Shown here in pieces: positions 1 to 64,000 of a DNA stretch of 64,000 nucleotides. The stretch is from Tubulanus polymorphus (taxonomy: Eukaryota > Nemertea > Palaeonemertea > Tubulaniformes > Tubulanidae): the NCBI RefSeq assembly GCF_964204645.1, contig NC_134032.1, forward strand, positions 11,154,275-11,218,274. Reading direction: 5' to 3'. Position 1 is the stretch's first letter. Each line of letters starts with the position of its first letter. The position numbers and the translations under genes were made by a program. The notes beneath the pieces are model-generated. The model did not search any database and had not been told where the DNA came from. It worked only from the letters and a program-made list of their open reading frames with translations.

Positions 1-144
1 AAGTATTCCAGAGTACTGGGGCAGAGTACGCGTATTCTAATTGTAAACCGCGTGCAGTGGTGCGGTGCGGTCTATAAACGTCTATTACTATCATTATTTA
101 TAAGTCAAGAGGGTGTAGGCAGCAGTTCAGAGTTAATAACTTAC

Positions 145-3100
145 GTGTAAATTGACCGTGTCCTGATATGTGACGTCTAAAACTCTTGGTAAATTCGGAG
201 CGAGTTCGTTGTAATCCTGCAGCATCGTCAACAAATCGGCGATTTGACGAATCAGAATGCTGAATCCTCGCGCCAGCTGACTGGCGGTCGTCGCCATCGT
301 TACCGGGCTCTCGGGCGCGGCGGCTGTCGACGTCGTCGTCGTGCGTCGCAACGTCGACGGGTCGATGAAAACGAGGCTGCTCGTACCGCTGGTCGTTGTC
401 GCCGTCGTCGTCGGTCGCGTGTTCGAGTTCGTGTCACGTTGACGGACGGCCCACTGCATCGTGTACGGAGCCTGAAGTGTCCGCTGTCCTTGGGACCCTG
501 AAATTCATAAACATCGAATTAAACCACATTGAAATTATGAAAATTATTATTTCAGGGGTCTTGCACACAATTTTTACATCATGACAATAATTAGTTTTTT
601 TTCATATCCTTTTCAACACAAAAAACCATGTTTGATAATACATGCGATCTCAACAAATTTGTGACAACCCTTGCGAGAATTTTTCAATTTCGAAAAAATA
701 AAATAAAATCGACAAACTGACCAGTACCGGTTCCGGTGGTCCGTCGTTCCAACTGTTCGTCGACGAGCGTATTCAAGTCTGGTTCGTGGTCGTCGCTCTC
801 GGCGACCTCGCTGTCGTCTTCTTCCTCCTGATTGGACGATTCGCCCGAATCCTCCTCGCTGAAATACGCCAGGCTGGCGAGTCCGTCGGCGGCGACGTCC
901 GAGCCAGCCGTGGCGGCGGTCGCCGCGACGCTGCGCTGTATGCTGCCGCTATCCTGACCTTCGTTATCGCTGTAACTGTCGCTCTCCGACTCGGCCAACA
1001 GATCTAAATCCATATCACTCTCGGCGGCGACTAGAAATATAACGCAAACAGTCACCAGGCGACGAACAGCGGTGTCCGAGGGAGATTGGGTTCGTAGTAG
1101 AGTATGGCTCAGGTAAAAGTAAGCACTTCATCATAAGCACACGTTGAAATTTTAATGTTAAGTAAGCATTTCGTAATGCTTTCAGCAGGTCTATACCACA
1201 GTGCGGTGTATAATTCTGTGATGCACCTTGCTAGTACACCACGATGCATTGATGTTATTGATAATTAGTTTTTATTTCTATTGAAAGATGAAAGACAGCG
1301 TGTGTCGAACGTAGTAGCATATTAGTAACTAACAATACACCACACGGAGGTGTAAACGCATTAAAGCTGTATGCCCCTTATTAAACACAGGGGTGGAATC
1401 TTTTTCACGGGTGGGATTTTCAAATTATCTCCAGCACTTCCGGGTATTGATTAGTCATCACATAATTTTTTGGGGAGAAAATAAATCATTATTATCATTA
1501 TCACTGAAAGGGTTTAGGGCTTTACTTCTGGATAAATAGATTTTAATTGATGATATCACATGGGGCCTTATTGGAAATGTTGTTCTTACCGTCATCATTT
1601 TGAGGCGGATGTTCGGAATGTTCGGATTGTCGATCCTCGTTATCGGAATGATGTTCGTCGTCATCGACGACCTCGACGTCGTCCGCCTCGGTCGCTGCGA
1701 CGATCTCATCGTCGGCGTCTCGCGTCGACACGCGGCGCGTTTCTAACGGCGCGCTGCTGACTGGTAACGCCGGCGGATCGGCCGCATTGTTGTTGTTGTT
1801 GTTCTGGCTGCTGCGCACGGCGAACGAAGACGTCGCTGCGGTCATCGCGGTCGTATCGGCGGCGTGAGAGCGCGGAGGCATCGGCTCGGCGGAGAATAAC
1901 TCTTCGCTTCCCTGAAATTAACAAAAAATTCGAAAATTTACGAAATGAATGAAAATTCCTGAGACAAAATGTCTGAACTCGAAAACTTGAGTTTTAAGTT
2001 TTAAGAATTTCTTGAACTCCTCAGAATCAAATTTTTCATTCAATTTCGGACAAATGACCTATTCCTTGGAATTTCAAGAAAAATTTTCTCATAATTTCAA
2101 AAGCCGACAAATTTTCTACGATTTAGAATTTTAGAAAATATTTCTCTGACAGTTACCTGAATAGCCTCGACGTTCGAACTGACCAACGAAAACGGAGCAG
2201 ACGGACGCGTGACGCCCATACGGACGGGAGCGATCAGCGAATCGGCCGTCTCGCACAGTTCCTCGATAGCAATCGGAATCAATGCTTGAAATATGCGTCG
2301 ACATTTCATCATCGGGAACATACCCAAACTGAACGACTGAGGGCTAGAAATATAACAAAAGCATCGGATACATTTCACTCGAGTCAAATATCGTTTTCAC
2401 GGTTCGTGATTCTTTTTTATTAAGGTTCAAAGACAAGATGGCTGCCCCATAAATACCCCTATGACATCGCCAGAATGACCGACCGATATATTTTGAAATG
2501 ATGGCCGCCCCATAAATACCCCTATGACATCACCAGAATGACAAAATGATTTGTTCAGAAAGATAGCCGCCTCAGTAAATGAAATCATCAAATGCCTGGT
2601 GGTGTTTGAAAGATAGTTGCCTCCTTGTTTTCGCCTATGACATCATCAAATTGTGGGTAATATAGACATTCCTAGACTAGAAAAAGATTGACTCCTCCAA
2701 AATACCCCTATGACATCATGAAATTGCCTAGATCTGTCCAATATTATACAATAGAAGTACCTCGCCTAATCATCTAATAAAAAAAATTTAGTCATGATGG
2801 AACAATCGATATCAACCAGCCAACCCCCAGAAATTTGCAATATCTCATGCAATCAAAACTTGAAATAGTACTTTTTCGAATCGCTCGTTTTAGAGATCGT
2901 ACGTACCATTTTTTCTTGAACGATCCCGGCGTCATTTCGAGGTTCAGAATCACGAATATTCTCGCGACTGAACGCACGAATCGACGCGCGACGTTTTTCG
3001 CTTGTTCTTTGCGCCCGGCGACGGCTTCGTTCTGCATCTCGCGAATCAACGTCACGATCAACGTGTCCAACATCTACAATTTTAGGGGTCAAATTGTGAT

Positions 3101-6100
3101 GAACATTCATATTTTTTTCACATCATTACAATTTAGGATTTTTTCACAACAAAATAACAATAACAATTCGCTTTTTTCCACGTAAAAATAATTATTTCAA
3201 AATTTTTCGGATAATTTTCCCAGATATTTCAAATTCTTACTTAGTCAAAGTACAATAATGTAAGTGGTTACTGATCTCAATCCGGACAGATTTAGATACA
3301 TTTCTTCAATTTCCACACAGCGTAAGATCTGAGCTCCTTAGTAATATAAAGGGCATCAAAATATTTTGCTTAACATTTTTCTCGAATTTTTGCGCACATG
3401 TCAATAAATTTTCACAGATTTCTCATATTTTGCCGACTTAAGCGGAATTCCATACCAATTTTTCACATGAAATTTTGACCCCTCTCCGAGGTAGATTTAT
3501 CCACTCACCTCGACGCTACATTTAACCAGCAGACAATGAGTGAATTTATCTAAATGACTCGTTCCGGTTTGACTGTTCAAATAAACCTGATCCTCGAACA
3601 GCACCTCCGATGACGACCTGCGCAAAAACAACCGCAGACCCACTTTCAATTATCAAATTATGATTATTGGTACGAACTAAACCTTGAATTTTCTTTAGAT
3701 TTTTTTGTGTAGATGGGCGAGTGCTACGGACAGACCCGGTAGGGTGGCCACTTTCCGCCCATTTACAAATCCCCTCAGTTTTCTCTGATTTTTCCATGTG
3801 ATTATACACAGTTCCCCGAGAATGAATCAAGAGAAATTTCTAGGTTTAAATTGTTAGAATTCATTTATTCTTTATTGAATCCCATACTGATGAAGAAACA
3901 TGTGGTAAATAGCATTATCCAAATTCCCAGGTTTTCGGTAGAATTTGTCAAATTCCATGAGTTTTCCAGGTGTAACAATGGCCAAACCTGACTAGGTACC
4001 AGTATCTTAAATTTTAGAAAGTTTGCACCAAAATTGAGAGTAATCTGGCATCAAAAATAGTGGTTTAATTGAAAATGAACTAAAAATCATTCTGATTATG
4101 AGAATATTTTGAATTTTGATATTTTTGGGATTAGTTGAAAAGAGTAGAAACTACAACGTAGTCGTACCCATGTCTGTACTGAGGTTAGGGGTTGAGGCTG
4201 TTTGTGTTAAACTTACTGATCTTGCTTCGTTCCGCTGAGGACCATCGCTTGAACCGCATTCCAATCGTTCAAAATGCGCTCCAATGCGCGGCGACTGAAC
4301 CTCGGCGGTTCGAGGTCGTGTTCGGGCATTTCCGGATCTGAAAACGACCGTACGGAAAATGGATTTAGACGGGCGCAAAATTTCCGAGATCTTTCGAAAT
4401 AATTATCATTCTCTTTTTCGGACTGACCTGTATCCGATCCGGCGACATTGATTTTCTTATGAACGCGAGCGCGAGGTCGATATTGACGCTGTTCCACTAA
4501 TTGTCGACCGACTGTCTGCACCAAAAACAACAGGATGTGCTCCCCTCTGTGTGAAAAACAATGAAATCATTTAATTCTCAACATTCTGCACAATTCAAAA
4601 GCAGGAGACGGGGAGCATTGCGTCTGCTTCAAAAAACCAGAAGACAGGGAGCATTCTATGTGTTTCGAAAGAGATGCTAGACAGTACATTCAAAATTTTG
4701 ACTCTCGAGATGAAGTCAAAGCTGGAACCAGTTTAAGGAATCGTTCTTTAAAACTGACAAAATTTGATAAAGAGATTTTCTATGACAGATTTTTAGAATT
4801 TGAGGTGCCAAGAGCCAACTTAGAATTCGAGGTTTTTTGTATCCGCAAAATTGAATTTTAGAATTGGAGGATTTATTGAGGGATTTGAGGGGCTGTAGGA
4901 ACGCTGTAAGTGCTTAAGGTGTTTAAATCTGAATTACAAACTCACCGTTTATTCGGTAATTTAACGAGATCAGTTTCCATGAGCAGACGGTTGAGTAGTT
5001 CTAATCGAATCGTTTGATTTCCGGCAATCAACGCTTTACATTTACACTTCTCCCAACAGTCGCAGTAAGCAGTAGGAGTGGTCTTCTTCAACCTGAAACG
5101 CAAATTAATCATTACTATTTCAATTTCACAGTTCAAGCAAGATTTGAAATTTCCTGAGCATTTACAAGTTTCATTGAACTAACTAGGACAAATCTTGAGC
5201 TTGGAATCTTCCCATGATTAAACTAACTAGCACTAGTATTTTGCGCCTAGTTTTTAGAAGTACTCGTCTTTTGGGCTACTAAAATGTACTAGGCTTTGTC
5301 ATTTTGTTTCTGATCCTTAGTTGGAACATATTAAAACCAGTGTTCGGGACCTTAAGCCTAAACCAAACGTATTTACTGCCGGCTACGAATATATTCGTAC
5401 TTCTGGTTCTGTCACCGGTGCCGGCTACGAATATAGGCCTATTCGTAGCTGATTCTTCCTATTCACTGTTTGATATTTGCACTTTGGCACGCAGGAATGA
5501 CAAAGCTCCTGATTGGCAGGCAATGTCGACAAACTCTGCTTCATTCTCAATGCTCATTGGTCAATTTCGAGCAAAAGCCAACTATGTAACAGCTCCAGCA
5601 TCAACCTACTGCATTATCAAGCTGGCAGCAAACAGTTTAAGGGATAAATTTGAACGGTTGTAGGCTGAATCTAGTAGCTGAACTTAACATATTTCAATCG
5701 ACGTTACTTACTTGCAGTCGTGACCTTTATGGCAGACGTACGCGCATTCCGTACAGCAGCAGAGCGAGCCAAGCAAACCGCAGGTGCGACATTCGAATAT
5801 ATCCTGATTAATGTGCTCGGCGCCGGTCCACGTGAAGCTGCACGTGTCATTGCAGCAAATCAGGTGCAGCGGAGAATCATTCAACGTCGAACCCGACGGA
5901 TACAACATCGCCATCAGACGGTCTTTATCGCTCGCGGTGGCGGCGGCAGGCGGTTTATCGCTTCCAACGGCTGACGTCGTTACGAGTTTACACGCGGTGT
6001 CCATGATGTGCAACGCAGCCGGGTATGCGCGACTACTCACGGCTAACATGAACGGCGTCAAGCCCTCCGCATTTCTGAAAGATCGCATAGAAATATCGGT

Positions 6101-9100
6101 GAAATTTTCGGCGGTTAATTTTGCGGTGATTGAAATCTTCGAGATATTTCTGCTAAAACAACGAAGAAAACTAACGCACCTAAGCATCTGGGCCCGGTTT
6201 TATGGACTGGTTTTAACTCTGACCCGGGGGCTAACTCGATTGAAAATGAATTGAGTTAGCCCAGGGTTAAAGTTAATACCAGTCTTTTAAACCAGTAAAC
6301 ACCCGGTAAACACACACCCCTTTACCCTCCAAAATCAAGGTACTGATTCAGAGAAAAATCCCTCAGTAATGCTTTTAATTCCTGTTCAAATTTATAATTC
6401 ATCAACAGCAATCAAGGGGGTAAGACCCTGAGTAACACCTTCCACATTTATGTTCAAATTTATCATAAAACAAGTCGGTAAGATCCTCAGTAATACACAG
6501 CAAGGGAATAACACCTACGGAAACACCTTTCACATTTTCATTCAAAGTCTGTAATCATAGGGAGGCAAAGAACCTCAGTAACACCTTCCACAGTTCTGCT
6601 GAGAAATCAATCGGTAATCAAAGGGGGTAAGACTATCGGTGACTTACCTTTCAGTGAGTAACGTAAATAGTTTCGTTTGTAGAATCGTTGAATCGCACAT
6701 CGTTTTGAGAATTTGCACGGCGTTGCTGCGACGTTCTTTGTCTTCCAGTAAGACCGGCGCGAGGCTACCGTCGCCGCAGCTGTTCGCGTTGTTCATCGCG
6801 GGCGATGCCGTCGACGACGAACTCGCCGCCGCTGCTCCGAGATTCGGAGGAAAAGTCGGAGAACTCGACGAATTTTCTGAAAATCGATAACGCGAATATT
6901 GGAACCGATTCAAAACTCCGGTTATCGGTCAATTCAAACTCTCAGCTATATTTGAAGAGCTCTTAACCCTTTCAGTGCGACGTATAAATCTGCGAGATTT
7001 AGCTGATACGCTGCACCGCGGTGTATCAACACTATCATCAACGTAGTTATAATTTCTATTGAAAGATGGCAGCACCTGTCACACATTGTAAAATAATCGT
7101 AACTAACGACCGCCACTCCAACGGTACACCAGTTACACAATGCACAGGGGTGGAATTTTTGAAGATTTTCAAATTAGCTCCAGGGGCCAGTTGCATAGTC
7201 ATGGCTTAGATTTAGAACTGGTCTAAGACCAACTTAGTTCTATACTCAATCTAACAACTTAAGACCAGTCTTAAGATTTAACACCACTTTTGGACTCAAG
7301 TCACGACTGTGCAACAGGGCCCTGCATTTCAGGGCAAAAACTGGTCAGCACTGAAAGGGTTTTAAACCGATTGTACAGAGCCTAAATGTCTTGGAAGTAA
7401 AAGTAAGTTTGTTAAGTTCCATCGATTACGGTACCTGATCTGAGATTATTAGTCGTTGAATCGATGTTGTTTGAATCGGGAGGCCACGTGAACGTCGGAA
7501 TCGCGATTCCCGGTTCCTCTCTGTCAGCGCTTGATCGCGATTCGTCGTTCAAATTGTTCATGACGCGAGCGGCGCTGGTCGCCCGGCGCATCATCTCTCT
7601 TAGACTGACGCTGTAAAAATAACAGAAGCAGACGTGTCAGCTTTTTGTAAGCAGACAGAAATAGATCTATTACTAGGAGCAGACAAGACTAGACGGAAGA
7701 TTTAAATCTAACAATACGGACCGAGTTACACAGTTGTGAGTTAGAGTTAACTCTAGAGTTAAAGTCAAATCTTAACTCACAACTGGACCCAGAAGTTTTT
7801 CATTTTCAATAATTTTTAGGATAGGATCACATCTCATTTTCAAGATTTAAATCTAAAAGTCAAAATTTAACTATTACATTTTCGTTAACTTATAGAGTCA
7901 AATCATATCTGTGTTCCTTACTGCTTAGTCCTATTTTTTATCTTTTTTTGGAATTTCTACCTTGAACCGTTGAAGGGCATATCGGAGAGTGAAGTTACTA
8001 TAACAGGGTGGCCACTTTTATTTGACACACTTTTTCCATGACTTTTTTAAAGAAGAGAAATATACCTTTCCCCCCCCCCGACTTCCAGGTAAGACGCACC
8101 ACCGCGTACAACATATATATGCATATACTTACTTTCTGCCGCTTGCGCGATCGGTGGAATCTCTCGCGTTGATCGAAGACAGCGCGTCGATCGCGTTCGT
8201 TACCGATAAACCTTCCATCGACGAGCTGTAGCTACCCTCGCGATTCTCTGCAAATACGACAATTTTAATCCGATTTATTCTCATTGATCCAAAAAAGCTT
8301 TTCGGAACAATTTCCGACTTATAATAGTTAAGTTTGCAATGTCGTATATGTTGAAAACATGAAATGATCGAAACTTCAAAACTCCTACGCGGAACTCGAC
8401 CCTGGACTAATTATAAATTTCCAAGCAGATTTATACCATCCGCATAACTATGAGTCGCATGGGTTACATGAAACGTGTTAACGCTTAAAAGCGGTTAAGT
8501 TTGGAATTAGAAAGTGAAAATTTCAAGTCGAGATGATACAAAATATCTCTGTAAGTTGAAAACAAGAGAAATCCTATGATCATTCAACCAAAGATGTAAA
8601 ATTTTCGAGTCAAAGAGCATTTATCATGACCAGTACCAGGTATGCCCGATGATGGCTAACAGTCTTTAGCCGAAACATTGCTCAAATATATGAACCTTTA
8701 CTGAAGAACTTTACATTTTGTGGCCGAATTATCGTGGGATCTCGTATCAAAGAATTACGTTTCCATATCAACGTACCGGCTTCGTTCTCTTTATTAGAAG
8801 TCGGTGTACACATCGTCACGCACGTGTGGATGATGTTGCGGTTACCGTCGCAGCGTTCTCTGATGATATCGCCGACGGCGACATCGCGTTTCGCGGCGTC
8901 AGTTTCCGACTCGATTTTACCGAGTAACGATTTCACCTGGTCGACGTCGCAGCGCAGGATGTGCGGTATTAAACCTTGTTTGTCCAATACCAAAGCGATT
9001 ATTGCGACCTATGAAAAACCGAGAGGAACAATGAGATCTTTCCAAGCAGCTGTTTAAGAGGAAATGGGGATTTATGAAGACAGTGTTCTTTTCTGGAAGA

Positions 9101-12100
9101 AATTACGATGGCAAAAGGGTTCTATGGAGGCAGCTCCTTTTTCAGGAAAGGTCTATAGAGGCAATGTGATGTTATAGGGGGATTAACAGAGAGAGTGTTC
9201 TTTTCTGGAAGAAGTTATGATGGGAAAGAGGTTCTACTATGGAGACAGCTTCTTTTTCCACGAAAGGTCTTTAGAGGCAATGTGATGTTATAGAGGGATT
9301 TATGGAGGTAACCATCTCCTCAAAGGTTTCTAGATGTTGAAAAGAGGCATTGTATTTTCATAGGGGGATTTATGGAGGCCGTGTTCTTCTCTGGACGGCT
9401 CTTTAGGTTACGATCATAGAGGCAGCGTTCTTTCAGGAATAGTCTACAGAGGCTATACGATACCGACCAGACTACCTGATATATCTTATTGTAGTAGTTC
9501 TCACTAAAAGTTATTCTGATTTTGAGAGCATTTCGATATTTTTTAGGGTAGTTGAGCCCTTAAGAACAGAAGAAACTACATTCTCTCAAATAGCAGCTAC
9601 AGTCAGGTGTGTGTGATATAAGGGGGATTCACGGCCATCTTTTCGATCAGTTGATTATTGATGATGTCATAAGGGGACTTATGGCAGCAGACGTCTCTGT
9701 TTCAAGGATCGAAATGCACGTACCTTGTTTTTGGAACACGAAGTGACGTTGATTAAGGAATGAATGCCGATGTTCAAACATCTCGCCGGCAGCAGATCCA
9801 ACCATCTCGGGTCGTGGATGCCTTCCATACAGTTCTTACCGAGAGGATAAACGGCGCCGTTGCCATCGCACAGAATCAACGGATATTGCTATAAACAGGA
9901 AGACAGTTGAGTTAAAATTGGAAGATTTACATGTAACGGTCAGCAGTTGTTTCTATGGATGGGTCTGCAGCATCTGGTAGATGGATTTTGAATAAAGGCA
10001 GGGTTCAGAGTAGAAAGGCTGAGACACTTCTAAGCACTATTTCATGTTTCCACATGTTTCCAAGACTTTTCCCTGATTTTTAGCTTTCTTTTTACAAAAT
10101 TCCCTGACTTTGAAAAAGAAAATTCCCCAGACTTTTCCCTGATTTCCAGGTAAGTGGCTGACGAATAGGGGACTGTGTTACGTCGACACGGATTATGTAC
10201 TGACCTCTCCGGCGTTGTGCAACGCAATCTTTTTCTCGTCGGTTCCGATGAACGCGTGGTAACTCGTCGGGAACGTCGATTCCTGTTCGATTTTACTCTG
10301 ACTCAAGTTGTAAACGATGTAGCGCAGTTTCTGACTTTGTTTGACGATCGCGTGAATGGCTACGAAAACAATAAATCATCAAGTTTCACTGAATAAATTC
10401 GAAGAATCCAAAAAAGTTTCGATGACATCAGAATTTTGAGGGCGATCATCACCAATTTCGAATTCGTACTCATTACACTGACCTATATTATCGACGGCTA
10501 TTGTTACGATCTGGCTGCTGTTGTCCGTGACGCTGATTTTCTTCGGAGTTCGCTGGAAACAATCGGGTACTTTCGGCGCGTTCGTGCCCTTGACGATTTG
10601 CAGGTCGTCCTTACGCAGCAGGCGGCATTCTTGCAGAAGCGCGGAGACGTCCTCGCGCGACGGTTGGTTCGCCAGTTCGCCTTCTTTGCAGAAACGCACG
10701 GCCGCGTAGGCTCCGTCGACCTGACGGGGAAGAAAAATATCAATTCCGAACTGCATCCAATTCTGTAGTGGTTCAAAACGCTGGACCCTGTTCCGCCGAA
10801 GTCTGACTTTTTATGGAGTTAAATTCAATTCATTTTCAATATTCTCAAAAAAGCATCGAGTATTAAACAGAGGACTTTGAAAATGGATCACGAAAATCAG
10901 CGACTCAAAACTGGGTCCACAGTTTTTTTATTGATAATGAGAAATTAGATTCAAAGTGAAGTCTTTCTGGACCCAGTTCCACAGTTGTGAGTTATAGAGT
11001 TAACTTTGAGTTTAAGTTAGTTCATTTTCAATGAGTTATCTCAGAGTGCAATCTTAACTCAGGGCCCAGTTTCACGAAAAGGATTAAGGCCTTAATCGAT
11101 TTAAGATAAACTGAATCAATGAAGAAATTAAATCGATTTTAGAGTTAAACCTTTTTGTGAAACTGGGCCCAGAGCTGTAGAACTGGACCCTGATCTATGG
11201 ACATTATTCACAGACGTCACACGTATTGTTCACAACTGTTATTTAATTGTCATTTTGTGCATCAATTGTAAGCCATGGAAGACAGGCTAGTGCTTGATGG
11301 ACTTTATGACATGCAGTGACGACGTCACATAAATAAGGCATGTTGAGGTTTTCTTTTTGGTCGCGGTCATACGTACTTTGAGAACTTTCCCGACCGGCAT
11401 CGTTTTAATGTCCTCGATGAAGACGACATCTTTTAAAGTCCATTCTTCCTCGTCTCGTTTTTCGATGATCTCTTTCACCGGCGTGACCACTTTCTTACGC
11501 TCTACAAAAACAAAAACAATAGGCAACCATCAGATTTCGAATTCAGATTTTATTGACAACCATCAATACGGGTGGCCGCTTTTATTTTGACTCGCTTTTT
11601 CCATGACTATTCCCTGATATGTACATTGTTTACCCTCACTTGCTCCGCCAAGATTAAGAATCAAATCAATTAACTCAGTCAAATACATAAAATATAGACT
11701 GTAACTGTTTGATTTAACGCGCCATTTACCATAGAAGCATTTTCTATTTAGAAGACAATTTAAAGGAATGAAGGAGTTGTAAGGACCCTTTAGATGATGT
11801 ATGAAGAGAAGTACTTACTCAGAGATCCGGGGCTGATTAGAGTCGGACCGCTCTGATCCGAACACGTCGACGACGCCGGCGACGGCGGGGGAGGCATATC
11901 CGGTTTACTCTCGCACGACGACTTCTCCGCTTTCAGCTCGCGTTTCGGCAGCAGCAGCGGCGGAGGCGGCGCGTCGTCCCAGTCTCGATCCAAACGGATT
12001 TTAAATCGACACGTATCGGTCAGCGACCACGCCGATTCCAACAATTGACCGACCTTCGGCACGCCGTCGACCGTTGTGAACGCCAGCGCCCCCGTGTGGT

Positions 12101-15100
12101 ACATCGGGCTACTGCGTAAGCAGACGGTCATACCGCTCGCGATCTCCTGGACGCCGCCGGAATTGCCGCCTTTGGATTTTTTCGCGCGGCTGCGAGCTTT
12201 TTCGATGATACGCTTGCGCTGTCCGAACGGCATGACACCCCTGGAAAAAATAAACCAAGGTCACAAGATCTGCTCTAAACCTAGTTTAACTCGACTCAGT
12301 TCGTCAGAAAACAAGAATCAAGGATCAGAAAATTTGTTAGGAAATCAGACAATGATTTTTTTTGGAAGCGTCTGCATCTCTCTCATATCCCAATTACTGT
12401 AGACTCCTCCTAAATCAGAACTGTTTATCTCGGTAAATGATTAATTCAGAGGTTTTGTAAGCAAATTTAATTTTAAGGCTACCTAAACTCGGTTCCTAAT
12501 TTGGTAACCACCCAATTGGGTACAAATAAATTACAACTGTACCAATATAGGCAAAGTTTACTGTACAACTACAAACTAGACAAACATTTCTAATAATTGT
12601 CTATTTGTCGAAATGAGTTTCAAGCACCTCTAAATGCATTTTCTGCTTGGAAATAGTTTTAAAGAATCGAGGAATTGTGGTAAACTTGTTAGTTAATACA
12701 TACCACCAGTAGAGGGCGCCACTCTCGAGACGGGCGCACGTGTAAAGCGAACACGTGTGCAGCGATTTGATCGCGTCGCACTGGAACTCGGGGAAACTCT
12801 GCGCCGCGTGTTCTAACTTGGCGGCGACCGTCGTCAGACTCTCGTCCATCCAGGTGGCGACTTTACCAGATGCGGTGAACACAGACGCTCGTACGTTGCA
12901 CGCGCTGATGCCGAGGATCGTTTCGTTCGTCAGCCCCAGCGTCGCGGTCTTCGGGTGGAAAATAGCTCCGCTCTGAAACGCAACAGAATCGTTAGAATCT
13001 CCACGAAGGTATTCGTTCATCGTTATTAAAAACTGACTTAAGACTGGGGGACGAAAAAGTTTATCTAAAATTTTTTGTTTGAGGTTATGAAATTGATACC
13101 ATGTTTCTCATTTCTGCTAGACTTAAAAGTTCACCTGGCCAGCTGCAATACCACATACATAACTTTTTTTAAAATCACGACCAAGCTAATAATAACAGAC
13201 CCGGCAGCTATAGAAATGAAATATAACAAATTTCATTGCAGACGAAATGAACTGACCGATTAGGAGAAAACAAGGTATCATCATATCTTTTTAGCATAAA
13301 AGAGCTATTTTCGTATTTTTTGGGTCAGACAGATTACGATCAAGCATTACGAACCTCGGGCGAAGAGTACGGTTCACTATCCGACCACTTCCACTGATGT
13401 AGGTGTCCCGTAGTGCTGATTGCGACTAATTCAGAATGTAAAGATACCATATGCGTAAACCGCAAATTACTGTTCTCCTAAAAAGACATCAAAAAATCAA
13501 TCAATTATCATCAACTCCAAATGTACTTAAATAATGAATTTTGGGGTAAATATTTGAGAAAACTTAATTTCACCAACACCCGGACCGAGTCGTGAATTAA
13601 GTTTGACCCTTGATTCAAAGTACATGTACATGTAATCTAAAATGACCTAATCCGACTGCAGAGAGTTTTAAAGATTTTCAATTCAGTAAGTTGAAGTAAA
13701 ATCAACTGAAGCTAGTGAAGTAAATGAAAATGAACTTGATTTAATTTTAACCGTTGAGTTTAATCGTAAACAAACCAGTTTTGATTCAAGAGCCAACTGA
13801 TTTTGACTAAAGAGTTAATGTAAATGCGAATTGATTGTAACTGCTGTAACTCGGTTCTCTGGACCCGATCAAACTTGTTTCATAGAAAACGATGATGTGA
13901 ACTCGTAACGTACCTTGTCCGGGGGCCACATTTGAAGCTCTTCGCCGAAATTGATTGGATTCTGCGCCGGCCCCGTTCCCGCTTTTTTCGTCAGATCGGC
14001 CGAGAACGACGAATCGGACGTCGTGCGGTCACGATCGATTCCTCGCAGATTCGCGATCGCCTCGTCGCGTAACGCATTCTCCAGCCAGCGTCGCTCGCGC
14101 AGACGGAACACCTCGCGATCGCGGCTGTCCGTATCGCGATCGCCGGCGGCTGTAAACGAAAACATTCCATAAAGTTCGTTATCAAATGTGTAGTAAGACA
14201 TTTAGGAATACAGATTCAAATTAGAACAAAATTTTTTTGGAGATCATTCCCATTTTCCACACCTTTTCTATAGCCATAGAGAAAAAAAAACAACAAATAT
14301 CCATAACTTTTGACAAGTAAAACTTTGCATTGAATCGCGAAAGAGTAAAATATAAGTCGCACTATTACGGAATCGAAAGTTTTTAAATGTCATAACGTTA
14401 GAATTTAGTAAGAATCCAAATTTTCGGTTTTCAACTTTCCATAACTATCCTTTCCAAAACGCGCACGAACCCCGATTTGATTAATTCAACACAAATAAAT
14501 CAACAAAACTTTAAGCATTGCCCAGTTGCAAAGCTTTCTATCAAGTTTAAGTTAAAATTAGTTGTTGTGTACAAAATGCTTTGAATCCAGTCCATTTCAG
14601 AAGCGTCATTCTGTCGAAGAATAATTTGGCAAAAAAATTTTTTTTTGAAAATTACCTGAACCTCTCGATCGTCCGGCGGACCGACCTCGCAACGACGAAT
14701 ATCCGAACATATCCTCGCTGAATATTCCCGAATCCGAGTCGATTATAACGCTCGGGTGATCGGACTGAATTCCTGCATCCAACAACGATATCAAATCATC
14801 TACAAATAAACAAATCACGAATCAACTATTGCACCAAATATGAACTGATTTTACTAATTTCGACTATCAACAAAAGCGAAGGCCATAGACCTAGTCCCAC
14901 AGGTATGCGGGTTGAATTTAATTCAGGACACAAATGCACAATTTTATGGGGGATTAGTTTGAGAGGTGCAGTGGCCGAGTGGTTTAAGCCGCCTGTCACT
15001 GGTCTCGTCAATCCAGGGTTTATGGGTTCAAACCCTGGTGGCGACACGAGTTTCTTGGTCGAAGGTTCTTCTCAGGGCTCTCCCCCGTTGGGAAAAAGAA

Positions 15101-18100
15101 ACATCGAACCTGCTTATAATGCCCTGCGTGGCGCTTAGCGGGTTGAGGGTGTTTAAAAAAAAATTGGAGTTTATTTTGACTCTGAATCCAGTTCACAGTT
15201 CCTAAGTTGTATGATTTTAATTTGACATCGAGCCCAGTTCTCAAGTTGTATGGATCCAATTAGACTCTTGGTCCAGTTCCAGAGTTGTGAGGGTTTAATT
15301 GGACTTCTCATTTCTTAGTCGAGTCGAACATTGGATGGAAAATTCAAACAAATAGGCACACCGAACAAGATTAAAGGGGACTAGACGAGTCATCTCTTCT
15401 GCTATTCGGATATTTTGACTCGCGCACATACACATACCTCCTCCCATGTAAGAGTCCTGACTATCCTCTCCGTCATCTTCACCTTCATCATCACGACTCA
15501 ATAAATTATTCACTGCTAAATTGACGTCCAAATTCTACAAAAGATAGAACATGCACAAAATATTTTTATTCATAAAATTGAACCAAGTCTTTGAAATGGA
15601 TTTCTATAAATTATCGTCTATTTTTCCACAAAAAAAAAATGATAATAGGCCTATAGAATTTCGTATTGTGGGTTATAAATATTTTTCTTACCGTGCGTTG
15701 AAGTTCTCTGACGATTAAACTCCGCGACTTCCCCTGCAAAACCATTTGACACTGGAACAGAAACAAAACGGGTTGTTAACACGAATACAGATACAGAAAC
15801 TAATTTAGTAGCAGGAATTCAGGGCATTTCTGGACCCGGTTCTAAAGTTTTTAGCATAGAATTGATTCTAGCCTTAAACAATAAGAAATTCACACAATTC
15901 AATGCTAAACACCAAGACAGAATCATTCCTGGATATAAGGAGTTTCTTTAGGACAAAATTTCATCAACGTTCGAGGAAGTGCCCGCACCATTTTAATATC
16001 CCAGTTACAGTAGACACCTCTAAAGTCAGTACCGTTTATCTCAGTAACCCATTATTTCAGAGGTTTTGTAAGCAAATTTTTATCCTATACCCTACCAAAA
16101 CTTGAGTTTCTAATTTGTTAACTGCCTAATAGGGCAACATAGAAATCCTGGTTCCAACTGTAGTCTGACATTTTTCCCAAATTGAAGGGGTTCCAAGCAA
16201 CTTTAAAAGCATTTTCAGTTTAGAAGGAATTTTTAAGGAATGGAGTTGTAGGGAACCTGCAAGAACTGTATGCTAAATTGAGGAACAGTTAGGGGCGGGT
16301 ACAAAACTCACTTGATTGACAAGCTCCTCGGGTACAGCGGACGCGTGAATCAAAGGTCGCGACCCGACGATCACTCCTGATCCGCGACCCCGACCTACGG
16401 CTCGCACGACGCGACCTTGAGGTCGTCTGATCGGACGACTAGCCGTCGAGGTGGTGGTCGTCGTGGCGCCCGACGTCGTCGAGCCGGGTGTGGAGCTCGT
16501 GCTGCGAGCCGTCGTGCTGTTGGCCGGCGTGCTGGTCGCGACGGTCGTCGTCGACGATGACGTACTGTTGCCCCATCTGGAAAACAAACTGCATACGATC
16601 ACATAAAGTGCCGAAATTCCGGGCTAACATTTTCACAGTTAACACAACGCTCACTGCTAGGCCGATAACACGGTGCTGCCCCCTAGTAGTAACTACGAGT
16701 TACCTCATAGTTGGAAGTGAATCAAGAGAAATTTTAGGGTTTAAAATGTTGTTACAATTCAATCGTTTTTCAGTGTAGAAGAGACGCGCAGTAGCAGTGT
16801 GCCTGTTATTCAACATACTGGGATTGAGATTTTTAAAAATATTTTCGAATCATCTCCAGCACCGAATATGGATTGAAGAATAATTAATGGAGATCTTGTG
16901 CGATTAGGCTACGTAGTGACGACATCAGGCTAATCGTAGTAGATATCTGGAAATATCGAGAGGGTTGCGAGTGGTGCATATGAAGTAGGAGAGGGAGTGG
17001 CAGAAGGGGGGCGCCGGGAGTCGAGGGATGCGAAGCAGATATGAAATTACCCAAGCGCCTGTACAGCGATGGCTCCGTGCGAGTCCGGCACCAGAATCAA
17101 CGGCCCTTCGATGTCGCGAGTACGATCACGTAACGTCGTTTTAGGTTTCTTCACTTCCGGAGCCCTAAAAAAAAAAACGCAAACAAAATACTGAAAACAA
17201 TGGACAAAATAAAACGAGATCAGACAAATGAACTCTGGAATTTTCAAATTTTTTCCATACAAAGCACTCAGGATTTTCAATGTCATTTTTGAACACGATT
17301 TTTTTGAACAGACTTTTCATGTCATTTTTTTCACAGATTATTCTGAGGTACAATAACCAAAGCGGTTACCGTGACTACAATCTGGGTGCGGATTAAAATT
17401 ACGATTTCTTAAACCGTTAGATTCTGAGTCCTATATGTTCAATGGCATCAAAAGGAGAAAACATTTTGACGGACGCTTCTCATGCATTTTTCGCAGATTC
17501 TTTACGAGTTTTCACTGGGAGCAAATGAGCACAGTTTTCGGGAAACATTACTTACGTTTTCGGTTCCGTTTTATTGAGATCCAGTTTATCATTTTGAACG
17601 TTGTACGAAACCCGACAAATTCTTCCATCCTTAAAAAGCGAAAGTAAAGTCTATTCAGTGAAAAGCTACAGTGCACACGAATATTTGGTCCAAAAGTGAT
17701 TTGAAATCTGATGACTGGTCTTAAAGTTGTTAGATCGGCTATACAACTAAGATGGTTTTAAAACTAAGTCATGACATGGAACTGGCCGGTTGCATAGTCA
17801 TAGCTTACATTTAAGACCAGTCTAAGACCAACTTAGTTCCGTAGCCAATCTAACAAATTATGACCAGTCACGACTGTGCAACTATTCCAAATGGCCGGTT
17901 TAATTTACCCCGGTTTAAACATGCAGCATTAGGGATAGCTATGATACCAGTCTATAATACTGGATCCGGACAAAAGAAGGACAAATAAGGACTTGGAAGG
18001 ACCACTGGAAACCCTGGAAAGGGCCTCAGCCTGACAATCATATGATGATTCCCAAGGTCATGATGATTGTCATGTATAATGTATATATAACTAGTAATGA

Positions 18101-19697
18101 ATTTATAACTAGTAATGAATTCATATTTTTACTTCGAAATCATCAAATCAAAAACTTTCAAAATCACAGTAAATTAAATGAAATGAGAATAAATTAAATG
18201 AAATGAGAATAAGATAGCCTACCTCTAGTAATAAAGCGATACTGTTCGGACCGACAGCTATTTGAGTCACCGGTAATCGTTTTAAAGCGTTGAACACGGC
18301 CGGTTGTAAATAGCCGTGTTTCGAGATCTTCTCCGAAACTTCTTTTAGTCTGAAAATATTTTCCAGAATTAGGGTTTACGCGGAATTTTCACAGGCCTAC
18401 CACGAAACCCGATATAATCCGTATCAAAAAGATACATCAATACCGCGTCAGGCTTGGATAGTGTATGGAGAATCCAACAATGATAACGTAATGTTAAGCG
18501 CTGATTAAGCCGGGTTAGCTCCGAGAAAGGCATCATAGTCGATAAAAATAAGACCGATAGCCTTCAAAAGATCATCATCCATTGTAATATGATTTAGTCC
18601 AAAAATGTTGACTTAAGGCGCTAGAAAAAAAATGATACCTTGCTTCTCATTTCTGCTAAGCTTTAAAAGTTGACCTGGCCATCTGTCTGTACATGGTGCA
18701 TTACTTTTCCAAAATTATGATCACGCTTACAATAACAACAGAACCGGCAGCCATAAAAATGATCTGACTACATATTCCATCAGTTCACAAAGTGACCCGG
18801 CTGATTAGGGGAAACCACGTACAATGAACAACGTATCATTTTATTTCGTTTTTATTGCGAAATTCTCTTTTAATCAAAATTCCGCCGAAGCACATATAAG
18901 TGTCTTGGTCGGGTCATCCTTATTACCGAGATGATGTATTTTACCGAGATGAACCGAGATCAACCGAGATGAAATGAAATATAACATATCTATTTATTCC
19001 TTATCGATTTTAACAATTGAAATCATATTATATCAGTAATAAATGCCTGCTGGATATTTTACATATTTTGTCGGATATTTTTGTAGAAAAATAACTTAAC
19101 TTTACCGAGATGAGATCGTCAATCAATCAAATTCAATGAAATTTCATTGCTAACGAGTTTACATATTTGAAGTCAAAATTCTTTTTAATAAAAAAAATAT
19201 GTGAAATATGACTCAAGAAGGTATTTGTTACTGATATAACATGATTAAGTGTTAAAATCGATAAGGAATAAATAAATATGCTATATTTCATTTCATCTCG
19301 GTTCATCTCGGTAAAATACGTCATCTCGGTAATAAGGATGACCCCGTTTTTATTGCGAAATTCTCTTTTAATCAAAATACCGCCGAAGCACGTATAAGTG
19401 TCTTGGTGATATATAATACTGGATAATTGTTGGTTGACACTCTTACTTCTATAGATTCTACCAAATGAAATAGTTATAGTTTAGTAAGTTAAAATGAGGG
19501 GAATCCCGAAATAAGTTCCGTGGTCCATCGATTTATTTCTGACGACGATTCTACAATCTTCTTCAACGAACGAAAATGACTTTTTCCAGACTCCGAAAAA
19601 TACGATTTTCTCAATGGAATTACGTCATTACTGACCTGTCATTTAACTGTTGGTCAGTTCCGGGTAATGGCTGCACGACGAAATGAATCGAATTCAT
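145..19697 (-). CDS. UBR5: UBR5 (hyd/EDD) HECT-type E3 ubiquitin ligase, N-terminal two-thirds, 30 coding exons, continues off left edge
   Basis: UBR5 recognises N-degrons through its UBR box and builds ubiquitin chains with a C-terminal HECT domain; it acts mainly in the nucleus. Exons in transcription order (high to low): 19697-19636, 18349-18223, 17629-17556, 17164-17051, 16576-16312, 15751-15692, 15534-15438, 14799-14656, 14149-13914, 13477-13355, 12972-12704, 12240-11819, 11501-11377, 10720-10483, 10359-10205, 9888-9724, 9008-8777, 8247-8133, 7610-7435, 6876-6648, 6074-5712, 5092-4946, 4546-4428, 4337-4217, 3617-3509, 3073-2907, 2343-2157, 1911-1590, 1030-722, 497-145. All joins are GT-AG and keep frame, giving about 1875 residues against about 2800 for the human protein. 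Signatures include start [22 protein letters not shown] (UBA), [32 protein letters not shown] and TYQDTVNL. The start is set by the MNSIHF exon. MLLE and HECT lie beyond position 1. No disruption seen. Confidence 0.97.
1185..1450. repeat. Degenerate copy of the AACCCTTTCAGTGC MITE family
   Basis: The intron between UBR5 exons 1911-1590 and 1030-722 contains blocks shared with 6964-7364: TTTCTATTGAAAGATG, AGTAACTAACAA and ACAGGGGTGGAAT, followed by TTTTCAAATTANCTCCAG. Ends are too decayed to place the terminal repeats. Confidence 0.6.
2440..2770. repeat. Cluster of short direct repeats with CCCCTATGACATCA motif
   Basis: UBR5 intron holding four or five degenerate units of about 65-75 bp around CCCCTATGACATCAYCAGAAT with ATGGCCGCCCCATAAATAC in between. 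The same motif (reverse complement TGATGTCATAGGGG) recurs near 9660, 51700-52010, 59800-60600 and 63200. Confidence 0.7.
3738..3990. mobile_element. Short interspersed element, GGGTGGCCAC family
   Basis: Begins TAGGGTGGCCACTTTCC and ends CAATGGCCAAACCTG, which are imperfect inverted copies. The interior is rich in TTTTCCNTG and CCCTGA words. Related copies or ends occur at 8005, 11568, 28873-29146, 36416-36553 and 51047. No coding capacity, so a non-autonomous element. Confidence 0.65.
4946..6074 (-). other. UBR5: UBR-box zinc finger exons of UBR5
   Basis: Exons 6074-5712 and 5092-4946 join (AA|G = Lys) to give the UBR box, residues about 1212-1280: [42 protein letters not shown] and then [16 protein letters not shown]. 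The Cys/His ligands that bind the zinc ions of the type-1 N-degron pocket are all visible. The preceding ankyrin-like part ([21 protein letters not shown]) sits in the same exon. The intron at 5093-5711 contains only a degenerate duplicated GCCGGCTACGAATATA motif and no credible exon. Confidence 0.95.
6195..6300. mobile_element. Foldback MITE, CCGGTTTTATRGACTGG family
   Basis: A near-perfect hairpin in a UBR5 intron: GGTTTTATGGACTGGTTTTA at one end pairs with AATACCAGTCTTTTAAACC at the other, and GGGCTAACTC pairs with GAGTTAGCCC around an A/T-rich loop. A second copy lies at 59868-59975 and its right arm is amplified in the minisatellite at 59930-60605. Confidence 0.75.
6340..6650. repeat. 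Degenerate intronic tandem repeat
   Basis: UBR5 intron with about four decayed units of 70-85 bp. Each contains GGGGGTAAGACCCTCAGTAA followed by ACACCTTCCACATT and TTCAAATTTAT words. Non-coding. Confidence 0.7.
6964..7364. mobile_element. MITE with AACCCTTTCAGTGC terminal inverted repeats, hosting a nested MITE
   Basis: Left end AACCCTTTCAGTGC (about 6964) and right end GCACTGAAAGGGTT (about 7350) are perfect inverted repeats. The interior is non-coding. A different short element (7185-7320) sits inside it. Other members: 1185-1450 (decayed) and 56033-56355 (in the SFI1 3' UTR). Confidence 0.85.
7185..7320. mobile_element. Nested MITE, GGCCAGTTGCATAGTC family
   Basis: Ends GGCCAGTTGCATAGTCATGG and CACGACTGTGCAACAGGGCC are imperfect inverted repeats. 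The interior has paired TAAGACCAGTCT and AGACTGGTCTTA-type words. A related copy is at 17790-17890 with an inverted partial copy just before it (17698-17770). Its position inside the 6964-7364 element shows it arrived later. Confidence 0.8.
9060..9475. repeat. Degenerate intronic tandem repeat with GGGGGATTTATGGAGG
   Basis: UBR5 intron of about three 120-bp units. Each has GGGGATTTATGGAGRCAGTG, TTCTTTTCTGGAAGAA, TTCTATGGAGGCAGC and GAGGCAATGTGATGTTATAG words in the same order. Non-coding. Confidence 0.75.
12366..12540. repeat. Interspersed repeat shared by two UBR5 introns, copy 1
   Basis: Shares with 15981-16140 the words ATATCCCAATTACTGTAGAC, CCGTTTATCTCRGTAA and CAGAGGTTTTGTAAGCAAAT in the same order and orientation. 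No terminal repeats or open frame recognised. Confidence 0.7.
13096..13281. mobile_element. MITE with GATACCNTGTTTCTC inverted ends, copy 1
   Basis: Left end GATACCATGTTTCTCATTTC and right end GAGAAAACAAGGTATCAT are inverted repeats. The interior (CTTAAAAGTTCACCTGGCC, CCGGCAGC) matches the second copy at 18631-18838. Both copies lie in UBR5 introns. Confidence 0.8.
14961..15165 (+). mobile_element. tRNA-derived SINE
   Basis: The head carries RNA polymerase III boxes: A box TGGCCGAGTGG (14972-14982) and B box GGTTCAAACCC (15025-15035), as in a Leu/Ser-type tRNA. A non-tRNA body (TTTCTTGGTCGAAGGTTCTT, CTCTCCCCCGTTGGGAAA) and an A-rich end (TTTAAAAAAAAATTGG) follow. It lies in a UBR5 intron, opposite to the gene. 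A degenerate second copy is at 58893-58985. Confidence 0.85.
15438..16330 (-). other. UBR5: UBA domain exons of UBR5
   Basis: Three exons (end of 16576-16312, then 15751-15692 and 15534-15438) encode [20 protein letters not shown] and [17 protein letters not shown], residues about 206-255. This is the ubiquitin-binding UBA three-helix bundle of UBR5, including the MVLQGKSR loop. The acidic stretch that follows ([13 protein letters not shown]) is also present in vertebrate UBR5. Assignment rests on near word-for-word family match. Confidence 0.93.
15981..16140. repeat. Interspersed repeat shared by two UBR5 introns, copy 2
   Basis: Partner of 12366-12540 (ATATCCCAGTTACAGTAGAC, CAGAGGTTTTGTAAGCAAAT). 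It lies in the UBR5 intron between exons 16576-16312 and 15751-15692. Confidence 0.7.
17051..17164 (-). other. UBR5: UBR5 exon 4, segment without an obvious vertebrate counterpart
   Basis: This 114-bp exon encodes a piece reading [17 protein letters not shown] then [20 protein letters not shown]. It lies between the conserved [12 protein letters not shown] segment and the Ser/Thr-rich segment before the UBA domain. Splice sites are good (TTTTTTTAG acceptor, GG|GTAATT donor) and both neighbouring phases fit. I recall no matching stretch in vertebrate UBR5, where this part is Ser/Gly-rich linker. It may be an invertebrate-specific insert or a cassette exon; its 114 bp is a multiple of three and skipping it keeps frame. 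Confidence 0.75.
17698..17890. repeat. Two inverted copies of the GTTGCATAGTC MITE
   Basis: A left partial copy (GACTGGTCTTAAAGTTGTTA) faces a fuller copy at 17790-17890 (CGGTTGCATAGTCATAGCTT ... CACGACTGTGCAAC). Same family as 7185-7320; in a UBR5 intron. Confidence 0.65.
18631..18838. mobile_element. MITE with GATACCNTGTTTCTC inverted ends, copy 2
   Basis: Left GATACCTTGCTTCTCATTTC and interior GTTGACCTGGCC, ACCGGCAGCC, CTGATTAGGGGAAACCAC match the copy at 13096-13281. The right end is more decayed. First intron of UBR5. Confidence 0.7.
18846..19407. mobile_element. Long-arm foldback MITE flanked by a 63-bp direct repeat
   Basis: The element 18911-19345 begins GGGTCATCCTTATTACCGAG and ends CTCGGTAATAAGGATGACCC. 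The inverted arms extend over about 120 bp and include multiple ACCGAGATGA words and TCCTTATCGATTTTAACA. On both sides lies the same host segment (18846-18909 and 19345-19407, beginning CGTTTTTATTGCGAAATTCT, ending TATAAGTGTCTTGGT) with two or three mismatches. First intron of UBR5. Confidence 0.85.
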
Positions 19698-19870
19698 GTC
19701 GTCAATGAGTTTATTTCTGTTTTAATTAATTAATCGGAGAAATAATTCGTCGCAAGCTGCGCCATGGTCTACTGCTATGGGTTTAGTCTGTGCAGCAGGA
19801 TGTGCGCCGGCGGCTGCTGGAAAATAGGTAGGAATGCTCCGATACAACGCGTTTCAGACGGGTAGATTCG
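19698..19870 (-). promoter_or_regulatory. UBR5: UBR5 5' UTR and probable promoter region
   Basis: Sequence directly upstream of the UBR5 start codon. It is locally more GC-rich than its surroundings (GCGCCGGCGGCTGCTGG near 19807) and holds no in-frame extension of the first exon. No TATA box is recognisable, so the transcription start is inferred to lie in this stretch rather than seen. Confidence 0.4.
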
Positions 19871-20324
19871 CTTAGTTCAAATTCAAGTTCAAGTTCAAAT
19901 TTATTTCACGAAAAGCATATGGCGGATTAAAATACAAGAGAAAATACGAACAAGCAAACGATTAAATAGAAAGTGAACACAAGAAAATAGATAATGCAAA
20001 TCAGAGTAATTCAATTCAAATCTTTATTGTTTCAAAATTTACAAAGCTTATTATTGGTTTTGAACGAAACAAATATTATTGTATTATTATGTACGATAGG
20101 AAATGCATTTTGAATTATTTGAATATTGACTGACAATCATCGGATTGTGAACCTATTAAACGGTTTGAAAATCAACGAGAAATTTTTGAAATTATTCTAA
20201 AGCAGATCAATACAGAATACGACCAATATCGACCGTGAAATCTCCAACTTAAAGGTTGCTGAAGGATGCTGCCGTGTTAGGCGCATGATCATCGATTGGT
20301 TTTAATGCATGATCCGCAAACTAA
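19871..20324. other. Spacer between UBR5 and the transporter cluster
   Basis: No gene seen. It contains TTCAAATTCAAGTTCAAGTT simple repeats (about 19877-19905) and ATTCAAATCTTTATTGTTTC (about 20013), which look like decayed element ends, with no open frame. Confidence 0.5.
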
Positions 20325-20336
20325 CTCCATTCTAAA

Positions 20337-21719
20337 TTAAATATCTCTTACAGCGAGGGAACTAAAAGAGTAAATGAAATTCAAAACACCGACAATGATA
20401 AAAATTGCTGGATAAGCGATATATGGTTGTACAGCACCCATTATCAACGTTAGTATTCCTGTTGTCACACGTGATGTGGCAGCATCTATTGCGTATATCG
20501 TCTCATAATTACCAGTAAATTTAACATCGGCGATATCAGAAAGCCAGGAAAAATAAAAACTAGTGAGAAGACCAAATGATATGTAACAGATAATAGAAAT
20601 GCCAAACGCTTGCCAAACACTTCTTATGAACATATATGAAAGGAATGAAAATGTCGCCATCAGACAATAAATTATGAAATAAATCCAACGATAATTTCTG
20701 GTTTTCGTCACCAGTAATCCGAATGTATTTGAACTCAGCAGATAAAATACCGTCGAAACCAATATCACTGTAGCTATCTGCCAGTGTTCTACATCGAGCG
20801 AGACTTGCTTAATCAAAAGAGGCATGTACAAGTAATGAATATTCATGCTAAAGAGATACACACAATCGAGACCTAAAAGCACCAATGTTTGGGCATCCGT
20901 CAACATTGATTTTACTAGTTTGAGATGAATTTTCCCCTCAGAAATCCCCGCACTGCTGTTCTCTATTCTGACAAAAGCTCGTAGCGCGATAACTATCATT
21001 AAGGCACCGAAAAGCATCCAAAATGATACCGCGTAACCGATAAGTTTCATTTCATATCAACGGATTGTGTAACCAATTTCAGCAGCGGCGAAATTCATAC
21101 CGTACACGACAGCTAACGCGGAAACTCTTTTGTCTTTATCCGCCAATGCAATCGCTACCACTGTCGACCCGGCGTTCAAAATAAACGACAAGGAAACCCC
21201 GATCAACGAATTTACAATCGCGAATATCCACCAAATCGATATGAAAACTGAAATGAAAATAGCTACGAGTCCTAATATTAGCCCAAACCAGAACGGTATT
21301 ACATGTCCATATTTGAACGTCAATCTACCACACAGAACGCTTCCAAGCACCAACCCAACATCGAACACAGCTTTAATGATGGCCACATTTTCGGCGATAT
21401 GTTTATCGGTAGATAATGAGTCATTACGGAATCCACCTTGCAGTTCACTGACTACGGCAGTTATTGTTCCTGATGTCGTATTGACAATAAACGAGGCAAA
21501 ACTTACAATAATGACGATAAGTAGAGGGTTTGCCTGGTAGCGGATCTTACGAGAAGATTCATCAGACGGTTGATCCTCTTTTGGTAGCATTTCAGACTGG
21601 TCAACGATTTGATGTAACTGGTTATCGATATGGCCACCAATAGCTCCATACTCATTGTTACCAACGGTAACATCTTTTTCAACAAGAATTCCAGTCGTAT
21701 CGTCCAACACTATTTTCAT
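20337..21719 (-). pseudogene. SLC18-like MFS transporter, copy 1, single in-frame nonsense codon
   Basis: Intronless frame nearly identical to the intact copy at 22504-23934. Translation from the methionine at 21719 runs 221 codons to TGA at 21057-21059, then continues in the same frame from 21056 to the stop at 20337. In copy 2 the same codon is TTA (Leu), so one base change made the stop. Upstream of 21719 the frame equivalent to the first 17 residues of copy 2 is also shifted. Differences otherwise are few: a 3-bp insertion giving NTTSGT and some substitutions, suggesting very recent loss or a segregating null allele. If translated, the halves would be two six-helix parts. The duplicated unit extends into both flanks (about 20325-22028 against 22493-24187). 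Confidence 0.85.
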
Positions 21720-22490
21720 CCTATCGCTCTATTCCGCCTTCGACAAATGTGTTATGTAATGAGTAGAATTTCATAAGGATTTAATCCTATGCCACATGTG
21801 AAACTGCGATTGAAACGAATCAAATCACGGACTCTAAAACTAGGTGTTAGAATCAGGGTTAATTAGATCAGCAATTATTGACAATGTAAGTAAATAATCA
21901 AGTCAGCCTAAATCAAAGGTAAAAAGTGGTGAACATCACGCGCTACAATTCCGCATTCATTACGTTCAGTTTTTCTCGATTCGGAATTTCATTCTGGATT
22001 TGATAACATATGGTTTCGATACCGCCGACTCAGGGGCGGATCCAGATGGGATCGCAAGGAGCACGTATACTCCCGTCGAAACTTTTCCACGCCCTTTTGA
22101 AAAACAACGGCAATTATTTCAGGGTAACATTTCTACCCGCATCTACAAGAGCAACAGTCAGTTGCACAAAACTTCGGCCGAAACGCTTATATTCCTTTTG
22201 ATGTCACACGAGGCAGTGCATTCAACTTTCCAGACTCCCATTTTAGCGTCGCGCTCGCTTTGCGTGGATACTTGCCCTTTTCCAGTACATATTGTCTCAT
22301 TATTACAAGAGGGATAAAGAATATACACAGATCTATCAGAATTAAAGATCGAAATTTATTTTCTGTGATTACATCGCTTACTATAACAAACGATCACATA
22401 GGTGATAAATAGAAGAAATTACCGTGGATTACTGTCACCGCCATTTTAGGCAGCGAGATAATCCTTGATTGGTTTCTTATACGAAATCAA
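21720..22490. other. Spacer between the two SLC18-like copies
   Basis: 21720-22028 is duplicated 5' flank, matching 23935-24187 (ATGCCACATGTGAAACTGCG and TTTTTCTCGATTCGGAATTT). From about 22029 it differs and opens with GGGGCGGATCCAGATGGG, a word typical of dispersed invertebrate repeats. No gene seen. Confidence 0.5.
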
Positions 22491-22503
22491 ACTTTATTCT
22501 GAA

Positions 22504-23934
22504 TTAAATATCTCTTACAGCGAGGGAACTAAAAGAGTAGATGAAATTCAAAGCACCGACAATAATAAAAATTGCTGGATAAGCGATATATGGTTGTAGA
22601 GCACCCATTATCAACGTTAGTATTCCTGTTGTCACACGTGATGTTGCAGCATCTATTGCGTATATCGTCTCATAATTACCAGTAAATTTAACATCGGCGA
22701 TATCAGAAAGCCAGGAAAAATAAAAACTAGTGAGAAGACCAAATGATATGTAACAGATAATAGAAATGCCAAACGCTTGCCAAACACTTCTTATGAACAT
22801 ATATGAAAGGAATGAAAATGTCGCCATCAGACAATAAATTATGAAATAAATCCAACGATAATTTCTGGTTTTCGTCACCAGTAATCCGAATGTATTTAAA
22901 CTCAGCAGATAAAATACCGTCGAAACCAATATCAGTGTAGCTATCTGCCAGTGTTCTACATCGAGCGAGACTTGCTTAATCAAAAGAGGCATGTACAAGT
23001 AATGAATATTCATGCTAAAGAGATACACACAATTGAGACCTAAAAGCACCAATGTTTGGGCATCCGTCAACATTGATTTTACTAGTTTGAGATGAATTTT
23101 CCCCTCAGAAATCCCCGCACTGCTGTTCTCTATTCTGACAAAAGCTCGTAGCGCGATAACTATCATTAAGGCACCGAAACGCATCCAAAATGATACCGCG
23201 TAACCGATAAGTTTCATTTCATATAAACGGATTGTGTAACCAATTTCAGCAGCGGCGAAATTCATACCGTACACGACAGCTAACGCGGAAACTCTTTTGT
23301 CTTTATCCGTCAATGCAATCGCTACCATTGTCGACCCGGCATTCGAAATAAACGATAAGGAAACCCCGATCAACGAATTCACAATCGCGAATATCCACCA
23401 AATCGATATGAAAACTGAAATGAAAATAGCTACGAGTCCTAATATCAGCCCAAACCAGAACGGTATTACATGTCCATATTTGAACGTCAATCTACCACAC
23501 AGAACGCTTCCAAGCACCAACCCAACATCGAACACAGATTTAGTGATGGCCACATTTTCGGCGATATGTTTATCGGTAGATAATGAGTCATTACGGAATC
23601 CACCTTGCAGTTCACTGACTACGGCAGTTATTGTTCCTGATGTATTGACAATAAACGAGGCAAAACTTACAATAATGACGATAAGTAGAGGGTTTGCCTG
23701 GTAGCGGATCTTACGAGAAGATTCATCAGACGGTTGATCCTCCTTTGGTAGTATTTCAGACTGGTCAACGATTTGATGTAACTGGTTATCGATATGGCCA
23801 CCAATAGCTCCATACTCATTGTTACCAACGGTAACATCTTTTTCAACAAGAATTCCAGTCGTATCGTCCAACACTATTTTCATCCAATCGGTCTCTTCCG
23901 CGTTCGATGTGTTATGTAATGCGTAGAATTTCAT
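22504..23934 (-). CDS. SLC18-like (VMAT/VAChT-type) MFS transporter, copy 2, intact and intronless, 476 aa
   Basis: A 12-helix major facilitator protein. Layout and local words follow vesicular amine/acetylcholine transporters: loop 2-3 CGRLTFKYGHVIPFWFG (VMAT: NRIGYPIPMFAG), LYEM at the start of helix 6, HWQIATLILVSTVFYLLSLN in helix 8 (VMAT: [20 protein letters not shown]) and GNYETIYAI before helix 11. The family exchanges cytoplasmic amines for vesicle protons. Here the helix-1 aspartate position reads Val (SFIVNTSGT) and the helix-10 aspartate reads Thr (GLLTSFYFSW), so amine transport cannot be assumed. Starts at Met 23934; Met 18 (23883) is an alternative and is the only start shared with copy 1. 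No introns, unlike vertebrate SLC18A1/2, suggests retroposition. Substrate unknown. Confidence 0.85.
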   Translation of the reverse strand: MKFYALHNTSNAEETDWMKIVLDDTTGILVEKDVTVGNNEYGAIGGHIDNQLHQIVDQSEILPKEDQPSDESSRKIRYQANPLLIVIIVSFASFIVNTSGTITAVVSELQGGFRNDSLSTDKHIAENVAITKSVFDVGLVLGSVLCGRLTFKYGHVIPFWFGLILGLVAIFISVFISIWWIFAIVNSLIGVSLSFISNAGSTMVAIALTDKDKRVSALAVVYGMNFAAAEIGYTIRLYEMKLIGYAVSFWMRFGALMIVIALRAFVRIENSSAGISEGKIHLKLVKSMLTDAQTLVLLGLNCVYLFSMNIHYLYMPLLIKQVSLDVEHWQIATLILVSTVFYLLSLNTFGLLVTKTRNYRWIYFIIYCLMATFSFLSYMFIRSVWQAFGISIICYISFGLLTSFYFSWLSDIADVKFTGNYETIYAIDAATSRVTTGILTLIMGALQPYIAYPAIFIIVGALNFIYSFSSLAVRDI

Positions 23935-24187
23935 AAGGATGTAATCCTATGCCACATGTGAAACTGCGATTGAAACGAATCAAATCACGGGCTCTAAAAC
24001 TTAGTGTTAAAATCCGGGTAAATTCGATCAGCTAAATGCCAATTACGGGATATGTTAATAATCAAATCAGCGCGTTCGTAAGGTACAAAGCGGTGAACAC
24101 GAGCTCGAATACCGCATTCATTATGTTCAGTTTTTCTCGATTCGGAATTTCATTCTAGATTTGATAACATAGGATTTCGATACCGCC

Positions 24188-25040
24188 ACTACCTTTTTAT
24201 ATGCTGACGATACGACACTATATTCCTCAATTGATCCTGAAAATCCAAATGTTGGTAATAACCTTGCCAATATTGCTGAATGGGCTTCACACTGGAAACC
24301 TGATTTTAAAGCTAGTAAAAGCTGTGATCTAAATTTTTTTTACATTAAGTAATATATAATACGATCAATTGTATATACATGACAACCCGATAGTAAATAA
24401 AAATAAGCACCTTCGATTTATTCTGGATTCAAAACTTTCATTTGAAGACCGTGTTAACTATGTGTATGTAAAAGTTCTGACATGCCTAAATCCTCTTAAA
24501 TCATTGTTTTATAGACTTAAATCATGACATCTAAATACTATTTATGCATCATTTACATTTCCTCATTATGAATATTGCCATATCATTTACAATAGTGCCC
24601 CTAAAATATCTTTACAAAAACTAGAACGTTTACATAACAAAACAGCACCATTGATGTCGGGTTGTATACATGGTTCAAATACGTACGAATAAAGTTTTAA
24701 ATGTACTAGACTGGCAAACCTTGTCACACGGTTGCGTCTACAGTTATTTATGTATAAAGTATCTAAGGGTCATTGCCCAATATATGTCTCATCATTTTTT
24801 CATCAATGTATATATATTCCTGATAGAATAACAAGAAATCATCGTCCTTATCGTATTCCAACATCCCTTGTTGCAAAACCTGCAAATTCTCCATTCATTC
24901 AGTTATGACTGTGTGGAACAACACACGGGATCAAAATCGAAATAGCCCCACATATTCTCAGCTCAATCCAAAATTTTATTACGTAAATTGAGTATTTCTC
25001 CAACTTCAACTATTTACTTGAAATACGTCTCTAAGCAGAA
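24188..25040 (+). mobile_element. Truncated non-LTR retrotransposon (LINE), reverse transcriptase 3' end, decayed
   Basis: Plus-strand reading starts FLYADDTTLYSS, the YADD catalytic box of reverse transcriptase. After frame breaks come LRFILDSKLSFEDRV, EYCHIIYNSAPKISLQKLER and VWNNTRDQN, the usual order of the RT thumb and C-terminal tail in Jockey/CR1-like LINEs. Stops and shifts are frequent, so it is dead. It begins exactly where the duplicated flank of SLC18-like copy 2 ends and finishes where the next SLC18-like pseudogene starts. Confidence 0.85.
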
Positions 25041-25044
25041 AAGA

Positions 25045-26768
25045 GGAAGGAGTATCGCTTCACTTATTGTCACTATGGCATCAGGGACATTGATTGCCGT
25101 AGTAAGTGAACTGCAAGATGAATTTCGTGATAACTCATTATCTGCTGATAAACATATCGCGGAATATGTGGCCATCACCAAAGCTACCTACGATTTAGGA
25201 TCAATGGTTGGGGACGTTGCTTGTGGTAGAGTGACGTTCAAATATGGCCGCTTTTTATACCCGTTCTGGTGTTTGGACTGATATTGGGACTCGTAACTAT
25301 TTACATCTCAGCTTTCGTGTCAATCTGGTGGATATTTGCGACTCTGAATTTGCTTGCTGTGATTTCTTCACCGTTTTTAGTCCAAGCGGGTTCAACTATG
25401 GAGTCGATTGAGTTTGGAAGTGAAGCTAAACTAGCTAGGGAGCGTTCATAAATTACGTACCTCCATTGGGGGAGGGGGGGGTTACTGAATTTTGGTACAA
25501 AGTGGTACATGGGGGAGGGGGTCAGCAAAAAAGGTACGTACTTTGAGGGAGTGGGGTATTAATCAATCTTGGTACGTACTTTATGTACCAAACTAAAATG
25601 AAAATAGCCGTTGGTGTTTTATCGGCTTTTAGTACCGGGTATATAAAATCAATAAACAACAATACTTGCTTAATTCTTTTGTTGCGTCATTTATTTAATA
25701 TCGGAATTTTGTTCTAAACAAAATGTCGAGGTACCACTTGTAGTAGACTTCAACTGGGATGTCCCCAATACCGGGTACCGGTATCGATCTTTCACGCACT
25801 TGTTGGTACATCATTAATGAAATCAGGTATTTATATTTTTTGATTTGTGTTCTTTGCATCAATATAATTGGGGAGGGGGGGTGGTCATGGGTGCGATGGT
25901 ACGTTCCTCAGAGGGGGGTCAGTGAATTTGGTACAAAGGTGGTACAAGGGGGGAGGGGGGTCAGAAAAACGGGAGATTTTGAGGTACGTAATTTGTGAAC
26001 GCTCCTAGCTTAAGCCGTAGTCTACAGTTTTGCATACTGTGGCGCAGGATATGGCTGTGCAACCACTTTCTATGAAATCTAGATGGTTGGACGTGCGATA
26101 CCTTTTAGGATTCTTTCCTCCGCCCGAGCGACTGTTACACTAATTCGAGCATTCGTCAAAATAGAAAATAGAAATTTCTAAAGACAGACCTATCCAACTG
26201 AGCCAAGTAAAGTTAATATTAAGTGATATCCAAACGATCGTTTTATTCGGGCTCAAATGCCTTAAATATCAATATCAATATACAACACATCTATATGCCT
26301 TTGCTGATTGCGAAGGTCGCGTTCGGTGCAAAGCGATGGCCGATTGGAACAGTTTTAGTGGCGTCAGCTACAATCCTCCTTTTAGGCACGAATTTGGATT
26401 ACTCAAAGCCGAAAATTAGGAATCGTCTTTGGATGTATTTAATAGTTTATTGCGTGATGTCGACAATTTCATTCGTTTCATATCCGTTCATAAGAAATGT
26501 TTGGCAAGCGTTGGCTTCCGATATAATCTGTAAACTCTCGTCTGGACTAATGACTAGTTTCAGTTTTTCCTGGGTTTCTGATGTCGCGGACAAGAAATTC
26601 AACGGGAACTACGAGACTATATTCGCTATAAATGTTTTGGTATCACGTTTGACCACGATAATATTTATCACCGCGCAGCAGGTAGAACCTGTAATAAGGT
26701 ACTCAGCAATTTTTATAGCTAGAGGCGTTACGCTTTTCTTGTACTTCTGTACGTTTGTTGCTGTATAA
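25045..26768 (+). pseudogene. SLC18-like MFS pseudogene 3, split by a mobile element
   Basis: Plus-strand remnants follow the order of the intact copies: ASGTLIAVVSELQDEFRD, DKHIAEYVAITKATYDLG, CGRVTFKYG, then a frameshift to FGLILGLVTIYIS and SIWWIFATLN. An insertion at 25437-26005 interrupts it. After it come decayed middle parts and a long open stretch (26223-26768) with HIYMPLLIAKV, RNRLWMYLIVYCVMS, SFSFSWVSDVAD and NGNYETIFAI. The 5' end is missing, replaced by LINE sequence. It is clearly a relative, not a recent copy, of the minus-strand pair. It points at the 3' end of the first SLC17 gene. Confidence 0.85.
25437..26005. mobile_element. G-rich MITE inserted in SLC18-like pseudogene 3
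   Basis: Left end AGGGAGCGTTCATAAATTAC (then GTACCTC) and right end, reverse-complemented, GGAGCGTTCACAAATTACGT form terminal inverted repeats of about 25 bp. TAGCT on both sides (25432-25436 and 26006-26010) may be the target duplication; the paralogous site at about 31788 lacks the insert. The interior has runs of 7-8 G and duplicated GGTACAAAGTGGTACA blocks near both ends. Related termini occur at 57514-57866 and 63799-63964. Confidence 0.85.
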
Positions 26769-26987
26769 GATATGTGACTGAGTGGTCCGTATTTAAGACA
26801 AAGGCGCCCCTGCCAATAACAACATGTGTAGAGAAGTAGCTCTTTGTATAGACATATACATGTATATATCCGTGATTTCAGTCGAGTAATACTGCCACAT
26901 TTAAAAAACGATCTACTTGTAAAAAGTAACAAACTATATGTACACGTAGTCAGTTATTCCCTTTTCTGATTTGTAAATCTTCTCTTA

Positions 26988-29900
26988 TCAGTTGTTGTTT
27001 TGAGTATTCCTGCTGGGTGATGCTATCATTTCTAAGTTTTTGTCTACTGAACCATCAATTTTTGCCCAAGGCTGGACCTCGCCGCTTCCTATGACCAAAT
27101 AAACTAATGCACCAAGCAAGCCAACACCTGCACATATGCATAAAAATAATTGCCATTCTTCTCTCGTGTTCTGCAAGTAGATAGAAAATGATTAAAATTA
27201 AAAAATGTCTAAATTGTCTTAAACAAGGTTGGAAAACTGCCTTAAATAAGGTTAGAAAAAGATACGCGCTTTTAGCGTATATTTCTACTTACGTGTTCAG
27301 TTATAATCCCAGCGATTGCTGGGCCAAGTAAGCCTGCAGCCGATGAAAATGTGGACGCCACTCCCACCAACAAACCGGCATATTTGGGGGCGATATCCAC
27401 TTGGTTACAGAAGACCACACTGCACGGGCATCCCAGCGCCGCTCCTCCCGCAATAAGGAGAACTAATGCTAAACTAACGTGAAAACAATCGAGGAATCCC
27501 AAACTAAAGATGAAAGTCGACGAGGCAATCATTCCTGAAAGGTAATTGTTGTCGATATACATGTACACATTCGAAACTCGCTGCAGTCTGAATGCTGTTA
27601 CAAATGCACCAATCAACTGAAGTTTGGCAAAGCTTACCAGCAGAATATAATGTTTTCCGTGTCAATGTGATTGCGTCAGGATATTTTTTGATGAGAAAAT
27701 CGGCGAGGATCCCGCAAAGTATAAGAACTGCCCACATCATTGCAATACATATTGACGTGTAGATTCCAATCTGCAAAAGAGAATTTCATCCAATTGAATA
27801 TCTAGCGAACATTATATTTCATTCATATACCGGTAGATTATCGATCATTGATTACCTGTTACTATGTTTTGCAAAATCAACTATTCGTCATTGATATGAA
27901 TATTAGCGTAAATTTATTTAGAAAAGCAGTTAATTGGTGACGAGTCTTGCAGACTGATACCTGTTGAGACAAATTCCCAAGGTACTCGAAAGAGTTTTCG
28001 GACAAAAAAAAAGCCTGAACATTTATTTATGTAAACTACCAGCCATAATTCATCTAACTCCAGGTTTCTTATCGTAGAAAAAATGATAGTAGGATATAGT
28101 TTTGTCAAAAAGGGCATGATGAGGTATCTAATCCTTGTACGACTTACCGTTTTGATGCCGAGCTTTAGAACGTCGTTGATATACGACGGTGTCACCACCT
28201 GAAGGGCGAAATTCACCCAGGAAAAACAAAAGTATCCAATATTCAAAGCCCATATTGGACCAGACTTGATAAATCTACTCCACGGGATGTCTTGCAGTAC
28301 CTACAAACATGTGTGTATATGAATTCTTCGATAGCATTGGACGAAAAATATGAAATAACATGTAACATAATAACATTTATACGTAGGAAACTTAAAAAAT
28401 CGAATAGTTCTTTGAAGGCTTATTTTATTTTACTAAAACAAGGAGCTTTTGTGTAGCTTCATCAAAAAGATGAGTGCAGTTCCATTGCAGATACGAGAGT
28501 ACATGTAAAGGGAGACACGTTTTACGTTTACTGATTCGACACCAGGTTTACACGACCCATTCACAATTCTCCTCATCCATATCAAAGAAACTTACAAAAG
28601 CTTTAAACTGTTGTTTTTCCATCTGGCCGGCTAGAGATTCCTGTATATACTTTTTCTCAGCCGCCGATATTCTGGGATGTTGTTCCGGTGTATCGTAAGC
28701 GATAAAGAACCAACAGAAACACCAAACACACGATAGTCCACCAAAAGTGTAGAAAATCGACGGCCATCCGAGATATTCACAAAATACACCCGAAAGCGCA
28801 AGGTTCACTATTGACCCCATTTTTGCACCTGAAATGAATTTCTACCGCATTATCAATTGTACTTATCTCAGACAGGGTGGCCACCTTTGTTAGCTATTCC
28901 CTGACTATTCCCTGATATAAGTGGTTTCCCTGAACTCATCTGGTGGGAATTCAATCAAAAATACGTAAATTATAGACGGAAATGGTTTGATTTTTTGCAC
29001 GAACCAACTACTAACAGTATCTCAACGAATATCCTTTACTTTTTTTGCCTATATATTAGCTTTTTTGTTTACAAAATTCCCCGACTCGTTTTAAAGATAT
29101 TAAAAAACCCGACTTTCCCCACATTTCCCTGATATACAGATTAACGCCCACTCGATATGACATCATGAGCATATGAAAGCATAGAAATAAACTACCTGAT
29201 ATTGCTATAACAGTCAGCCTAGTTCTCTCAAAAGGTGGAGCCCAGGCCGCCATCAAGGACGATATCGCCGGAAGCGCGAAGCCCTTGAATCGAAACAGTC
29301 GTAACTTGTGATATCGATGTTATTTTCCATAACCACTGATTTTTCGTTCGAACTCACCATAACCGCTTATGGATACACTTACCTGGCAAAGACCGGTGAT
29401 GAATCGAAGAGTGATGACTAGATAAGGACTAGCTGTAGAAGCAATGGGAATCAACAATGTGGCTACAGTCGATACTGCAGTTGTGGATCCGAAAGTAACG
29501 CGTCCTCCGTACTTCGAAATGATCATACCCGCCGGGAAAGAAGTAACTACATATCCCCAGAATATTGAACTAAGGATCAAACCTTGAGTTTCTTTCGACC
29601 AAATGAAACTTCCATCCTGATCAGAATGAGAAAATATTACAAAGCATTAGCGTATGTGCGTCGAGTTTCTGAAGTTCTGAGTTAGATGAATACACGGAAC
29701 GAATGTTTGTTCCTTAAGAACTGCCCCCCTCCGGTAAACCAGTAAACATAAAGACAAATCGTACGTCAGAGGTTAACTTTATTTCATTAAAAGTGCAAAC
29801 GTTCGCTTTTAGTTGTAGCTTCTCTAGGTAAATGATGATAAATCTATCAGTGTATGGTTCATATATACCGGGTGTCCCACAATATGGTTCCTCTAAAATT

Positions 29901-30774
29901 ATTGAATACTTATAAGTTAATCCTTCTCAGTAATTACATTTTTATGATTTATTAGTAATTAGTAGGATGTATTCTGGGCCATGTAGACCACGCCCAGTTG
30001 GTTTTCAAATACTAGTTATGAAGCGACTGATTTTACTTCAAAACCAAACTTGATAGAGGAAATCAGGCTGCTTATTAATGATAGGCAGGTATATTCGTTT
30101 GCAAAACAAATTCCATTTTCGTGATATTGAATTGAGTGACACACAATTATGTTGCTAATCGTTTAACAAAGGTTCAACAAAGAAGGACACACTGCAAATG
30201 GACAGCACCAACAATTCATCAAGACTAGACTGGTCATTATGAATTTTTGTTAGCCCTCATTTGCTTGACGAAGCGACTATACACATAGTATATCGAAAAT
30301 AGATACTTATGATAAAATCCAGCAAACCTTCGAAGTTCTATTTATCTTAAATTTTACTGATTCGACAGAATGTCCGACCTCTATAACTTTAATCTACCTG
30401 ATGTTTAGATTCGTAACCTAAACTCCTATTCGAAGAACATTTTACGCTGCCCTCGTCTCGTTTCGACCAATCCTCTTCCGGTAATGTTAACTTTTCTACT
30501 GCGGTATGGTTCACCATGCAAACTACTGCTACACTCATACTCGCGATTACAGCGCCCAGACAAAAACATCCGAAAGAAATAACAATTGCCAACGCTAAAC
30601 GGGATGAACCCATCCATGTATCTAGACCAATATACACAAAATTCTATATAATATGTCCATATGTCCACCTTCGAACATACATGTACATAAACAGACTTCT
30701 AATTGAATATCATAAAGTTTCTGAAAAACATCAATGACATACTTACAGCCTTTATTTTCATCTGAAAGTGTCAT
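26988..30774 (-). CDS. SLC17-type (sialin/VGLUT-like) anion transporter A, 9 coding exons, 505 aa
   Basis: Exons: 30774-30747, 30621-30398, 29616-29383, 29283-29196, 28828-28596, 28300-28148, 27770-27638, 27534-27293, 27170-26988. All joins keep frame to TAA. Family words: SKETQGLILSSIFWGY, FPAGMIISKYGGR, AAWAPPFERTRL, AYDTPEQHPRIS, KYIQ, DIAPKYAGLLVGVASTFSS, REEWQLFLCI and SGEVQPWAKID, all typical of SLC17 MFS carriers of organic anions across lysosomal or vesicle membranes. VNHT in loop 1 is an N-glycosylation site. The helix-1 arginine of sialin/VGLUT is Ile here (FCLGAVIASMSV), and the helix-4 R..E...E plus His pattern reads RFITGLCQGFALPAISS, so transport may differ or be lost. Sister genes B and C lie upstream. 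Substrate unknown. Confidence 0.93.
28873..29146. mobile_element. GGGTGGCCAC-family element in an SLC17 intron
   Basis: Starts CAGGGTGGCCACCTTTG and carries several CTATTCCCTGA and ACAAAATTCCCCGAC words, ending near CTGATATACAGATTAACG. It lies in intron 4 of SLC17 gene A; a shorter relative (36416-36553) lies in the same intron of gene B. Confidence 0.65.
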
Positions 30775-31359
30775 TTTTGTATCGCGTCACTGCAACGAGC
30801 AATGGCAGATTTTATTCCGTAACCGTTTTAATGTATTTTCAACCTATACACGCACAGTCTATTATATGTGCTAATACATCTATTTAATTTTGAAGCCAGA
30901 TTTGATTTGCTAGAAATAGGATTAATCTCTTATCTATGCTGCGTGCCATATAAAGCGACCACAGCTGGAGCGAAACAGGACTTATGAATGATTCCGAGAT
31001 TTTTTTTCTAGATTTGATGATCGCGGTAATTAGATGCCACATTTCGTGGTATTTCGAAGCACAAGAAGCACGGCTTGCCTCGCAATTTTCTCGCGCTTTC
31101 TTAATAACAACGGACATTATCTTTTTCTCAGGGCAAGTTTTTTTTCACCTGCATCAAAAGCGCAGCAGTCAGCAGCACAAAATCTTCTCGACTCCGAATC
31201 ATTATCCACATGATCGATAAACTAATTACCCTCTTTAACCTCTGTGAAAATTGGAAATATAGCTTCAAGTGATACTTAGATATTTCAACCAATCTAGTCA
31301 CACCGTTTACCAGTCCGAATCATTACCAAATAAGGATAAATCGTCCGAGGTATTTTAAT
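30775..31359. promoter_or_regulatory. Upstream region of SLC17 gene A with a block conserved in B and C
   Basis: No gene seen. Around 30955-30995 lies GGAGCGAAACAGGACTTATG and AATGATTCC. The same block (GGAGCGAAGCACGGGATCTA, then TGAATAATTC) is at 37885-37920 above gene B, and GAACGAAGCACGGGATTTAT is at 43249-43272 above gene C, each roughly 75-200 bp from the start codon. This is either shared 5' UTR/promoter or simply duplicated flank. The adjacent GATCGCGGT / AGCACAAGAAG words are shared by A and B. Confidence 0.55.
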
Positions 31360-32500
31360 GTAACATCCACTGCCAGGCAAACCCTGTAATTGTCGTCTGT
31401 ATCGTAAGTGCTGCTTCATTTATTGTCACCATGGCATCAGGGACATTGATTGCCGTAGTAAGTGAACTGCAAGATGGATTTCGTAATAACTCATTATCTG
31501 CTGATAAACATATCGCCGAAAACGTGGCCATCACCAAAGCTACCTACGATTTAGGATTAATGGTTGGGTACGTTGCTTGTGGTAGAGTGACGTTCAAATA
31601 TGACCGCTTATTATACCCGTTCTGGTTTGGACTGATATTGGGACTCGTAACTATTTTCATCTCTGCTTTCGTGTCAATCTGGTAGATATTGGCGACTCTG
31701 AATTTGCTTGCTGGGATTTCTTAACCGTTTTTAGTTCAAGCGGGTTCGACTATGGTGTCGATTGAGTTTGGAAGTGAAGCTAAACTAGCTATAACTTTAG
31801 CCGTAGTCTACAGTATTGCATACAGTGGCGCAGGATATGGCTATGCAACCACTTTATATGAAATCAAGATGGTTGGACGTGCGGTACCTTTTTAGATTCT
31901 TTTCTCCGCCCTAGCGACTGTTACATTAATTCGAGCATTCGTCAAAATAGAAAATACCCACTCAGGAATTTCTAAAGACAGACCTATCCAACTGAACCAA
32001 GTAAAATTAATGTTAACTGATATCCAAACGATCGTGCTATTCGGGGTCAAATGCATTCACGTCATCAATATCAATGTACAACACATCTATATGCCTTTGC
32101 TGATTGCGAAGGTCGTTCGGTGCAAAGCGATGGCAGATAGGAACAGTTTTAGTGGCGTCAACTACAATTTCTTTCGTTTCATATCCGCTCATAAGAAATG
32201 TTTGGCAAGCATTGGCTTCCGATATAATCTGTAAACTCTCGTCTGGACTGATGACTATAGTTTCAGTTTTTCCTGGCTTTCCGATGTCGCGGACAGGAAA
32301 TATAACGGGAACTACGAGACTATAATTTTATTCGCTATTAGATGGTTTGGTATCACGTTTGACCCACGATGATATTTATTACCGCAGCGGGTACAGTAGA
32401 ACCTTCATAGGATACTCGACGATTTTTATAGCTATAGGCGTTCCACATTTCTTGTACTCCTTCACTTCTGTTGTTGTAAGAGATATTATGACTGGGTGAT
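31360..32500 (+). pseudogene. SLC18-like MFS pseudogene 4
   Basis: Begins with CQANPVIVVCIVSAASFIVT, matching the intact helix 1, then MASGTLIAVVSELQDGFRNN, KHIAENVAITKATYDLG and FGLILGLVTIFISAFVSIW. There TGG has become TAG (about 31682). Later pieces (INVQHIYMPLLIAKV, SSGLMT, FPMSRTGNITG) are in shifted frames with deletions. Closest relatives are pseudogenes 3 and 5, and it lacks the element inserted in 3. It converges on the 3' end of SLC17 gene B. Confidence 0.85.
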
Positions 32501-33174
32501 TGGTATCATAGGCATCCCTGCCAATAACTATAGAGGACGAGTTTCTATAAACATGGATGTGATTTTCATTAGATTAATTTGAAAATACATCAGCAGATAT
32601 TGTCAAAAACTATAATCGATCGTCAAAACAGGGCCGTACCTAGCATTTCTCTTTTTTTTGGGGGGGGGAGGTTTGCAGTGAAAAAAGGACCGTAGCTTAT
32701 GTAACTGCCCTTCCCCCCCCCCAATTGAAATTAAAAATTGATTAAGCCACGGTAGAAGGAAGAACAAGAAAACTAATTTGAAGGTTTATTGACGCCTTGA
32801 AAAATACTCATGCTTAGTATTGTCAACGATTAATAATACAAATATATCTAAAACATTACATTGTATCAAGGATCAAAAAAGTTATTTTGATCTTGAACAT
32901 ATCGATAATTGAATTCAATTGACTGCCAACCGGTCTAGCCCCATATATCGATGACGTAGTGCAATCTCAACAATAATCATCAAAATTCATCAAAAATAGA
33001 ATAAGAGTTATGATACATATCTAATTACAACATAAAACCGCCAAATTTGCAATCCTTATTGTAATAGTAATAGTAATAGTAATATATTTTCTTATATAGC
33101 GCAGATCTAAGAAATAATCGCTGCGCTTCACAATGTAAAACACAATAGTAATTGTCCCACTGTATATTGAAAGA
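32501..33174. other. Spacer 3' of SLC17 gene B
   Basis: No gene seen. It contains AGGGCCGTACCTAGCATTTC followed by a T/G-run (about 32630-32675) and a C-run (about 32712), the look of a small inverted-repeat element, then AT-rich sequence and a TAATAGTAATAG simple repeat near 33062. Confidence 0.45.
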
Positions 33175-36100
33175 CTATACATATTGAATTGTTGTTGGAT
33201 TACTTGGTTGGTTGCTTGTTGGGTCATTGATTTGTGAAATACGTCGAAATAGATACGACGTTAAGGTGATCATTTGTAGGTTTCCATCTACTACACCATC
33301 AATTTTTGCCCAAGGCTGGACCTCGCTGCTTCCTATGACCATATAAACGAATGCACCAATTACACCAACGCCTGAGCATATGCATAAAAATATTTGCCAC
33401 TCTTCTCTCGTTTGCTGCAAGGAGAAAATGGAAAAACCATAGATATTGTACATGTATATATAGCATTATGTTAAATTGTCAAAATGTCTCAACTGTCCTG
33501 AACAAGGTTAGAAAAATATACGCGCTTTTAGCGTATATATCTATTTACGTGTTCAGTTATAATCCCAGCGATTGCTGGGCCAAGTAAACCTGCAGCCGAT
33601 GAAAACGTGGACGCCACTCCCACCAACAAACCAGCGTATTTTGGGGCAATATCCACTAAGTTACAGAAGATCACACTGCACGGGCATCCCAGCGCCGCTC
33701 TTCCCGCAACAAGGAGAACTAACGCTAAACTAACGTGAAAACAATCGATGAATCCCAAACTAAAGATGAAAGTCGACGAAGCAATCAATCCTGAAAGGTA
33801 CGGTAATTGTTTTCGATATACACATTCCGAAATCGTTGCAGACTGAATAACATTACGAATGAACTGTAATTTGGCAAAGCTTACCAGCAGAATAGAATAT
33901 TTTCCGTGTCAATGTGATTTTTTCAGGATATTTCTTGATCAGAAAATCGGCAGTAATTCCGCTAAGTATTAGAAATACCCACATCATTGCACTACATATT
34001 GACGAGTACATTCCAATCTGCAAAAAAAATAATTTCATCGAATTGAATGCCTAGCAAATATGATATGCGTTTCTTAAAACCGAACTAAATTTCTCATTAA
34101 ATGAAATTTTCATTCATACAGAATATCAATCAAGTTTATGCGTCTATCTATAATAGTTTATTTCACGACATTCATTTAGATTATCAGTCATTGATTACGT
34201 GCAACCAAAAATTCATAAAGCCTGTGCCAGTTCAGGTTTGCCAATCTAATATAAAGCCCAACGCCGCATGACGCGGGGAAACACGGAAACACGGAAACAA
34301 GAGATGGAAACGTGTGTCCAGAGCGTTTCTCTGTGTCGTGTGCGTTAACGAGAAACAACGTTTCCTAGATAAAAACATGGTGCATGCGTAACGTCATACT
34401 CTTTCGACAAACTTAAAGAATCAATGATCCAACCAGCAACCAACGACCAAGTCAGCCTGTATACTATTTCAGCAAAGTTTTAATCGTTCAGCATCTTTAT
34501 CTTCTTTCTACTTCAGATTACAATCTATTACAATTCTCTACCAGAAGAGCTTGTTCTGAACTCCACTCAGCTCTCCAAAGCCGTTTAAAGAGACTCTTCG
34601 CAAGCTCTCTACCAAGCTCTGCCTTAATTTCAAAATTCGAACCTATTCATATCAGTTTATCATGCGGGTTGAGGATGATATTTAGATTTTGACCTAATTT
34701 GGTAATTCTAGTTTATCTAGTGCTTAGTAACTAGATATTCTAGGCTGGGTGTCGGCAACAGAATGAATCATTATTGAAGAATTATTAAAAACGATTCGAT
34801 TAATAAATATGAAATTATTTCAACACAACCAGGATGAAAAATGATGTTTTTATGTATACATATAATGTGACGATGACCGCATCGTTGAGTCCGGGGTTCT
34901 GTCGTTCCCTTCATTGGTCTATTACATTGCCCAGGACAGGTTGCCGCTAAAGCCCGGCGTAAGTAAGTGGGTTCCCGTGTTTGCCGTTATCCAGAATAGT
35001 GTTCTGCAAGGCAAATTCCCACACGCTACACTCGAACAAGAGAATTCGGAGAAATAAAACCCTGAACATTTATTGATGAAAACTGTCTAGCTCAGGAATT
35101 CTTATCGTAGCTTGAGTATTTCTGAAGAATGATAGTTACATAACTTTGTCAAATAAAAGGAAAGGTAATTCGCATGATTAGGTTTTAACCTTTGTAAGAC
35201 TTACCGATTTGATACCGAGCTTTAGAACGTCATTGATGTACGACGGCGTCACTGCCAGAAAGGCAAAGTTCATCCAGGAAAAACAAAAAAATCCAATATT
35301 CAAAGCCCATATTGGACTAGACTTTATAAAACTACTCCACGGGATGTCTTTCAAAACCTGCAAATGTATGTGTGTAAAGTCTGTGATAACATGAGGTGAA
35401 ATTAAATATAATATGGGAAAATTACGGCAAACGGTACTTGGAAAGTTAACTCGATTTCACTATAAGTACGAGTTTTCGTTACATTCGTACGATAGCTTCA
35501 CCAGAAAGGCGAGTTAAGTCAATGCAGAAACAATAGTATTTATGTGGGGTAATACTAATTAGAGAATTGCGTTTTACTTTCATCTGATGATTCGATACAT
35601 AGAAAGCTTAGAAATAGGAGAACAGTCAATGGAGAACCAACAGTATTTCTGGTGAGAGATTGAGATTTGCGTTTTACTTTTACTGATTCGACATCAGGTC
35701 ATCCTCGCATGCGAGAGTTATTTGATTGCCACTCAGCGGCCACCTGTTCGCCCACGAAATCTTGGGTGATGTAACTGGGGTGTTACTAAAACACTACTAA
35801 AACGAAGAAGACCGACCATTTTACGTTTCATATGCGTTTGTCTATATCTGGTATTGCCTACACTCATTGGCAGAGGTGGTTGAATGCACAGATAACGCCC
35901 CTAGTGATGATTTTAATGAGTGTCTTCGGTCTTCGTTTTAGTCATGCATGGTTTTAGTATCGCAAAGGGCATAGGTCTTCGTTTAAGTAGTGCATAGTCT
36001 TAGTAACACCCGATGGAATAGACCAATATAGGGTTTGCACGAGCTTCGGCGATAGGCAATTAAACCCGGGCGAGTGAGGATGCATCAGGTTAATACGTCT

Positions 36101-37810
36101 TCTCCCCACACTTCCTCATCCGTGTCAAGGAAACTTACAAAAACTTTTGACAGGCTTTCTTCTAACTGCCCGGTTAAAGAATCCTGTATATACTTTTTCT
36201 CAGCTGCCGATATTCTGGGATGTTGTTCCGGGGTATCGTAAGCGATAAAGAACCAGCAAATACACCGAACACACGATAGTCCACCAAAAGTGTAGAAAAT
36301 CGACGGCCATCCGAGATATTCACAAAATACACCCGAAAGCGCAAGGTTCACAATTGAACCCATATTTCCACCTGAAATGGATTTCTACAACGTTATTTGC
36401 TGTACGTACCTCAGACAGGGTGGCCACTTTTAATTCGCCTTTCTCTGACAATTCCCTGACATGTTAATTGTTTTTCCTGACTTTATCTGCTAGGAAATCT
36501 ATAATCGATTCCTTTTCCCATATTCCCCTGATGTCCAATGGCCACTCCGTTAAGAGTTAATTGTACGATTACATGACAATGCAGTAATACACTACCTGCA
36601 ATGGCTATAACAGTCAGCCTACTTCTCTCAAACGGTGGAGCCCAGGCCGCCATTACGGACGATAATGCCGGAAGTGCAAAGCCCTTGAATCAAAAAGACT
36701 TATTTATGATATCGATGTAATTTTCCGTATTTACTATAGCTAATGCACTTACCTGACAAAATCCGGTAATGAATCGGAGTGTGATAACTAGATAAGGACT
36801 AGCTGTAGAAGCAATGGGAATCAACAATGTGGCTACAGTCGATACTGCAGTTGTTGTCCCGAATGTAACGCGTCCTCCGTACTTAGATACGATCATACCC
36901 GCCGGGAAAGAAGTGACTACATATCCCCAGAATATTGAACTAAGGATCAAACCTTGAGTTTCTTTCGACCAAATGAAACTTCCTTCCTGATCAAATAAGA
37001 AAATATCATGAAGCATGAATGATGTACTGTTTATAACTATCATCAACGCTCGGCTGTGTTTACCAGGTCATCCAAATTCATGTATCATAACAGTGCATCG
37101 ATTCCCAAGTTCGGAGTTTAATGAATACTCGGATGTTTGTTTTCTTAGATGTTTTAAGAGTTTCCTGCTACCCGAGAAATCAGTAAACATAAAAACAAAT
37201 AGTACTTCGAAGGTTTACGCGATTAAGAACAATACGAGCTTTCGCTTTCTATTGTTTGTAATTATCTTCATCATTAATTAAATGATGATGATACCAATAT
37301 AAGTAGCACTCTGTGGCTTCCTGATAAAGCTCCTAATATACTAGTAGCGAGAGCTTGTACTTTTTGATAAGATTCAGCAAACCCCCAAAGTATAAGTGAT
37401 TTGACACCAGTTAACACTGCTCCTCGACTAAGATGCTACCTGATAGTCAGATTGATAACCTGAACTCCTACTTGAAGAACACTGTACGCTGTCATCTCGC
37501 ATTGACCAGTTCCCTTCCGGTGAAGTTAAATCTTCTACTGCGGTATGGTTCACCATGCAAATTATTGCTACACTTATACTCGCTTTTATAGCAACCAGAC
37601 AGAAATATCCGTATGAGATAACAAGCGCCAACGCTAAACGGGATGAGCCAATCCATGTATCTAGATCAATATAATGCCAGCAAATTCTATACAATATGCC
37701 CACCTTTCTTTCGAATAGATATAAAAGATACTTTCTGACTGAGTATCATCTATCTTCAGAAAATTATCAATGACATACTTACTGCCTTTCTTTTCGTCAG
37801 AAATTGTCAT
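33175..37810 (-). CDS. SLC17-type (sialin/VGLUT-like) anion transporter B, 9 coding exons, 523 aa
   Basis: Exons: 37810-37783, 37660-37440, 36986-36753, 36683-36596, 36371-36139, 35357-35205, 34017-33885, 33790-33549, 33414-33175. The pattern is identical to gene A apart from one codon less in exon 2 and a longer last exon; frame is kept to the stop. Words: SKETQGLILSSIFWGY, VSKYGGRVTFG, AAWAPPFERSRL, AYDTPEQHPRIS, DIAPKYAGLLVG and SSEVQPWAKID. The helix-1 basic position is Lys (LVAIKASISV) instead of Arg. Helix 4 reads RFITGFCQGFALPALSS, lacking the acidic pair and His of sialin. The C-terminal tail is the longest of the three (SQINDPTSNQPSNP). Intron 6 (34018-35204) is the longest and holds repeat debris. 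Confidence 0.93.
34255..35040. repeat. Repeat debris in intron 6 of SLC17 gene B
   Basis: 34260-34370 has GGAAACACGGAAACACGGAA and a facing GTTTCTCTGTGTCGTGTGC, an imperfect hairpin. 34480-34690 gives fragments reminiscent of a LINE C-terminal tail (SSPKPFKETLRKLSTKL) in one plus frame, weakly supported. 34860-35040 is unrecognised. No exon signal seen. Confidence 0.4.
36416..36553. mobile_element. Short GGGTGGCCAC-family element in SLC17 gene B
   Basis: Left end CAGGGTGGCCACTTTTAATT and right end CCAATGGCCACTCCG are imperfect inverted repeats about 138 bp apart, with CTCTGACAATTCCCTGAC inside. It sits in the same intron as the longer copy in gene A, but whether it is the same insertion is not clear. 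Confidence 0.65.
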
Positions 37811-38354
37811 TTTTCTATCGAGTCACTGCTGCTAGAAATGAGCTTAATTTCGTTTGCGTATCCTATATGAATTTGTCACATCTGCCGGAGCGAAGCACGG
37901 GATCTATGAATAATTCTGGATAAAGAACTGCAGTCTGGATTTGACGATCGCGGTGACGTCATGGCGGATCTAGAGCGGTAGCACAAGAAGTACACGCTTC
38001 CCTCGCAATAAACCATTTTACAGTTGCTAGCCGCCATTTCGTGCTTTTCGGACAGCAGCTTCCAGGGAAATTTTTCCATCCGCAAATACTAGATCAGCAG
38101 CAAATGACTTTGGCCTAACCGCCGAATCATTATTCACACGAACAACGAACTTATCTATTTAATAGGATTGATATGTACCTGAATATATATTCGAGACCTA
38201 TCTGCACCAGAAAAAGATTTCGTTCATGAAAGCATTACAAAATATAGAACTGCCGAAATGCGAATCAAATTAAAAGGGACTATTTAGCTGAGTGTAATGG
38301 ATTGTGACAGAAACTGGTGGCTTGATTCACTCGATTTATAGTTTCAGACGCATT

Positions 38355-39110
38355 AAGGCTGGCTTATGTCGACAAGCAACGCGACGCCTACCGACGCAAC
38401 TGGGTTTATCACCGATTAGCGGCAACTAGCGGCCTACGAGAGGCCGCCAGTTGCTGTTCAATCGGTTCGACATAAGCCGGCTTGCGACGGCAACCAGACG
38501 CCCACCGACTCGTCGCAAGCCGTATCCGGCTAGTTGCCCATGTTCTACTCCGGCCAACGGTAGGCGGACAGTTGCTTTCGATCGCAACCGACATAAGCTC
38601 TTCTGCGACGCGACGGAACTGAGCGCAGGGGTTCCAGCCGATAAGAGACCGCATACATAGTACAAATTATCACCGCTAGTTTGCGTCATTCGTAATTAGT
38701 CATAAACTTTCAAATTCAAGTAGTTCAAAACGTAAACGAAACCTTCTGCACGGCAGATGACTGGGCCGAAGATCTAGAAACGAAATTGGTAGAATTATGG
38801 TGTGAGCGGCCATCTTTATATAATGTCGCTAGCACATTGTATTCAAAACAGAATCAGAAAGATAAAGATCTTAAAGAAAAAGCTTTTCTAATAGAAATAT
38901 ATTTCCCAATAATTCAAATTTATTCTCAAAATGCTTATCACGTGACCATTTGAGCCGTTGCAGTTGCTAGAAATCGTAACTGACATAAGCAGGGTAGCAA
39001 CTGGGAGGATCTCGTATCCCGCTAGTCGTCCTCAGTTGCTGCGAATCGGAGCGCAGTCGACATAAGCTGGGCTGCGATCGCGGTTGCTCTCAGTTGCGTC
39101 GGTAGGATAT
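38355..39110. mobile_element. Foldback-like repeat cluster with CTTATGTCG and GCAACTG words
   Basis: GC-rich island upstream of SLC17 gene B. CCTACCGACGCAACTG (38388-38403) is repeated inverted as CAGTTGCGTCGGTAGG near 39092-39107. Between them are at least five copies, on both strands, of GACATAAGC next to GCAACTG or TTGCGAC words. It could be one foldback transposon or nested copies of a short palindromic element. No coding capacity found; the open frames there simply follow the repeats. Confidence 0.65.
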
Positions 39111-39339
39111 TGCACCGAAATGAAAATAATATCAATACTTGTTTTTGCTTCATCACTGATGCACGTAATTGCAAAAGCATAATATCTGTAGTATCCCACG
39201 TGATAAATAAACATTACAATTTGAAAGTACAAATAATAATCCCAATGATAATCATTGAATCATAAGATGATCAGATTACCTCGATTTAGTTTCAGCTGCA
39301 TTTAGCAAAGGATATCATCTGCGAAGATCATCGATGTAA

Positions 39340-39660
39340 TAATATTCGTTCATACGAAATATTTTGGCTAGCATTCGCTTCCCATATAATCTGTAAACTC
39401 TCGTCTGTATTGATGACAGGTTTCCGATGTCGCGGACAGGAAATATAACGGGAACTACGAGACTATAATTTTATTCGCTATTAGATGGTTTGGTATCACG
39501 TTTGACCCACGATAATATTTATTTCCGCAGCGAGTGCTTTAAAACCTTTCATAGGATACTCGACGATTTTTACAGCTATAGGCGTTACACATTTTTTGTA
39601 CTCCTTCACTTCTGTTGCTGTAAGAGATATTATGACTGGGTGATTGGTATCATAGGCATC
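39340..39660 (+). pseudogene. SLC18-like MFS pseudogene 5, 3' fragment only
   Basis: About 320 bp closely matching pseudogene 4 at 32180-32510, including the same decay marks (ACGAGACTATAATTTTATTC and TTAGATGGTTTGGTATCACG). Only the region of helices 9-12 remains. Shared lesions show it was copied after pseudogene 4 had already died. It converges on the 3' end of SLC17 gene C. Confidence 0.8.
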
Positions 39661-39811
39661 CCTGCCTGTTTCTATAAACATATATATGTGATTTTCATTT
39701 GATGAATTTTAAAAAAAATATCAGCAGGTATTGCCAAAAACTAATGGATCTACATGTGCTTCTTTAAACAAACAAACTATATGGATATGCAGTAACGTTC
39801 TATTCCTTGTT

Positions 39812-42800
39812 TCAGTTGTAAATCTTCTTTGAATCATTTGTTAGCTTTGAGTTTTCATCCCGCGTTTGGTTATGCGATATATTTTGCAATTCTTTGTCTG
39901 TCGCGCTATCAATCTTTGCCCAAGGCTGGACCTCGCCGCTTCCTATGACCAAATAAACCAGTGCACCAAATACGCCAACACCTGCACATATGCATAAGAA
40001 CAATTGCCATTCTTCTCTCGTTTGCTGCAAGTATAAAATTATTAACCAAATGGGTCATATAGCATCATTTCAAATCATTGTCAAAATGTCTCAACTGTCT
40101 TAAAAATATTAGCTTTATGCGCCTATTTCTACTTACGTGTTCAGTCATAATCCCAGCAATTGCTGGGCCAAGTAAGCCTGAAGCCGATGAAAACGTGGAC
40201 GCCACTCCTACCAACAAACCAGCGTATTTTGGGGCGATATCCACTTGGTTACAGAAGATCACACTGCACGGGCATCCCAGCGCTGCTCTTCCCGCAATAA
40301 GGAGAACTAACGCTAAACTAACGTGAAAACAATCGATGAATCCCAAACTAAAGATGAAAGTCGACGAGGCAATCATTCCTGAAAGGGAAATGTTATCAAC
40401 ATACACATTCTGAAATCATTGCAGACTGAATTAGATTCCAACTGAATCAATTAACTGTAATACGGCAAAACTTACCAACAGAAAAGAATATTTTCCGTGC
40501 CAAAGTGATTTTATCAGGATATTTCTTGATCAGAAAATCGGAGGTAAATCCGCTAAGTATTAGAAATACCCACATCATTACGCTACATATTGACGAGTAG
40601 ATTCCAATCTGCAACAGAGAATTTCATTGCATTGAATGTCTAGCAAAAAGTGCATGTATCTACTTTTAAATGGAACTATAGATTTGTTTCATTATTCATA
40701 TACACGATTAGTCATTGATTACCTAGCACTTTTCGTCATAATATGAATGGTATTGGAAATTCATTTAAAAAGCAGTTCATTGGTGACGGAAAATAAAAGC
40801 CTGAACATTTGTTGTCGAATTTGTTGAAAACCCCAAGCCTAACTCGTTGTTATCAAACTTAGGATTGATTTCTCTCCTGGCTGTAGCATCCCAGAGAAAT
40901 ATGATGGTTACAATACTATAAATCCCAAGTTCATGGTTAGTTTTGTCAAAAAGGGATAGGTAACGCGTATGGTGAAGTTTCTAATCCTTGTACGACTTAC
41001 CGATTCGATGCCAAGCTTTAGCACGTCGTTGATATACGACGGTGTCACCACCAGAAAGGCAAAATTCAACCAGGAAAAACAGAAATATCCAATATTCAAT
41101 GCCCATATTGGACCAGACTTTATGAATCTACTCCACGGGACGTCTTTCGATACCTGTAAATATATGTGTGTGTATAAAGTCTTCGATAACACGATATAAA
41201 AAATATGAAAATAAGGAAATTTGTGGTAAAAATAGTACTAGGATTTTATCTCTAATAATTGCTAGTAGTTGAGTAGTTGCTCGTAGATTTTACCAAGAGT
41301 ATTAGCTTTCGCCCTTCTTGTGTAGTATCTTCATCAGAAAAAAGAGCACAGTCAATATACACACAAAATTACGTTTTACTTCGACTTATTGGACACGGTT
41401 TCTCCCCAAAATTCTCATCATTCGTCTCAAGGAAACTTACAAAAACTTTCAACTGGTTTTTTTCCATCTGCCCGGTTAAAGAATCCTGTATATACTTTTT
41501 CTCAGCTGCCGAAATTCTGGGATGTTGTTCCGGTGTATCGTATGCGATAAAGAACCAGCAGAAACACCAAACACACGATAGTCCACCAAAAGTGTAAAAA
41601 ATCGACGGCCATCCGAGATATTCACAAAATACACCAGAAAGCGCAAGGTCCACTATTGTTCCCATTTTTGCACCTGAAATGAATCTCAATCACGTAATTT
41701 GTTGTACTTACCTCAGACTCACAAAAACAACATGTACACGAAAAAAACGCAATAATAAACTACCTGCAATGGCTATAACAGTCAGCCTACTTCTCTCAAA
41801 CGGTGGGGCCCAGGCCGCCATCAAGGAAGATATTGCTGGAAGCGCAAAGCCCTTGAATCAAAAATACTTATTTGTTATCAATGTAATTAGTCCTGATTTC
41901 CAAAATTTGGAACGGACCTGGATCGGTCTATAAATGTAGAAATCTGGATGGGTCTGGTTAGGTCGGTCGAATTTGGAACGGTCTAAAATGGAACAGCTAA
42001 TTTGGAACGGATATGGAATGGATTTTGATAGTGTGAACGCTTGGTCTGTTCCTGGTCTATAAAACTACGTATTAGTCCATGGTCTGTTCCAAGTTGGAAT
42101 GGGCCAAGTTTAAACCGTTCACAATAGCGTGAATGCGTCTCATAGCTAATGAAAACGCTTACCTGGCAAAGACCGGTGATAAATCGAAGAGTGATGACTA
42201 GATAAGGAATAGCTGTAGAAGCAATGGGAATCAACAATGTGGCTACAGTCGATACTGCAGTTGTTGTCCCGAATGTGACGCGTCCTCCGTACTTTGATAC
42301 GATCATACCCGCAGGGAAAGAAGTGACCAGATAACCCCAGAATATTGAACTAAGGATCAAATCTTGAGTTTCTTTCGACCAAATGAAACTTCCTTCCTGA
42401 TCAAATGAGAAGATATTACAAAGTATTAGCGTATGTGCGTCGAGTTTTATGTTCGGAGTTTGATGAGTGCACGGATTTTGTTAGTAAAAACTGTTTCTCC
42501 TGCCGTCTAAAATATCAGAAAACCTTAAGACATAGTACTTCGGAGGTTAACTTTATTTCAGTAAGAGCTTTCGAAATTACGAGCTTTCGCTTCTAGTGTA
42601 TTATAGCAGCTTCGTAGTTTTCATAAATTCAGTAAACCTTCGAGGTACTATTCGTCTGAACGTTACTGATTGGACACCAGATTAAAACACGGCCCTACCA
42701 CAACCTTGCTACCTGATATTTAGATTTATGACCTAAACTCCATTTTGAAGAAAATTTTACGCTGTCTTCGTCTGGTTTCGACCAATTCCCTTCCGGTAAT

Positions 42801-43068
42801 GCTAACTCTTTTACTGCGGTATGGTTCACCATGCAAACTACTGCTACACTCATACTCGCTCTTATAGCAGCCATACAAAAATATCCGAAAGATATGAAAA
42901 TCGCCAACGCTAAACGGGATGAGCCAATCCATGTATCTAGATGGAAATATATACGAGATTCTGTGTAAATGTCCCCTTATCGAACAGATAAAGTGATACA
43001 TTTTAATCATCGTCTATTTTCGGAAAAATATCAATTGCATACTTACCGCCTTTATTTACATGTGTCAT
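39812..43068 (-). CDS. SLC17-type (sialin/VGLUT-like) anion transporter C, 9 coding exons, 513 aa
   Basis: Exons: 43068-43047, 42936-42713, 42396-42163, 41851-41764, 41673-41441, 41153-41001, 40608-40476, 40378-40137, 40024-39812. Same pattern as genes A and B; exon 1 is two codons shorter (22 bp) and frame is kept to the stop. Words: SKETQDLILSSIFWGY, VSKYGGRVTFG, AYDTPEQHPRIS, DIAPKYAGLLVG and GSGEVQPWAKID. This copy alone keeps the helix-1 arginine (MAAIRASMSV) that is conserved in sialin and VGLUTs. Helix 4 still reads RFITGLCQGFALPAISS. Intron 3 (41852-42162) carries an unclassified repeat with GGTCTGTTCC and TTTGGAACGG words. Of the three it looks most likely to keep anion transport. 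Substrate unknown. Confidence 0.93.
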
Positions 43069-43270
43069 TTTTGTATATTGAGCCTCTGCATCGCGCATTA
43101 TATGACAGATTTCTAACCATTACCGGGTATCGTTTGATTATATCACCTGTACACGCAGTTCATTTATGGATATTCGACGTCTGATTCGTTTTGAACCCGG
43201 TTTTAATCTGCTGTAAATGGCTGCGTGCCCTTTGCAAGCCACATCTGCCCGAACGAAGCACGGGATTTAT

Positions 43271-43290
<20 letters not shown>
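43069..43290. promoter_or_regulatory. Upstream region of SLC17 gene C
   Basis: Holds the block GAACGAAGCACGGGATTTAT (43249-43268) shared with genes A and B, immediately followed by GAATGAATGAATGAATGAAT and the (AT)n tract. Role as promoter or 5' UTR is inferred from position and conservation only. Confidence 0.5.
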
Positions 43291-44095
<805 letters not shown>

Positions 44096-44099
44096 AGTA

Positions 44100-44460
44100 T
44101 AAGGAGGTGTATGTTTGTTTGTTTGGCTTTACCTCGTTTGGATCTTGGTTTCCTGGCAGTAACTTGAAGTGTTGCCCGTAAAAAGATCACACAAGAAAAA
44201 TTCAATACAGCAAAGATACAATACAGCGGCATTGGTATATACTACAATTTTCAGATTCTAAATTTAGTTTCATGGCGTTGATTATTTTCACAGGTTTAGC
44301 AATTCATTGTACACGAGAGTACATTGTACTTGGACGTTTCCCAAAATTTGTCTGGTAATTGACTTTTTCCTTGTGGACATATAATGATGAAATTCGTCAC
44401 CTAAACTACATTTTTCACAAAATCGTTCATGCCTTGCAAGATTGAAACGTTCCTTTTCCA
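44100..44460 (-). mobile_element. LINE 3' remnant
   Basis: Minus-strand fragments RHERFCEKCSLGDEFHHY and, after a frameshift, LPDKFWETSKYNVLSCTMN resemble the cysteine-containing C-terminal tail of many invertebrate LINE reverse transcriptases (usual form C..C....GDE.HF...C). The 3' end runs into AAACAAACAAAC, a typical LINE tail. Short and broken. Confidence 0.6.
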
Positions 44461-44754
44461 TAGGAAGCGTGATTGTGTGATTGATATATTACGAGTAAAT
44501 GCGCTACTTTGGAGCCACCCTCTGTTTACTCACGACCGTGAGCTACTTCAGAAACATGGGATTCGAAACCGCCGGTTTCCACACAACCACAAGCCAATGC
44601 TAATATGGCGGCCTCCATGAAATAACTTGAAACTCACCACCGAAGTTAAACTTTTCAGTCTTCTGCCTAAGTTTCGAGGGAGAAGTTTCCAAAACACAGT
44701 CATCTCTAACAAACTGTTTCCCCTCGAGTGGTTTGAACACTGGATAGTGAAATA

Positions 44755-47700
44755 ATGGACGGGGACGATGGGAAAAATGCCTTGAATCCCGTCGATTCAA
44801 CTCCAACCTGTACCGAGGCTGCTGCAGGTTCGCCTACAGCTGGGACTAGCTACTCTACCCAGAAAACTACAACGGAAAAAAATAAAACTGACTCTACAAG
44901 TAAAAAAAGTAGAGCAAAAGCTGCTATTTTATCGGTACGTTGGTTCAAAAAACTTATTCTAGTGTCCTAAACCAATAACTAAGCTTTAGCCACCAACCAG
45001 GAAAGTATAAAAATAAACCTTTTTTCTCTCATTTTAGGAATTAAATTCAACAATGAAATTAAAAGCACAAAAAATCACATTACATTCGCGTAAAGACGAC
45101 TCCATTCCCCCGTCTCCTAGCAAGAACGATCGAACCGCCGGTGAGATCATTATCAAACCGTCGCCTTCACCTCCGGCGTCGAGGATACCACGAGCTTCGG
45201 CTCCGCGTCAGCGACGGAGGGATGTTAGAACACACGGAGGCGTTCCGGTTCCGAATCCGGCTTATACCTGGAACAGAGGCGGTCGAGTGAAAGAACTCAG
45301 AATCAGGTTCGTTTGGGTCTGTTTGGCCCCAGCCTTTAACCATCCCCCCTTAAAGACACTCAGATAATTTAGATGTAGTACTGATAAAATATCAGGGTCG
45401 AAGTTCTGAACACATGAATAGTGGGGATGATCAAAAGTTGGGCTTTCACATTTTGTGCTGTTAAAATGTCAGATGTCTGGTTTAGTACTTCCATTTAAAA
45501 TGGGGTACCCACACCGCTACTGTGGCAATTGAGGATTCCACGAGACAATTCCCAAGGTTTGCTAGTAGATAGTTGGTCTTCTGCTTCGATTTCTTCTACA
45601 TTTCAATTTAAACTAAATGAATTTTTCTCTTAAATGAAACAAAATCATTCATGAAAACTGTACCGATATCTGAGTAGAAAAATGAATGAATAATATATTC
45701 GGTGGGCACTGTGATAATGTATGGATTTGGGAGTCCAAAAATTCAGTTCAAGGATCATTAAAAATGAACTAATTTCGATAATGAACGACCTACAACTCAT
45801 CACACCCTCTGGTGTGATAGCTGGTGTTGCAGGTAACCCATTGAAAATGTCTCTGGGGAAGTTCTGCTACATTGAAGTGTGTATGAACTAAAATATGAAG
45901 ACCAGCTTAAAGATTTGAGACTTCCAAAAGACCTCAAAAACATAAATAAGTTTGATTTATCATTTATTTGTAGATGTCTGGCACGGAAGTTTCTACGAAT
46001 TTGGACGCGGAACACTTTCGGACGCGTTTTACCGTCCGTCGCTCGCGAGCATCATAACCGATTTCTCCTGCAGGGGGCGTTTCTCGACTGGTACGACCTC
46101 TGGTGGGAACAGCGAGTCGAATGGAGACTCGTTATTCGAGCCGAGTGCCACGACAGGTAAAGAAAAAATGAATTTCAGAAATAAGGACACGATTATTTTA
46201 TTTATTCTAGACCCCTGAGCCACGACGTAATGATCGCTGAATTTATTTATTTGGTAAAAAAATTGTTTCAGATATCGAATTTGGTTACTCGTTTGGAAAG
46301 CGTGGAGGGAATTCCTCGCGTGTCAGAAAGCGAAGAAATCCAGGTTAGCTGTAGCTGACGATTTCTGTAAGTCGAACGATTTCGAAAGATTTTAAAGCTC
46401 TCCATTTGAGAATTTCCACTACGAAATTCTAAAAATTTTGCCCTTATTTGTTGCATTTAGATAATAAACTGGCGGTGAAGAAAGCGTTGAACGGGTGGAA
46501 GGAATATCAAGATATTCGAAACGCGAAGGAATCGTTGAAAATCCGAGCGCAAGAATTCGCCGATAGAAATTTACTAAGGTGAAATTTTTCAGCAGTACTT
46601 TAGATTTATTTTAACTTTGTGTGGTTTAGATTCGAGGCACACTTGAAAATAACCGGTGGGTTATGCGTTGTTCTATGAATGTTTAATAAGTTTTTCAAGA
46701 TTTCGTGAAAAATTTGTCTGATCTTATTTCCCGGTTTCAATTACCGGTAGGTTGGTTATCGCATCAAACCTTAGCCTTGCTGGGTTTAAAGCTAAGGTTC
46801 TTGCTAGCAAAGTGCTTAACTTTGAAAAGATTTAGTAACGGGCCTTCAAAAGGGCTAACTTTTTACAAAAAAATATTCCATAAGTGCTTACTTTTGACTT
46901 AAAGTATCCCAAATTATGTTTTTGGATGGTGTTAGGTTGACGCTGGCGGTCTTCAATGATAAGGCAAAGAAAAGTGTCACTTTTTGCCTTACAAAAATGC
47001 TTAAAAAGTTAATCCTTTTACCGCTTAAAAGCGCTTAAAATTTCTCACTTATGCCCCGGCTCAACCACTTTGAACTTTACCTTGAGTGAAATTCATTGAG
47101 GTTTTCCCTATTTTCTGAACAGATGTTATTGGGAAGATTGGAAATTGAAGTTTTCTGACCTTCATCGCGACAAGCAGACGGAAGCTACAGCAGTTGAATT
47201 GTGGGCTCATCGCACAACTAGTAAGGTAGGTGTTAAAGTTCATGAACTGGGTACAGGTGCGGATAACATCGAAATTACTGACTTCCGACATTTTGATTTA
47301 GATTTAGAGACACCTGACGATGGTTTTTACAAAGAGTCTGAATCATTGTGTGAGGCTATTGTACTACTCGCTTAAAAATGCATGTTTTTACTGTTGCTCT
47401 GTGGCTAGGCTTGGCAGAAATGGAAGTCGGCGTACATGGAACGGATGAAAAGTCATCTGGCCGAAGCCGTTGCTTTAGAGCATTACGAAGTTACGATTGT
47501 TGGTAAATGCTTCGCTTCTTGGCAGACGTATCGAATTCACAGACGCGTCAAAGACAAAAATAAAAGTAAGGGTTCTGCTTAAAATAGTTACTCGGCGGGT
47601 TCTTCACAAAATCTAACCTCTAAGGCAAGGAGTGCTCTTCTCAAAATAATCTAACCTCTAAGGCAAGGAGGGAGGGTTCTTCTCAAAATCTGACCTCTAA

Positions 47701-50700
47701 TGCAAGGATTCTCAAAATCCAACGTATTAAGGTAACCTCTGAGAGAAGAGTTCTGGAAACATCACTGAGGGTTCTTCACAAAATGTTACCTCTAATGCAA
47801 GGGTTCTTCTCAAAATCTAACAAATGCAAAGATTCTCAAAATCTAACGTCTACTCTAAGGTACGGTAACCTCTGAGGCAAGAGTTCTGGAATTGTCACTG
47901 AGGGTTCTTCACTAAATTTTACCTCTAATGCTCAAGGGTTCTCAAAATCTCATCTCTAAGGCAAGAAAGGGTTCTCAAAATCTAACCTCCTAATGGCTAT
48001 GCTAGGGTTCTTCTAAAGCAACAGTTCTGAAATTATCAGATTATTATGAGGGTTTGTTTTTCTTGAATTACCTGCATTTTACTACAAATAGTATTACTAC
48101 AATAGATTTACTTTATTTTCGTATAGTGTACGGGGTCAGTATATATTTGACGAATTTGATGCGGAGAAGTTTTCAAAATTGGCACGAGCAATTCGTCACT
48201 CATCAGTCACAGGCGAAACATCAACATCGAATCGAACAGTCGTCTGAGAAATTCCGCAAACGCAGATTATTCGAACATTGGAAACTCTGTATCCTTTCAC
48301 TTGATCATCTAATCCCACAATTGCGGGTTTGAGATCGGTAATTTGAGTTCGAAGATGAGTCAAATTCAATTCTTTAACTCGTGAACTTTTAAAGATATGG
48401 AAATTTGCAGGCAAAAACAGTTGAAAATTGAGAAAGCAAAAGAACATTACAATTCTCAATTACTGGTGCGTGTCAAAACATCTGAGTTATTAAGCTGCAT
48501 CATTTTGTTCAACTAATGGATATTATTTATTAAGTTTTACAAACTGTTATTTGTTTCGTTCGTAGAACCGTTGTTTTAGTCAACTCCGTTTGGCCGTCGT
48601 TCGACGTAAAATTAAAGAAATGAGAATCAAAATGGCCGACGAATTCCACGAAAAACAGGTATGTAAAAATACTAGGAAGGTGAGAAAAGTAACAATTTGC
48701 CTGGAATCGGCACACTGCTGTAAGGTGTGAGAGATTTCAAGATTTCATCTTTCTTGTAATTCAACGAGGAATTTATTTTGTTTATCTAGGTGGTCTCACA
48801 GATTTGGACGACGTGGATTCGAGCGTGCGAACAAAACGAAGAATTGAAACTGATGTTTGAAACGAGAAAAGCTCGAGAACATTACAGGTATAGTAGAATC
48901 TCTGTCTGACCATGAACTTTCAAGTGTGGTCCGTCTTCTTATGAACTGTAAAGGCTGTCAGTCTGCTCATGGACTAAAGTTTGTCATTGGATTGTAAAAT
49001 CTATCTACTCATGGAATTTAAAGCCTGTCTGCTTGTGGACTGTGAAGTCCATCTGCCCATGGATTCTAAGTCTATCTTCCTATAGACTGTACTGTAAATT
49101 CTGTTATACCCTGAATTGTAACATCTCAGTTCCATCAGTCTATGGATTGTTAAGTCCATTTTCTCCTTAGATTTTAAGAAATAGGCAACTAGAAATGTTT
49201 GTAGTTGTAGATAAATTATGCCTAAATTGGTACAGTTGGGATCAGGATTATCTGAAATTATCTCCTTTAAAACTCCTTTCGAACTCGCTTGGAATCCTGG
49301 AATGACTAATCTGTACAGAACCTGTTCAGTAATTTTCTATACCTCACATTTTTTCTAGATTATCACTTTTGAAAAAAGCGATGACCGGTTGGTCGCTGTA
49401 TCGAGAACAACGAAAACGCAAACAGGATCTGCTGTTGAAAGCGGACGCGTATTTCGCCGTGACCGCGGTGCCGAGATACCTCGAGAGAATGAGGCAGTTT
49501 GTCGTCATATCAAAGGCCTGGAAAGAGATGAATCAACAAGCGCAAGACTTCCGAGCGTAAGCAAAAGAAAATGATTAGGCCTTAGATCTATTTGCATGTG
49601 TGAAATTTCATGAATATTTTCTATAAAGAGTGATCTGATATGTATGAAATGAAATTTAGAGATAGTTAAACTTTTATTTCATAGTGAAAGTCTTCAAAGT
49701 TGTTATCTGAGCTGCTGGTATCAAGCCTGGCAACTGGAACAAGAGTCGCGAACCATGGACAGAATTGTAATTTCTATAGCCAAACCTTCTTTTCGTTGTT
49801 GTTAGTTGGGCCGAAAATTAGAAAAAATTTGAATTCGACTCATTTTCTCTCATTTTTCAGGCCATAATTCACCGTCAAAATGTTTTGACTCGTAGCACGT
49901 TCGACTACTGGAAAAAGCAGACGGAACTGCGATTGATCGACACGCATAAACAGGTGAGGGGAGGAGCTAACTCAGAGGTGTATGACTAGATAACTGATTT
50001 TCGAATGAAAACTCTTTCAGTGATTCTACAAAATTGCTTTGCTTTCTCGATTAGGATGAAGCGGATGAACTATATTTACGTGGTTTATTGGTGAAAGTGA
50101 CGTCCGCCTGGAAACTTTACGTTCAAAATGAGAAAGAGCATCGTTTACAGAAGAGGCTCGCCGCGCAGCATAACTATCAAATAATGCTCAGTAAACACTG
50201 GTCACACTGGAAATCTGTAAGTAGTAGTAGAGATGGGTGTGTTAAGGGGAGCAGAAGTTCAAAGGTCCCTGAATTTAAAAACTATCGTATTAAATAAGGT
50301 AGCCATCAAAATTAGCCTCTTGATCATGTACTCCACAGAAAGAGTATCTAATCAGCGGGCAGGCGGTCTGCACCCAGGAAACTCCTCCTTAGATCCACCT
50401 AGGTCTCTGCAAAAGAAAAATTCCCAATGTCCTTGTTGGGCTAGTTTAGAAAAGTTAGTTAAGAAAAAAAAATTGTTCTTTTTTTTAGGTTTATGACAAG
50501 AGGAAAGAGTGTAGTCACCGGCTAAAAACAGCAGACGGACATCGTAGGAGACGTCTGCTCCGAATTGCGTTCAACTCTTGGCGCGTTTACCATCAACAAT
50601 CGACGGGAGTCGTGGCGATCGCCGAGCAACGCGGGCAGAAATACGACACGGAATGTCTGCGGTAAGTGGCTGGCATTTTCTGAAAAAAATAGATTAGAAT

Positions 50701-53700
50701 TATTTTGGAAATAATCTTCAAGATTTTGAAACCGCGTTTTCGTACAGATGGGCTATCATGACGTGGAGAGAGAACGCCGTCGAACAGAAACAAGAGCGCC
50801 ATCTATTGGCCCAAGCCGATGTTTATCACAGGCGGAACGTCGTACAGCGCGTGTTTGCTGTCTGGCACGAGTACGCCGAGGTCCACACGTATAAGAAACA
50901 GCAAACCGTCGACATGGTTCGAGAAACCGCGCAACATTTAGATAAAGGTAAGGATTGAATGAAATTGTTCACTGTTTCTCAGGGTAAGTTTCGCAGAATT
51001 TTGAAAATGTTTGTTTACTTACCAGTACACATCTCACTGCAGTGTAAATAGGGTGGCCACTGTCCTGGAAAACCTGGAATACCGGAAAATATCAGGGAAT
51101 TTGACAAATTTTACTAACAGCCTGGTAAAACTTGGGCAATTTGTATCGACCTCGCGTTTCTTTATCAATATGTGATTCATACGAAAAATAGAATGATCGT
51201 AACATTTTAAACCAAGAAATTTGTATGAACAAACTCCACTTCACTCTCAATGCTAATTAGTCAATATTGGACAATAGCTGTGATAGGTGACTATTGTGAT
51301 AGCTGCATCGCCTCATAGTAGCATTGGCGGTAGAAAATGTGTTGAAACCTAAACTTATTCAGTGGAACTTGACTGTTGAGAGTCTACGGTCTCATTAAGC
51401 TAGCAATCCCCCCGTCGGATACTGAATTGTTTCGTGTTGGTGATTTGTAGGTATTTTACGGAGAGCATTCAGCTACTGGTGTAAACAGCGCGACGCCGCC
51501 GTGCTGTACCGTTTGAAATTAGAACAGGCTTCGATACACAACGGCGGCAGAGTTCAGCAACAAGTCATCGCCGCCTGGAAAACATTCGTCAAACGCAGTC
51601 TACAAAAAAGGGTAAGTTGTAAAAAATAGGAAATTCGATGATTCCATATGAAGCAGCAGCAGCTATCCTTTCTCAAAGCTTTGATGAGCTCTTGTGGTAA
51701 ATTGATGTCATAGGGGTATTAGTGGAGCCAGTCATCTTCTCTATCAAGGTTGAGACCCTAATGACTTAAATCAGTAGGAGAGTTGATGTTGGTCATTGGG
51801 TGTTTTAGAGAGCCAGCCATCTTCTATCAAAAGGCTGAGACCCTAGTGCATTAAATCAGTGCGGCATTTAGTGGAGGAAGTGGAGGAAGTGGTCTTCTAG
51901 AATTACAAATGTCATAGGGGGAATTAGGGCAGCCATTCAGGAAGTGTCCATAGATACTGCCAAATTCGGTTGACTCGTATGATGAAATCATAGGGGGATT
52001 TATGGAGGCATCTTTTCTAGTAAGTTGTACATATCAATATTTCAGTTGATGGCTCGGCAGTCGCAGTGGTTCCTTCAAACGACGCTTACAGCGAAATTCT
52101 TCTCCGCTTGGAAGAACGCCCACCAGGTGGCACTAGAAGAAAATTCCAAGACAGCCGTCGCGCTTTGGCAATGGAGTTTAACGTTGCAGGCGAAGGTGAG
52201 ATTGATTTCGTGGAAATTGAGTTCTACTACGATATTTCGATATCGGTTTGAGACAATATCTTTTTGATATATTCCGCGCAGGTGTTCGCCGGTTGGAAGC
52301 GATATTTCGAGGAGAGCAGACGGAAACGCCAACGTTACGAAGCGGCGATGGAAGAACGTCGACGAGATCTTATTTCGAACGGTTTGCGTCGATGGCTTCG
52401 AATGTCGTCGGATATGATCGAAATGCGTACGAAATGGGCCGCGCAAAGACAGGCGACGGTAAGAGAACGGCATCTTTTTTTTACTCGATTTCGTATAAAA
52501 TCCCCTTCAATTTTCGAGAACAGAATTTTAATTTTTTATTCATATAAAAGGAAAGCCTTTCTAAATTAACAAATTTCCTTAGATCTTTCTCGAATTTTCG
52601 ATGACCTGATCTGACTCGAAGTCAACGGAAATCTAAAAGGGGCTCTGTTTTGCTTTGGGCGTGTTTCTCACGCCTGATGGTGTTCTTAGATCCTCTGCTC
52701 GATTGACCTAAAGAATATAATTTTAGCAAAAGAGGCCTTTTAGTCTATTTTGGGACTTCGTTGCATTCCTGCTTATCCCCTATCAGATTTTTCAATGATC
52801 TGCTAACTTAAATTCTATCGGAATCTAAGGGGGCTTCTTTTGGCAGGGGCTCTAGTGTCTATTTCAACTGGACTTGAAAGCAAATTAGGTGGCCTCGCTC
52901 AGTCGTTTTTGGTAGCGCATACCTGATAAAAGTCTTATTAGGACTAAGAAAGGACTGGCAGTTGAAGTTTGGTATGTAGGCATGGAAACATTGTTAAGCT
53001 TTCAATTCATGGCGTCACTTTTCTTTATTCAACCTCTTTCAATGAAGACTTTTTACAATCATTCCATGCAGTGTAAAATGGATTAAAAGATAGTCCTTTC
53101 TGGTCTTATAAGACTTTTATTAGGTAAGTACCACCAAAACTGACCGAGCGAGGCCACCTGATGTGCTCTCAAGTCAAGTTGCAATAGACATTAGTCTTCG
53201 CATACTTCAGCAGCTTCTGCCTCTATTTTCACTGATCTACAGATGTAAATTCGCCAAAATGAAGCTCTCATCCTCTGACTGTTTGGGATTTTCTGCCGAG
53301 ATGATTGTGCGTTAATCATGATATTTTTGTTGCAGACGGCGTATGGCGCCACGTGTCTCGTTCAACGCTACGCGCGGCACTGGAGACGCGTTACGGCGAA
53401 GCGTAAAGCCGACCGCGGCGGCGCTGCTTTACCACCTCGTCGCAAACCTCCGGCAGACGTGCACAAACCAGGAGCAGACGTGCGTAAACCAGTTACTACC
53501 GAAACTCCTCCATTCATTCGAGCTCGACAACGGTAAAAAAACAAAATAAACTTTTATTCGAAACAGGGCCCAGTTGTCAGCTGAATATTTAACTCCTGGA
53601 AACATGAAGTTAGTTACCTAATCGTTGGTGGTAAGCTTATCTGATGGGCTTATACCAGTATATGTGGTTTGTTAAAATATCCGATAGTGAAACTAAACCA

Positions 53701-55886
53701 CAGATAGGTTACTGACTAGGAAACATTGAAAACGAACTAGTTTTGACTCTTGAGTTATGTCTGATGAAAAAACTTTGGAACTGGGCCCCGCTTTCTATCT
53801 TAATGAAATTATTATGCTTTCTGCATCAATGGCCGAACTCTTGTAACCAACCCAACTTTGCTAGGAGTCAATTTGATTCCGGATGTTTATGTATTATTTT
53901 CAAGAGCCATATCGGAGACTGATTTACGCAGCGTGAGATCGAACCGTCCGGCACCGAGACGTCCAGCATTCCTCATCGAATCGTTGAAACGCGAAGGTCT
54001 TTATGATCCGACTACAGAAAAAAGGTACGATTATTTTCCGTTGTGTTGTGAATTTGATTCCGAGTCGATTCATTTCCAAATGCTTTCACTCAACGGAGTC
54101 AAATTGGAAGGAAGGATAACCATAGTTGTGTGTCGTTTTCATTCTCATTTCACTCGTAAGACATTAACCCCGATATGAAGCTACTATTCACTAGTAACAA
54201 AAGACAGTCATTACTCATTATACTATATACTGCTACTGTTTTTTTCAACTTGACTTGAGAGCATATCTGGTGGCTTAGCTCGGTCAGTTTTGATGGTACA
54301 TAAACTAATTCTTGAAATGTTTAATTGCAGAGATTCCGCCGTGGAAGCATCGCGTCCCATATCGATGTTCGAGTTAGAACCGTCCGCCGAGCGCTGTTTT
54401 AATCCGTCTGCTGCTACGAGAATCGATTATCTCCAACTACCGACGGTTACTCGACAACGCGAATCGACGACAATCGATACTCCCGTTACCGCGACGACGA
54501 TGAATAAAAGCGCGTCGATGGATCAGATAAGCGGTCGGAAATGTTGGGACGTCGAAAACGGCGGAACGATTCGTCGTAAAACGGCGCCGAAGAAGATTGA
54601 AATTTCCATCGGCGATCGCGACATCGTCGAGGTTAAACCGCCGACCGATACTAAACGACAATCGGCGTTACCGTGGCAAGCGTCGGATACGGATCGATCG
54701 AGCGATTCCGCGCCTTCGAGTCCGAGAATTTTACTGACGCCGGAAGCGTTTTCGCCGCCGAGAAAAATCGCCCCGCGACGGGAACCGGAAAAATCTGGTT
54801 TGAATCTGCTGCCGCCGTCCGCCTTCACGGCGACGAAACTGGTGGCGCCGTCTACTGAGTCTTACGGAGTCCAACGGAAAGGTTAGTAAGAAAAGAATTA
54901 GAATTCCGATCGAATCTTGCGCAATTCAAATTTTGAAATCTTTGATGATTTCGTCGTCGACTTTTTTTTTCCAGATTTCGAGCGTCCGTTGATGTGGAGT
55001 AACATCGACGATCCGATGATGACCTTGTACGAATTCCAGTCACCGGCAGACGAACTGCTGCACATCAAAAATCAACTGCAAAAATATCGCAACGAGAAAC
55101 AACGACTCGGGTAAGAGTTAGAAATATCTCCCTTCACTCTCCTCACCCTCACCAGTTCACACCCTTATTCTTTTTACTCATTCTCTCTCTCCTTCCCTTA
55201 CTTTTCTCTCCTCTCCCGCAGGACTAGTTTAGCTTAATCTCCACATCTTTTCACTTCTTTCTCTATGAAATTTTGTATATCAAATTGTGTTTTTAGTTTG
55301 TTGAAAAGCCAGTACGATCAACTGTCTGCGCTGTTTCCGGCAAACGCCGCCGCGGATACGGAACTAGATATGAAGGAAGTTTACGGGGAATTAAAACAGG
55401 TTAGTGCCATTTTCGTTTAGCAGGGGGGGTGCTAATTCAGTCAAATCCCACAATACAGAAAAGCAAAAATGAGTCCGAAAGAGGTCCTTGAACTGCAGTT
55501 TACTTTCGACATTTCGACTTAATTATGATTAGCTATCTTCAGGAATACTTCAGCGAGTGCTGTTCAGGGAAAATTTCAAATTTAATAAACCAGAAATAAG
55601 CATCTTGAAACTTATACTTTTCCATGAATCTGGTTCTGAAGTGCGTTACAAAAATGACTGGCTTTTATGCCATCATTCGGAAGTTTTTCAAAATTTTGAT
55701 TTTCGTAAATCAGAAATGCCATCATTTGGAAGTTTTACGACTCATTCGTAATTTTGCGGATATTATTGCATTCAGATGGAAGACGAAGTAAAGAATTTGA
55801 CGCGTTGGATCGAATCGGAAAAACCTAGATACAATCGCTACGTGACTCGAGCTCGATCGATTGTGCAGCAGACGTCTAAATCGTAG
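44755..55886 (+). CDS. SFI1: SFI1 centrin-binding centriolar protein, 26 coding exons, 1380 aa, complete
   Basis: SFI1 is a long alpha-helical rod that binds centrin at centrioles and spindle poles. Exons: 44755-44934, 45038-45306, 45974-46156, 46272-46366, 46461-46578, 47123-47225, 47409-47565, 48127-48288, 48395-48465, 48566-48658, 48790-48887, 49359-49556, 49685-49766, 49861-49953, 50055-50216, 50489-50661, 50748-50947, 51451-51611, 52046-52195, 52282-52458, 53336-53532, 53905-54024, 54331-54881, 54975-55110, 55297-55399, 55776-55886. The joined frame is open (4143 bp; human 1242 aa). YTWNRGGRVKELRIR then LARKFLRIW marks the N-terminal start of the rod. About two dozen Trp-centred centrin repeats follow (LVWKAWREF, ALNGWKEY, CFASWQTY, AFSYWCKQ, VFAGWKRYF). 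The C-terminus (DELLHIKNQLQKYRNEKQRL) is the coiled-coil tail. Exon 9 start (AAAG|ATATGG) and exon 22 start (TTCAAG|AG) are chosen by phase. Confidence 0.95.
47580..48010. repeat. Degenerate intronic tandem repeat in SFI1
   Basis: Roughly ten decayed units of about 35 bp built on GGTTCTTCTCAAAATCTAAC and CTCTAAGGCAAGG. It fills the intron between SFI1 exons 7 and 8. Non-coding. Confidence 0.8.
48890..49170. repeat. Degenerate tandem repeat in SFI1 intron 11
   Basis: Eight or so 22-28-bp units built on CTGCTCATGGACTGTAAAGT with heavy drift. Between exons 48790-48887 and 49359-49556. Confidence 0.65.
51047..51240. repeat. GGGTGGCCAC-family element in SFI1 intron 17
   Basis: Starts AGGGTGGCCACTGTCCTGG, with CTGGAAAACCTGGAATACC and ATATCAGGGAATTTGAC words. 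The right end is not placed. Confidence 0.5.
51690..52020. repeat. Tandem-like repeats with ATGTCATAGGGG in SFI1 intron 18
   Basis: Two to three 100-bp units with AGCCAGTCATCTTCTATCAA, GCTGAGACCCTAATG and TTAAATCAGT in the same order, plus three copies of the TCATAGGGGGA motif seen elsewhere in the window. Confidence 0.65.
52855..53195. mobile_element. MITE with about 100-bp terminal inverted repeats in SFI1 intron 20
   Basis: The left arm (TTTCAACTGGACTTGAAAGC, GGTGGCCTCGCTCAGTCG, GATAAAAGTCTTATTAGGAC) matches the reverse complement of the right arm (GTTGCAATAGACA end, GACCGAGCGAGGCCACC, GTCTTATAAGACTTTTATTA) over about 95-100 bp with modest divergence. The centre is a short unique stretch without coding capacity. 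A single arm of the same family is at 54228-54305. Confidence 0.85.
54228..54305. mobile_element. Solo arm of the 52855-53195 MITE family
   Basis: TTCAACTTGACTTGAGAGCA, then TCTGGTGGCTTAGCTCGGTC and AGTTTTGATGGTAC match one arm of the element in intron 20. It lies just upstream of SFI1 exon 54331-54881 in intron 22. Confidence 0.7.
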
Positions 55887-56565
55887 ACTAGGAGCAAAGA
55901 GAGAGAAGAGCGGGACGGGGTAGAGGAGACTCGGAAGAGAGAGACATGCATAGGAGGGACATAGGCATTTATAAGTGTATCTGCTTTGGTAAGACATATC
56001 CGAGGACTCAGTTCTACAGTTATGGGTTGATTAAAACCGTTTCAGTGTGTTTGCGCTGCAGTGCGGTCGTATGAATCGGTGATGGACTGCATCGTGGTGT
56101 ATTCATGTAATTAGTGATCGGTAAATATCTCCTTAAAGGCACTAGCGCCAAACACGTTGAAAAATAAGTAATTAATGACCGCACTGCGGTGTAGATGCTC
56201 CTCAGCAGTATGCTGTTATATAAAGCACTAATCTCCAAATTATTTCTAGCACAAAAAAGGCTGATTTTGTGTTTTGGGGAGAAGTTGAAAAATTCAAATT
56301 TCATGCCTACGTAATTAAAATGATCCATAAAGATTAGTCAGCACTGAATAGGTTCAGTTGGTACCTGCAGCACTGGTTCCCCGCGGCTGAAAGTACATAT
56401 AACACTATCGATAAAGTGATAATTATGTACCATATTTTACCATTTTTCGATTAGTTTAAAATGTGCATTTATGAGATATGAGATATTATATATAGTAGTT
56501 TAGACCTAAGGCGGCTGGTACGCCGGGATTATTATCAAGTATATAGAAATCGAAAATAAATGAAT
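55887..56565 (+). other. SFI1: SFI1 3' UTR, containing a MITE and an AATAAA signal
   Basis: From the TAG at 55884-55886, the first good poly(A) signal AATAAA is at 56555-56560. Most of the interval (56033-56355) is a member of the AACCCTTTCAGTGC MITE family: left ACCGTTTCAGTGTG, right CAGCACTGAATAGGTT. If the poly(A) site is right, the mature transcript carries this foldback element. The UTR extent is inferred, not seen. Confidence 0.55.
56033..56355. mobile_element. MITE of the TTTCAGTGC family in the SFI1 3' UTR
   Basis: Imperfect terminal inverted repeats (ACCGTTTCAGTG against CAGCACTGAATAGGT) and interior words shared with 6964-7364 (CACCGNGGTGTA, TAATTAGTGATCG-like). Non-coding. Confidence 0.65.
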
Positions 56566-58234
56566 ATCATTTAAATCCGAGCTCTTTCGATTTCTTCATC
56601 TGTGGACCTTTTATCAATTTTCCGGTTTTATCGAGAGATCAAACAATAGCCGTGATTGAGGATACTCCAACCCTACCCTCATAAACCTCCTATTCAAGTG
56701 AAGTTTCAATCATACATTGTGGACGACTGGAAGGGTTTGTCCCTATGGATAACCTGAAACCACGAACTTGGCTTTTTGAGGGAAAATCATCCTTTATTAA
56801 AAGATATAGAGAGTTCAAGACATACGAGGACTATTTTTTTATACAAAAGTGAACGTATTTTATTTTCACTTAACAGTGTACTAAGTTTGCGAATATGAAT
56901 AAATTACGAACCAGTAATAATAAAATATTACGTTATAAATTATACATCATATAAATTATACATAAATTATACATTATATATCACATTATAAATGTGATAG
57001 TAAATATCACAAAATCAACTTGTGTCATGACTGAAAAAATATGCCTGCTTCGCACAGCGAAATCAGAGGACAATCTAAATCAATGAAAATATCATAATTC
57101 TCTCGTTTATTCGATAAATCTTTCAATGAATTGAGTCTTATTTATTCAAATTCGTAGGAAGTATCAGTTCCTATGTGTTCTGGTAAGCGGACAAAGCAGG
57201 TCATCATTAATTCAATATTACATTAAATATCTTATACACGAATAATACGATTATTCTAAATGAAGATGCATACGTAAGTTGTAGACGGAAGGTAAATAAT
57301 TCAAAAAATTAAATCTACATCAAAAAATATTTTTCTTCTAAACGTAAAATTTTAACAATTATAATGGAAACAATACATTTTCATAACATGGAAGCACGAA
57401 TCATCGAATACTAAATCATCACGAAACATATCGTATAAAAAAGTACACATTTTGTAAACAGGGGAGCACAGTTTCATGAAAAAATTCAGGTGAAAACCTT
57501 TTTTTTGGAAAGGGACCGTTCATTAAGTACGTACGCAAAAAATAGTACCTTTTTTCAGGGTGCTAGCTCGTGTACGCACATCGTACTATTATCACGACAT
57601 ATAGCTTGCCCCTCTTTGAGGGATTTACTAGGATGCACCCTTTTAAAGGGGGTATTTAATTCATTATATTGTTCAAGACACATGGCTGAACATTTACCTA
57701 GATGAGTAGCCAGGCTACTACAAGATTATACCATAGAAATTAGTGCACTTTGATTTATTTAGTACGTACGTTTTGTGTAAATAGCTACCTAGCTTTGTAC
57801 ACAGATTGTACGCTTTTGCTGTTGAGGTCCTACCTAGGGCTTGGGCATGTATTTAATGAACGGTCCGAAATGACAAGCTTACTACCCTGGTTTCAAGGCT
57901 GTTAAAAAATCTTCAGCAATCATCTTTTTTGGAAGTCATTGAGGTAAAATATGGAATGTAAGCAACAGTAAGTAAGGAAATATTCCAAGTTCTAAACACA
58001 ATTCGCCTAGGAGGGGGGGGTCAGCAGCGCAAATGGTAAACGCATTATAAGCACATAAGCAAGATCATTTTCAACGTTCAAAAAATTCTTGAGCGACAAT
58101 TTCCATTTATTTGGAAGCAAAAATATTGAGGATAAATTCTGTGAAGCGGTATTCTCTCGTTTGTAGAAGAAGTGAGAATTATTTTGGAAGCGCGTAAGAT
58201 TTTTCCAATACGACGTAACGTAATTCGTATTCGT
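56566..58234. other. Spacer between convergent SFI1 and PDZ-PH-PH genes
   Basis: No gene seen. AT-rich with repeated TATAAATTATACATNATA words (56935-56990), then the element at 57514-57866. The last few hundred bases are probably 3' UTR of the minus-strand gene ending at 58235. Confidence 0.5.
57514..57866. mobile_element. MITE related to the G-rich TACGTAC family
   Basis: Left GGACCGTTCATTAAGTACGT (then ACGCA) and right, reverse-complemented, GGACCGTTCATTAAATACAT are inverted termini. The GTTCATTAANTACGTACGC core resembles the ends at 25437-26005 and 63799-63964. Non-coding interior. Confidence 0.75.
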
Positions 58235-61200
58235 TCATTCAGCTTTTATCCAACGACTTATTGATTTTCTCAGAGCAGACGTCCACCTGAAAATGCGAAC
58301 AGCAGACGGATTATCGATCAAATTTTTGACGAAGTTTGAGATTGCCTTAACTTTTTACAACCATCAAATTTCGATCTATGTCGCAATGAGAACAAAATCA
58401 TAAGATTTTGTTCGCTTTGTATTGTTTACTATTCTTAACGTCATTTGCATTATGATTTCCTAAGACTAACCCTATTGGATTAATCATTTAACCTAATGAC
58501 GGCCTTTGATTTGAAGTGTTGCCCACACACTGTAAGCAGCTAGCAGAACACAGTGATCACAACATATGATGCCCTCTGTAGGAGTATTGCAAAACTATCT
58601 ACCTCTTAAAATCTGTTTCGTTGTCCGCTGAGAAATTGAAGGCTTTCATGCTGACCTCTGGTGGTGTTAACACGAAACTGAACTTACGCCCGAGGGTCGT
58701 AGTCTCTTCGACTGTGTAACCATGGAGATGAGCGACTCCTGCAATAAAATCAAAATCCAACAATGAAAACCCGGTTAAATCTTACAGCCGAGGACAGTAT
58801 ACGATCAAGGCTTTGATTTAAAATAAGTCTTAACAGAATCTATAACCGACATCCCAAATCAAAACTGAGCTTGAGACTGATCTAACCGATCTTATGAATC
58901 CAAGGTTCATGGGTTCAAAATTTGGTGGCGGCAGAGTTTCTTGATCAACAATTCTTCCCAAACCCCTCTCTCTTCCCGGCAGACCCGACTACCTAAACGT
59001 CTCCCTTTGTAGTAGTTTTCACCACAATTTTACATCGATTTCACATCGAAAATAGTCGCTTAATTGAAAATTCACTAGAAATCAGTCTGATTTTGTTGGT
59101 ATTTTGATCGCTTTGGTAGTAACTGATAGTTACTACTCTCGAGTAGTAATAGTAATAGTCGAGTCTATCCATCAATAAATTAGTCGCATTCAACCAACTT
59201 ATCGGATAAGTCTTACCTAACGCGGTAACCGAGTTCAAATCCTGATAGTAATACATGACCGCGTCTTTCAGCACGCAGTACCGCCGTCTCCACAGTCGTT
59301 TGATAATACCCAGTTTACACAGGTGACCGTGGCAATCAGGGTGTTTAATCGCCAAGGCCGGAATATCGACGTTCTGACTGGTCACGTGCACAAAACCATC
59401 CTACACGAAGATATCGTTAGAAAACGCGAAATCATTGAAAATCATAAAATTTATCAGGATCCATTTCTCCGTTGTTGTGCGAGTTTAGATTAGTTCATTT
59501 CATTCACAATGTCTGAAGTCATATTTTAACCCACAATATTGGAACTAAATCAGTTAGCAGTTGACCTCAATGGGCATCACATAGTAACCTAGTCCCTAGG
59601 CATTTAAGTGTTACAAAATGGCCTGTAGAATGGAGTAGAAACGTCTAAAGTTACCTTGTGTTTGCTGTAAGCTGCTGCATTCATAGCTGTCGCCCACCTA
59701 GAAAATGAATTATAACAAAATCTATTATTGACTGCAAGAAATTCCAATCAGAAAATAGATATTATTCGTACATGGACTCATAAAATCACTTAGCGATTAG
59801 AATATGTCATAGGGAGAAGCCGACAACTTCTCTAGATGGGTCTATAGACAAAGTCACTAGAGGGTGCTTTTATAGACTGGTATTATCTTTAACTTGGCGA
59901 TTTACTCAATTAAAAACGAATTGAGTTATCCCCAAGGTTAAAGTTAATACCAGTCTTTAAAACCGAGCCTAGGTGTTTTGATGATGTCATAGGAGGATTT
60001 TGACCCCCAAGGTTAAAGTTAATACCAGTCTATAAAACCGGGCCTAGGTGTTTTGATGATGTCATAGGGGGATTTTGACTCCCAAGGTTAAAGTTAATAC
60101 CAGTCTATAAAACCGGGCCTAGGTGTTTTCATGATGTCATAGGGGGATTTTGACCCCCAAGGTTAAAGTCAATACCAGTCTATAAAACCGGGCCTAGGTG
60201 TTTTGATGATGTCATAGGGGGATTTTGACTCCCAAGGTTAAAGTTAATACCAGTCTATAAAACCGGGCCTAGGTGTTTTGATGATGTCATAGGGGGATTT
60301 TTACCCCCAAGGTTAAAGTTAATACCAGTCTATAAAACCGGGCCTAGGTGTTTTGATGATGTCATAGGGGGATTTTGACCCCCAAGGTTAAAGTTAATTA
60401 CCAGTCTATAAAACCGGGCCTAGGTGTTTTGATGATGTCATAGGGGGATTTTGACCCCCGAGGTTAAAGTTAATACCAGTCTATAAAACCAGGCCTAGGA
60501 GTTTTGATGGTGTCATAGGGGGATTTTGACCCCCAAGGTTTAAGTTGATACCAGTCTATAAAACCGGGCCTAGGTGTTTTGATGATGTCATAGGGGGATT
60601 TTGAATGCAGCGATCTGAAACGAGTTCTACCTGATCATGTCTCTCTCGGATTGCGCCGTAAAGTAGTAAGTTTTCGTGCCGAATTTCGAAGCGCGGAACG
60701 TGTATTTACGATTGAAATTCGTCGCTTTCGTGATGACGAAATTCTTCAACATTATCGCTCCTAACGGCGACGTATCCTACGAAACAAAACATTCGAGAAA
60801 TTCGAAATTAAGAAACGTGGACGCCGCGATCGTGTTTTAGATTTAACTCATGTCAAAATTAGAGGTAGCTCATTTTGACGATGCCGATGAAATGATATTC
60901 ATACAGGGCCAATTTCACTGATTCGATGTTCAAAGGCGCTTTAACGTAATCCAGTAAACAGGTACCGTATGTTTTTAGGAGTCCTTTGATTTTCAATTAC
61001 TTTAACTCAGAGTGAAATCTAATTGAAAGGCCTGAATATCAACATTTAACTCAGAACTAGTCGGCCGGATCCAGGACTGAGGTAACCATTGGTAAATTCA
61101 GGTTTTCTAGAGTCAAAATTAGTTATTTTCGATAATTTTTAAGGCAATTTTGACTCAACCCAATTAAATCGTGATACATGTTTGTGCGTTAAGTCACTAT

Positions 61201-63694
61201 GCAGGCAAATATTGACTGTATCGAAAATGTTGCGTGGGAAATCTTGAGTACCGCGGTAGGCTGGATCCACCAATGAAGTTAATATCTGATTCAACCCCTA
61301 CAAGGCCAAGGGTAAAATCTTATTCAATCCAAGATCCTTCAAGGCAAATCTAACTCAATAGAAGAACCCAAGGGTTGAATTGAACTCACTGGAATTCATT
61401 GGATTGAACAGATATTTTATAACACCACTTAGTTTTCTTACCTTTTCAGTTTTGTAATAATAGAGACAGTTATCTTGTTTCAACAGGAACCAGCGTCGAC
61501 GCCACGACTTCAACAAACCGGTCCCGCACTGCTTGATCAGGTAACCGGACACGACCGGTTCGTCGTCGTAGCTCATCGTGTAGGACTGCGAACCGGTGTG
61601 CGATAACTCCATCATAATCCGACTGTCGTCTGTGAAAATAGACGAAATATTTCAAAAAGTTTGTGTCAGTTATCTCCAACGGTTACCGCAGGTGTTCCGG
61701 GCCGAAATTACTGGGAGGTTTATTCGGACATTAGTACTTGAAAGGACCTTTTAGCAGAGTTTTAATACACGACGTAATGCTACATGGAATTATCAAACAT
61801 AATTTACCGCTTATATGTAAAACCTGTAGAAAATGCCCCCAATACAATTTCTCAGTCAGAAATGCTAACTTTTTTATTCAAGATGGTTTGAATGATAATA
61901 TGATATGATAATAATATCATAATCTTTTTTTATATGTTCATCACTTATTTGAAAAAAAATCTGTTTTCCAAAGGTATTTCAAAATATGATCATTATTTCG
62001 ATCATTAGTGCAACATTTTGATGTAATACACTATGGATCATTTTATAGCATAAAGCATTCTAGGTAAATACATTATGATATCTATCACTTTTTTAACAAA
62101 CCGCCCTGCCTATATCCCGGGTCACCGGTAAGCTGAGGACCCTTTAAATTTCATTTTGACTTTTTTTATACCTTGCGTGAGTAATTTGATGACCTCGTCG
62201 TGATCTGAATCGATGACCTTGACCCCGTTCACGGATATCAGTATATCTCCGACTTGCACCCCGGCCTTATCAGCAATGCCACCTACAATCAATAAACGGA
62301 ACCGTTGCATAAATGAATAACAAGGTGAATGGAAATAGCGGCCTAGGTCCAGTTTCAAGTTTAAGCTAAAAACGCTTAGGTTTGAATTGTTCACCTCAAT
62401 GAAAATATGAAGTAACCGATAGCAATTAGAGCAAATATTTGAGTTTAATTTTTCACGAAACAGCACCCTGGTTTCACCAACAATTGCTTAAATTTTGCTC
62501 GATATAATATTTGTTCTTATCAAAAAGACAATAAAGTCCTTTTTAACGCCACTGATGGGACGACTGGAAAAGAAGATATTATTAAGAATTTACCACTACA
62601 AAATGGTTATTTTATTGAATTTCAGTTAGGATTGAGCATATCTGTTCTGCCTCTGAAAAGTGTTGGGTGGCGTTATAACTTTGTATTATTAGAAAGTATC
62701 ATAGAAATTTGAGTTAGAAACTTTTTTCTCCTGGCCCTGCCTCTAGAGAAGAGTTTACCTGTATCTACAGTTGACACGTAAGTTGGTTTGTTTCCTTTGA
62801 CGTGAAATCCAAAACTGTCAGTTTTCTTTGATTTCTCTAACACGACTGGCCGTTCCGCTTCTACAACAATATCATTCATTCAGGCTTCATAACAGTAAGG
62901 CTGAGGCAAGAAATATCTACTAAGCACTTTCTAAGGCAAAAGTGGAAATTTTCAAGACCGCAGTCCTTGTTCTAATCATCCTTGTCAGTAAAACCGGCCC
63001 AAAAAATTATTTGGGTAGTCGTAAGTAAGCACTTAGCAATTTTGCCGAAAAGTAAGCACTTTACAAGGGTTGTACGTGATTTTTTTCAATAGTAAGTACT
63101 GTATGCACTTATGATCAGTTATAGGGGGATTAATGGAGGATGCCATCTATCCCGGAAGAGCCTAGATCAAATCACTGATGATATCATTAGGCCCGTATGC
63201 TGTTGGGTGATATGATGTCATAAGCGGCTTTACGAAAACCGCGACGAAATCGAAATCCTCGCTTACCGCAGTATCTTTCCGAAGTTCGTTGATAATTTTG
63301 CGTGCTGTTTTTACGTTGCACGGAGCGCAACGACACGGCGTGGAATTTCTTGCGGAAGTCTTTCTCCGAAGCGGTCGACGAGAGCGAGTCAACGCGTCGG
63401 TGACCTCGCGACGACCGCAGTTGCTCGTCCGTCTGCTCGCCGTCGAGGTTACCGCTACTGTCCGTCACTTCATCCATGTACGAATCTAAAAAAAAAAAAT
63501 AGCACGTGGAATTTTTCGAATTTCGATTAAAACATCGAGATCTTTAACCCAACGTGACATTACCTACGTACCGTCGTATGGCTCTGAACCAGCGCTGCTT
63601 TCAGCGCCCTCTGATGGCACCGGTGATAAACGCAATTCGTCGTTCGATCCAATGTACAGCCATCGTGAATGACGATGACTTTCAGTGTACATTC
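58235..63694 (-). CDS. PDZ and tandem-PH domain protein (PDZPH1-like), C-terminal part, 10 coding exons, continues off right edge
   Basis: Exons: 63694-63572, 63485-63267, 62860-62759, 62282-62172 (or to 62141), 61629-61442 (or from 61622), 60776-60631, 59697-59655, 59400-59217, 58738-58603, 58286-58235. About 433 residues in the window. Order: Ser-rich acidic segment, PDZ (carboxylate loop SFGFHV, GDILISVNGVKV), PH1 (SGYLIKQ, KSWRRRWFLL, YYFTAQSERDMIRW), PH2 (GHLCKLG, LWRRRYCVL, AFNFSADNETDFKRW), short basic tail ending in TGA. PDZ-PH-PH matches the rodent gene Pdzph1; the name is by architecture only. PDZ binds protein C-termini and the K-x(n)-RRR stretches may bind phosphoinositides, so a membrane-associated adaptor is likely. 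The third exon begins at GTTGTAG|AAGCGG because an in-frame TGA lies just upstream. Confidence 0.85.
58893..58985 (+). mobile_element. Degenerate tRNA-derived SINE fragment
   Basis: ATGGGTTCAAAATTTGGTGG, CAGAGTTTCTTGATCAAC and TTCTTCCCAAACCCCTCTC align with the B-box and body of the SINE at 14961-15165. The A-box half is lost. Confidence 0.65.
59868..59975. mobile_element. Foldback MITE, second copy of the 6195-6300 family
   Basis: TTTTATAGACTGGTATTATC at the left pairs with AATACCAGTCTTTAAAACC at the right, with CTCAATT/AATTGAG near the centre. Its right arm is the seed of the minisatellite that follows. Confidence 0.75.
59930..60605. repeat. Minisatellite, about nine copies of a 75-bp unit
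   Basis: The unit runs CCAAGGTTAAAGTTAATACC, AGTCTATAAAACCGGGCCTA, GGTGTTTTGATGATGTCATA, GGGGGATTTTGACCC, with a few point changes per copy and one extra T (ATTACC near 60397). It fills the intron between PDZ-PH-PH exons 60776-60631 and 59697-59655. Near-identity implies recent expansion or homogenisation. Confidence 0.95.
62172..62860 (-). other. PDZ domain exons
   Basis: Exons 62860-62759 and 62282-62172 join (G|GT = Gly) to read RPVVLEKSKKTDSFGFHVKG, TYVSTVDTGGIADKAGVQ, VGDILISVNGVKVIDSDH and DEVIKLLTQ, a standard class PDZ fold. The last strand (GIKKVKMKF) would be coding only if the donor at 62141 (AAAGG|GTCC) is used instead of the one at 62172 (CAAG|GTATAA); both keep frame with different acceptors near 61629/61622. 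Confidence 0.85.
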
Positions 63695-63798
63695 CTATAA
63701 AACAGACGCAGAGAAGAATTATTAATGTTTCAAGATTCAGGGGCCAGTTCCTCAAAAGTTGGTTTGAGTTAACCAGTGGATAGTTTACATAGTGACTA

Positions 63799-63964
63799 GG
63801 GATCATTCATTTATAACGTACGCATAAAATTTGAATTTTTCAACCCCCCCCTCCCCCCTGTACGCAAAATCGGCCCTTTTTTCGTATACATTTAGCATTA
63901 CAGTACGCAATTGCACTGACCCCTCCCCCCTCCCCTAATGCGTACGTAATAAATGAATGACCCC
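63799..63964. mobile_element. Short MITE of the TACGTAC family with TA target duplication
   Basis: Left GGGATCATTCATTTATAACG (then TACGCA) and right, reverse-complemented, GGGGTCATTCATTTATTACG are inverted repeats of about 26 bp, flanked by TA (63797-63798 and 63965-63966). The interior holds C-runs next to both ends (CCCCCCCTCCCCCCTG, CCCCTCCCCCCTCCCC). Upstream of the first visible exon of the PDZ-PH-PH gene. Confidence 0.85.
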
Positions 63965-64000
63965 TATTGAAAGTTCATTGTTACTAGGGTATTTATCCGC

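Follow-up and report, generated by a model that had tools for sequence, protein, structure and literature searches.

Why should three SLC17 transporter genes standing in a row each face a broken SLC18-like gene? The question arises in a window of 64,000 nucleotides from Tubulanus polymorphus (the whole stretch of DNA analyzed here), for which a first-pass annotation had proposed duplication of a two-gene unit whose SLC17 member was kept and whose SLC18-like member decayed each time. In our best overall explanation, to which we give a probability of about 0.8, the block was tandem-duplicated to three copies, SLC17 was kept, SLC18-like was lost, and sequence was later exchanged.

Self-BLASTN of the window returned repeats in the form of three collinear direct-repeat units (Table 1). 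Each consists of a plus-strand, intronless VMAT/SLC18-like remnant lying tail to tail with a minus-strand, nine-exon SLC17 (sialin-like) gene, and the threefold arrangement described earlier is borne out by both self-BLASTN and splice models. The matches join 26480-27942 to 39342-40788 (75% identity), 27025-27817 to 33269-34066 (83%), and 33298-34058 to 39908-40647 (85%); because each has E 0.0, a chance origin is excluded. The distance from pseudogene end to SLC17 stop is ~220 bp in unit A, ~685 bp in unit B (which carries an insertion), and ~172 bp in unit C. The earlier limits of c3 stood, c4 is nearer the limits given here (a bit longer than the 31360-32500 first reported), c5 is placed as tabulated, and the earlier end coordinate of the block is the start of SLC17 gene C.

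Table 1. Features of the window (positions counted from its first nucleotide).
Feature	Positions	Strand	Description
Unit A	26463-30812		direct-repeat unit
Unit B	32164-37840		direct-repeat unit
Unit C	39342-43112		direct-repeat unit
c1	20337-21719	-	tandem copy of c2, 95% DNA identity; one in-frame TGA
c2	22504-23934	-	intact intronless SLC18-like ORF, 476 aa; other subfamily, outside triplicated unit
Degenerate non-LTR-retrotransposon-like 3' fragment	24173-25010	+	between c2 and c3; weak RVT_1 match
c3 (unit A pseudogene)	25045-26768	+	stops, frameshifts, 568-bp transposon inside
Non-autonomous DNA transposon in c3	25438-26005		~568 bp; c4 is the empty site
SLC17 gene A	26988-30774	-	open frame of 505 aa in 9 exons; sialin Arg57 aligns with Ile
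c4 (unit B pseudogene)	31298-32490	+	private stops, -2, ~96-bp deletion, +2, -1; shares its tail indels with c5
SLC17 gene B	33175-37810	-	open frame of 523 aa in 9 exons; sialin Arg57 aligns with Lys
Dispersed repeat	38353-39107		~754 bp, inverted ends; terminates 235 bp ahead of c5
c5 (unit C 3' remnant)	39342-39640	+	begins at ~codon 354 of 453; shares its tail frameshifts with c4
SLC17 gene C	39812-43068	-	open frame of 513 aa in 9 exons; sialin Arg57 aligns with Arg

The SLC17 genes had been called complete, and as open frames they are, with GT-AG introns at eight identical positions in splice models set by eye on the three-way alignment. Within the trio, dN was ~0.10 and dS 0.25-0.28 (A-B, 0.28; A-C, 0.25), and dN/dS was ~0.35-0.4, well under 1. 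The open frames and this ratio together indicate that selection holds all three frames open. Among solved structures, sialin was the best match for the two proteins searched (A, E 5.9e-89, residues 15-484; C, 7.4e-95), and both align with human sialin over its full length (~470 residues); the sialin/NPT branch of the anion:cation symporters in the MFS is the nearest known family. TIGR00894 matched A at E 3.9e-108, yet the score of 362 bits is under its curated cut-off of 626. The residues aligned with sialin Ser61 and Arg168 are retained in A, B, and C. Unlike proton-coupled sialin (SLC17A5), all three have Thr and Gln in place of transmembrane-4 Glu171 and Glu175, described as putative proton sensors in PMC11116495. 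The position of the transmembrane-1 Arg57 of sialin holds Arg in C, as in the two SLC17 genes examined on contig C2, but B has Lys there and A has Ile. The three most likely act as organic-anion carriers of the sialin/NPT type and have started to diverge at the transmembrane-1 arginine.

The five SLC18-like copies had been treated as a single local family, a view that the subfamily tree does not uphold. Copies c1 and c2 group with a gene on contig C10 and c3 to c5 with a gene 1.6 Mb away, with ultrafast bootstrap values of 97-100 on the branches parting them; c1 and c2 are rejected as members of the triplicated unit because the tree places them elsewhere. The c4 row in the frame-aware tree is probably partly out of frame across indels, which makes the c4 branch length in that tree unreliable; branch lengths were taken from the DNA alignment. 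The nearest solved structures to c2 were the SLC18 vesicular amine transporters (VMAT1, E 1.6e-15; VMAT2, 4.9e-15 and up), with VAChT at 0.019 to 0.055, and no MFS family other than SLC18 matched c2 in the PDB at E up to 1. Because the match is distant, we use the label SLC18-like. When this one protein was aligned to VMAT1, the positions of the polar transport residues N305, E312, D399, and D426 of VMAT2 were occupied in c2 by L, Y, T, and A, and c2 further differs from SLC18 in having no introns. None of the 17 intact family members counted has an intron; 12 of them lie on 6% of the genome, with a concentration on contig C8.

Loss of the SLC18-like genes is seen directly in their lesions; these genes were dispensable and were lost. 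In c3 the 5' end is lost at the LINE-like fragment, and 181 codons of the 3' part remain open. It had been stated that c4 and c5 share lesions, which is correct: four indels (+6, +1, +1, +1) occupy identical places, each within the final ~170 bp. Over the 5' part, every disabling lesion of c3 and c4 is private to one copy. Decay "each time," if read as three independent deaths, is not supported by this mixture. Lesions common to adjacent pseudogenes need not imply that a copy was already dead over its whole length when it was duplicated.

Pseudogene divergence was compared with that of SLC17 introns 1, 3, 7, and 8, chosen because they are well aligned; introns 2, 4, 5, and 6, which aligned poorly and differed more, were excluded. 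The 5' parts of c3 and c4 showed 53 differences in 745 sites versus 95 in 362 for A-B introns (P = 3.8e-17), and the tails of c4 and c5 showed 11 in 190 versus 86 in 362 for B-C introns (P = 3.2e-8). Likewise, dS for c3-c4 was 0.085 versus 0.28 for SLC17 A-B. With the introns used as reference, the similarity of c4 to c3 (5' part) and of c4 to c5 (tail) is about four times too high, which suggests later gene conversion. On the basis of this low divergence, c4 was probably overwritten in part by its neighbors, or exchanged with them, after the block was duplicated. The c3-c5 tail (33 differences in 179 sites, 0.18) is also below the A-C introns (33%), so the intron yardstick may run high.

The quality of the intron alignment is the main weakness of this comparison. 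Misaligned introns would inflate the yardstick; dS gives the identical order.

Maximum-likelihood (ML) trees with outgroups weakly favored (c4,c5) on both sides in c4 (bootstrap 62 and 78). On the left side the AU test rejected only (c3,c4), at p-AU 0.02, which is the pairing that c3-c4 conversion predicts; on the right side no topology was rejected. Because these analyses show no topology switch inside c4, the conversion step rests on divergence rather than topology. A switch had been suggested by unpolarised site patterns, which shift at c4 32248/32250 to an extent reached in 0 of 10,000 permutations, and was not upheld by the ML trees and AU tests. The columns of c5 before c4 32184 were excluded from the tail and left counts and from the ML trees but not from the site-pattern test, which thereby included non-homologous first columns of c5. 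The SLC17 tree was itself star-like ((A,B), UFBoot 67; shared-derived sites AB 19, BC 15, and AC 12). For tree congruence, which the first-pass annotation had proposed as a check, the outcome was a star-like trio, the weak (c4,c5) pairing, and discordant divergences, favoring neither agreement nor conflict. Creation of c4 by a single unequal crossover was rejected, as SLC17 B lacks a close resemblance to either A or C.

How much of this history requires exchange? Plain triplication of the block, followed by three separate SLC18-like deaths, would account for the units and their orientation, for disabling lesions that are private both in c3 and in the 5' part of c4, and for trees that demand no more than one topology. 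We nevertheless regard it as doubtful, as the four tail indels common to c4 and c5 stand against it, as does the roughly fourfold excess similarity of c4 to its neighbors by both introns and synonymous sites. It is also conceivable, if unlikely, that exchange is unnecessary and that a fast-evolving c3 tail produced the signal. Private tail changes numbered 19 in c3, 2 in c4, and 3 in c5 (178 polarised sites), and the ML tail branch of c3 is long (0.18 versus 0.06 in the 5' part), but such a rate artefact leaves unexplained why c3 and c4 differ so little across the 745 sites of the 5' part when measured against SLC17 introns and dS, and why the c4 and c5 tails are so close.

Alternatively, SLC18-like copies (retrocopies, for example) might have inserted independently beside three separately duplicated SLC17 genes. 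The intronless state of every intact member counted would suit such an origin, and by divergence c4 is younger than its SLC17 neighbor. The A-C alignment, however, is continuous from the pseudogene 3' end through intergenic DNA to the SLC17 stop, and because this junction aligns through, block duplication is favored. The B-C alignment runs ~130 bp past the pseudogene, to the B-specific insertion, the orientation is identical three times, and the c3 and c5 tails, at 0.18, diverge not much less than SLC17 A and C do at synonymous sites (dS 0.25). Independent insertion is therefore highly improbable. The original proposal, that a two-gene unit was duplicated and that its SLC17 member survived and its SLC18-like member was lost, is supported by the homologous A-C junction together with the intact frames and their dN/dS.

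The favored history, block duplication with later exchange, may have begun with a DNA-mediated duplication of an SLC17 founder out of a cluster on contig C2. The top-scoring SLC17 relatives outside the window lie there (24.772-24.805 Mb), and the two cluster genes examined have the same exon pattern as A, B, and C; the founder probably came from this cluster, judging by scores rather than by a tree of all SLC17 genes. It would have landed beside a member of the intronless SLC18-like family concentrated on contig C8. No SLC17 match was found at E 1e-4 in the 16 stretches holding the 16 other intact SLC18-like loci. The resulting pair of convergent SLC18-like and SLC17 genes would then have been tandem-duplicated to three copies, likely by unequal crossing-over between repeats. 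Selection retained the three SLC17 frames; c3 and the 5' part of c4 were lost through private lesions, c5 through loss of most of its 5' part, and the tails of c4 and c5 with identical frameshifts. Gene conversion after block duplication probably overwrote c4 in part or exchanged it with its neighbors.

Taken together, the block is a case of ordinary birth-and-death evolution and involves no new principle. As in other tandem systems of this kind, a block is repeated, one member is kept and the other pseudogenised, lesions are partly common, and there are signs of exchange; the difference is that the two genes come from different MFS branches, one probably from another chromosome. General views are unchanged by it, and full-text term searches of the literature found no paper on this block. 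It does illustrate how the two genes of a repeated block can be retained differently, with decay, transposon insertion, and probable conversion all readable. The chromosome-biased intronless SLC18-like radiation, together with SLC17 genes that differ at a key residue, may be of some use for transporter evolution. More speculatively, the block could be a small source of new anion carriers, in which the SLC17 trio, differing at the gating arginine (Arg, Lys, Ile), would have split in substrate or coupling, and an intronless VMAT-like family, whose one member examined lacks the VMAT transport residues, would be radiating and dying mostly on one chromosome.

Elsewhere in the window, none of eight other ORFs matched a Pfam family at E 0.05, and Rfam gave no match at gathering thresholds. 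A kainate-type glutamate receptor fragment very close to GluK2 (E 1.7e-89) points to a bilaterian source, and four stretches at contig ends showed no telomere repeat. The RVT_1 match of the fragment between c2 and c3 (E 0.0068) is under Pfam's cut-off. The transposon within c3 has terminal inverted repeats of ~25 bp that are 96% identical, and its dispersed copies include five longest at 94-96%. For the dispersed repeat ahead of c5, scoring of 40 among 816 candidates gave at least 40 additional copies at 91-95%.

The window occupies C8:11154275-11218274 in a eukaryotic genome assembly of 77 contigs totaling 267.8 Mb. Self-comparison of the window revealed three collinear direct repeats, units A, B, and C. 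Each unit carries a minus-strand SLC17 gene and, tail to tail with it, the 3' portion of an SLC18-like gene on the plus strand (pseudogenes c3, c4, and c5, respectively). Two further SLC18-like copies, c1 and c2, lie upstream of the units and share 95% identity; the open reading frame of c2 (476 aa) is intact and intronless, and c1 has one in-frame TGA. The first-pass annotation had proposed duplication of a two-gene unit, and the repeats bear this out, as does the DNA joining the two genes: between A and C it is alignable throughout from pseudogene end to SLC17 stop codon, and between B and C alignment runs ~130 bp past the pseudogene, up to a B-specific insertion. Three independent insertions of SLC18-like pseudogenes beside SLC17 genes would not produce such aligned junctions.

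Coordinates of features in the window
Feature	Position	Strand	Remarks
c1	20312-22026	minus	SLC18-like copy upstream of units
c2	22479-24187	minus	SLC18-like copy upstream of units
Transposon in c3	25438-26005		568 bp, terminal repeats
Unit A	26463-30812		direct repeat (self-comparison)
Exon 2, SLC17 A	30398-30621	minus	holds Arg57-aligned residue
Unit B	32164-37840		direct repeat (self-comparison)
Exon 2, SLC17 B	37440-37660	minus	holds Arg57-aligned residue
Dispersed repeat	38353-39107		~754 bp, inverted ends; 91-95% identity to copies at 40 or more further sites
Unit C	39342-43112		direct repeat (self-comparison)
Exon 2, SLC17 C	42713-42936	minus	holds Arg57-aligned residue

Placed from a three-way alignment, the exons of SLC17 A, B, and C number nine in each gene, with GT-AG borders at identical positions and open frames of 505, 523, and 513 aa. 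Pairwise dS (NG86) was 0.28 for A-B and B-C and 0.25 for A-C, and dN was ~0.10. The best-scoring relatives outside the window were a tandem minus-strand SLC17 cluster on contig C2 (C2:24772150-24804851) and a gene at C3:4183190-4185652; the exon pattern recurs in both C2 genes fetched. With a C2 relative as the outgroup, the trio is star-like (ultrafast bootstrap for A with B, 67; shared-derived sites, 19 AB, 15 BC, and 12 AC), and no pair was consistently closest along the gene. A run of 61 TA dinucleotides (43298-43419) precedes the start codon of SLC17 C by ~230 bp.

SLC17 A and C match human sialin over its full length. Glu171 and Glu175 of sialin are replaced by Thr and Gln in A, B, and C. 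At the position aligned with sialin Arg57, C and both fetched C2 relatives have Arg, B has Lys, and A has Ile. Sialin function is described as severely impaired by Arg57 mutation and Glu171/Glu175 as possible proton sensors (PMC11116495). Variation at this transmembrane-1 arginine is one of two points that a specialist might pursue.

Scored against the nearest intact relative, c3 has TAA and TAG stops mid-gene, a TAA three codons early at its end, and indels of +2, -8, -2, a -4/+1 pair, and an in-frame -3; its 5' end breaks off at a retrotransposon-like fragment. The transposon within it is a dispersed DNA element with inverted termini of ~25 bp and many copies genome-wide, for which c4 retains the empty site. 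c4 has three private in-register stops in the part shared with c3, one further stop nearer the 5' end, and private indels of -2, +2, -1, and a ~96-bp deletion that, as read from the alignment, ends at ACAAT motifs of c3. c5 starts at about codon 354 of 453, with private +1 and -17 indels. The lesions earlier said to be shared by c4 and c5 are indeed present (+6, +1, +1, and +1, all within ~170 bp of the gene's 3' end). All that c3 and c4 share is an in-frame +3, and no disabling lesion was common to c3, c4, and c5. The 5' parts of c3 and c4 share no disabling lesion, which suggests that this part was intact in their last common ancestor or had died only shortly before. The dispersed repeat stops 235 bp ahead of c5, and with an element so close, the 5' part of c5 may have been lost through later events.

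Divergence between the pseudogenes was compared with that between the SLC17 genes, taken from introns 1, 3, 7, and 8, the remaining four aligning worse and differing more. Of 745 sites in the 5' part, 53 differ between c3 and c4 (7.1%; dS, 0.085, and dN, 0.055, over 840 sites), against 95 of 362 aligned sites (26%) in A-B introns and a dS of 0.28 for the A-B gene pair; in the tail, at the 3' end, 11 of 190 sites differ between c4 and c5 (5.8%), against 86 of 362 (24%) in B-C introns. c3 and c4 differ at 33 of 178 tail sites (18.5%), significantly above their 5' part (P = 1.9e-5). Thus, c4 looks too young for SLC17 B on both sides, the pattern that exchange with neighbors would leave, and on these comparisons sequence exchange between c4 and neighboring copies is probable. 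However, maximum-likelihood trees with outgroups weakly favored (c4,c5) to the left as well as to the right of the suspected border (62 and 78), and an AU test on the left disfavored (c3,c4) at 0.02. In addition, the c3-c5 tail divergence (33 of 179) falls below that of A-C introns (33%), so the intron measure may run high.

Among solved structures, c2 best matches VMAT1 (E = 1.6e-15) and VMAT2. VMATs are also the best match (5.7e-22) for a gene on contig C12 that is further removed, with 29% identity to c2. "SLC18-like" denotes sequence likeness to VMAT and does not imply orthology. The four VMAT polar residues compared are not kept in c2. At least 17 single-frame intact members (437 to 533 aa from the first Met, each with ≥45% identity to c2) exist in the genome, a lower bound because only the best candidates were scored. 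Contig C8, which contains the window, is a chromosome-size contig where intronless SLC18-like MFS genes concentrate: with 6% of the genome, it holds 12 of the 17 intact loci (binomial P = 1.6e-11, although five form one tandem cluster, so that places are not independent) and eight decayed copies or fragments, four of them inside the window. This chromosome bias is the second point that a specialist might pursue. c1 and c2 group with a gene on contig C10, and c3, c4, and c5 with a gene at C8:12.79 Mb (ultrafast bootstrap, 97 to 100, in DNA and protein trees alike). No SLC17 match was found in 16 stretches that together cover the remaining 16 intact loci, along with two decayed ones and the C12 gene, and include roughly 2.5 to 6 kb on each side.

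The history of the block is one of ordinary birth-and-death evolution. Most likely, a copy of a C2-type SLC17 gene reached C8 and ended up beside one of the intronless SLC18-like genes in which C8 is rich; the block would then have triplicated, at a synonymous divergence of ~0.25 to 0.28, with the SLC17 genes kept by selection and the SLC18-like members lost at differing times, later exchange between neighbors being probable. Elsewhere in the window, a 75-bp unit forms a tandem array of nine copies (59930-60604) that are 95% alike. The ionotropic glutamate receptor ligand domain has 77 matches in the genome (e.g., C1:3681702-3682111), among them a kainate-type gene close to GluK2.
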